This document shows, piece after piece, positions 1 through 37,272 of a stretch of 37,272 nucleotides of DNA (position 1 is its first letter; the number at the start of each line of letters is the position of its first letter). The position numbers and the translations under genes were made by a program. The notes beneath the pieces are model-generated. The model saw nothing but the letters and a program-made list of their open reading frames with translations. It had not been told where the DNA came from and searched no databases. The stretch covers positions 1 through 37,272 of the IMG/VR virus record IMGVR_UViG_3300005262_000090; one strand, written 5' to 3'. This stretch comes from a virus.

Positions 1-504
1 CGTGCTGTTCTGGAAGATGCGGTAATTGCGACCTTTGCGCGCCTTGGCCAACGCCGGTTCGATCACAAACTGGTAGACGATTGCGCGGTCGTCATGCCGC
101 ACGTACCCGGCCTCGGTCACAATGCCGGAAATCTCACGGATGCAGAAGCCGATATTGCCCCGGCCAGAGTCGCCTGGCATGCCGGGAATGAATGTGCCCT
201 TGCCCGGAATGTCGATAGAGACAGTGACCGCCGTGCCGACAATACTGTCGAGGTCTAGCGTGATGACGTCGGGATAGCCGGGAACGTCAATGTCCGTCCT
301 ACACTGCACGACATAGCGATACGGCTGTCCAATCGCCTCACGTCCTTCCAGGCTGACCGGAATGAGGACGGGCCGGGTATCTTCGCCTTCGGGCAGCATG
401 TCGGTATAGGGCGGCGTCCAGCGCGGCAGCGCGGGACCGGCTATTTCGAGCGAGCGCTCGGGCTTCCTGTAAACGCCTTGGAGATTGCGCGAATAGTTCT
501 TCAT
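1..504 (-). CDS. vgrG: Type VI secretion spike VgrG, N-terminal part (runs off left edge)
   Basis: Translating the complement from the ATG at 504 gives 168 codons without a stop, running out of the window, so only the N-terminal part is present. The residues fit the start of the VgrG/Rhs-Vgr family: SLEGREAIGQPYRYVVQC, then a DLDSIVGTAVTVSIDIP stretch and GIVTEAGYVRHDD, ending with RNYRIFQN. VgrG trimers cap the Hcp tube of the type VI secretion system and are structurally like phage gp27/gp5 spikes. The start is supported by AGGA about 8 bases upstream. It faces away from the prophage late genes and is most likely host DNA flanking the element, though cargo carried by the element cannot be excluded. 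The effector or C-terminal extension lies outside the window. Confidence 0.85.
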   Translation of the reverse strand, partial: MKNYSRNLQGVYRKPERSLEIAGPALPRWTPPYTDMLPEGEDTRPVLIPVSLEGREAIGQPYRYVVQCRTDIDVPGYPDVITLDLDSIVGTAVTVSIDIPGKGTFIPGMPGDSGRGNIGFCIREISGIVTEAGYVRHDDRAIVYQFVIEPALAKARKGRNYRIFQNST

Positions 505-651
505 GGCGTTCCTATCGCTCAACGGACGCGGCGTTAATGAGCGGGGCACCGTAACTGGCCATACTCGCTGGTTGCGCAATATTGCGATTTTCGTTGTTTC
601 TCATTTTTCCCCCGTCAGTCATTCGTTTCGATGCAAGGTGCCGCTATGCCG

Positions 652-1056
652 CTAACCTGTGGCCTGTACCAAGCGCCGGCGGGCGTTCCACAGATCGTGG
701 TCAAGCTGCATCGTCAGCCACAGCTCGGCCCGCCCACCCCGGTCAACGCCGAGCCACTGCTCGATGCGGAGCGCAAAATCCGCGGTAATCGTGCGCTGCC
801 CCTCAAGCACGCGGGAAAGCTCTGCAGGCGCCACGCCGAGCTGTGCGGCGGCATCACCCACCGACAGGCCAAGCGCGGGTAGCACGTCGTCGTGCAGGAT
901 TGCCGCAGGGTGCGGCGGTTCAAACAGGCGAGCCACCGGATAGGTCACATCGCGAGCCGCCGTGATTACGTAGTCGCGCTGGGCCGCCAAGTACGTGCTG
1001 TCGGTCGCGGTTATATTGCCAGGGCGCGCGGTTTCGCCCGAATCGTTGCCGTTCAT
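652..1056 (-). CDS. higA: HigA-family XRE antitoxin, apparently without HigB
   Basis: This 134-aa protein carries the HigA/VapI-type addiction-module antidote signature: a leader FEPPHPAAILHDDVLPAL, a helix-turn-helix (LSVGDAAAQLGVAPAELSRVLEGQ), and the family ending ELWLTMQLDHDLWNARRR. HigA antitoxins bind their own promoter and neutralise the HigB RNase. I chose the ATG at 1056 because AAGGA lies about 8 bases upstream; the longer reading from 1113 adds 19 residues without a ribosome site. In higBA the toxin normally precedes higA on the same strand, but upstream here there is only a terminator (1192-1216) and an unrelated 63-codon ORF. This looks like a solo antitoxin or regulator. It lies between vgrG and the prophage, so which element it belongs to is unclear. 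Confidence 0.8.
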   Translation of the reverse strand: MNGNDSGETARPGNITATDSTYLAAQRDYVITAARDVTYPVARLFEPPHPAAILHDDVLPALGLSVGDAAAQLGVAPAELSRVLEGQRTITADFALRIEQWLGVDRGGRAELWLTMQLDHDLWNARRRLVQATG

Positions 1057-1120
1057 GATTTTCCTTGCTGTAAATTGTTTTGATGCAATGCCAATCCGGG
1101 CCATATAAAACAATGTCGCA

Positions 1121-1140
1121 GATAACCGCTATCAGATAAC
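1121..1140 (-). promoter_or_regulatory. Candidate HigA operator cluster
   Basis: Upstream of higA there are two GATAAC direct repeats (1121-1126 and 1135-1140) around a small perfect palindrome TATC-A-GATA (1130-1138). An AT-rich TTATAT element on the minus strand lies between this cluster and the gene. HTH antitoxins commonly autoregulate through such inverted half-sites. The assignment rests only on position and symmetry. Confidence 0.3.
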
Positions 1141-1191
1141 TTCGAAAATGTGTAGGCATTGCCTGAAAATGCACTTGCCTTGACGCAGGCT

Positions 1192-1216
1192 AAAAAAAGA
1201 CCCGCCTGAGCGGGTC
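1192..1216 (-). terminator. Rho-independent terminator, minus strand
   Basis: A perfect 7-bp stem GACCCGC/GCGGGTC (1199-1205 and 1210-1216) with a CTGA loop is followed, on the minus strand, by seven T (1192-1198). It lies downstream of the small ORF at 1264-1455 and upstream of higA, so it would end any leftward transcript from that ORF and insulate higA. Confidence 0.85.
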
Positions 1217-1263
1217 AAGTCTCCAGTCGATCGTTAGAGGAGCCAATTCCTTGAGGCAGAGAA

Positions 1264-1455
1264 CTACTGGAGGACCGGCCCCTGGGGGATATCAAGGCCC
1301 GGTATCACAAAATGATGAATCGCGCCTTTAACTGGCCCAATACGATAATTCTGAAATTGCCATGACTGAGGGTATTCCCCGATGCGGAAAAACCAGTCTG
1401 GATAATTAAGTGTGCTGCTAATGGACGTGCGAAACCATAGAATCCATCGTTCCAT
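1264..1455 (-). CDS. Small W/F-rich hypothetical protein
   Basis: A 63-codon ORF rich in Trp, Phe, Tyr and Ile (for example MERWILWFRTSISS near the start, IHHFVIPGLDIPQGP near the end). I do not recognise it. In its favour, a strong terminator lies 48 bases beyond its stop on the same strand, and base composition is more AT-rich than the phage genes. Against it, there is no ribosome-binding site before the ATG at 1455, and a consensus promoter for the other strand starts directly next to it. It could be the 3' remnant of a longer gene, a small toxin-like partner of the solo HigA, or chance. Confidence 0.3.
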   Translation of the reverse strand: MERWILWFRTSISSTLNYPDWFFRIGEYPQSWQFQNYRIGPVKGAIHHFVIPGLDIPQGPVLQ

Positions 1456-1483
1456 TTGACAAACGCCAATTGATGGCTAATAT
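1456..1483 (+). promoter_or_regulatory. Strong sigma70-type promoter before a terminated leader
   Basis: A perfect TTGACA (1456-1461) is separated by 16 bases from TAATAT (1478-1483). The predicted start, near 1490, falls just before two hairpins (1491-1510 and 1518-1537). It points toward the 203-aa regulator-like gene at 1578. This is the best promoter seen in the window. Confidence 0.65.
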
Positions 1484-1490
1484 GCCGGTT

Positions 1491-1542
1491 AATCGGGTAA
1501 TCGCCCGATTTATCTCTGGCCCGCCACTGTGCGGGCCTTTTT
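1491..1542 (+). terminator. Leader hairpin plus intrinsic terminator
   Basis: The first hairpin pairs AATCGGG (1491-1497) with CCCGATT (1504-1510). The second pairs GGCCCGC (1518-1524) with GCGGGCC (1531-1537) and is followed by five T (1538-1542), a typical rho-independent terminator. It lies about 50 bases after a strong promoter and 35 bases before the next gene. Most transcripts would stop here unless an antitermination or attenuation mechanism acts, as in phage late-promoter leaders. That regulatory reading is inference. Confidence 0.75.
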
Positions 1543-1577
1543 CATGTCTGGCCGGTTTTTCCCGCTAGAGAATCCTC

Positions 1578-2189
1578 ATGAAAGACTGTTACCGCAGCAC
1601 AGCAGCGGCGCTGCGCGACGCGCTGCGCCATGCGGTCGAGCGCGGCGGCATGTCCTCGCTCGGCGTGCTGCATCAGGGCGTGCCGTCGGCGACGACATTA
1701 ACGGGCAGTGACGCGAGCGCGCAGTCCGGGCGCATCCGCCGCCAGCTCGACCGCGTTGCGCCGGTACCGCGCGCGCTGCTCATGATTGCTTACGCGCCGC
1801 GTACGCTCAAATGCACGTGTGGTGCGCGCTGCTGCGCGGGCAGCTATCCCAATCCTGAATGGGACGAGGCGATGCGCGTCACGCTCGCGCACCTCGCGCC
1901 ATTGCTCGCCGGACATGCCGCCAACGAGACGCTGCACCGCGCGATCATCGCCAACGCGCTCACGCGTACGCGCGAGACAGCAACCGCGCTTGCAGAGCGC
2001 TGCGGCGTCAACCGTCATACGGTCGCGTCGCATATCGGCATCATCGAGACCGACCTGATCGGCAATCGCCACGCGCCGGGCCGCTTCGATCTTGCCTTCG
2101 CGCGCGCCGACGCGCTGCTTCGCGAAGCGGGCATCGTTGAAGATGACGGCGCGCACGCGGCGAATGATGCACAGGTGCGCGCGGCCTGA
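1578..2189 (+). CDS. HTH protein with Cys cluster, possible phage late-gene regulator
   Basis: A 203-aa, Arg/Ala-rich protein. Two elements are visible: a Cys cluster at residues 79-86 (CTCGARCC), followed by SYPNPEWDEAM, and a helix-turn-helix-like segment around 133-155 (TATALAERCGVNRHTVASH). A Cys motif followed by a PNxxW stretch and a DNA-binding helix pair recalls phage antiterminator/late-regulator proteins of the Q type, but I cannot confirm membership. The ATG at 1578 has only a weak GAG-type site. It follows a strong promoter and terminated leader, which would suit an autoregulated antiterminator. It could equally be a generic phage DNA-binding protein. Confidence 0.55.
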   Translation: MKDCYRSTAAALRDALRHAVERGGMSSLGVLHQGVPSATTLTGSDASAQSGRIRRQLDRVAPVPRALLMIAYAPRTLKCTCGARCCAGSYPNPEWDEAMRVTLAHLAPLLAGHAANETLHRAIIANALTRTRETATALAERCGVNRHTVASHIGIIETDLIGNRHAPGRFDLAFARADALLREAGIVEDDGAHAANDAQVRAA

Positions 2190-2294
2190 CTCCGCCTTTC
2201 CGGCTGCTTCACGGTCCAAACGCGGCACGCATGAAAGCGACCGAATGCATAGACGCAGATATCGACCATGCTGGACTGCCGAATCAGGAAGTCA

Positions 2295-2588
2295 TCAGTG
2301 CGGCGCTGTGTCCGGCATGCCCAGCATGCGCGCAAAATGCGCTTCGGCGGCGGCGTCCATTTCGAAGTAGCGCATTGAGCGCTCCAGCGCCCGAACCAGC
2401 AAGGTGCGGTCATTGCCCGATACTTTCATGCTGTTGATGGCGCGAATCTGAGCAGCGATTTCCGCGATACGGTCGGCGTGCCGTAGCGCCATTTCCTGAA
2501 TCGTGCGTACGTGCACACATGGGCCATCGTCAGGCGAAGGGGTCTCGTTGCTGGATACCAGCTTGAGATTTTGACGGTCGTTTTTCAT
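2295..2588 (-). CDS. Small hypothetical phage protein
   Basis: A 97-aa protein beginning MKNDRQNLKLVSSNE with a probably helical middle (MALRHADRIAEIAAQIRAI) and a Met/Ala-rich C-terminus. The start at 2588 is well supported by GAGGA 8 bases upstream. I do not recognise a family. It is convergent with the 203-aa gene (106 bases between stops) and divergent from the parB-like operon. Its size and helical character would fit a small regulatory or accessory phage protein, but no function is proposed. Confidence 0.6.
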   Translation of the reverse strand: MKNDRQNLKLVSSNETPSPDDGPCVHVRTIQEMALRHADRIAEIAAQIRAINSMKVSGNDRTLLVRALERSMRYFEMDAAAEAHFARMLGMPDTAPH

Positions 2589-2895
2589 TGGTCCTCGTCA
2601 CTGCGTAGCAATGTCCCGACCCGGCCGACAAATTGGTGAGCGGGCACGATAGCAAGGTTGTCAGACCGGGATTGAGGTACCGGCAGACGCTCGCGCGTCT
2701 CATCACTACGGGCCGCCCATTGAGAAAGCAACAGACGTGCAGCAGCTAACGCGACGCCTGCGAAGGCAGGCGCGCGCCCCAATCATCAGGCTGCCAAGCC
2801 TGAACTGCCACGAATGCAGCAGCGACGCCGACTGTATAGCACGTGCATTTGGCCCGGTGTAACCGCTTGGGCTAAACCGCACGCGCTCGCGACGA
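2589..2895. other. Divergent intergenic region, no convincing gene
   Basis: This 307-base stretch separates the minus gene ending its upstream region at 2589 from the rightward ParB-like gene. A 65-codon minus ORF (2585-2782, TTG start) overlaps the next gene's ATG by four bases, but it has no ribosome site and an arbitrary-looking composition, so I do not call it. The region should hold promoters for both directions; I see no consensus pair. Confidence 0.4.
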
Positions 2896-3504
2896 ATGGG
2901 CAGATCATCCGCTTCCAGCTCGAAGGCGCGCGCATGGCCCGCTGAACAGGTCGAACGCTGGGCACTGGATCGCATCCGGGAGGCCGCGCGCAATCCGCGC
3001 ACGCATTCGGACGCGCAGGTCGAAGCGCTCGCGGCGTCACTGCGCGAATTTGGCTGGACGATTCCGCTGCTGGTCGACGACGCTGGTGTGCTGATCGCGG
3101 GACATGGGCGACTGCGCGCGGCGCGGCTGCTTGGGCTGGCTGATGCGCCCGTAATGGTCGCGCGAGGCTGGACCGAGGCACAGACGCGTGCCTATCGTGT
3201 TGCAGACAACCAGCTTGCGCTCGCGGCCGGGTGGGACGAAGAGCTGCTTGCGGCCGAACTGGCAGAGATCAAAAGTGTTGATTTTGACCTGTCGCTGATC
3301 GGCTTTAACGATGAAGATCTGGCGCGCCTGCTAGACACCATAACGGACGATCCTGCGGAAAATCACGACGAGCGGCATGACCGCGATATCGTCTATCGCG
3401 AGCAGTATGGAGTGATCGTGATTTGCGACGACGTGAGCGCGCAGGAACAGACATACAACCGCCTCATGCAGCTTGGTTATCACTGCAAGGTGGTGTGTAC
3501 ATGA
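2896..3504 (+). CDS. ParB/Srx-like N-terminal domain protein
   Basis: A 202-aa protein whose first 120 residues match the phage/plasmid ParB-Srx (ParBc) fold: ARNPRTHSDAQVEALAASL at 31-49, the core box IAGHGRLRAARLLGL at 67-81, and TRAYRVADNQLALAAGW at 97-113. A C-terminal segment from about 166 (YREQYGVIVICDDVSAQEQ, ending YHCKVV) is a short alpha/beta add-on also seen in stand-alone phage ParB-like proteins. The Srx/ParB fold binds nucleotide and occurs in partition CTPases, nucleases and base-modification operons; there is no ParB HTH here. The stop overlaps the next gene in ATGA, showing translational coupling. The ATG at 2896 is the only in-frame start after an upstream stop at 2860, and its ribosome site is poor. 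Confidence 0.8.
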   Translation: MGRSSASSSKARAWPAEQVERWALDRIREAARNPRTHSDAQVEALAASLREFGWTIPLLVDDAGVLIAGHGRLRAARLLGLADAPVMVARGWTEAQTRAYRVADNQLALAAGWDEELLAAELAEIKSVDFDLSLIGFNDEDLARLLDTITDDPAENHDERHDRDIVYREQYGVIVICDDVSAQEQTYNRLMQLGYHCKVVCT

Positions 3505-4610
3505 AAGTCAGTGTGCGCAACCGGTGCGCGGACTTCACCAGCTATCGGGCCGCGCGGGTCAAATCGCTGTTTAATGCAGAAAGCGGCTGCAATTTTGCCG
3601 TCGATGCCGAACTCGACATTGACGACGCCGACTGGCGTATCGGCGTCATTGTCGGCCCATCGGGCTCGGGCAAGACCAGCATCGGGCGGCAGCTTTTCGG
3701 CGGCGGCACGCTTTACGCGCCCGACGGTTGGAGCGCGGATCAACCGATCGTTGACTGCATAGCGCCCGCTGGGGCCTTTGATGCAGTAACCTCGGCGTTG
3801 GCCGCGGTCGGGCTGGGGTCGGTGCCGGCATGGTTGCGGCCATATGCGGTGCTCTCCAACGGTGAACGGTTTCGTGCCGACCTCGCGAAGGTGGTCTGTG
3901 AGGCACCGGCGTGTGTGGTAATTGACGAGTTTTCATCGGTCGTGGACCGCCAGATTGCGCGCTTTGGCGCACTTGCATTCCAGAAGGCATGGCGACGCAC
4001 AGGTGGAAAGTGCGTACTGCTGTCCTGCCACTACGACATTCTGGACTGGCTCGAGCCTGACTGGGTCTTCGATACCGCAACGGGCAGATTCGAACGGGGG
4101 CGTCTTTGGCGGCGACCAGAGTTTGAGCTCGAGATTTGGCAGACGGACAGCCGTTACTGGCATCTCTTTGAGCCACATTACTATTTGAACCTGCCTTCCA
4201 TGATTGCCGCCGACTACTATATTGGCACGGTCGACGGTGAACTGGTCGCGCACTTGGGCGTCTCGCCCCGACTTTTCGACGGTGCAATGCGTGCAAGCCG
4301 CATGGTTGTGATGCCGGAATGGCAAGGCGCGGGGATCGGGCTACGTTTCCTGAACGCGATATGTGAACTGCAGGTAAGTGGAAAGAGCCGCTATGGTTCG
4401 CGGGTCAAATCGGTCCAGTTTCACACGTCGCATCCGGGCCTTTGCACGGCACTTCGACGGGACCCTCACTGGCGGCAGATCAGCGCGGTGCTTTACGGCG
4501 GAAACAAGACCAGAAGCGCCCGTACAATCCGCCTGGCCGGTCATCGGGGCGTCGGATATGGCGGTCACTTTCGGGCGGTCCAGGGGTTTCGCTACGTCGT
4601 TTCCGAATGA
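3501..4610 (+). CDS. ABC-type ATPase fused to GNAT acyltransferase
   Basis: A 369-aa two-domain protein. Residues about 40-190 form a soluble ABC ATPase: Walker A GPSGSGKTS (52-60), signature LSNGE (118-122), Walker B VVIDEF (139-144), D-loop VVDR and switch His177. There are no membrane helices, so this is not a transporter partner. Residues about 210-369 form a GNAT domain, with the acetyl-CoA pyrophosphate loop VVMPEWQGAGIGLRFL (269-284). I start it at 3501, where ATGA overlaps the parB-like stop; the longer reading from 3423 runs inside that gene. Its own stop overlaps the formyltransferase ATG. The fusion inside a ParB/formyltransferase operon suggests ATP-dependent acyl modification of DNA or another macromolecule, possibly comparable in principle to Mu Mom (also GNAT-like). 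The substrate is unknown. Confidence 0.8.
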   Translation: MKVSVRNRCADFTSYRAARVKSLFNAESGCNFAVDAELDIDDADWRIGVIVGPSGSGKTSIGRQLFGGGTLYAPDGWSADQPIVDCIAPAGAFDAVTSALAAVGLGSVPAWLRPYAVLSNGERFRADLAKVVCEAPACVVIDEFSSVVDRQIARFGALAFQKAWRRTGGKCVLLSCHYDILDWLEPDWVFDTATGRFERGRLWRRPEFELEIWQTDSRYWHLFEPHYYLNLPSMIAADYYIGTVDGELVAHLGVSPRLFDGAMRASRMVVMPEWQGAGIGLRFLNAICELQVSGKSRYGSRVKSVQFHTSHPGLCTALRRDPHWRQISAVLYGGNKTRSARTIRLAGHRGVGYGGHFRAVQGFRYVVSE

Positions 4611-5206
4611 ACATTTACGTCTGCGGGCAGAAGCATTTCGGCGCCGCTGTCTTTTCGGCATTGCATGCTGCGGGACACGGCATGCTCGGTGTATGCGCCC
4701 CCGCATTGAACGATGCTGGCGAACGTGACCGGCTGCGCGCGCGGGCGACCGAGGTCGACGTTCCCTGGACCGATTGCGGGCGCCTGTGCGCTGATATCTT
4801 GCCGTCCGGCATCGACGTTATTGTCGCGGCGCACACCCATCAGTTCATAGACAGCCGCACGCGAGGCCAGGCGAACTTTGGGGCAATTGGCTATCACCCG
4901 TCGCTGCTGCCGCTGTATCGGGGTCGCGACGCCATAGCATGCGCACTACGGGCACATGAACGGGTCACCGGCGGCACCGTGTACTGGCTGTCGGACCGCA
5001 TGGACGGTGGCGACATAGCAGCGCAGGAGCATGTATTCGTGAGACCTGCCGACACTGCGACGATGCTATGGCGTCGCGATCTGGCGCCGCTAGGCGTGCG
5101 TCTGCTGATCCGCGTCTGCGCCGAGGTCGAACACGGCCAGCAGCACAGGACGCCTCAGGACGAAACACTGGCGACATGGGCGCGAGCGTTGGCTCACGAT
5201 GTTTGA
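4607..5206 (+). CDS. Formyltransferase-like enzyme (PurN/Fmt fold), altered active site
   Basis: A 199-aa protein starting MNIYVCGQKHFGA. It carries the formyl-transferase catalytic region: GYHPSLLPLYRGRDAI (95-110) and GGTVYWLSDRMDGGDIAAQE (122-141). PurN, Fmt and ArnA use an Asn-x-His plus Asp set with 10-formyltetrahydrofolate; here His97 and Asp133 are kept but the Asn position is Gly95. The protein is as short as PurN and lacks the C-terminal tRNA-binding domain of Fmt. The ATG at 4607 overlaps the previous stop (ATGA), and its own end overlaps the next gene by 8 bases. The longer reading from 4442 is inside the GNAT domain and is rejected. A folate-dependent one-carbon or acyl transfer step in a base-modification pathway is a reasonable inference. 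Confidence 0.75.
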   Translation: MNIYVCGQKHFGAAVFSALHAAGHGMLGVCAPALNDAGERDRLRARATEVDVPWTDCGRLCADILPSGIDVIVAAHTHQFIDSRTRGQANFGAIGYHPSLLPLYRGRDAIACALRAHERVTGGTVYWLSDRMDGGDIAAQEHVFVRPADTATMLWRRDLAPLGVRLLIRVCAEVEHGQQHRTPQDETLATWARALAHDV

Positions 5207-5855
5207 TATCTCGGTGAAAGCGAACGTCGATGTCGTCGCACGCGGACTGTCTGCGCTTGCGTTCCGGCAGTTGCCGTTTGCCGAAGCACGCACCGTGACC
5301 GAACTCGGGAAGCTCGCGCAGGCCGCCGAAAAGCAGGCCATGCCCAAAGTGTTCGAGAATCCCACGCCCTTTACGGTCAACTCGGTCGCAGTACAGGCGG
5401 CGAAAAAGTCGATGCCCGTCGCGCGCGTCTATATCCGCGACAAGGCAGCGCAGTATCTCGCGCCGTACGAGTATGGCGGCATGCAGTATCTCGGCGGGAA
5501 GCGCGCCGACCTCGTGCCGGTCGGCGCTGCCGCGAACCGCTACGGCAACCTGCCGCGCAACGCGATCCGCAAGTATCTGAGCCGCCCGGACGTCTTTCTC
5601 GGGAATGTAAAGACCGCACACGGCAACGTCTACGGGCTGTGGCAGCGCCCGCAGCCCGTCGCGAAGAAAACCGGACGGCGCGCAGCGAAAGGCGCGAACA
5701 CGAGCGGCAAGCTCAAGCTGCTGGTGGCTTTTCATGCGCCCGTGCAGACACGCAAGCGGCTCGGCTTCGGTGATCGTGCGCAGGCGGTCGTATCAGCGAA
5801 TTTTAATCGCGTGTTCGGTGCGGAGCTGGCGCAGGCCATCGCGCGCGCGACGTAG
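5199..5855 (+). CDS. Phage structural protein, possibly gp10-like head-tail/tail completion
   Basis: A 218-aa basic protein (starts MFDISVKANVDVVARGLSA) with segments typical of small virion proteins that join head and tail: KQAMPKVFENPTPFTVNS, YLAPYEYGGMQYLGGKR and NRYGNLPRNAIRKYLSRP. It resembles HK97 gp10-like/minor tail proteins in style, but I cannot name a family securely. It overlaps the formyltransferase gene by 8 bases, so it belongs to the same operon, and it sits upstream of the terminase instead of in its usual place near the head-tail genes. A diverged copy of its last 25 codons appears again at 6647-6720 beyond the first cargo gene. Confidence 0.55.
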   Translation: MFDISVKANVDVVARGLSALAFRQLPFAEARTVTELGKLAQAAEKQAMPKVFENPTPFTVNSVAVQAAKKSMPVARVYIRDKAAQYLAPYEYGGMQYLGGKRADLVPVGAAANRYGNLPRNAIRKYLSRPDVFLGNVKTAHGNVYGLWQRPQPVAKKTGRRAAKGANTSGKLKLLVAFHAPVQTRKRLGFGDRAQAVVSANFNRVFGAELAQAIARAT

Positions 5856-5873
5856 TTTTGGCGTGAATCGCGT

Positions 5874-6437
5874 TTAACCGTTCTGATAAAAATCGACGAT
5901 GAGGTCGTAATTGTTTGTCCCATGCGAATCGATGACGATGCGCCACCCATAGTTCGTTTGACAAGCTCGTATTGGGCGTGGAACGGGTGGGTTAAAGCAC
6001 GCGCCACCGGTACCGTCATCGAATTTTGAGCCTCCCCAGACGAAAATCCGTCCGGCACCCTGATTAAAAAAGCTGTCCTTAGGCGGCACGATCGCGCTGT
6101 CGAAGTTAGTGTCCTCACTCGTAAAGTTCATACACGCGAAGATAGGCATCGGATATTGAACCGGATGGAACCGGCCGAAATGACCGTGAGGCATTGGTGC
6201 AGACGCGAGCCAAATTCCAGGACTATGCCCTCCATAATTGTCTGTTCCTTGCAGGACCGGTCCCGTACAGTTGCCAAGAGGAGGCAATGCGTCGAGTTGA
6301 GTCGTGCTGCAAGCCCCAAGCAAGCCACCAATGCCCAGCATGTATAGAAATGCTCGCTTCAGTCTCCGCACACGGTCACGCATCTCTTGACGCGATCTAT
6401 TGGTACTGGACAGCAAGCGCAATTTCATCTTGTTCAT
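5874..6437 (-). CDS. Cargo lipoprotein (minus strand within the late region)
   Basis: A 187-aa predicted lipoprotein: a basic n-region (RVRRLKR), a hydrophobic segment FLYMLGIGGLLGA and a lipobox LGAC with the lipidated Cys at residue 43. The mature part is 144 aa, Gly/Pro/Asn-rich with several Cys, and includes WRIVIDSHGTNNYDLIVDFY at the end. The start at 6437 is backed by GAGGAAG 7 bases upstream; an internal ATG at 6383 would give a more usual signal length but a poorer ribosome site. It ends 18 bases from the stop of the plus-strand gene before it. Small lipoproteins expressed from prophages often block receptors or DNA entry, but nothing in the sequence proves this. Base composition is visibly less GC-rich than its neighbours. 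Confidence 0.7.
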   Translation of the reverse strand: MNKMKLRLLSSTNRSRQEMRDRVRRLKRAFLYMLGIGGLLGACSTTQLDALPPLGNCTGPVLQGTDNYGGHSPGIWLASAPMPHGHFGRFHPVQYPMPIFACMNFTSEDTNFDSAIVPPKDSFFNQGAGRIFVWGGSKFDDGTGGACFNPPVPRPIRACQTNYGWRIVIDSHGTNNYDLIVDFYQNG

Positions 6438-6498
6438 TGCTTCCTCGCTATGGTTTGTCCACTACTGCCGTCGACGTGAGCACCTCGTCATGCGATTC

Positions 6499-6557
6499 GT
6501 TAAGCCACTTAACTATATCGTTCGGTCGATTCGCGTAAATGTGCGGAAACGAACACT
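6499..6557 (-). promoter_or_regulatory. Promoter/operator of the cargo lipoprotein (copy A)
   Basis: On the minus strand TTTACG (6534-6539) and TATAGT (6512-6517) are spaced by 16 bases. A perfect palindrome GTTAAG-CCA-CTTAAC (plus-strand reading) lies at 6499-6513, overlapping the -10 and start point, where a repressor could bind. The block ending at 6557 (aaatgtgcgg then aacgaacact with one variable base between) recurs at 7441-7461. Confidence 0.55.
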
Positions 6558-6646
6558 CTGCCTCCTGTGGATCGAGTAGGCAATTAACGCATCCGACCCA
6601 CACTGATGGCATCCATGTGAATTGCGAGGCGCCTAGTCTTAGCGCT

Positions 6647-6720
6647 CGTGTTCAGGCTTTCGTCTCGGCGAACTTCGACCGCGTATTTGGCGCGGAACTG
6701 GCAAAGGCGAGTGCGACTAG
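6647..6720 (+). repeat. Diverged duplicate of the 3' end of the 5199-5855 gene
   Basis: Read in frame, this stretch encodes RVQAFVSANFDRVFGAELAKA, against RAQAVVSANFNRVFGAELAQA at the end of the gene at 5775-5855 (17 of 21 residues identical). It has no gene body before it; the surrounding ORF (6539-6742) is only a shell. The DNA has diverged mostly at third positions, suggesting it came from a related phage by recombination and not from a recent copy. The rest of 6558-6742 shows nothing else recognisable. Confidence 0.75.
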
Positions 6721-6742
6721 GCACTGGCCGACGCGACGCTGA

Positions 6743-7342
6743 TCATACTGTCAAGCTGCTCTCGGAACGCTTCGCGATCGGATAGTATTCGGCCCAAAAA
6801 ACAATGCTCGCTGCGAGCAGCCATAGCAACGTTCCAATAGAGCATGACCATGCAGCACCAATCGAAAAAAGTTGATCGATGCCTTGCGCAAGACAGGGTA
6901 TGGCTATCAAGGAAAACATGATTGGAACTGTTTGGGCCAGCCAATATATCCAACCAACGGGCTTGTAATTTTTGTTGCGGAAATAGTCAGTGATCAAACC
7001 GACGTCAGCCGAGAACATGTTTCCGGCTTGACGATACGCAACATTTTGATTGTGCCAACCGCAGTAGTTCAGCATGTGCCATATGCAATTCAGGATAAGG
7101 ACAATGAGCCCCACCCAGCCCAATATTAGCTTGTTATTGCGAACGGCATCATTGGTAAGTGCATTGACGAGAAATCCATTCACGACTATGAATCCCGTGT
7201 AGCGTTGCCAGATAAGCTGAAGCTCTTGGCAAGCGATCGCAATGCCCGCGCGATAGAGGGTCGCATCAGGGGCCTGCAATTCAGCGGGGGCAATGGGTTG
7301 CCGCTTCCGCCCCTCTTCGGTTTTCGCCTCTAGGCTAGTCAT
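6743..7342 (-). CDS. Cargo polytopic membrane protein, four predicted helices
   Basis: A 199-aa protein with a soluble N-terminus of about 45 residues and four hydrophobic segments: YTGFIVVNGFLVNAL, LILGWVGLIVLILNCIW, WLAQTVPIMFSLIAIPCLA and CSIGTLLWLLAASIVFWA. A charged loop of about 40 residues joins the second and third. The start at 7342 has GAGGAAGC just upstream, the same ribosome site as the lipoprotein gene. I do not recognise a named family; the QELQLIWQRYTGFIVVNGF opening recalls small membrane proteins of unknown function in bacterial genomes. Inner-membrane cargo of this size could act in superinfection exclusion or abortive infection, which is inference. It shares its promoter region with the lipoprotein gene. 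Confidence 0.65.
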   Translation of the reverse strand: MTSLEAKTEEGRKRQPIAPAELQAPDATLYRAGIAIACQELQLIWQRYTGFIVVNGFLVNALTNDAVRNNKLILGWVGLIVLILNCIWHMLNYCGWHNQNVAYRQAGNMFSADVGLITDYFRNKNYKPVGWIYWLAQTVPIMFSLIAIPCLAQGIDQLFSIGAAWSCSIGTLLWLLAASIVFWAEYYPIAKRSESSLTV

Positions 7343-7415
7343 TGCTTCCTCTCAATGGCGGGTTCGGCGGTAAGCACGAATGAGAGTCACGTCATGCCAT
7401 TTGTAAAGCACCCCA

Positions 7416-7461
7416 ACTATATTCGGCAGGCGAATTGAGCAAATGTGCGGTAACGAACACT
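7416..7461 (-). promoter_or_regulatory. Promoter of the cargo membrane protein (copy B)
   Basis: TTTGCT (7438-7443) and TATAGT (7416-7421) on the minus strand are again spaced by 16 bases. The upstream 21-base block at 7441-7461 differs from that of copy A at one position, and the first 12 bases around the start codon (7340-7351) are identical to 6435-6446. The palindrome seen in copy A is only partly kept. Confidence 0.5.
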
Positions 7462-8068
7462 GATCGAAGCATCGGTCGGGTATGCGGTCGATACAAAGAC
7501 TACGCATCGCACCTGCGACGGCGATCACGGACGCGAAATAGCCCTCTCAGAGTACCCTTCCGTGCATGCCCAAGAAACGAAGCCTCTCGCCCACAACGAC
7601 TTCAACACGCGCACGCTGCGACGTGCCGAAACGGTGTCGCCGGGGTCCGTCCTCGACGGTGGCTTCCGGAGTGTCAAAAGGTACTTTCCGGGCTATCGAA
7701 AGCCGGGGGCAATTGCGCACCGCGTACTTCCCCCAGCTGCGGAGGGTCATTTGTCTTTGCACTACGCACTGTGTTGGGTTGCTTCACGAAATGGATCTCT
7801 ATCACGGCTCATCCCGGGGGATGTGAGAGTTCCGCCCAGTCACTGGTTTCGTTTTGATATTTTCCAGACTCTGAATATTGCCAAAACCAACCTGAACTCC
7901 CATAACACGACGAAACGTTCCATTTTTGTGCATAGGGTTTGACATGCGCTCCGTTGACGGTCTGGCACAGGAAACTACAAAGCGCGCCGTTATTCGTATT
8001 CTGACGCGACGTCGGATGCCTTTAGCTAGTGATCCACATTCATTTGCAAGCAACGCGAACACCTAGAA
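7462..8068. other. About 600 bases with no convincing gene
   Basis: This gap separates the membrane-protein promoter from the stop of the glutamic peptidase gene. Several ORFs of 70-140 codons occur on both strands (for example 7562-7942 plus, 7547-7762 minus), but none has a ribosome site or a recognisable motif and they overlap one another. It may be the remnant of another cargo cassette. Confidence 0.35.
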
Positions 8069-9610
8069 TCACTTCTTATAAAGCAAAACGTCTCTCCACT
8101 GTGCGCCAGGTCCCCTGAGGAGGACCGTTCCGCACACTATTCCAGCGCCGTAGTCCGCGTGATTCAGAGTTGGAAATCCTCCTACAAAGCCGTTTTTGGT
8201 CGCATAGTCCTGCGTTGAACGGAATCTTTGCAATGGATCAGCTAGATCGGGGTGGCCTAACTCAGCTAGAGGCACATCTCTGAACTCGGCGCTAGGAGCT
8301 TTGAGGCAGACTGTGCCGCACACAATGCCTTTCCCATAGTCGGCGTGGAAGTAAGTCGGGAATCCACCGACAAACCCGTTTCCAGCAGCGTATGCGTTGG
8401 CCAGTTGCAAACGCAGCCAAAAGTTCTCAAGACTCGGGTTTCCTAGTTGTGTTAGGAAAACGTCTCTCCATTCTGCGATAGAGTTGTCGACGAAGATTGT
8501 GCCACCCACATGATCTGGACCGTAATCCGCTTCGTAGAAGTTAGGGAAGGCGGCAACTAAACCTTCGTTGGAGGCGAGCGTGCAACGCTGCCGAAAAGCC
8601 TCCATAGCCTTTGTCGGCCAATCGGGCCCAATAAAGGACACCACAACCTTAAATGTACTCAATTGCACACTTGTGAGCGTAACGCCGTTCTTGTCATCGA
8701 TGTCGTTGGTATCGCCGCTCAAGGGGTCACCCATGATGGCTTTCCCACCTGGGTCTGGTCCATAGGCAGATGCGTTGGTGAAAATCACTGGGGAGAAAGC
8801 GACTAAGGCGTTATCCGGCTCGCCGTAGTCAGGGTCTTCCATTATCCACTCAGCAGTCGAGCCCACAGACTTCACAAGGGGCGGCGGCGGCAGTGTCTGA
8901 GAGACAATCTTGTCGGTAGAAATGTTGGCAAAGAGGATGTGTCCTTGTCCTCCTCTATAGGAGATGGAAGCAAAGACTTCGTGACCGGGCGCGACTTCAA
9001 AGTGTTTAAAGGCAGTTTCATAGACGTAGTCTGGCGAACCATCGGGAGGTTTACCGTCGGGGCCAGCAGAAAACCATTCAAACCACGCTTCGCAGGTTGC
9101 CTCGCCGGTATTTAATAGGTCTTGGCGGATACCGGCTTGCAGAACGTCGTTGGTCGTCGATCCATCAAGACCAACCCACGACGAGGATTTCCATCGATTG
9201 CCATTTCCGGCAGGATAGGGAGGCCTGCTAATCACGGGGATTCTCCACTGACCATATACTGAACTCCAATTCCCCCCTAACACTCCACCGGCCCACCTAG
9301 CGCCGCGAAACACGTTGCCAGTGTTAGTCGGTTTGATTAGGGCATCTCGAACGTGTGTTATGCCGGGGTGTGGCGTAAGTTCGGGTATCACGACGTCCCC
9401 TGGTTTGATCTGCCGGTCAAGGATAAAGTCTTTGAAATGACGCGACGCCGGGGAGTCTATGCTTTTGATGTGTTCAACGACTTGAGGATCAAGGAGCGAC
9501 TCTAAAGTGACTTTCTTTCGTTCAAAATCTTTAGGATCTATGTCGTGGAATACGATTCCACGTATGTTCGTTGTACGAATGATAGAACCAGCGGGCTTGA
9601 CAGTAGGCAT
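8069..9610 (-). CDS. G1-family (eqolisin-type) glutamic peptidase with three C-terminal repeats
   Basis: A 513-aa protein. Residues about 100-282 match the peptidase G1 fold: a Trp-rich entry WSSVYGQWRIPV, the Gln motif SWVGLDG...VLQAG (candidate catalytic Gln158), CEAWFEWFSAG, and the Glu motif TAEWIMEDP (candidate catalytic Glu254), then a Phe-rich end. G1 enzymes use a Gln/Glu pair, mostly work at acid pH and were first known from fungi. The C-terminal third has three repeats about 62 residues apart, centred on 350-389, 413-450 and 475-510, with the pattern GFVGGFPT..HADYG.G...GT..L....A.WRDV. No signal peptide is seen at the N-terminus; residues 1-100 could be a propeptide-like segment. 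The ATG at 9610 has GGGAGAG upstream. It is minus-strand cargo ahead of the terminase genes. Confidence 0.85.
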   Translation of the reverse strand: MPTVKPAGSIIRTTNIRGIVFHDIDPKDFERKKVTLESLLDPQVVEHIKSIDSPASRHFKDFILDRQIKPGDVVIPELTPHPGITHVRDALIKPTNTGNVFRGARWAGGVLGGNWSSVYGQWRIPVISRPPYPAGNGNRWKSSSWVGLDGSTTNDVLQAGIRQDLLNTGEATCEAWFEWFSAGPDGKPPDGSPDYVYETAFKHFEVAPGHEVFASISYRGGQGHILFANISTDKIVSQTLPPPPLVKSVGSTAEWIMEDPDYGEPDNALVAFSPVIFTNASAYGPDPGGKAIMGDPLSGDTNDIDDKNGVTLTSVQLSTFKVVVSFIGPDWPTKAMEAFRQRCTLASNEGLVAAFPNFYEADYGPDHVGGTIFVDNSIAEWRDVFLTQLGNPSLENFWLRLQLANAYAAGNGFVGGFPTYFHADYGKGIVCGTVCLKAPSAEFRDVPLAELGHPDLADPLQRFRSTQDYATKNGFVGGFPTLNHADYGAGIVCGTVLLRGPGAQWRDVLLYKK

Positions 9611-9861
9611 GGGAACTCTCCCGATCGGAAATCTCGACAGTAAATTGGCCTTAGGGGAAGTTGCGGACGGAACTTATTCTTGATAGCTCGAAAGGCGTAA
9701 TTATGCAAGGGGCGCAAAGAGGCGAAAGGTAGATGAGGGTTCGCGAAGAAGTTGGTCAGCCTGGACTCACCAACATACATTGAAATGGCGAGGACCATTG
9801 CTGAGATCAAAGAAATAACAGTCCATCTGTCACGTTTCAGAAAAAACAGTTTGTCTGTCAT
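9538..9861 (-). CDS. Possible small membrane protein overlapping the peptidase start
   Basis: A 107-codon reading frame from the ATG at 9861 with one clear hydrophobic helix (WTVISLISAMVLAISMYVG) after a basic N-terminus MTDKLFFLKRDR. It overlaps the start of the peptidase gene by 73 bases in another frame, and the second half has no protein-like character. No ribosome site is visible. It may be a real single-span protein, a leader, or a degraded gene. Confidence 0.3.
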   Translation of the reverse strand: MTDKLFFLKRDRWTVISLISAMVLAISMYVGESRLTNFFANPHLPFASLRPLHNYAFRAIKNKFRPQLPLRPIYCRDFRSGEFPCLLSSPLVLSFVQRTYVESYSTT

Positions 9862-10037
9862 TTTTTTAAACTTCGTAATAGACGTCGCATTTCGATCAAG
9901 GCGATATCGGACTGCTGACCGAGGGGGCCGTCGTGAAACCGAGTTGCTAATGTAGCGCGCTGCCGCGCCCAATCAGACACGATTATTTTTTGGAAAGGTT
10001 AGCTAGCGAAGCACGTTTCACACGGTCAATCGAAAAA

Positions 10038-10550
10038 GTGACGGCGACCATTTCAATCCGTGAATTCGCGCGGCGCGAGGAGGTCTCCGATACGCTCGTT
10101 CATCAGGCGCTAAAACAGGGGCGACTGAGCAAATCGGCGGACGGCGGAATGGACCCGGCGTTGGTCGGTACAGCATGGCGTGCGGGCGCGGCGCGCGCAA
10201 ATCCCGATGCAAACCCCGCTTTGCAGTCTGCCGGTGGTCCCAAGGGCGTCACCTATGGCGAAGCGCTGCGCCTGAAAGAGAACTGGCTCGCGCTGCTGCG
10301 CCGCTTGGAATACGAACACAAGTCCGGCGCGCTGGTGGAGGTGTCGATTGCGCAGCGCGTAGTGTTCGACCTGTGCCGCGAGCAGCGCGACCAGTGGCTG
10401 GCGTGGCCCGCGAAGATCGCGCCATTTCTCGCGGTCGAGTTTGGTATCGCCGACCTCGAGCGGCTGACCGCTTCGCTAGATGCGCATGTTCACGACCAGC
10501 TTGCCGAACTTGGAGAGCCAGAAGCGCGCTTCGAAGCCGGCGAAGCATGA
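10038..10550 (+). CDS. terS: Terminase small subunit (TerS/Nu1-like)
   Basis: Reading from the GTG at 10038 gives 170 aa beginning with an HTH-like start: ATISIREFARREEVSDTLVHQALKQGRL in two stretches, the DNA-recognition part of phage small terminases. A basic middle and a helical C-terminus (LCREQRDQWLAWPAKIAPFL) follow. TerS recognises the packaging site and loads DNA onto TerL. The longer reading from a TTG at 9990 has an unlikely start and extra residues unlike the family. Its 3' end overlaps the large subunit gene by 71 bases. It is the first plus-strand gene after the cargo island, so a promoter or read-through across about 4 kb of opposing genes is needed. Confidence 0.75.
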   Translation: MTATISIREFARREEVSDTLVHQALKQGRLSKSADGGMDPALVGTAWRAGAARANPDANPALQSAGGPKGVTYGEALRLKENWLALLRRLEYEHKSGALVEVSIAQRVVFDLCREQRDQWLAWPAKIAPFLAVEFGIADLERLTASLDAHVHDQLAELGEPEARFEAGEA

Positions 10551-12609
10551 GCTGATCGCGCAGACCGGGCGGCGCGGCTGGACACCACCGCCGCGGCTGA
10601 GCCTGCCCGAATGGGCGGACCAGCATCGGAGGCTGGCACGTTCGGCGGGCAGCCTGTCGGGGCACTGGCACACATCGACCGTCGAGATTGCGCGCGGCCC
10701 GATGCTCGCGGTCACGGAACCCGGCGTGCATGTCATCACGGCGATGGTCTGCACGCAGCTGCTCAAGACCGCGCTGCTTGAAAACATCATCGGCTATCAC
10801 GCACACCTCGATCCGTGCCCGATGCTGCTGCTACAGCCCAAGGACGACGCCGCCGAACAGTTCAGCAAGGAAAGGCTGACGCCGCTGATTCGCGCGACGC
10901 CCGTGCTGCGCGAGCTGATCGGCCCGGCGCGCACGCGCAGCGCGGACGACACGCTGCTGTACAAGGCATTTCCGGGCGGCTTTGTCGCGCTGGCCGGCGC
11001 GGGCAGTCCCGACAATCTCGCGCGCCGCCCGGTGCGCATTGTCCTGGCGGACGAGATCGACAAGTATCCCGTCACGCGTGAAGGCGATCCGATCACGCTC
11101 GCGGAAGAACGTACCGCCACGTTTCTCGCATGGCTCAGTGTGCGGGCCTGTTCGCCCACGGTATCGGAAGAAAGCCGGATCGAGGACAGCTATGAAGCGT
11201 CCGACCAGCGCCGTGCGTCGCTGGCGTGTCCGCACTGCGGGCATCGCCTGTTTCCCGATTTCTTCCGCCACATTGAATGGGACAAGACACGCGACGACGC
11301 GGGTCGCGTCACCGCACATCGCACAGCGACCGCGCGGCTGTACTGCGAGGCGTGCGGCGCGGGCTGGTCCGAAGCCGACCGGATGACGGCATTGCAGAGC
11401 GCGCGCTGGCATCAGACGCGCCCGTTCGAGTGCTGCGGCGTGCGACATGTGCCGCTCGATGACTACGCGAGCGCCTGGCGCGAGCGCGACGGCGATGCTG
11501 CTGTGTCCGCCGTATGGGACTGGTGGCGGGATGGACAGAACGACCGTTACGCGGTCTGGCGCGCGCGCTGTCCGACATGCGGCAGATGGGGCGTCGAGAA
11601 CGCCCACGCAGGTTTTCAGGCATCGAAGCTGTTCAGCCCGTGGTCCCGCGACCGTCCGCCCTCGATTGCCGAAAAGTGGATTGCTGCGCTGGGTGACGAG
11701 GAAAAACTCCAGGCCTGGTGGAACACGCAGATGGGCCTTCCGTACCGTGCGCATGCGGGGCGACGCGTCCAGGCGGACGTACTCGCGTCACGCGGTGAGG
11801 TGTGGGCCGCCGAAGTACCCGATGGTGTCGCCGTGGTCGTGACCGGCATCGACGTGCAGGACTATCGCATCGAATGCGAGACGGTCGGCTGGGGCCGCAA
11901 CGAGGAAAGCTGGTCAATCGACTACACGATCATTGAGGGCGAGTTTGGCGATACGCCCACACAGATGCGGATCGACACGTACCTGAGACGCACGTGGACG
12001 CGCGCGGATGGACGGCCATTCGAAGTGATCGCGGCGTGTATCGACTCGGGCGGACACCATACCCAGGCCGTCTATGAGTTCTGCAAGGCGCGCATTGGAC
12101 GGCGCGTCTGGGCGATCAAGGGCGAAGCCGCGCGCGGCGGCGAGCGCAATCCCGTGTGGCCATCGAAACGGCCCACGCAGCGCACGAAAAAGACCTATCG
12201 CCCGGTGATTCTCGGCGTGAACGCCGCCAAGGACACGATCCGCCAGCGCCTGCTGGTCGAAGCACCGGGACCCGGTTACATGCACTTTCCGGCGGATCGC
12301 GATATCGGCTACTTCGCGCAGCTCACCGCCGAACGGCTGGTCGTCAAGGAATCGGGCGGCAAGCGCTATCGGGTGTGGGAACTGCCGCCAGGTCGCGCCA
12401 ATGAGGCGCTCGACTGCCGCGTCTATGCATACGGCGCGCTGTGCGGGCTGCTGCATTTCGGCCTGCAGCTGAACCGCCGCGCCAATGCGGTTGGCGCCTG
12501 GACGACGCCAGCGGCGCCGCGTGCTCCCGCAGCTGGACCTGTACCGGGTGCGGTGGTTGCGTCCGCGCCACCTGTGATACGGAAATCGCTGATTAACCGG
12601 CTTGCGTAA
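10480..12609 (+). CDS. terL: Terminase large subunit, lambda GpA family
   Basis: A 709-aa packaging motor and nuclease with the GpA layout: WTPPPRLSLPEWADQHRRL near the start, a deviant P-loop region around CTQLLKTALLEN (91-102), Walker B RIVLADEIDKYP (186-197), two Cys pairs (CPHCG and CEACG) in the middle, and a C-terminal nuclease part beginning TGIDVQDYRIECETVGWG and ending with NEALDCRVYAYGAL. It cuts concatemers at cos-like ends and pumps DNA through the portal. The ATG at 10480 (or 10486) lies within terS, so translation is probably coupled. Length is near that of lambda gpA (about 640 aa), with a Pro/Ala-rich tail. Confidence 0.93.
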   Translation: MRMFTTSLPNLESQKRASKPAKHELIAQTGRRGWTPPPRLSLPEWADQHRRLARSAGSLSGHWHTSTVEIARGPMLAVTEPGVHVITAMVCTQLLKTALLENIIGYHAHLDPCPMLLLQPKDDAAEQFSKERLTPLIRATPVLRELIGPARTRSADDTLLYKAFPGGFVALAGAGSPDNLARRPVRIVLADEIDKYPVTREGDPITLAEERTATFLAWLSVRACSPTVSEESRIEDSYEASDQRRASLACPHCGHRLFPDFFRHIEWDKTRDDAGRVTAHRTATARLYCEACGAGWSEADRMTALQSARWHQTRPFECCGVRHVPLDDYASAWRERDGDAAVSAVWDWWRDGQNDRYAVWRARCPTCGRWGVENAHAGFQASKLFSPWSRDRPPSIAEKWIAALGDEEKLQAWWNTQMGLPYRAHAGRRVQADVLASRGEVWAAEVPDGVAVVVTGIDVQDYRIECETVGWGRNEESWSIDYTIIEGEFGDTPTQMRIDTYLRRTWTRADGRPFEVIAACIDSGGHHTQAVYEFCKARIGRRVWAIKGEAARGGERNPVWPSKRPTQRTKKTYRPVILGVNAAKDTIRQRLLVEAPGPGYMHFPADRDIGYFAQLTAERLVVKESGGKRYRVWELPPGRANEALDCRVYAYGALCGLLHFGLQLNRRANAVGAWTTPAAPRAPAAGPVPGAVVASAPPVIRKSLINRLA

Positions 12610-12612
12610 ATC

Positions 12613-12888
12613 ATGGCTACCTGTGGCTGCGCCAGCATCCTTGATGGCGTGCCGCTTGACGTGCTGCGCGCGCGCCTGCTGGAGATGCAGCAAGCGTATC
12701 TCGACCTCGTGACGGGTGGCAAGCTCGAGGTCGCGTCCTACTCGCAGGCGGACGGCAGCCGCTCCGTCACCTACACGCGCGCGAACCTGGGCGACCTTGT
12801 GCAGGGCATTCTCGGCCTGCAGAAACAGATTGCGATGCTGACAGGTAACTGCTGCAACCGCCGTCCGCCTGTGGTGCCATTCTTCTGA
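12613..12888 (+). CDS. gpW-like head-tail joining protein
   Basis: A 91-aa protein with the gpW pattern: LRARLLEMQQAYLDLVTGG, then SYSQADGSRSVTYTRANLG and LVQGILGLQKQIAML. In lambda, gpW is a small protein that plugs the portal after packaging and lets gpFII bind. The Cys-rich ends (MATCGCAS, NCCNRRPP) are additions. It sits between terL and portal, as in lambda, 3 bases after the terL stop. Confidence 0.8.
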   Translation: MATCGCASILDGVPLDVLRARLLEMQQAYLDLVTGGKLEVASYSQADGSRSVTYTRANLGDLVQGILGLQKQIAMLTGNCCNRRPPVVPFF

Positions 12889-12897
12889 GTCTTTGTC

Positions 12898-14589
12898 ATG
12901 GGCGCGCTGGTCGATTCGCACGGCGATCCGCTGCAGCGCGCGGTCGTGCCTGCGCACCGGCCTGGACGGCGCGCGCAGTCAGGCGGCGCAGCGAGCGTAT
13001 GGCCGTCTGTCGCGCTCGGCGCGCTGCCGTACAGCTTCCCGTATGAGGCGTCGGCGTGGCTCACGCAGGAGATGGGTAACTGGCTGCCGTGGATACGCAG
13101 CCCCGATGCAGAGATCAATCTCTACCGCGACCAGATGGTCGCGCGCTCGCGGGATCTGTCGCGCAACGACGGCTGGATTGTCGGCGGTGTCAATCGCATC
13201 CTCGACAACACGATCGGCACGCACCTGCGGCTGTCGGCCAATCCCGATTACCGCGCGTTGGCGCTGCGCAGCGGCATCGCCGCATTCGATTCGACATGGG
13301 CGGACGATTTCCGGCGTACCGCTGAATCGCTCTGGCGCGGTTACGCGGACCATCCCGACCATTACAACGATGTGACGTGCCAGCTCACGCTCGGACAGCA
13401 GTTTCGTCTTGCGATGCGGCACAAGCTGATCGACGGCGAAGGCGTCGGGCTGATCTACTGGATGCCGGAGCGCATCGGCGCGGGCGGCGCGGACTACGCG
13501 ACCGCGCTGCTGCTGGTCGATCCGGACCGCCTGTGCAATCCGTGGCAGATGATGGACACGGCCACGCTGCGTGGCGGTGTCGAGCTGGACGTCGACGGTG
13601 TACCTGTCGCGTATCACTTTCGCAAGGCCGAGCCGAACGACTGGTTCAGCGCCGTCGAGGCGAACACGTGGGAGCGCGTGAAGCGCTACGACGCGGACGG
13701 CTGGCTGCGCGTGATTCACGATTACGACCGCGACCGCGCCGGGCAGCATCGCGGCCTGGGTGTCTTCACGTCCGTGCTGACGCATGCGCGCATGCTCGCG
13801 CGCTACTACGGCGTCGAACTCCAGGCGGCGACCGTTGCATCGGTCTTCGGTACGTACGTCACCAGCCCGTATGACCCGGCACTGGTGCAGGATGCACTCG
13901 GCGCGTGTGAAGGTGAAGAACTGCCGCTGTATCAGGCGCTGCGTGCGCAGTGGGCGAATGAGCGGCCCGCGTATCTGAACGGCGTGCGCATCCCGACGCT
14001 CGCGCCGGGTGAATCGCTCGATAGCGTGTCGAGTACGCATCCGCACGGCGGGTTTGAGACGTTCGCGCAGGAGATGCAGCGGGTCATTGCGGCCGCGCTC
14101 GGGCTGTCCGCCGAACAGGTCACGCAGGATTGGAGCAAGACCAATTACAGCAGCGCACGTGCGGCGCTGCTCGAAGCGTGGAAGACCCTACAGCGACGGC
14201 GCGACGAGTTCTGCATGAACTTCGCGACGCCGTTCTATGGCGCGTGGCTGTGGGAAGCGATGGACGGGGGCGAACTGCCGTTACCGGCCGGCTCGCTCCC
14301 GTATATCGAGGCGCGCGCCGCCTATTCGCGCTGTTCGTGGACGGGTGTCGCGCGCGGCTGGATCGATCCGACCAAGGAGCGCGCGGGCGCGGTGATGGGG
14401 ATGGACGCCGCGCTTTCGACGCTCAAGCGCGAATGCGCGGAACAGGGACTGGATTACGAGGAAGTGCTGCACCAGCGCGCGGCGGAGATCCGGCTCATGA
14501 AAGAGCTGGGACTGGAACTGCCCGACTGGACGGGAACGGCGGCTGCGGCGGCGGTCGCAAGTACGCCTGACACCGCACAACCTCGCTGA
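12898..14589 (+). CDS. Portal protein, lambda family
   Basis: A 563-aa dodecameric portal subunit at the DNA entry vertex. Family features: an N-terminal region with SRDLSRNDGWIVGGVNRILDN in two parts, LIDGEGVGLIYWMPER, DPDRLCNPWQMMDT, and the C-terminal block LGLSAEQVTQDWSKTNYSSARAALLEAWKT read in two parts, followed by WIDPTKERAGAVMGMDAALST. This last pattern is typical of lambda-type portals. The start at 12898 is 9 bases after the gpW stop. In lambda the protease gene follows directly; here a minus-strand nuclease-like gene has been inserted between them. Confidence 0.93.
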   Translation: MGALVDSHGDPLQRAVVPAHRPGRRAQSGGAASVWPSVALGALPYSFPYEASAWLTQEMGNWLPWIRSPDAEINLYRDQMVARSRDLSRNDGWIVGGVNRILDNTIGTHLRLSANPDYRALALRSGIAAFDSTWADDFRRTAESLWRGYADHPDHYNDVTCQLTLGQQFRLAMRHKLIDGEGVGLIYWMPERIGAGGADYATALLLVDPDRLCNPWQMMDTATLRGGVELDVDGVPVAYHFRKAEPNDWFSAVEANTWERVKRYDADGWLRVIHDYDRDRAGQHRGLGVFTSVLTHARMLARYYGVELQAATVASVFGTYVTSPYDPALVQDALGACEGEELPLYQALRAQWANERPAYLNGVRIPTLAPGESLDSVSSTHPHGGFETFAQEMQRVIAAALGLSAEQVTQDWSKTNYSSARAALLEAWKTLQRRRDEFCMNFATPFYGAWLWEAMDGGELPLPAGSLPYIEARAAYSRCSWTGVARGWIDPTKERAGAVMGMDAALSTLKRECAEQGLDYEEVLHQRAAEIRLMKELGLELPDWTGTAAAAAVASTPDTAQPR

Positions 14590-14654
14590 TGTTCCCCAGA
14601 GGCGTGAACTGTTGGAGGCATCGACATATCTGCACCATGCGCATTGTTTCGAGC

Positions 14655-15962
14655 CTATTGTCCATCCAACACTGCGATGCTGTTCTCGCTCACGCGGAGC
14701 CAACCAGTATTCTCCAGTACCAGCTGGCGTGCCCCTTCTTGCGAAAGCTCGCCACCAAGAACCAACCGGAGTAGGCCGAGCAAATCGATTGTTCGCATCA
14801 CTAGTATGCGCATCTTGACAGCATGCCGAATCTGTTGAGCATCAATCTGCTGCTCTTTGTCAGCGATTGACCTAGCACTCTTTATGTTTGTGTTTGCGAT
14901 CAGAACAGCTGGGAATGATTCATCATATCCAGAACGCTCGCGGTGCGAGTCCGTCTGATTTATGTTCTCTCTTCCAACTCCTCGATTAATTCCTTTTATT
15001 TCGCACAACGCGACGATTTTTCCGCTGTCGTCCAGTAGCTTGACGTCTTCTCGCAACTCATCGGTCGCATCGATCTTCAGACCGAGCGCGGCCTGTAGAA
15101 TCGCGCTTACGTCCGCGACTAGCTCTTCGCCAGAGTGAAAGAGCGCCGATTTGAACCGGTTCAATTCTTCGAAGCGTCGGTCGATCCCGTTCACGCGCTC
15201 CAAAAGTTCGGCCTTAGTGCTTGCCAGCGTGTCTTCCTCATCAAATTTGTATGAATCAACCCATTCCGGCAGGATTTGATGCAGCTTGTTATGTGCAGCT
15301 GTTACAGCGCCGAGAAGCAGCGTGAGATATTCAACAAGCGTTCGACTTTCAGGTAAAAGCGAAGGGACAAAGTACTCGGAGCGATTAATGAGCAGGCCAA
15401 CCGTTCTTTCCCCGAAAGTCGCCAACGGGCGGCAGTCAAGCTCGTCGTTGAAGTTTTCGAAATAACTGAATGCAGCCCCAAATACGTCGAAGAAATTTTT
15501 GAACTCGTTGTATGTATGCGCGAATGTTATATGAGCGACGCGAGCGTTAAAGTTGCGTCTGTGGAAGTAACCATAAGAAAGATGGAACTTGGTCAGATCA
15601 GTGCGGCTGAAATCGCGCCCATCGTCATTGTCGAGGAAAGGATCGGTCAGCAGGTGACAAATAAATCCTCCGCTATCTAACAGCAGCTTCGATTCTTTCT
15701 TCCGTTTGTCTAGCTCATCGACATCGTAGGAGTGGCGCAGATAAGCGCTCATCGCCCCATTCTTTCGCTCAAACCGTTCGAAGATACCTTGGAACAAGAC
15801 AACGCCGTCATATTCTTGAAAGCGTCTGGCAGTGTGAAATTCTTCAAAAAAAACATCGAAGTACTTGGTCCGCAAAGGCTCGGATGGTGTCTGAAGACCT
15901 CTGCGCTCAAAGCCGTACGCTAGGATTTTGTAAGTGCGCTCGGGATTTTCAGTCGATGCCAT
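14655..15962 (-). CDS. Cargo protein with PD-(D/E)XK-like nuclease motif, candidate anti-phage defence
   Basis: A 435-aa cytoplasmic protein of lower GC than the flanking genes. The C-terminal part shows a restriction-endonuclease-like core: DELREDVKLLDDSGKIVALCEIKG in two stretches, with Asp306 and the E-x-K of EIKG (321-323), then GYDESFPAVLIANTNI and RILVMRTIDLLGLLRL, as in PD-(D/E)XK nucleases. The N-terminal 300 residues (YDGVVLFQGIFERFERKNG; LLLDSGGFICHLLTDPF) I do not recognise. It lies opposite to the head genes, ending 65 bases from the portal stop and starting 74 bases before the protease start. The location, orientation and nuclease motif resemble phage-borne defence genes. No membrane segment or signal peptide is seen. 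Confidence 0.65.
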   Translation of the reverse strand: MASTENPERTYKILAYGFERRGLQTPSEPLRTKYFDVFFEEFHTARRFQEYDGVVLFQGIFERFERKNGAMSAYLRHSYDVDELDKRKKESKLLLDSGGFICHLLTDPFLDNDDGRDFSRTDLTKFHLSYGYFHRRNFNARVAHITFAHTYNEFKNFFDVFGAAFSYFENFNDELDCRPLATFGERTVGLLINRSEYFVPSLLPESRTLVEYLTLLLGAVTAAHNKLHQILPEWVDSYKFDEEDTLASTKAELLERVNGIDRRFEELNRFKSALFHSGEELVADVSAILQAALGLKIDATDELREDVKLLDDSGKIVALCEIKGINRGVGRENINQTDSHRERSGYDESFPAVLIANTNIKSARSIADKEQQIDAQQIRHAVKMRILVMRTIDLLGLLRLVLGGELSQEGARQLVLENTGWLRVSENSIAVLDGQ

Positions 15963-16002
15963 AAGAATCGGTATTTGCGTGCCACATCACGGAAATTCGA
16001 AG

Positions 16003-16029
16003 TCTACCACCTTGTAGATGCGAATCTAC
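16003..16029. promoter_or_regulatory. TCTAC/GTAGA palindrome cluster between nuclease gene and protease gene
   Basis: A perfect hairpin GTAGAT-GCGA-ATCTAC (16014-16029) shares its left arm with a second inverted pair, TCTAC at 16003-16007 and GTAGA at 16014-16018. The three half-sites lie 41-67 bases upstream of the nuclease gene start (15962) and just before the protease ATG (16037). It may be an operator keeping the cargo gene under its own regulator; no matching regulator is identified. Confidence 0.4.
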
Positions 16030-16036
16030 GCCCACC

Positions 16037-16903
16037 ATGAGCAACGATTATCCGCATCTCGCGCAGCGTCTGTTTAACGTGCCGCTTGCGATCACACCCG
16101 CCAAGCTCGAAATCGTCATGGCTGCGCTTGCGGATCGCTTCGGCCTTGCGCGCCTGATGCGTGCGAACGGTGAAATCGTCCTGTTCGATGGTGACTACGA
16201 CGCGGGCGAACCGGCGCACGAGCGGCCTTACGAAGTGATCGAAAGCGTTGCTGTGATTCCCGTACAGGGGACGCTCGTCGCGAAGCTCGGCACATTGCAC
16301 CCGTATTCAGGCATGACCGGCTATGACGGTATCCGCGCGAATCTCGCGCTCGCACTGGCCGATGACAGCGTGCGGGCTATTGCGCTCGATATCGACTCGC
16401 CGGGCGGCGAAGTATCGGGCTGCTTCGACCTGGTAGACGCAATTCATGCGGCGCGAGGGATCAAGCCCATGCGCGCGATTCTCACGGAGAACGCGTACAG
16501 CGCGGCCTATGCGCTCGCGTCGGCGTGTGACTCAATCACCGTACCGCGCACAGGCGGTACGGGCTCAATTGGCGTGATCGTTGCGCATGTCGACTTTTCC
16601 AAAGCGCTGACGAGCGCGGGCATTACGGTCACGCTCATTACCTACGGCGAACACAAGGCCGACGCCAACGATGTGCAGGCTCTTGCCGACAGCGCGCGCG
16701 AGCATATCCAGACCGATGTCGATGCGGTGGGCGAACTGTTCGTCGCGACGGTCGCACGCAATCGCGGGCTCTCGCCCGCGAAGGTCCGCGCCACGCAGGG
16801 GCTGACTTATCTCGGCGCGGCGGGTGTCGAGGCGGGACTGGCTGACGCCGTGATGGCACCCGATGAAGCGCTGGTCGACCTCTTGGCCGCACTGCAATCC
16901 TGA
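16037..16903 (+). CDS. S49-family head maturation protease (lambda gpC-like)
   Basis: A 288-aa SppA/S49 serine peptidase of the phage type. Visible elements: VAVIPVQGTLVAKLG (71-85), LDIDSPGGEVSG (117-128), nucleophile Ser155 in ENAYSAAYALAS, GTGSIGVIVAH (175-184), and the general-base Lys207 in YGEHKADAN. It cleaves scaffold and portal/capsid precursors during head maturation. In lambda the protease C also contains the scaffold Nu3 in its C-terminus; here the scaffold-like part is a separate downstream gene. It ends with MAPDEALVDLLAAL, and the next gene follows after 15 bases. Confidence 0.9.
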   Translation: MSNDYPHLAQRLFNVPLAITPAKLEIVMAALADRFGLARLMRANGEIVLFDGDYDAGEPAHERPYEVIESVAVIPVQGTLVAKLGTLHPYSGMTGYDGIRANLALALADDSVRAIALDIDSPGGEVSGCFDLVDAIHAARGIKPMRAILTENAYSAAYALASACDSITVPRTGGTGSIGVIVAHVDFSKALTSAGITVTLITYGEHKADANDVQALADSAREHIQTDVDAVGELFVATVARNRGLSPAKVRATQGLTYLGAAGVEAGLADAVMAPDEALVDLLAALQS

Positions 16904-16918
16904 AAGGGAGATTCAATC

Positions 16919-17563
16919 ATGGGACTCAAAACGGGTATGTCTGCGGGCGTGTCGCGCGCGCTGTCGTTTGCACATCTGGGCGCGCGTGCGCGTGCATCGG
17001 ATGACAACGACAAGCCGGATGACGATGCACGTCGCGCACAGGATGATGACGGCGACAACGACAAGCCGGACGACGAGCGCGAAAGCCGTCAGGCGCAGCG
17101 CGCACAGGACGACGACAAGGACACGGAGAACGACGCGCGCGCGCAGGATGACGATGGCGACGACAAACCCGACGACGACAGAGGCAAGCGCGGACGCAAG
17201 GCGCGCGCTCAGGACGATGACGGCGACGCCGAAGACGATGACGACGAATCGGAGATGCGCGGCGCGTCTGCCGCTGCCTCAGCGCGCCGCCGCGAACAGG
17301 CACGCTGCGCGGCCATCTTCGCGACGCGTGCGGCGGGACGCAATCCCGTCCTCGCCGCGCAGTTCGCGTTCCGTACGCGCCTGCCTCGCGGCGAAGCGAT
17401 TGCGATGCTGGAAGCCGCACCTGCGCCCGCCAGCACATCGACGGACCGTGCCGCGCGCAATCCACAGGTGGGTCCGGGCGGCAGTCCCGAAACGCACTCG
17501 CGGCAGGCCATCGCCTCAGGCTGGGACCACGCCTTCGCGAAGGTCAGCTCGCGCGCGCGTTGA
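16919..17563 (+). CDS. Acidic repeat protein, probable scaffold/assembly protein
   Basis: A 214-aa protein of low complexity. After a 25-residue start it has about 90 residues made of repeats of the type AQDDDGD.DKPDD(E/D) rich in Asp, Lys, Arg and Gln, then a basic Ala/Arg region (AAASARRREQARCAAIFATRA) and a C-terminus AIASGWDHAFAKV. Position after the S49 protease and before the decoration gene is where scaffold proteins occur in lambda-like heads, and acidic helical character fits. There is no proven family. The ribosome site AAGGGAG precedes the ATG; the same leader pattern is used by the next gene. Confidence 0.65.
   Translation: MGLKTGMSAGVSRALSFAHLGARARASDDNDKPDDDARRAQDDDGDNDKPDDERESRQAQRAQDDDKDTENDARAQDDDGDDKPDDDRGKRGRKARAQDDDGDAEDDDDESEMRGASAAASARRREQARCAAIFATRAAGRNPVLAAQFAFRTRLPRGEAIAMLEAAPAPASTSTDRAARNPQVGPGGSPETHSRQAIASGWDHAFAKVSSRAR
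16999..17255 (+). repeat. Degenerate acidic coding repeats
   Basis: Within the scaffold-like gene, units around CAGGATGACGATGGCGACGA recur imperfectly about every 40-60 bases, giving DDD and DKPDD peptide repeats. They are in frame and coding, have no fixed spacer, and probably expand or contract by slippage. Confidence 0.6.
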
Positions 17564-17592
17564 GCACATCCGATATCGAGGGAGATTCCATC

Positions 17593-17973
17593 ATGGGCAA
17601 TCCAACTGTCCCGCCGCTTGTCGAAATCTGGCACGACGGCGGCTTCCTGGTTTCCGAAGCGAACGGCCACCAGTCGCGCGACACGATCACGCTGACGGGC
17701 GGCGCAGTGGTACTGGCGGGCACTGTGCTTGGCCAGCTCAGTACGGGCGATAAATGGGCACCGTGGAAGCCTGCCGGCTCGGACGGTTCGCAAAGCCCCG
17801 CTGGCATCCTGTTCGGCACGCGCGACGCGACGATCGGTGACAAGGCCGCCGTGGCGATCACGCGCAACGCCGAAGTCAACACCGCGGAACTGGTGTGGCC
17901 GGATGGTGTGACGCCCGAACAGATCGCGACCGCAACCGAGCAGCTCCAGGCGTTCGGCATTCTGCTGCGCTGA
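17593..17973 (+). CDS. Head decoration protein (lambda gpD-like)
   Basis: A 126-aa protein with the decoration-protein pattern: HDGGFLVSEANGHQSRDTI, then VVLAGTVLGQLSTGDKW, AGILFGTRDATIGDKAAV, and a C-terminal NTAELVWPDG with EQLQAFGILLR. gpD trimers cap and stabilise the expanded capsid. I start it at the ATG at 17593, with GAGGGAGA upstream, instead of the in-frame ATG at 17560, which would add 11 residues. The leader GGGAGATTCxATCATGGG is nearly the same as that of the scaffold-like gene. Confidence 0.88.
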   Translation: MGNPTVPPLVEIWHDGGFLVSEANGHQSRDTITLTGGAVVLAGTVLGQLSTGDKWAPWKPAGSDGSQSPAGILFGTRDATIGDKAAVAITRNAEVNTAELVWPDGVTPEQIATATEQLQAFGILLR

Positions 17974-18005
17974 CCTTCCGATAATCACACGGTTTTTCAC
18001 TCCAT

Positions 18006-18041
18006 GAAGGCCGCTCACGGTTCACGCCGTGCGCGGCCTTC
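18006..18041 (+). terminator. Strong hairpin before the major capsid gene
   Basis: GAAGGCCGC (18006-18014) pairs with GCGGCCTTC (18033-18041), with an inner CACGG/CCGTG stem, and is followed by a T-rich tail (TCCTTTTC). It lies 20 bases before the capsid start. It may be an attenuating terminator or an RNA-stabilising element that sets the decoration/capsid ratio. Confidence 0.6.
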
Positions 18042-18061
18042 TCCTTTTCGGGGGCGCTGCC

Positions 18062-19291
18062 ATGTCAGGCGAAATTCTCGATATCTTCAATCGTGACCCG
18101 TTCACCGCGATTGCGCTGACTGATGCCGTCCAGCGCAACCCGTTCCAGCCGGTCGGCCTCGGCGCGCTCGGCGTCTTCGAGCCGAATCCCATCCGCACCA
18201 AGGCGCTCGCGGTCGAGGAACGCACCGGCAAACTGGTGCTCATTCCGTTCTCGGAGCGCGGCGCGGAAGGCACCCAGCGCACGACCGAAAAGCGCAAGAT
18301 GCGCTACTTCGACGTGCCGCGCCTGATGCACGACGACACGGTCTACGCCGAGGAAGTCCAGGGCATCCGCGAGTTCGGCACGGAAAGCGTGCTGATGCAG
18401 GTCGAAACGGAGGTCGCCCGGCGGCTCGCGGGACCGACGGGGCTGCTTGCGTCGGTCGAGTACACGAAGGAATATCTGCGCCTCGCTGCACTACAGGGCC
18501 TCGTGCTCGATCCGAAAGACGGCTCGGTCCGTTACAACTGGTTCGATGAGTTCCAGATTCCGCAGCCGCCCGAAGTGGATTTCGATTTCAGTATCAACAG
18601 CAAGGGCACGCCGGCCATGTCCCTGCGGCCCGTGTGCAATGCGATCACGCGTGCAATGGCGCGCAAGGCACAGGGTGCGTTCACACCATCCACGCGCGTC
18701 TACGGGCTGTGCGGTGACGCGTTCTACGACTCGTTCTGCAATCACCCGGACGTCATCCGCACGTTTGTGAACTGGTCGGATGCCCGTGCGCTGCGTGATA
18801 ACTCGCAGGGCGCGGCATTCGAAGCGTTTAATTTCTCGGGGATTACATGGTGGAACTATCGCGGCAGCGACGACAACGCGACGATCAAGATTCCCGATGA
18901 CGCGGTGAAGTTCTTCCCGGTCGGCGCGCCTGGCATCTTCCGCGAAGCGATGGCACCGGGCGAGACGGTTGATTGGGTCAACACGCCGGGACGGCCCGTC
19001 TACGTGCTGCCGATCTTCGACCTGCTGCGCCGCATGTTCTGGAAGATGGAAGTCTATGCGTATCCGCTCTATGTCTGCACGCGGCCGGAAGTGCTGTTCT
19101 CGGGGCGCATGACGGCAGACGCCAATACGGTGACGTCCGGACCGCCTGACGGCGACACACCAGCCGATAGCGCGCAACTGCCCGCACCCGACAGCCCGAC
19201 TGCGACCGACAGCGGCACCGCCACGGGTAGCACGGGCCCGTCGTCCATGTCGAAGTCGAAGACCCCAGCGAAAACGACTACCACGCAGTGA
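18062..19291 (+). CDS. Major capsid protein (lambda gpE-like)
   Basis: A 409-aa protein of the lambda E capsid family: MSGEILDIFNRDPFTAIALT at the start, VEERTGKLVLIPFSERG, RKMRYFDVPRLMHDDTVYAEE in part, YNWFDEFQIPQPPEVDF, GLCGDAFYDSFCNHPDV and WWNYRGSDDNATIKIPDD. The family region ends near residue 360. The last 50 residues are a Ser/Thr/Pro/Asp-rich tail not found in lambda E. It forms the T=7-type shell. The start at 18062 is preferred over the in-frame ATG at 18029 inside the preceding hairpin. The stop overlaps the next GTG start. Confidence 0.93.
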   Translation: MSGEILDIFNRDPFTAIALTDAVQRNPFQPVGLGALGVFEPNPIRTKALAVEERTGKLVLIPFSERGAEGTQRTTEKRKMRYFDVPRLMHDDTVYAEEVQGIREFGTESVLMQVETEVARRLAGPTGLLASVEYTKEYLRLAALQGLVLDPKDGSVRYNWFDEFQIPQPPEVDFDFSINSKGTPAMSLRPVCNAITRAMARKAQGAFTPSTRVYGLCGDAFYDSFCNHPDVIRTFVNWSDARALRDNSQGAAFEAFNFSGITWWNYRGSDDNATIKIPDDAVKFFPVGAPGIFREAMAPGETVDWVNTPGRPVYVLPIFDLLRRMFWKMEVYAYPLYVCTRPEVLFSGRMTADANTVTSGPPDGDTPADSAQLPAPDSPTATDSGTATGSTGPSSMSKSKTPAKTTTTQ

Positions 19292-19623
19292 TTGACTGGG
19301 ACAGCGTTGTGCTCGCGACAGTCGGGCGCGTATTCGGCCAGAGCGCGAGCTATCGCACGCGCGATGGCGCAGCGTATCCACTCGACGGTGTGTTCGATGA
19401 AGCCGTGACGGACGTGGACGTAATCGACGGCGTGCCCGTCACGACCGTGCGCCCATGCTTCGGCTACCGCGTGCGCATGCTGCCCGTTTCCGCGCATCAG
19501 GGCGACACGCTGTTCATTCCCGCTGCGCCGGGTGCGCCGCTCGCAGACACCGCCTATGTGGTGCGTGAAGTGCGTATCGATGGTCACGGCTGGGCGCTGC
19601 TGCTGCTCAATGACGCGCCGTAA
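19288..19623 (+). CDS. Head-tail joining protein (lambda FII/Phage_attach-like)
   Basis: A 111-aa protein, GTG start overlapping the capsid stop (GTGA). The pattern YRTRDGAAYPLDGVFDEAV, then HQGDTLFIPA and YVVREVRIDGHGWALLLL matches the gpFII/Phage_attach family, which completes the head neck and receives the tail tube. Position right after the capsid gene is as expected. Confidence 0.75.
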   Translation: MIDWDSVVLATVGRVFGQSASYRTRDGAAYPLDGVFDEAVTDVDVIDGVPVTTVRPCFGYRVRMLPVSAHQGDTLFIPAAPGAPLADTAYVVREVRIDGHGWALLLLNDAP

Positions 19624-19637
19624 ATCTCCGGGTTGCC

Positions 19638-20339
19638 ATGCCACGCGCGAAGCCAGTCCGCCCGCTGATGACGGGGCGGCGACAGCTACGTCTCGCCGCG
19701 TTGGCCGCGCTCAGACGCGCAGCGCTGACGGTGCGCGGCGTGCCGGTGGCGATCGATTCGCCCGGCGACTGGAGCATCCCCGCTGACCGGTTGCCCGCGT
19801 TGATCGTACGCACCGCGCACGAAACCAAGACTTCGTTCAATCGCGGCATGCCCGAGTTCACGACGACATGCGCGCTCGAAGTAAAAGCCGTTGTCGAAGC
19901 GCCGACCGCCGCGCAGGCACAGGACGATATCGAGGCGCTGTGGTACGGCATCGAAAACACGCTGCTGACGGACTGGTCACTGGTGCGCATGCTCCAGCAG
20001 GTTGCGAGCGTCGAGATTTCGCTCGATATCCGCGCCGAGGGCGCGCGGCATCTCGCAGGCATTGCGGGTTCGCTGTCGTGCGAGTTCGCCGAGATATTCG
20101 ACCCGACCGCATTGCCGCCCGGCGACGCGACCTGGCCGCTCGACCCACCCGCGCCCGCACCGCTTGAGCGCGTCGGCATTCACGCCGACCTGATCGCGCC
20201 CGCCGATCCATCCGGCACTTACCCGAATCCGCCATTTCCCGAATCCGTCACGCCCGCGCCGCGCACCCATGGCCCGGATGGGCGCGACGAGGGAACGCTC
20301 GCTATCGACCCGCAAGACCTGCACGGCGACCAGCTGTAA
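19638..20339 (+). CDS. Tail terminator-like protein (Mu gp37/lambda gpU position)
   Basis: A 233-aa protein. The first 160 residues have the small-terminator look (RAALTVRGVPVAIDSPGDW, then IENTLLTDWSLVRMLQQVAS and RHLAGIAGSLSCEFAEIF), while the last 70 are Pro-rich and acidic (DPPAPAPLERVGIH). It lies directly before the DUF2635 and sheath genes, where Mu has gp37, the tail terminator that stops tube growth. Assigned by position and general pattern; the Pro-rich tail is unusual. Confidence 0.65.
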   Translation: MPRAKPVRPLMTGRRQLRLAALAALRRAALTVRGVPVAIDSPGDWSIPADRLPALIVRTAHETKTSFNRGMPEFTTTCALEVKAVVEAPTAAQAQDDIEALWYGIENTLLTDWSLVRMLQQVASVEISLDIRAEGARHLAGIAGSLSCEFAEIFDPTALPPGDATWPLDPPAPAPLERVGIHADLIAPADPSGTYPNPPFPESVTPAPRTHGPDGRDEGTLAIDPQDLHGDQL

Positions 20340-20351
20340 AGGACTCCCGCC

Positions 20352-20606
20352 ATGAACACGCTACGCATCCGCCCGGTGGCGGGCCGCGTCGTGCGCGATC
20401 CCGACCTGCACGACCTCATCACCGAAACCCGCACCGTGCCCGACACGCCGTTCTGGCGCCGCCGCGTGCGCGACGGCGATGTGGCGCCCGATCCGTCGCC
20501 GCCAGCCGCGGCTGTGCCCGCCTCGCAGGCGGCAGACGCATCCGCGAGCGCTACGACAAAGGGCAGCGCGAGTGCGAAACGTTCGACTGATGGGAGCGCG
20601 TCATGA
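20352..20606 (+). CDS. DUF2635 protein (Mu gp38-like)
   Basis: An 84-aa protein with the DUF2635 signature RPVAGRVVRDPDLHDLI followed by VPDTPFWRRRVRDGDV. It is found next to the sheath gene in Mu-like tails; its role is unknown. After residue 45 there is an Ala/Ser/Pro-rich tail that is longer than in Mu. The stop overlaps the sheath ATG (ATGA), so the two are coupled. Confidence 0.85.
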   Translation: MNTLRIRPVAGRVVRDPDLHDLITETRTVPDTPFWRRRVRDGDVAPDPSPPAAAVPASQAADASASATTKGSASAKRSTDGSAS

Positions 20607-22081
20607 TCCCGTTCCACCAGATTCCGCAGAACATCCGCGTGCCGCTCTTTTACGCGGAGGTCGATAACAGCCAGGCGAACACGGCGAGCACGACTCAGCG
20701 CGCACTGGTTCTCGCGCAAATCACGGCGGACGGCACGGCAACACCCAATGTCCCGGCAATCAGCCAGGGCAGCGACGATGCAATCCGCGCGGGCGGTGTC
20801 GGTTCGATGCTCGCGCTCATGCTTGCCGCGTACCGCACAAACGATGCGTTTGGCGAGGTCTGGTATCTGCCGCTTGCGGACGCGGACGGCGCGACGCCTG
20901 CAAAGGGGCGACTCACGATCGATTCCGCGCCCACCGCTGCCGGGACATTCAATCTCTACATCGCCGGGCGACGCATCGCACAGCCCGTGCAACCTACGCA
21001 GGGCATCAACGACATTGCGTCGGCGCTGGTCGCGACGATCCAGCAGACGCAGGGCATTCCCGTTACCGTCAGCGCGAGCAGCGGCACGGTGGATTTCACC
21101 TCGCTCAACGCGGGACCGTGCGGCAACGATATCGACCTGCGGGTGAATTACCTGGGCACGCCGGGCGGCGAAGCCGTACCGCAAGGCATGACGTACACGC
21201 TTTCACCCATGGCAGGCGGCGCAACGGCACCGGATCTTGCCGCCGCGCTCGATGCGCTTGGCGACATGCCATTCGATTTCGTCGTGTGCCCGTACACGGA
21301 CCCGGCCTCGCTCGATGCGCTCAAGACCTTCCTCGACGACATTAACGGGCGCTGGAGCTGGCAACAGATGCTGTACGGGCACGCATTCACGGCGGCGCGC
21401 GGCACGCTCGGCCAACTCGTCAGCGTGGGCACTGCGCGCAACGACCAGCACGGTTCCATCATGGGCTTCAATGATTCACCCACGCCCGCGTGGTTGTGGG
21501 CCGCATCGCTCGCGGGCGCGTCAGCGGTCAGTCTGCGCGCCGATCCGGCGACGCCATTGCAGACCGTGCCGCTGCTCGGCGTGCTCGCGCCGCCTGTGCA
21601 AAGCCGCTTTCCGCTATCCGACCGTAACGCGCTGCTCTATGACGGAATCAGCACGTTCACGGTTGCGGATGACGGCACGGTGGCCATCGAGAACTGCATT
21701 TCGAATTATCAGAAAAACGCATTTGGCCAGCCGGACGACAGTTACCTCGAAGTCGAAACGCTCTTTACGCTCTCGACTGTCCTGCGGCATCTGCGCGCCG
21801 TGGTCACCAGCAAATACGCGCGCGTGAAGCTCGCGGACGACGGCACGCGCTTCGCGTCCGGCTCGAATGTGGTGACACCGAACATCATCCGCGGCGACCT
21901 GATCGCGACCTACCAGCAGGACGAAGAGGACGGACTCGTGCAGCACAGCGACGTGTTCGCCAAAGGCCTGATTGTCGAGCGCAACCGGAGCAACCGGAAC
22001 CGCGTCGATGCGCTGTGGCCCGGCGTCCTGATTAACCAGCTTCGTATCTTCGCGCTGCTCGCGCAATTCCGGCTCGGCTAG
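20603..22081 (+). CDS. Tail sheath protein (Mu gpL-like)
   Basis: A 492-aa sheath subunit. Features: IPFHQIPQNIRVPLFYAEVD at the start, RALVLAQITADGTA, a central beta-rich region, PFDFVVCPYTDPASLDALK, LLGVLAPPVQSRFPLSDRN in part, LYDGISTFTVADDGTV, and a C-terminus FAKGLIVERNRSNRNRVDAL. Contractile sheaths of this type (Mu/P2) mark the phage as a myovirus. It lies between DUF2635 and tube genes, as in Mu. Confidence 0.93.
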   Translation: MIPFHQIPQNIRVPLFYAEVDNSQANTASTTQRALVLAQITADGTATPNVPAISQGSDDAIRAGGVGSMLALMLAAYRTNDAFGEVWYLPLADADGATPAKGRLTIDSAPTAAGTFNLYIAGRRIAQPVQPTQGINDIASALVATIQQTQGIPVTVSASSGTVDFTSLNAGPCGNDIDLRVNYLGTPGGEAVPQGMTYTLSPMAGGATAPDLAAALDALGDMPFDFVVCPYTDPASLDALKTFLDDINGRWSWQQMLYGHAFTAARGTLGQLVSVGTARNDQHGSIMGFNDSPTPAWLWAASLAGASAVSLRADPATPLQTVPLLGVLAPPVQSRFPLSDRNALLYDGISTFTVADDGTVAIENCISNYQKNAFGQPDDSYLEVETLFTLSTVLRHLRAVVTSKYARVKLADDGTRFASGSNVVTPNIIRGDLIATYQQDEEDGLVQHSDVFAKGLIVERNRSNRNRVDALWPGVLINQLRIFALLAQFRLG

Positions 22082-22127
22082 CCGCGCGCGCAACCTCATT
22101 GCTTTCTCCTTCGCTGTCCCTTCGTCG

Positions 22128-22164
22128 GGCCGCTTCCGTTCATCGGGGGCGGCCTCTTTTTTTT
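22128..22164 (+). terminator. Intrinsic terminator between sheath and tube genes
   Basis: GGCCGC (22128-22133) pairs with GCGGCC (22149-22154), followed by TC and eight T (22157-22164). It lies 14 bases before the tail tube ATG. Together with the hairpin before the capsid gene it places a terminator directly ahead of two highly needed structural genes, probably for graded expression. Confidence 0.8.
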
Positions 22165-22178
22165 CGTGGGGTGCGGTT

Positions 22179-22553
22179 ATGAGTGACGACACCAACCGTC
22201 TCGCCGGTATCGCGTACATCGCGCTCGATGGACAGAACTACATGCTCGCGGGCGAACTGAGCTATTCGCCCGGCGACGTGCAGCGCGAATCACTGATCGG
22301 CCAGGACCGGGTGCATGGCTATGGTGAAAAGCCCCGTGCGCCGTTCATTTCGGGCAGCTTCCGCGATGCCGGGACGCTCACCGTTGCCGACTTTAACGCG
22401 ATGACCAACGTCACCGTCACATGCGAACTCGCTAACGGCAAGACCGTCATAGGCCGCTCGATGTGGACCGTCGAGGCGCAGGAAGTCAAGACGCCAGAAG
22501 CCACCTTCGAAGTGAAATTCGAGGGTTTTAGCGGCTCGGTCACGGAGCAGTAA
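22179..22553 (+). CDS. Tail tube protein (Mu gpM-like)
   Basis: A 124-aa tube subunit: LAGIAYIALDGQNYMLAGEL, SPGDVQRESLIGQDRVHGY, PFISGSFRDAGTL and EVKTPEATFEVKFEGFSG. This is the Mu-type tube family. The ATG lies 14 bases after the U-tract of the terminator. The tube polymerises inside the sheath and carries DNA on infection. Confidence 0.92.
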   Translation: MSDDTNRLAGIAYIALDGQNYMLAGELSYSPGDVQRESLIGQDRVHGYGEKPRAPFISGSFRDAGTLTVADFNAMTNVTVTCELANGKTVIGRSMWTVEAQEVKTPEATFEVKFEGFSGSVTEQ

Positions 22554-22563
22554 GGGGCACGAC

Positions 22564-22800
22564 ATGAGCGAAACATTCACGCTGCTGACGCCTGTCGATG
22601 GCATCACCGAAATCACGCTACGCGAACCGACCGTCGATGAAATCGCGAAAGTGGCCGATGAATCTGCAAAGTTCGGCGCGGTGCGCGCCATGAAAAACCT
22701 GATTGCCGCGATGGCCCATGTCGAGGTCGCGACAGTCGGCCGGATGGGTGCGCGCGACTTCAACGCGTGCAACAAGTATCTCTCCGGTTTTTTCGAGTAG
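22564..22800 (+). CDS. Tail assembly chaperone (Mu gp41-like)
   Basis: A 78-aa protein with the Mu gp41 pattern: LLTPVDGITEITLREPTVDE, then FGAVRAMKNLIAAMAH and VGRMGARDFNACNKYLSGFF. Such chaperones hold the tape measure before tube assembly. The reading frame ends at 22800 directly after a slippery TTTTTTC. A -1 shift there gives a 129-aa fusion product ending at 22952. The fusion matches the Mu 41/42 and lambda G/GT arrangement, where both forms are needed. Confidence 0.88.
   Translation: MSETFTLLTPVDGITEITLREPTVDEIAKVADESAKFGAVRAMKNLIAAMAHVEVATVGRMGARDFNACNKYLSGFFE
22788..22794 (+). promoter_or_regulatory. Programmed -1 ribosomal frameshift site T-TTT-TTC
   Basis: In the zero frame the codons are GGT TTT TTC GAG TAG, so the bases 22788-22794 form a perfect slippery heptamer (X-XXY-YYZ) two codons before the stop. 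After slipping back one base, translation reads CGA GTA GTC and onward to 22952. Confidence 0.85.
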
Positions 22801-22952
22801 TCCCGCCCAACCTGCGCGACGTGGTTGCAGACGTGACGCACTTCTACCATTGGGGGCCGCGCGACGCGGGCGCACTCACCTGGACGGAACTGTCGGAGTG
22901 GCGTGCGCAGGCGCTGCGCATCCTGCGCACGATGCGCGAACGCGAGGTCTGA
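22794..22952 (+). CDS. Frameshift-extension of the tail assembly chaperone (Mu gp42-like)
   Basis: These 52 codons are reached only by the -1 shift; the open -1 frame also includes a GTG at 22767 but lacks a ribosome site. The peptide VVADVTHFYHWGPRDAG followed by LTWTELSEWRAQALRI matches the short downstream part of frameshifted chaperones (GpE+E', Mu gp42). It probably binds the tape measure while the N-terminal part binds tube subunits. Confidence 0.82.
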   Translation, partial: RVVPPNLRDVVADVTHFYHWGPRDAGALTWTELSEWRAQALRILRTMREREV

Positions 22953-22955
22953 ACC

Positions 22956-24956
22956 ATGGCCGGGAAATCGATCGAGTTCACCATCTCGGCGGTCGACAAG
23001 GCGACGGCCACCGTCGAGCGCATCAACCGCACGATTGCGAAGATGACGCGCCCATATGAAATGCTCGCGAAAAGCGCGAAGCGCTTCGCGGATGCGTCGG
23101 GTCTTACGAAGGTCGCAAAGGACCTGGGCAACGTCGCGAGCCAGGCCGACAAGGCGGCGCGCAGCGTGACGAAGATCGCCGCGCCACTGCTCGCCATCGT
23201 CGGCGGCGGCACGATTGCGGGCCTCTCGCAGATGGTCACGGAGTGGGAAAAGCTCGGCGCGGAGACAGAGCGCACATCGCGCATGCTCGGCATCACGGCG
23301 GCGCAGCTCACGCAGATGCGTAGCGCCGCGCACCTGATCGGCCTGTCATCGGAAAGCGTGACGGCAGGCTTCCAGTCGCTACAGGACACCTTGCAGGACG
23401 CACGCTGGGGCCGCAATCAGGCAGCGTTCGCGACGCTGCAGGCGCTCAGGGTCACGCTGCACACGGCGAAGAACGGCGCAATCGATACGAAGGCCGCAAT
23501 GTACGACCTTGCGGAGCGCATGCAGCGCATCCAGAAGCGCGACCCGGCAGCCGCACGCAATCTCGCGCGTTCGCTGGGTGTCGAGCAGCTGTTGCCGATG
23601 CTGGTTCAGGGACGCGCGGGCATGCAGCAGTTCGAGGCGGAAGCACGGCGGCTGCGCGGCGACTTCACGCAGGACATGGCGGCGCGCGCGGAGCGCTTTA
23701 CGCAATCGCTCGCGCGCATAGGCGAAGCGGCAGACGGGCTAAATGCCTCAATTGCTGACCGCCTTGTGCCTGTCCTGCAACCGTTGATTGAGCGCGTGAC
23801 AGAATGGCTCGCGAAGAACCGCGAACTGATTTCGCAGAAGGTCGCTGCAATCGTCCAGCGCATCGCGGACACGCTCGGCAACGTTGACTGGGACAGGTTT
23901 GCGGATGACGTTACCCACGCCGTCAGTTCCATCCTCGACTTCGTGGGCGCGATCACGAAGGCCGTTGCAGCGCTCGGGGGCTGGAAGACCGTTGCAACGG
24001 CGGTTGCGCTCTACATGGGCGGCGGCTTCGTCGCGTCTCTTGCAACGTCTATCGCAAGCGTCGGGACGCTCGGCGTGCGCGTGTTCGGACTGATCCGCGC
24101 ATGGCGTGGCGCAGGCGCGGCGGCCACCGCTGCGGGAACAGCGATGAACGGCGCCGCCGCTGCGGGCGGCGGAGGACTGCTCGCCCGTCTGGGAGGCCTA
24201 GCGCGCGTCATCAATCCGTTCACGGTCGGCGCGGCGCTGATGGGCCATAGCGAGGAACTGGGCGCAGGCGAAGCCGACCAGCTCAAGCGCATCCGCGCCG
24301 CTGAAGCGGCAGCGGGCGGCGCGTGGCCCGGCTCGCCCACATTTCAGCCGACCGACGCCGCGCCCGGTGGTGCGGGTGCACCCAGCGCGCGCGTCGCGGA
24401 CTGGTCAAAACGGCTTGGCTTCGGGTTCCTCGAACAGCGCTACAAGCTGCCGCCCGGTCTGCTCGCGTCGGTCGCGCAGCAGGAATCAGGCGGTAACGCG
24501 GCAGCGGTTTCAAAGGCTGGCGCGGCTGGACTGTTCCAGTTCATGCCCGCAACCGCGCGCGAGTACGGAATCAATCCGATGGACCCGGCGCAGTCGGCCA
24601 CGGCTGCCGCGCGCAAGCTGTCCGGGCTGCTCGCTCACTATCACGGCAATCTGACCGCCGCGCTGTCCGCGTACAACTGGGGCGAAGGCAACGTCGATAG
24701 AAAAGGCCTCGCGAACGCGCCAGCCGAGACGCGCGCCTATGCACCCGCGATCCTTGCGCGCATGGGTACGGGTGCGATGGGTTCCGCCGCAGCCATGCCG
24801 CCGCTGAACACGGCACCGCCGCCGATGGCCGCGACGGCGCCGCCCGTCGTGCATGTCAATACGCGCGTGCACGTCGAGCGCGACGGACGCACCAGCGTAC
24901 GCACGGAGACGCCCAGCGGGCTGCATGTCGCGTATCCGATGGCGGATGCGGCGTAG
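22956..24956 (+). CDS. Tail tape measure protein with SLT transglycosylase domain
   Basis: A 666-aa protein. Residues 1-340 are helical (MAGKSIEFTISAVDKATATV start; WEKLGAETERTSRMLGIT), 350-430 are hydrophobic Gly/Ala-rich segments that could insert in the membrane, and residues about 490-600 are a soluble lytic transglycosylase domain: LPPGLLASVAQQESGGN with candidate catalytic Glu510, AGAAGLFQFMPATAREYGI and LSAYNWGEGNV. Its length sets tail length, and the SLT domain would locally open peptidoglycan during DNA injection. It begins 4 bases after the chaperone extension stop. Confidence 0.92.
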   Translation: MAGKSIEFTISAVDKATATVERINRTIAKMTRPYEMLAKSAKRFADASGLTKVAKDLGNVASQADKAARSVTKIAAPLLAIVGGGTIAGLSQMVTEWEKLGAETERTSRMLGITAAQLTQMRSAAHLIGLSSESVTAGFQSLQDTLQDARWGRNQAAFATLQALRVTLHTAKNGAIDTKAAMYDLAERMQRIQKRDPAAARNLARSLGVEQLLPMLVQGRAGMQQFEAEARRLRGDFTQDMAARAERFTQSLARIGEAADGLNASIADRLVPVLQPLIERVTEWLAKNRELISQKVAAIVQRIADTLGNVDWDRFADDVTHAVSSILDFVGAITKAVAALGGWKTVATAVALYMGGGFVASLATSIASVGTLGVRVFGLIRAWRGAGAAATAAGTAMNGAAAAGGGGLLARLGGLARVINPFTVGAALMGHSEELGAGEADQLKRIRAAEAAAGGAWPGSPTFQPTDAAPGGAGAPSARVADWSKRLGFGFLEQRYKLPPGLLASVAQQESGGNAAAVSKAGAAGLFQFMPATAREYGINPMDPAQSATAAARKLSGLLAHYHGNLTAALSAYNWGEGNVDRKGLANAPAETRAYAPAILARMGTGAMGSAAAMPPLNTAPPPMAATAPPVVHVNTRVHVERDGRTSVRTETPSGLHVAYPMADAA

Positions 24957-24969
24957 GTATTGACCCAGC

Positions 24970-26289
24970 ATGGGCACGATTGAGCGGCCGTTTTTCGCGT
25001 CGTTGCAGACGGCGAGTTGGCGCGGCGTGCCGTTCGCGGTGACAGGTGGAACGCTCAAGACCGGGCGGCGCGTCGCGCTGCACGAGTATCCTTATCGTGA
25101 CGAGGTATGGGTTGAAGACCTCGGACGCGCCGGAAGGCGGATTGCGCTGACCGGCTTTCTGTTGCAGGACGCCGCCTATGGCGGCGGTGATGTGATCGCG
25201 CAGCGCTCGGCGCTGATTGCCGCGTGCGAGACACCCGAAAGCGGGACCGGCGAACTCGTACACCCGTCGTTCGGTCGCATTACGGCCTCGCTGCTTGACT
25301 TCGAATGCGAGGAACGCAGCGAGCGCGGGCGCGCGTTCGATGTCCGTTTTACCTTCATCGAGGCCGGCAGCGAGGAGTTTCCGTCGCTCGATATCGCAAC
25401 ACAGGCACAGGCCGGGCTGTCCGTCGTGGCCGCCTACGCGGCCATCGCGCAGGACTACGCGAACCACATGCTGACCTTGCTGAAAACGCCCGCGCTGGTT
25501 GGCGAGATCGAGCGCACGGCCCAGGCGTTCGTGACCAACGCCGAAGCGATCACGCAGCGGGCGACCAGTCTTGTCGCGATGGTTGCGACGCTCAAGGGCA
25601 CATATGGTCGTTACGTGGGTGAGTTCACCGCAGGTATCAAGCAGCCTTCCACGACCATCCAGCAACTCATCGGCGCAGGCGCACAGGCGCGTCAGGCGGT
25701 CACGCAAAGCGGCAAGGTGTTGAGCGCGGCGGCGTCCGTCGCGGACTACGCGGGCATGGCGTCCGCGACGCAATCGCTAGTTTCGGCGGTACAGACGGCG
25801 AACGCCGATCCGCACCAGGGGGTGCAATCGCTTGCGACGCTGCAGGCGCAAACAGCGGCAACGGTGCGCGCGACGGCAGGACTGACCGCCGCGAACGCAG
25901 GCGTTACGGCGCTGTTCCGGCGCTCGACGGTCGCGGCACTGGCGGACACGACACGCGGCTATGCGCTGGCGTCCTACGACGACGCGCAGGCGCTGCGTAC
26001 GACCGTATGCGACGCACTGGACGAGGAAGCGACGCTCGCGGCGGACACAGGCGACGACGCGACGTTCGAGGCGCTGGGCGCGCTACAGACGGCGGTGGTG
26101 CACGACCTCAGCACGCGCGGCGAATCGCTCGCGACAACGCGGGATGTGGTCATGGGCGCATCGCTCCCGGTGATCGTACTCGCGCAGCGGCTTTATCAGG
26201 ACGTGTCGCGCTATGACGCGCTCGTGAAGCAGACTAACCCCGTGAATCCGGCATTTGCGCCAGTCAATTTTCGCGCACCTTTAGAGTGA
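24970..26289 (+). CDS. DNA circularisation/tail protein (Mu gpN-like)
   Basis: A 439-aa protein with the N-terminal family block: ASLQTASWRGVPFAVTGG, then GRRVALHEYPYRDEVWVEDL in part, RIALTGFLLQDAAYGGGD and GTGELVHPSFGRI. Mu gpN is a baseplate/tail protein whose family name is DNA circularisation protein. The C-terminal part is helical Ala/Thr-rich and probably coiled. It ends 11 bases from the stop of a minus-strand cargo gene, which separates it from gpP; in Mu these genes are adjacent. Confidence 0.88.
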   Translation: MGTIERPFFASLQTASWRGVPFAVTGGTLKTGRRVALHEYPYRDEVWVEDLGRAGRRIALTGFLLQDAAYGGGDVIAQRSALIAACETPESGTGELVHPSFGRITASLLDFECEERSERGRAFDVRFTFIEAGSEEFPSLDIATQAQAGLSVVAAYAAIAQDYANHMLTLLKTPALVGEIERTAQAFVTNAEAITQRATSLVAMVATLKGTYGRYVGEFTAGIKQPSTTIQQLIGAGAQARQAVTQSGKVLSAAASVADYAGMASATQSLVSAVQTANADPHQGVQSLATLQAQTAATVRATAGLTAANAGVTALFRRSTVAALADTTRGYALASYDDAQALRTTVCDALDEEATLAADTGDDATFEALGALQTAVVHDLSTRGESLATTRDVVMGASLPVIVLAQRLYQDVSRYDALVKQTNPVNPAFAPVNFRAPLE

Positions 26290-26300
26290 CGAATTGGTGC

Positions 26301-27215
26301 TTATCGCGACCAGTCGGAATACGGAATCATTCCTTCTTGTCGGGGCGAGTCATCGAGAAACAATGTCCAGTGAACGGGTGGCCGGTTTGCCTCTGTCCAT
26401 CTTGCCTCTGTTGCCGTTACGCGCAGATCAAGCTCAGGGAATGCACTGTCCAGATTCAGGCGCCACGTTTGACCGGGCAAAAGCAATGTACCAGCCTGAT
26501 TTTTCAAGTTCGGACCCGAATGGAATTCGACACGACGATAGTCAATGCCATTACGTTTGACGTTACCCATATGCCTTGCGGGCATCCCCGGACGTACGGC
26601 TCCGAATGTTGAGACATTGGCTGGAAGATCGAGCCAAAGTGACCAGTGACGTGCAGTAACTGATCCTTCATTGGTGACGATGGGGACGATCCTGACCGCG
26701 ACAGAACCTAGCTGCTCCAGATCTTCAACATCAAAGGTGACCGCTACGTGCGGTCGCGTGCGGCGGTTCATGACATCGCGTATCGCGAAGTCGTACATGG
26801 GGGACGACGTCGGCCCGAGGCGCTGATAGTAGTTAAAATTGCGTTTATTCTGGTGTGCCGTATCTGCCTGATCGACTTCGATTACAAACACTCGCCCTTT
26901 GTGGTGCTGCAGTTCTCTTATGCGAAACGCGCCAAAGACCGGATCAGTGTTTGACTTGATGATTTCGGTAAGTTGTTCGATTGTGACTTTCGATTCATTG
27001 CTAACCGGCTCGATGCTTGTCGCGATTCGCGTCTCGCGGTTCTCCGCTATGCCGACAATGATTGCTCCTCCCGCAGCGTTCGCAAATGCGGTGACGTCCT
27101 TGACCAATTCTGTTCTGTCAATCTGACCTTCGAACATTCGCCCAGCTTTGAATTCAAGCGAAACGGTCTCCTCTTCGCCAATCAAAGCTTCGATTTCTTC
27201 AATGCTGTCGTACAT
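26301..27215 (-). CDS. Cargo AlbA_2 (Schlafen-type) domain protein
   Basis: A 304-aa protein. The N-terminal 130 residues show the AlbA_2/Schlafen divergent AAA-like signature: EEETVSLEFKAGRMFEG, then ELVKDVTAFANAAGGAIIVGI and the NYYQRLGPTSSPM box. The C-terminal half is beta-rich (HVAVTFDVEDLEQLGSVAV; TLLLPGQTWRLNLD) and may be an Ig-like or sensor part. AlbA_2 proteins bind nucleic acid or nucleotide and recur in anti-phage systems and regulators. I start it at 27215; the longer reading needs a TTG. It is inserted between gpN and gpP, tail-to-tail with gpN. Defence is inferred from domain and location. Confidence 0.78.
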   Translation of the reverse strand: MYDSIEEIEALIGEEETVSLEFKAGRMFEGQIDRTELVKDVTAFANAAGGAIIVGIAENRETRIATSIEPVSNESKVTIEQLTEIIKSNTDPVFGAFRIRELQHHKGRVFVIEVDQADTAHQNKRNFNYYQRLGPTSSPMYDFAIRDVMNRRTRPHVAVTFDVEDLEQLGSVAVRIVPIVTNEGSVTARHWSLWLDLPANVSTFGAVRPGMPARHMGNVKRNGIDYRRVEFHSGPNLKNQAGTLLLPGQTWRLNLDSAFPELDLRVTATEARWTEANRPPVHWTLFLDDSPRQEGMIPYSDWSR

Positions 27216-27306
27216 GTGGCTGCTCTCATCGAAGGGCGTAATACGCCGGTTGTCTGTGTAAAACACCAAAATACTTTACCAGCAACCTGTTCTGTTTTTG
27301 CGCGTC

Positions 27307-28368
27307 ATGTTCGATGATGTAGCCTTGGCTGTAGGTGGCCAGCACATCGCCGGATGGACGACTGTGCGCGTCACGCGCGGCATGGAACGCATCCCTGCCG
27401 ACTTCGATATCGGACTCACGGAACGCTACCCGGACACGACCGACGTTGTCGTCAGTGAGGGGGACCCGTGTGTGCTGTCGATCGGTGGCGATACCGTCAT
27501 CACTGGCTATGTGGATCGCGTGACTGAGCAGGTAGACGCACACAATCACGCGCTCTCGATTGCGGGCCGGGGCAAGTGTGAAGACCTGGTTGACTGCGCC
27601 GCGCAGTTTGACAGTTTCCAGTTTCAGGAGGTATCGACCGCCGATATTGCGGCGGCGCTGTGCAAGCCGTTCGGCATCGCCGTCAAGGCGCAGTCGCCCG
27701 GCATCGTGCATCCGCAGGTATGTCTGAACGTCGGCGAGTCGCCGTACGCCGTGATTGACCGGCTGTGCAAGATCGCACAGCTTCTGTGCTATGAGGACGC
27801 GGAGGGCGACCTGGTGCTTGCGCCACTCTCGGACAACGAAGCGGCCAGCGGCTTTGCGCTTGGCATGAACGTCGAACGCGCCAGCTACACGCGCGATATC
27901 TCGCAGCGCTTTAGCGAGTACCGTGTCTATCTGGTCGGCACGGCATTGCTGCAGGACGCGGGCCTCCAGCCGCTTGCCGAATACACGATATCGGACGACA
28001 CGATGCCACGCTATCGTCCCAAGGCCTTCATTGCGGAAACGGGTGACGCGGGCGCAAGCGTGTCGAACGCGCACGCGCTGTGGGAGTGCAACCGGCGAAT
28101 CGGGCGCGGCAATGTGGTCACCGTCACTGCCTCGACGTGGCGCGACAGCGCAGGCGCGCTCTACCTGCCGAACACCAAAGCGCCCCTGTCGCTGCCGCAG
28201 CTGAAACTGGCCGATGGCCAGAAATTCACGATTGGCGAAGTCACGTACCGGCGCGACATGAATGGCTCGGCGTGCGACGTGACGCTGATGCCGCCCGAAG
28301 CCTTCATGCCTGAACCAATCCTGTATCTGCCGCTCGCGCAGGACGTCTCTGCTGCGCTCGGGCAATAG
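27307..28368 (+). CDS. Baseplate hub protein (Mu gpP-like)
   Basis: A 353-aa protein in the Mu P/gp44, T4 gp27-like family: FDDVALAVGGQHIAGWTTV, ERIPADFDIGLTERYPDT, VITGYVDRVTEQVDAHN, GRGKCEDLVDCAAQF and WECNRRIGRGNVVTVT. It forms the hub around the spike. The ATG at 27307 fits the family start; the open frame also offers a TTG at 27298. The ribosome site is poor, and its 5' flank may have been changed when the AlbA_2 cassette was inserted. Confidence 0.88.
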   Translation: MFDDVALAVGGQHIAGWTTVRVTRGMERIPADFDIGLTERYPDTTDVVVSEGDPCVLSIGGDTVITGYVDRVTEQVDAHNHALSIAGRGKCEDLVDCAAQFDSFQFQEVSTADIAAALCKPFGIAVKAQSPGIVHPQVCLNVGESPYAVIDRLCKIAQLLCYEDAEGDLVLAPLSDNEAASGFALGMNVERASYTRDISQRFSEYRVYLVGTALLQDAGLQPLAEYTISDDTMPRYRPKAFIAETGDAGASVSNAHALWECNRRIGRGNVVTVTASTWRDSAGALYLPNTKAPLSLPQLKLADGQKFTIGEVTYRRDMNGSACDVTLMPPEAFMPEPILYLPLAQDVSAALGQ

Positions 28369-28382
28369 CCGCACAATCCGCC

Positions 28383-28970
28383 GTGAAATCCGCCTTCTGG
28401 AGTCTGGTCCGCTCGCTTGGACGCGGACGGCTCACGCGCGTTGACGACAGCGGGCCGGTGCAGCTCGTACAGCTGCAGCTCTCGCAGAACGAGACGCGCG
28501 ACAAAACACCGCGAGTGGCCGAGTACGGGTTCCAGTCATACCCGCCTGATGGCGCGGACGGCATCGCGGTTTTCCTGGGCGGCGAGCGTACTAACGGCGT
28601 CGTGATTGCCTGTGGACACCAGCAGTACCGGATACGGAACCTGACGCACGGCGAAGTGTGCATCAGCGACGACAAGGGACAACGGGTGTATCTGTCCAGC
28701 ACCGGCATCGTTGTCAATGGCGGCGGGCATCCCGTCACGATCACGAACGCGCCGGAAGTGACCGCCGATACGCCGCTCATGCGCTGCACCGGCAATATCG
28801 AGTGCGAGGGTTCAATCGTCGCGGCGGGCGATATCACGGACAACAGCGGCACGACCGCGCAGAGCATGGCGACAATGCGTGCGCTATACGACGTCCACGA
28901 TCACGAAGTACCGGGCGTGCAGCGCGGCGGCGATACCGTCACCAGCAAGGGCCCGCACCCTCAACAGTGA
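28383..28970 (+). CDS. Baseplate spike/assembly protein (Mu gp45-like)
   Basis: A 195-aa protein, GTG start. Family blocks: VQLVQLQLSQNETRDKTPR, YGFQSYPPDGADGIAVFLGG, NGVVIACGHQQYRIRNL and the C-terminal VHDHEVPGVQRGGDTVTS. Mu gp45 is the trimeric membrane-piercing spike with a beta-helix tip. Position between gpP and gp46 is as in Mu. Confidence 0.9.
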   Translation: MKSAFWSLVRSLGRGRLTRVDDSGPVQLVQLQLSQNETRDKTPRVAEYGFQSYPPDGADGIAVFLGGERTNGVVIACGHQQYRIRNLTHGEVCISDDKGQRVYLSSTGIVVNGGGHPVTITNAPEVTADTPLMRCTGNIECEGSIVAAGDITDNSGTTAQSMATMRALYDVHDHEVPGVQRGGDTVTSKGPHPQQ

Positions 28971-28979
28971 GCGCGCGCT

Positions 28980-29411
28980 GTGGCCGACATATCGACGGTG
29001 TGGACCGTCGCACGGATGCGCGGGGATTGGGTATTGTCCGGCCCCTCGCTGCAATCGGGCGACGACCTGCAAACGGCGGTGCTCATTTCCCTGTTCACGG
29101 ACCGTCTCGCGCTGCCCAGCGATCCGACGCCGGATGGCGACCGGCGCGGCTGGTGGGGCGACGATCCAAAGTGCCCGATTGGCTCACGTCTGTGGCTGCT
29201 CGACCGCGTGAAGGGACCGCAGGACGTGCCGCAGCGTGCGCAGGACTACGCCGCCGAGGCCCTGCAATGGCTGCTCGATGACGGCGTGGTGGCGCGCTTC
29301 GATATCGCCGCGCAATGGATCACGCCGAACCGTCTCGACCTCATGGTGACAGCCAACCGCCGCGACGGCTCGCGGGTTGCCATGAATTTCCCCAACGTGT
29401 GGACGCACTGA
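28980..29411 (+). CDS. Baseplate wedge protein (Mu gp46-like)
   Basis: A 143-aa protein with GP46 features: LQSGDDLQTAVLISLFTDRLA, RRGWWGDDPKCPIGSRLW, LLDRVKGPQDVPQRAQDYA and VVARFDIAAQWITPNRLDL. This is the T4 gp25/P2 W-like wedge component. The GTG at 28980 is used; it follows the gp45 stop by 9 bases. Confidence 0.9.
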   Translation: MADISTVWTVARMRGDWVLSGPSLQSGDDLQTAVLISLFTDRLALPSDPTPDGDRRGWWGDDPKCPIGSRLWLLDRVKGPQDVPQRAQDYAAEALQWLLDDGVVARFDIAAQWITPNRLDLMVTANRRDGSRVAMNFPNVWTH

Positions 29412-29438
29412 CCGTTTCGCTTCCGCCGCCCGTCCGAC

Positions 29439-30551
29439 ATGCCGTATTCGCGTCCCACGCTCACGCAGTTGCGCGCGCAGGCGGCGCAGCAGCTCAACGC
29501 GGAACTGCCCGGCGCGGATGCGCTGTTGCGCTTCTCGAACCTGCGCGTCATTGGCGACATCGAGGCCGCGCTCGCGTGCATGTTGTACGACTATCTGGAT
29601 TGGATCGCACTGCAATGCACGCCATTCACGGCGACGGATGAATACCTCGAAGCCTGGGGAGCGCTCAAGGGTGTTACGCGCAAGCCCTGCGCGCAATCAT
29701 CCGGCTCGCTCGCGTTCACCGGTAGCGAGGGCAAGGAAATCGGCATCGGTGCGCCTGTCCAGCGCAGCGACGGCGTCGGGTACACGACGACGAGCGCCGC
29801 GAAGGTCATGGGCGGCACGGTGACGGTGTCAGCCTCGGCGGTTGCCGATCCGCAGGGACTGACAGGCGCGAACGGCGACTGCGCGCCGGGTACGCAGTTC
29901 ACGCTATCCAATGCCATTCCGGGTGTCGACTCGACGGGCCGCGCAGTCACCGCATTCACGGGCGGTGCGGATATCGAGCGGGACGACGACTATCGCAATC
30001 GCGTCCTGCTGATCTACCAGAACCCGCCGCAAGGGGGCGATTCGACGGACTACGTCGAATGGGCGCTGACGGTTCCGGGCGTCACGCGCGCATGGTGTGT
30101 GGGCAATGGCTACGGCGCGGGCACGGTAGTCGTCTATGCGATGCTTGACGCTGCAAACGCGCCATATGGCGGGTTTCCACAGGGCACGGACGGATGTGCA
30201 ACCGAAGAAACACGCGGGCCGACCGCGAGCGGCGACCAGCTCACGATTGCAGATGCGATCTACCCATTGCGGCCCGTCACGGCGCTCGTGTACGTCGTGG
30301 CGCCCATACCCTACGCGGTCGATATCAGCATCCGTGGCGTCGATGTGCGCTATCAGGCGGCGGCATCCGTGGCGCTCGATGCGCAACTGCGGGCCGATGG
30401 ACAGCCGGGCGGCGAGGTGATTCTGGCGCATCTGTGGGCGGCGGTGTCAGCGGTGCCGGGCATCAATGATTTCCTGATCCTTTCACCCACCGACGATATA
30501 CCGTTGCCCGCTGGCGCATTGCCGATGCTCGGCACCATTACGTGGAGCTAG
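29439..30551 (+). CDS. Baseplate J-like protein (Mu gp47-like)
   Basis: A 370-aa baseplate wedge protein: TLTQLRAQAAQQLNAELPGA, LDWIALQCTPFTATDEYLE, AWGALKGVTRKPCAQSSGS, IGAPVQRSDGVGYTTTS, and FTGGADIERDDDYRNRVLL with PPQGGDSTDYVEWALTVPGV in the middle. This is the Baseplate_J family (Mu gp47/P2 J). It joins the wedge proteins and fibres. Length agrees with Mu gp47. Confidence 0.93.
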   Translation: MPYSRPTLTQLRAQAAQQLNAELPGADALLRFSNLRVIGDIEAALACMLYDYLDWIALQCTPFTATDEYLEAWGALKGVTRKPCAQSSGSLAFTGSEGKEIGIGAPVQRSDGVGYTTTSAAKVMGGTVTVSASAVADPQGLTGANGDCAPGTQFTLSNAIPGVDSTGRAVTAFTGGADIERDDDYRNRVLLIYQNPPQGGDSTDYVEWALTVPGVTRAWCVGNGYGAGTVVVYAMLDAANAPYGGFPQGTDGCATEETRGPTASGDQLTIADAIYPLRPVTALVYVVAPIPYAVDISIRGVDVRYQAAASVALDAQLRADGQPGGEVILAHLWAAVSAVPGINDFLILSPTDDIPLPAGALPMLGTITWS

Positions 30552-30555
30552 TGGC

Positions 30556-31254
30556 ATGGTTCGTGTGAGGCTTGCCGCTGGCATTGTGCCGGCGCGCAAT
30601 CCGGCCGCCGACTATGCGGACGTGCTGCGCAAGCTGTTGCCACGTGGGCGCGTATGGACGCGCGAGGACGAAGGCACGCAGGCGGCCGTGCTCGATGCAC
30701 TCGCCGTCACCTCAGAGGGTATCGACAGCGCGGCGCTGACGCTGATCCGTGCCGCGTTTCCGGCGACGGCCGACCAGTTTCTTCCGGAATGGAATGCGAC
30801 GCTCGGCCTGCCTGATCCATGTTTTGGGCCGTTCATGAGCGATGCGGAAGACCGCCAGCAGGTCGTCGCCAAACTGCTCGGTTCGGGTGGACAGTCCATC
30901 GAATATTTTGAATCGCTCGCAAGCTCGCTCGGCTATGAAATCCAGATTGCCGAGTATGCCGTCCATACTGTTATCAGTCCCGTTACCGCGCCGATTGCGG
31001 GAACCGACTGGCCCTATGTGTGGCGCGTCACGATTGGCGACGCGCAGCAATCGGACTGGTACACCGTGGATCATTCCGTCGATACCGCGCTTTCGTCGCG
31101 AACCGCAACCGATAGCGATCACTGGCACACGGTAGACGATCCTGTCGAGGACCCGCTCTCGGAGCCTGTTACGCAGTCGGGCGAACAGCTTGTCGAATGC
31201 CTGCTCAGACGCTACGCGCCCGCACAGGCTGTCGTTGTTTTTGAATATACCTGA
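30556..31254 (+). CDS. Baseplate/tail protein (Mu gp48, DUF2313-like)
   Basis: A 232-aa protein with the gp48/YmfQ pattern: DYADVLRKLLPRGRVWTRED, DQFLPEWNATLGLPDPC and the C-terminal LVECLLRRYAPAQAVVVFEY. In Mu this is the peripheral baseplate protein that receives tail fibres. The middle contains two copies of a SDWYTVDHSVDTALS-like segment (DHWHTVDDPVEDPLS), an internal duplication. It begins 4 bases after the gp47 stop. Confidence 0.85.
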   Translation: MVRVRLAAGIVPARNPAADYADVLRKLLPRGRVWTREDEGTQAAVLDALAVTSEGIDSAALTLIRAAFPATADQFLPEWNATLGLPDPCFGPFMSDAEDRQQVVAKLLGSGGQSIEYFESLASSLGYEIQIAEYAVHTVISPVTAPIAGTDWPYVWRVTIGDAQQSDWYTVDHSVDTALSSRTATDSDHWHTVDDPVEDPLSEPVTQSGEQLVECLLRRYAPAQAVVVFEYT

Positions 31255-31268
31255 ACAGCATCCTTGAC

Positions 31269-32014
31269 ATGGATCGATACTGGGAAGCGAACGCGATTTC
31301 GTCTGCGCCGCCGACACCGGCCAGCACCTCGGGCGGCTATCCGACCGACGGCAATCCCGTTACGGCGACGCCGCCCACGACGCCCGGCGCCTGGTGGTAT
31401 CACGCGATTACCGAAGAACTGCGTAACGCGATTGTGAAGCTCGGCGGCACGCCGGACTTTACGCAGGTGGACCAGCTCGCCAATGCGATCGTTGCGTCGA
31501 TTTCGAAGGCCATCAGCACCGCCACCGGCGACCTCGCAAAAGTTGCGTATACGGGCAGCTATGGCGACCTGAATAACACGCCGGTACTGGCGAAAGTGGC
31601 AACGTCGGGCGTGTACAACTGTCGGGGAAACCCGACCTGAGTGTCTACGCGACGACTTCGGCCATGAACGCAAATGTTTCAATCCTGCAAGGCGAGATTA
31701 ACGGCAAGCAGGCAGCGGGCAACTATGTCGCGGGTGTCAATCATGGTTTCGCCATCTACTGGACCGGCGCGCGGCCCGGATTGTCAATCGACAACGCGGA
31801 CCAGGGCGATCTCTACTGTGCAGACTGGTACAGGCCGATGACGATAGGTGCGCTCGGTAACACGCTGTTGGTGGAACAGAACGAAACCGGCTCGCCCGGC
31901 ACACTCTCGGCGGGCATCCATTGCATGGGCACGCTTTACCCTGGCACGTGGATGAGTTGCGGCGGCGGGCAGACCAGCGGCAACAACTGGTATGCATGGC
32001 TACGCGTTGGATAG
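31269..32014 (+). pseudogene. Tail fibre 1, frameshifted
   Basis: The first frame (31269-31640, 123 codons) has the anchor shared by all three fibres: MDRYWEANAISSAPP, TTPGAWWYHAITEELRNAI and GGTPDFTQVDQLANAIV, then a short repeat with YTGSYGDLNNTPVLAKV. It stops after SGVYNCRGNPT. Reading in the -1 frame from 31619 gives LSGKPDLSVYATTSAMN and continues to 32014, ending in a Gly/Asn-rich tip (SCGGGQTSGNNWYAWLRVG). Adding four bases (gacc) between tacaac and tgtcg restores the usual YNDLSGKPDL and a 249-aa protein. No slippery heptamer is present, so this is a frameshift mutation or a sequencing error, not programmed shifting. Confidence 0.75.
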
Positions 32015-32022
32015 GAGCCGCA

Positions 32023-32232
32023 ATGCGCTACACGGACGTGACGGACGCTGCTTATGTCGATGCCGGACATACGGCCATTCGATGCATGGTGCAGTTTGAG
32101 GCGTTTCCCGTGCCTGTCCCTTTTCTCGCGATGGCATCCGATATCGAAGCACATGGCCGCCAGCTCTTCGGGGAACTGGTTGCGGGCGAGCATGGCCCGA
32201 TAGCGGATTACACCGCACCTGAGCATGCGTAA
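32023..32232 (+). CDS. Small protein downstream of fibre 1, possible fibre assembly factor
   Basis: A 69-aa protein (MRYTDVTDAAYVDAGHTAIR start; GELVAGEHGPIADYTAPEH end). The ATG at 32023 has AGGAG 6 bases upstream, clearly better than the longer frame from 31921. Small proteins of this form, with the GPIAxYxAP ending, follow phage tail fibre genes and may be assembly helpers. It lies between fibres 1 and 2 and ends 2 bases before the next ATG. Confidence 0.7.
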   Translation: MRYTDVTDAAYVDAGHTAIRCMVQFEAFPVPVPFLAMASDIEAHGRQLFGELVAGEHGPIADYTAPEHA

Positions 32233-32234
32233 TC

Positions 32235-34250
32235 ATGGACCGTTACTGGAAGAGCAATCCGGCAGCCAGTGCGCCGGTCGCGCCCGTATCGAATGCGGGC
32301 GGCTATCCGCAGGACGGCAAGCCCGAAAGCGATGTAACGGGCACGGTCCCCGGCGCATGGTGGTTCCACGCGATTACGGAGGAAGTCCGTAACGCAATTG
32401 CGCAGGCAGGGATTACGCCGGACTTCTCGAAGACGGACCAGCTTGCCAAAGCGCTGTCATCAGCGCTCGAATTTATCAACACAGGGACGGGCGCACTGTC
32501 GCGGACGACGCTCGACAAGCAGCGCGAAACTATCGATGCGGACGACTACGACACGTTAATGGATGCCGCTGCCGAATCGGTACGCACGGGGCGACACGTG
32601 CGACTGCCTGGACGGAATCTGTCCGTACCGGCAAACACAGTGATTCCCGGCGGTGCCGTATTTCGCGGCGTCGAAGGTATGACACAGATCACAATCACGG
32701 GCAGCGGTGCGCTTGTTCATGGCGGGAACGGCATCCGCTTCACGGGTGTCACGTTCGCGGGCGGCACCTACGCTGTCAACACCTCCGGCAAATCGCGCGG
32801 GCGCTACCAGTCCTGCACGTTTTGCGGCCAGACGAGCCACGGTGTCTGGTGCGATGGTGACAATCATGTATTCGACCGCAATCTCTTCCTGAATTGCGGC
32901 GGCTCTGGGCTTGCATTCGTCGGTGCGTCTGCTGCCCTGAATGAAGTGACCGGAAACGTGTTCGACGGTTGCGCGAATTTTGGCATCTGGAACGCCCAGG
33001 GAGCCAACCGCAATCTGCTTAGCGGCAACCGGACTATCGGGAACGGGCTGGAACTGATCGGTGTGACGTCTGATAGCTGGGGGCACAGGATCACGGCCAA
33101 TCACGCAGCGGGAACCGGGGACAATGGCATTTCGGTGAGCGGTTACCGATGTGCTGTAACGGGTAACGTCTGCGAGAGCAACGCGAATCACGGTATTGGC
33201 CTGTACGGCGAGCGAAACGCAGTAACGGGAAACATCTGTCGGAACAACGGACAGCGCAACCTGACGATGCCGGGCGGCGCGTATGCGGGCATTACCTGCA
33301 CTCCGGCATTCGGCGGGCTCGCGCGCAAGAACATCATTACGTGCAATATCTGCGACGACGACCAGGACAGTAAAACCCAGTTCTACGGCGTGAAGGTAAC
33401 GACAAACTCGCATGTGCAGTGGGCTGCTGGAATGACCGTCACCGCGGCGAACCTCGTCTGTTTCAATGAACTCAATCTGTACCGCGCAGCGGGTCCGGGC
33501 GTCGCTGGCAATACCCCGCCGACGCACGGCTCGGGCACGGTCAGCGACGGCTCGATCGCGTGGACATGGATCGCCTCGAACCTGCGCACGCTCGCTGCAA
33601 CTTATGCCGACTGGTCGAAGGCGACTGCCGTCAAGGCCGGCACGCTGCGATTCAGTGGGGTTTGTCTTTATCAGGCTGCGACGGACGGCACAACCGGCAC
33701 GACACCGCCCAGTCATAAGAGCGGTACGGTAAGCGATGGCGGCGTGAACTGGACGTTTATCGAGGAATATCCCGCGAACCTGGATGGATGGGACAACACC
33801 ATCGGCCCGAACCGTGCAAGTGGAAACCTCAAGGCACCGTGGGCAATCCTTGGTGGCAACAAGAATGACATTCATGAAGACGGCGTACTGCGGCTTGGAT
33901 TAAGTGGGCGCAATATTTCATCGAATGTGCTGGTGTTGCCCGGGAACCCGGAAGGCGCCGATTTTGGCGTTGCGGAACCCGGTACGCTCGGCCTGCGCAG
34001 GGACGCCAGCACGACCCCCGGTATTGCACTGATGGTCAAGCAGACCGGCTCAGACAATGCAGGCTGGCTGCACGTGATGCCGCGCCATCAGGGCGCGCTA
34101 ACCGCGCGTCCCGACCTTTCTGCGCTGGGCAACGGACTGCGCGGCTATCAGTATTTCGCGACGGACGTTGGCGCGCACGGCACGCTTCTGATATGGCACG
34201 GTAGCGGCTACTTTGATCCGGTGACAGGCAGCACGTACCCGGCTGCGTAA
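32235..34250 (+). CDS. Tail fibre/spike 2 with right-handed beta-helix
   Basis: A 671-aa protein, the only one of the three with an unbroken start. Residues 1-75 are the shared anchor (MDRYWKSNPAASAPV, TVPGAWWFHAITEEVRNAI, ITPDFSKTDQLAKAL). From about 110 to 390 there is a parallel beta-helix pattern of short Asn/Gly turns (FAGGTYAVNTSG, NRNLLSGNRTIGNG, CAVTGNVCESNANHG). Residues about 395-515 contain two copies of a module with LNLYRAAGPGVAGNTPPTHGS and CLYQAATDGTTGTTPPSHKS, probably carbohydrate-binding. The C-terminus (LIWHGSGYFDPVTGSTYPA) is a trimer tip. It is probably a receptor-binding, polysaccharide-recognising or -cleaving spike. Confidence 0.85.
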   Translation: MDRYWKSNPAASAPVAPVSNAGGYPQDGKPESDVTGTVPGAWWFHAITEEVRNAIAQAGITPDFSKTDQLAKALSSALEFINTGTGALSRTTLDKQRETIDADDYDTLMDAAAESVRTGRHVRLPGRNLSVPANTVIPGGAVFRGVEGMTQITITGSGALVHGGNGIRFTGVTFAGGTYAVNTSGKSRGRYQSCTFCGQTSHGVWCDGDNHVFDRNLFLNCGGSGLAFVGASAALNEVTGNVFDGCANFGIWNAQGANRNLLSGNRTIGNGLELIGVTSDSWGHRITANHAAGTGDNGISVSGYRCAVTGNVCESNANHGIGLYGERNAVTGNICRNNGQRNLTMPGGAYAGITCTPAFGGLARKNIITCNICDDDQDSKTQFYGVKVTTNSHVQWAAGMTVTAANLVCFNELNLYRAAGPGVAGNTPPTHGSGTVSDGSIAWTWIASNLRTLAATYADWSKATAVKAGTLRFSGVCLYQAATDGTTGTTPPSHKSGTVSDGGVNWTFIEEYPANLDGWDNTIGPNRASGNLKAPWAILGGNKNDIHEDGVLRLGLSGRNISSNVLVLPGNPEGADFGVAEPGTLGLRRDASTTPGIALMVKQTGSDNAGWLHVMPRHQGALTARPDLSALGNGLRGYQYFATDVGAHGTLLIWHGSGYFDPVTGSTYPAA

Positions 34251-34255
34251 GCGCT

Positions 34256-34309
34256 ATGGATCGGTACTGGAAAAGCAACACGGCTCCAGTGCGCCCGCCG
34301 TGCCCGTAA
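34256..34309 (+). pseudogene. Frameshifted N-terminal start of fibre 3
   Basis: The ATG at 34256 begins the shared anchor MDRYWKSNTA and would then continue SAPAVPVTNAGGFPVDG, but the frame changes after GCT CC (34283-34287) and stops at 34307-34309. One missing base there restores the frame with the ORF beginning at 34300. Confidence 0.75.
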
Positions 34310-36795
34310 CGAACGCAGGGGGCTTTCCGGTTGACGGCGTGCCTTCGGCGGGGGTCCGGGGAACCGTGCCTGGCGCGTGGTGGTATCACTCGGTCACCGA
34401 GGAAATACGAAACACGATTGTGAAGTTCGGCGGGACACCGGATTTCACCAGGCTGGACCAACTCGCCAACGCAATCATTGCGTCGAAACTGACGCTGCGA
34501 ATGAGTATCAAGGATCATGGAGCCGCAGGCGACGGCATCACGGATGACACCGCCGCGTTCGCACAGGCTGCGGCCATGGGCGGCGCGTGGTTCATCCCCG
34601 ATGGCGTCTACATGATCGACACCTGGATCATTTCCAGGCCGATAGACGTAGAAATGTCGGCGTGCGCGGTGCTCAGGATGCGCCGCCTCCTGCCGCTGAA
34701 CGCGGGCGACGTGCAGGCCGTCGTGCGCGTGACTGCGGGAGGGGCCGGCTCGATGCTGGACGGGCTGACGCTTGACGGCAATCGCGCGGCAATCGGACAG
34801 CACTTCGTGATCGATTCGGTGGTGATGGGTCTGCGCACCGAAGATGCCGATTCGCTCGTCATCCGGAACATCCGTGTGCGCAATGCAATCTGCCACGGCG
34901 CCTATGTTTTCGGCGGGAATGAAGTGGTGATCGATGGCATCTACGCGCAGGCCTGCGCGCAGGCGGTCGTTATTGACAGCCTGAACGGCGGCAACATCAG
35001 GGGACTCGTCGGCAAGGACATATCGAACGCGGGGTTTCCGGTCTACCAGCACGCGTACGAGCTGCGCAACCTGAACAACACGTTTGTCGACGGCGTCACG
35101 GTCGACGGACACGCGCCGGATGCAGCGGGACGGGACGGCGGCGATATCGGCGTCGATATCACGCGCATGTACAACAACACAACCATCCGCAACCTGTGCC
35201 TTTCCGGCTATAACCCCGCGAGCGGGCGCACAGGCCTGGGCGTATCCGTGACGGGCGGCGGCAACTTCCAGCTTGATCGCGCCAGCGTGAGCGGCTACGA
35301 CATGGGCGTCGATCTGCTCGGCGTGCGGGGCGCGGGCGTCTCGAAAGTCTTTGTCGATTGCCAGTGGCGGCCGCGGGGCTATTTCGGGCTGCGCATTGAA
35401 GGCTCGGGTGCGTACCAGCAGAACAGCGCATCCGGCGATCTTCGCGCCAATTCCGATTCAGTGGGTGTAGCACTCTCTGACGTCCGCGTGTGTCGCGCCA
35501 TTGACGGCATTGTCACGGATGGCCGGCTCCTGAGGTTCGATAGCGTCGAGACATATGGGCATTCCGAGTATGGTCTCGTGCTGCGGGCCGACCAGGGCAA
35601 CCCGGTGCAGTTTCCGGGCAGTCCGCGACTCACGCCGGAGGATATCGACCTGTCAGGCGTGAGCTGCTATTCGAACGGCAGCGACGGCGTTTTCGTCAGT
35701 GACGCGCTGCGCGTGACATTCGGCTCGGCGCGTATCTTCAACAACGGACAGGACACAACCGCAACGACCCGTAACGGCTTCACCTTCTGGAGTACTCACG
35801 CAGGCGCTGTCGCGGAAAAGGTCGAACTGACGCGCGGCGTCAACATCTACGACAACCAGAACTGGACGCTCGTCTCGGGCGGCTCGTTCGTGCCAGGCCC
35901 ATCCGATAGCGCCAATCACAAGCTTATTTACTGTGTGAACGCAAGTGAACTGGCGCTGAACCAGCGGATTCAGCTACGCAAGGCGGCTGGCGCGGACGTG
36001 ACTGCGCGCGTCGTGGATATCAACCTCGATGACGTGACGGTCGAGACGTCCGGGCCGGTGACCTATCAGGAAGCGGGGAACCTTGTCGCAGTGGCAGGCA
36101 CGGTGACGACCGCCGGCATCTACATGACGGGAACCGGCACCGATTTCATATCTGCTTTTGCGGGGCGCAGTGTCGTCAAGATTGCGGGCACCTGGCGCAC
36201 CGTTGTGGGTGTGCAGAGCGCAACGCGTGCGGTACTCGATACAGCGCTGCCTGCCGATCTCAAGACGCAGACAGTCATCCAGCGCATTGCGATTGACGTG
36301 GCAGCGATTGCCTCGCAGCAGTATGGCGTGCAGATTTCGGACAACGCACGCGACGTGCTGATCGACCTCGCCGCGATGCCCGTTCAGGCCTCCGGCCAGT
36401 TCTTCAATATTGCGCAGGACCAGTACGGCAACCTGCGACCGGGCTCGAGGCTCAAGCTGCGCGCGGCAAAGGTCAGTGTGGCCGGCTATTACGCGAATCT
36501 CGCGCTTGCCAATGTGCCTGCTGGCTACCGCGTAATCGCATTGCGTATGGACGTTGACACCGCCATCAGTGGCGGTGGCGTGACTGGCTTCACCGCCGAA
36601 ATGCAGGTCGGCGGCAGCACCGTCGAAACCTATGCAACCGGCCTTCCGCTCGCGCAGGGCACGGCCATCAATAGCGCGGTCTACGGTGTGCCGTTAGCCG
36701 CCTCGGGGTCGGTGGTCATCGTCGTGGAAGGCGGCGTCGCCAGCTCGGGCGCCGTCACCACGGAAATCGTGATTGAGCGTGTCGGGGTGCAGTGA
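34300..36795 (+). CDS. Tail fibre/spike 3, pectate-lyase-like beta-helix, body intact
   Basis: An 831-codon open body starting at a GTG at 34300. It has the rest of the anchor (GTVPGAWWYHSVTEEIRNTI, GGTPDFTRLDQLANAI), then the Pectate_lyase_3 opening SIKDHGAAGDGITDDTAAFA (residues about 68-87), a long right-handed beta-helix with Asn/Gly/Asp turns to about residue 530, and a beta-rich C-terminal part (YYANLALANVPAGYRVIALR) ending IVIERVGVQ. Fold and length are those of phage polysaccharide depolymerase spikes. The first 15 residues are lost to a one-base deletion; translation from the GTG would lack MDRYW. The stop overlaps the next ATG (TGATG). Confidence 0.82.
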   Translation: MPVTNAGGFPVDGVPSAGVRGTVPGAWWYHSVTEEIRNTIVKFGGTPDFTRLDQLANAIIASKLTLRMSIKDHGAAGDGITDDTAAFAQAAAMGGAWFIPDGVYMIDTWIISRPIDVEMSACAVLRMRRLLPLNAGDVQAVVRVTAGGAGSMLDGLTLDGNRAAIGQHFVIDSVVMGLRTEDADSLVIRNIRVRNAICHGAYVFGGNEVVIDGIYAQACAQAVVIDSLNGGNIRGLVGKDISNAGFPVYQHAYELRNLNNTFVDGVTVDGHAPDAAGRDGGDIGVDITRMYNNTTIRNLCLSGYNPASGRTGLGVSVTGGGNFQLDRASVSGYDMGVDLLGVRGAGVSKVFVDCQWRPRGYFGLRIEGSGAYQQNSASGDLRANSDSVGVALSDVRVCRAIDGIVTDGRLLRFDSVETYGHSEYGLVLRADQGNPVQFPGSPRLTPEDIDLSGVSCYSNGSDGVFVSDALRVTFGSARIFNNGQDTTATTRNGFTFWSTHAGAVAEKVELTRGVNIYDNQNWTLVSGGSFVPGPSDSANHKLIYCVNASELALNQRIQLRKAAGADVTARVVDINLDDVTVETSGPVTYQEAGNLVAVAGTVTTAGIYMTGTGTDFISAFAGRSVVKIAGTWRTVVGVQSATRAVLDTALPADLKTQTVIQRIAIDVAAIASQQYGVQISDNARDVLIDLAAMPVQASGQFFNIAQDQYGNLRPGSRLKLRAAKVSVAGYYANLALANVPAGYRVIALRMDVDTAISGGGVTGFTAEMQVGGSTVETYATGLPLAQGTAINSAVYGVPLAASGSVVIVVEGGVASSGAVTTEIVIERVGVQ

Positions 36796-37001
36796 TGCGA
36801 CGTTTGTCTTTTTTCTTGGTCGCCATGCTGGCCACGCATATAGCGGGCTGCACTTTCGTGAATATCGAAGGCAACAACAACAGTATCAGCGATACGGGCG
36901 GGCATGGCGGCGTGACGATACCGGCTGCCCAGCACGACGACACGACACGCGAACATTTCAGGATTTTCCACCAGCAGCAACAACAGGAGACGCCACCATG
37001 A
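36795..37001 (+). CDS. Small lipoprotein
   Basis: A 68-aa protein beginning MRRLSFFLVAMLATHIAGC with lipobox IAGC (Cys19) and a short polar tail ending in HQQQQQETPP. The ATG overlaps the fibre 3 stop (TGATG). It may be a spanin-like or exported accessory lipoprotein, but the mature part lacks the Pro-rich pattern of Rz1. The function is unknown. Confidence 0.6.
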   Translation: MRRLSFFLVAMLATHIAGCTFVNIEGNNNSISDTGGHGGVTIPAAQHDDTTREHFRIFHQQQQQETPP

Positions 37002-37054
37002 AAGTGCGTGTCATCCGGCGGGACCACGGAGACGTAGCTCACGCAGGCGCATGA
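36998..37054 (+). CDS. Possible 18-residue peptide after the lipoprotein
   Basis: MKVRVIRRDHGDVAHAGA from the ATG at 36998, overlapping the lipoprotein stop (ATGA) and preceded by AGGAG. Too short to judge; it may be the beginning of a gene truncated when the right flank was formed. Confidence 0.3.
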   Translation: MKVRVIRRDHGDVAHAGA

Positions 37055-37059
37055 CCGCT

Positions 37060-37272
37060 TCACGCCTCGAACGGTTTCAGCGCCTTGCGGGCCGCCTCGA
37101 TTGCATTCATTGCGCGTACGTAATCATCGCTGGGGCCGAGCTGCAGCAACATCCGGCGCGCTTCCGTTAGCCCTTTCTCTGCGTGCGCGATCGCGAACCG
37201 TATCACGACCATATCCGTTTCTCTTGCCGGGTCCGGTTCGCGTGGGTGTCCCATCAGACCTTTATCGCTCAT
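37060..37272 (-). CDS. Hypothetical protein at the right edge
   Basis: A 70-aa frame whose ATG is formed by the last three bases of the window (MSDKGLMGHPREPDPARE start; NAIEAARKALKPFE end). The C-terminal half is probably helical (FAIAHAEKGLTEARRMLLQL). It may begin further upstream, outside the window. It is convergent with the lipoprotein unit, 6 bases apart. No family recognised. Confidence 0.5.
   Translation of the reverse strand: MSDKGLMGHPREPDPARETDMVVIRFAIAHAEKGLTEARRMLLQLGPSDDYVRAMNAIEAARKALKPFEA

What the first reader, a model, noticed from the sequence alone, without database searches (positions are those of the whole stretch)
5775..7461. Stacked cargo cassettes with homologous promoter modules and a duplicated phage gene end
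Two different minus-strand cargo genes (lipoprotein, membrane protein) start from homologous regions: identical ribosome-site blocks, -35/-10 pairs with 16-base spacing, and a 21-base upstream block with one mismatch. Between the two genes lies a diverged copy of the 3' end of the 5199-5855 gene (17 of 21 residues). The unit [3' end of late gene]-[reverse cargo]-[promoter] is therefore present twice with different contents. This suggests cassette capture by homologous recombination between related phages, similar in outcome to an integron-like stack.
Basis: partly seen in the sequence, partly recalled or inferred. Interest (0 to 1): 0.85.

Follow-up and report, generated by a model that had tools for sequence, protein, structure and literature searches.

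The report
Phage cargo hotspot at cos end
Just beside the place where this bacterial virus cuts its DNA for packaging, related viruses swap different passenger genes, several of them resembling anti-virus defence genes, and this virus carries two such gene cassettes stacked in a row, with a scrap of another virus's tail gene still marking the join.

Summary
The two minus-strand cargo genes have homologous 5' regions (72 nt at 75%, E 1e-6, plus an identical GAGGAAGCAATGA start block). A second, foreign copy of the tail-gene 3' end (T2, about 6626-6724, E 4e-13) lies between them. It is the right end of the virion genome. In 99 related loci (79 dereplicated) the same interval is empty in 47 and filled in 28. 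Close relatives carry TIR, DUF2971, DndB/DGQHR, ORC-CDC6 ATPase, muramidase or NlpC genes there. Near-identical prophages with different cargo share sequence only up to the tail gene's 3' part and again from the cos core, so the left half of cos travels with the cargo. This fits right-end exchange: a crossover in the tail gene plus joining or recombination at cos, as speculated by Rousset et al. 2022 for P2/P4. The window is the only double stack found. 'Integron-like' is not supported. Cargo function is untested. New phage group for a known kind of hotspot, with useful junction evidence.

The parts
5199..5855 (+). last late gene: minor tail protein (PHROG 1924), left anchor; its 3' end (5775-5855) is T1
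   Evidence: PHROG 1924 E 1.7e-48; last gene before the genome end in RcCronus
5874..6437 (-). cargo 1: 187-aa putative lipoprotein (LLGAC lipobox), no known family, GC 0.52
   Evidence: ORF; no hit in Pfam, PHROGs, PADLOC, NCBIfam, phages or plasmids; GC
6434..6557 (-). 5' module P1: 21-nt block with imperfect palindrome TGTTCG-TTTC-CGCACA, TTTACG-16-TATAGT, ribosome site and ATG
6558..6625 (.). junction sequence x, no homology to relatives: presumed illegitimate join between the two cassettes
   Evidence: no BLAST hit in 218 loci; no cos remnant
6626..6724 (+). T2: relic of the 3' end of another phage's tail gene, not part of an intact gene
   Evidence: nhmmer E 4.4e-13; codon-position bias of differences; nearest L140 81%
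6743..7342 (-). cargo 2: 199-aa membrane protein (hydrophobic helices), no known family, GC 0.50
   Evidence: ORF, hydropathy, no family above cut-off
7339..7461 (-). 5' module P2, homologous to P1
7664..7777 (+). cos region: GGTACTTTCC box, core CGGGGGCAATTGCGCACCGCG..CCCAGCT (7703-7738), right arm to GTCTTTGCAC
   Evidence: conserved in about 20 loci between tail gene and terS and aligned with the terminal repeat of the RcCronus genome; R4C cohesive ends upstream of terS (PMC6836515)
8069..9610 (-). third cargo on the other side of cos: Peptidase_A4 (eqolisin/G1) protein, between cos and terS
   Evidence: Pfam PF01828 E 2.3e-34; cos-to-terL distance 2772 nt against a median of 625
10039..10555 (+). 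terS (start inferred at a GTG near 10039)
   Evidence: homology to relatives' terS
10480..12609 (+). terL (GpA type), right anchor
   Evidence: PF05876 and PF20454

Best explanation
The interval is a cargo hotspot at the right end of the virion genome of a cos-type temperate phage whose relatives live in Burkholderiaceae. Shown from sequence: it lies between the last late gene and cos (cos by homology); its contents vary in otherwise near-identical phages; and the exchanged segment runs from the 3' part of the tail gene to the cos core. Inferred: exchange happens when two such phages share a cell. One crossover takes place in the diverged but homologous tail gene (the phage encodes a RecE/YqaJ-type exonuclease). 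The other join is at cos, through compatible cohesive ends or recombination in the conserved core. Cargo genes run against the late genes from their own promoters, so that they can be on in the lysogen; several look like defence or cell-envelope genes that would protect the lysogen. In the window two right ends are stacked: T1-lipoprotein-P1 from one phage is joined, by an illegitimate junction inside the tail gene of another phage, to T2-membrane protein-P2-cos. The homologous P modules suggest that both cassettes descend from one promoter platform whose coding sequence was replaced.
For: Position: the homologous tail gene ends 66 nt before the end of the linear RcCronus genome and terS starts at 48, with a 13-nt repeat at both record ends that aligns with the conserved core; R4C has cohesive ends upstream of terS (PMC6836515). 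Turnover: 99 loci, 79 dereplicated, 47 empty, 28 filled. L141, L142, L143, L144 and L148 are about 85-95% identical over 6.7 kb left and 90-95% over 3.7-4.1 kb right, yet L141, L142, L143/L144 and L148 carry four unrelated cargoes; L143 and L144 share one. Junctions: in 31 pairs alike on both sides but with different or absent cargo, identity is 0.53-0.70 in the 30 nt left of the cos core and 0.96-0.97 in the first 20 nt right of it; same-cargo pairs have 0.91-1.00 left. Gapped values in three groups: left 50 nt 0.70/0.73/0.77, right 50 nt 0.94/0.94/0.91, random 0.57; L171 against L047 or L197: right 1.00, left 0.68. Tail 3' ends also differ with cargo (0.73-0.84 against 0.82-1.0). Cargo: PF10137 TIR (PADLOC PDC-S35), DUF2971 (PDC-S31), DndB/DGQHR, ORC-CDC6-like ATPase, muramidase, NlpC/P60. 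Integrase and RecE-like exonuclease in the longer record. T2 is foreign.
Against: No termini of this phage have been mapped; cos is inferred by homology. Homologous recombination inside the roughly 25-nt conserved core would leave the same mark as cohesive-end joining. The pairs compared are not independent (three groups of related phages). L143 and L144 share cargo and are mosaic on both sides, with no clean step at cos. Only some cargoes match defence families, and neither of the window's two does. P modules occur in no other locus found, so their generality is untested.
Confidence: 0.78

Rival explanations
1. Ordinary moron turnover: cargo genes are inserted and deleted one by one by illegitimate recombination in a gap that tolerates insertions, and cos is a border only because it cannot be disrupted.
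For: T2's left junction shows no homology; an insertion is also seen on the other side of cos in the window; cargoes differ in strand and kind in the more distant groups.
Against: Simple insertion would leave the left half of cos and the tail gene's 3' end as similar as the rest between near-identical phages, but both change with the cargo.
Confidence: 0.15
2. In-situ duplication: the phage tandemly duplicated its own right end (tail 3' end, cargo, promoter) and one cargo was later replaced.
For: T1/T2 and P1/P2 show similar divergence (about 74% and 73-75%), as expected for two copies of one unit.
Against: T2 is closer to L140 (81%) than to T1 (74%), and T1 is closer to L140 (82%) than to T2. 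The differences follow codon positions, so T2 diverged while still part of a functional gene.
Confidence: 0.05
3. Site-specific cassette system (integron-like, or a satellite using the tail gene's 3' end as attachment site, which would also leave a copy of the gene end).
For: A copy of the gene's 3' end flanks the cargo; integrases lie in the interval of L053 and L212.
Against: T1 and T2 share no long identical core (17 differences in 63 nt); there is no integrase gene and no inverted repeat in the window's interval; other filled loci carry no second gene end.
Confidence: 0.02

Closest known systems
[quoted passage not shown] 2022, PMC9122126)
   Same: Small locus of 1-5 kb next to cos between conserved genes, high turnover, many defence-like genes, sometimes more than one system; those authors speculate on exchange through cohesive ends plus homologous recombination.
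   Different: Different phage group and anchors (PHROG 1924 tail gene and terS/GpA terL of Burkholderiaceae phages); anti-phage activity not tested here; here the junctions can be read in near-identical prophages, and one genome holds a stacked pair with a relic gene end.
Moron hotspots of Burkholderia siphophage prophages (phi1026b/phiE125 group, PMC2920897)
   Same: Different morons at one place between conserved phage genes; some expressed in the lysogen.
   Different: In the passages read, that paper does not tie the hotspot to cos or read exchange junctions; whether it is the same locus was not checked.
Phage lambda bor (from general knowledge, not tested)
   Same: Lipoprotein gene on the opposite strand near the right end of the lambda genome, not far from cos.
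   Different: Single gene; comparison from memory only, no sequence comparison made.
Integron cassette arrays
   Same: Different genes stacked between repeats.
   Different: No integrase or attC-like repeats; cargo has its own 5' modules and is bounded by a phage gene and cos.

Membership tests
cos-adjacent phage hotspot (Rousset 2022 kind) | small locus (about 1-5 kb) between two conserved phage genes | tested here: met
   tail gene to terS; intervals from 32 nt to about 2.5 kb, one of 5.8 kb
cos-adjacent phage hotspot (Rousset 2022 kind) | directly next to cos | tested here: met
   conserved block aligned with RcCronus genome ends; by homology, termini of this phage not mapped
cos-adjacent phage hotspot (Rousset 2022 kind) | high turnover of content between close relatives | tested here: met
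   near-identical prophages with unrelated cargo
cos-adjacent phage hotspot (Rousset 2022 kind) | reservoir of anti-phage systems | tested here: inconclusive
   TIR, DUF2971, DndB/DGQHR and an ATPase match defence-related models in relatives; the window's two genes match none; no activity test
moron | extra gene between conserved phage genes, absent from relatives | tested here: met
moron | own promoter, expressed in the prophage | tested here: inconclusive
   promoter-like hexamers and conserved 5' modules only; expression not testable here
moron | atypical base composition | tested here: met
   GC 0.50-0.52 against 0.62 for the window and 0.66 for terL
integron | integron integrase next to the array | tested here: not met
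   no integrase ORF in the interval
integron | attC sites between cassettes | tested here: not met
   no inverted repeats of at least 14 nt and no significant Rfam match in the interval; a dedicated attC model was not available

The most novel reading that the evidence does not exclude
The phages' packaging cut is itself the engine of cargo exchange: right ends of different phages are ligated at cos and resolved by one crossover in the last gene, so that any cos phage tends to evolve a swap site there. The window caught a failed or double swap, leaving two cassettes, each under a shared regulated promoter platform (a conserved imperfect palindrome over the -35), as a growing stack.
Probability: 0.3. 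Interest if true: 0.72.

Novelty: new member of a known kind. Interest (0 to 1): 0.5.

Why it matters
Rousset et al. could only speculate why defence genes gather next to cos. Here near-identical prophages show that the exchanged piece ends at the cos core and starts in the last late gene, in a phage group with other anchors than P2. That makes the idea directly testable by co-infection, extends cos-end hotspots to Burkholderiaceae phages, and gives a list of untested cargo genes (including the window's lipoprotein and membrane protein) at a place where defence and exclusion genes are expected.

Tried and rejected
A decayed cos between the two cassettes (6540-6670): the PSSM score is unremarkable (rank 179 of 37237). 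A second T copy in L145: nhmmer E 0.027, at the level of clear chance hits. The P module in other phages or in 398 Burkholderiaceae genomes: none, exact in viral contigs and up to one mismatch in genomes. The palindrome as a phage-wide operator: no further site beyond chance in the window or in the 20 kb that begin the longer record. Homologues of the two cargo proteins: none in phages, plasmids, viral contigs or the genomes searched. Structure models of both were too poor to search with (pLDDT 51 and 45). The orphan T fragment in Paraburkholderia BCC1885 as proof of a mobile unit: the neighbouring rcnB gene is a common chromosomal gene, found in the same neighbourhood without the fragment in G434, so it shows only that such fragments can land in chromosomes. 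L143 against L144 as a clean reciprocal case: rejected after sliding-window comparison.

Full report
What was checked. All three parts are in the sequence and beyond chance. The homology of the 5' regions runs from a 21-nt block (one mismatch) to the start codon, where it stops; the coding sequences are unrelated. The gene-end copy T2 spans about 6626-6724 and matches the profile of relatives' tail ends with E 4e-13.

Where it is. The 5199-5855 gene is a minor tail protein of PHROG 1924. In the linear genomes of Rhodobacter phages RcCronus, RcRhea and RcSaxon and of Dinoroseobacter phage R4C this gene lies at the very right end, and in RcCronus and R4C terS is the first gene. Between the tail gene and terS, relatives share a block GGGTCCTTCC...GCGGGGGCAATTGCGCACCGCG...CCAGCTA, found once in the window, at 7703-7738, with a score of 41 against 3.5 for the next best site. 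The RcCronus record begins and ends with the same 13 nt, and this repeat falls on the core of the block. R4C is reported to have 14-nt cohesive ends upstream of terS (PMC6836515). I therefore read the block as cos, and the interval 5856-7702 as the right end of the virion genome. The Peptidase_A4 gene at 8069-9610 lies on the other side of cos, where only one other locus (L186) has a long distance to terL.

What relatives have there. Tail-gene homologues were collected from 398 Burkholderiaceae and 146 congeneric genomes (overlapping sets) and 80 viral contigs. Of 99 loci with a readable interval (79 dereplicated), 47 have at most 150 nt between tail stop and cos and 28 have more than 300 nt. 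In the window's own clade the cargo is on the minus strand: 442-aa NlpC/P60 protein (L140), muramidase plus 422-aa protein (L141), DndB/DGQHR protein plus 248-aa protein (L142), TIR-domain protein (L143, L144), DUF2971 protein (L145), a 245-aa probable membrane protein (L148), ORC-CDC6-like ATPase (L039). TIR and DUF2971 proteins match PADLOC candidate defence models PDC-S35 and PDC-S31. Other groups carry plus-strand HNH or small genes, and L053 and L212 carry an integrase there. L004 is empty.

How exchange works. L141, L142, L143/L144 and L148 are largely identical on both sides (about 85-95%) but have unrelated cargo. Identity falls inside the 3' part of the tail gene and resumes at the cos core. 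Over 31 pairs alike on both sides with different or absent cargo, the 30 nt left of the core are 0.53-0.70 identical and the first 20 nt right of it 0.96-0.97; pairs with the same cargo have 0.91-1.00 on the left. With gaps allowed, three groups give 0.70, 0.73 and 0.77 on the left and 0.94, 0.94 and 0.91 on the right. The left half of cos contains a conserved box (GGGTCC), so mere insertion before cos would have left it unchanged; instead its surroundings change with the cargo. This is what joining of right ends at cos, with a second crossover in the tail gene, predicts. Rousset et al. proposed exactly this as a speculation for P2 and P4 (PMC9122126). Cohesive-end joining and ordinary recombination inside the conserved core cannot be told apart from sequence. 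The record that contains the window also encodes a tyrosine integrase and a RecE/YqaJ-type exonuclease, so the phage is probably temperate and has its own recombination function.

The stack. T2 differs from T1 at 17 of 63 positions, 13 of them third codon positions (p 3e-4), and is closer to the tail gene of L140 than to T1. It therefore diverged inside a working tail gene of another phage. The sequence between P1 and T2 matches nothing in 218 loci, and contains no cos remnant. The simplest reading is that a right-end fragment of a second phage, broken inside its tail gene, was joined by an illegitimate event behind the first cassette, so that the second phage's cos now serves the genome. P1 and P2 are as diverged as T1 and T2, which fits two allelic descendants of one cassette site whose coding sequences had been replaced. 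No other locus shows a second gene end, so stacking with a relic is rare and this part rests on one genome.

What the cargo does. Neither protein matches a family, homologues were not found, and the models were poor. The first has a lipobox (LLGAC) and the second hydrophobic helices. From the company the site keeps, superinfection exclusion or defence in the lysogen is the most likely role, perhaps 50%; this is inference.

Verdict. The kind of hotspot is known from P2 and P4; the phage group, the readable junctions and the stacked pair are new here as far as the papers searched show.

Noticed in passing
window 8069-9610: A 513-aa Peptidase_A4 (eqolisin/G1) gene sits between cos and terS, a place that is short in nearly all relatives; an acid protease is unusual phage cargo.
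   Followed up: partly
window 14655-15962: A further minus-strand gene (435 aa, GC 0.50, no family) lies between portal and the next head gene, absent from the compared relatives.
   Followed up: partly
L002 10030-10107: Orphan 3' end of a tail gene of this family abuts the 3' end of a chromosomal rcnB gene in Paraburkholderia sp. BCC1885, next to a type VI secretion cluster; a relative (G434) has the same rcnB neighbourhood on one side without the fragment.
   Followed up: partly
L138 9001-9111: Another orphan tail-gene 3' end (about 36 codons with stop) next to two-component genes at a contig end in G445.
   Followed up: partly
L064 4308-7637: Large terminase gene interrupted by an in-frame, intein-like insert of several hundred codons between its N-terminal part and the rest.
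   Followed up: no
L053 4148-5161 (oriented), L212 6687-7703: Integrase genes lie in the tail-cos interval of these prophages, so attP may be there too.
   Followed up: no
window 3495-5203: Genes upstream of the tail gene encode an ATPase/GNAT-like protein (PHROG 11143) and a formyltransferase, unusual just before the last late gene.
   Followed up: no
window 31330-34486: Repeated blocks of 120-230 nt at 70-82% identity between genes of the tail region (31330-31500, 32226-32453, 34244-34486).
   Followed up: no
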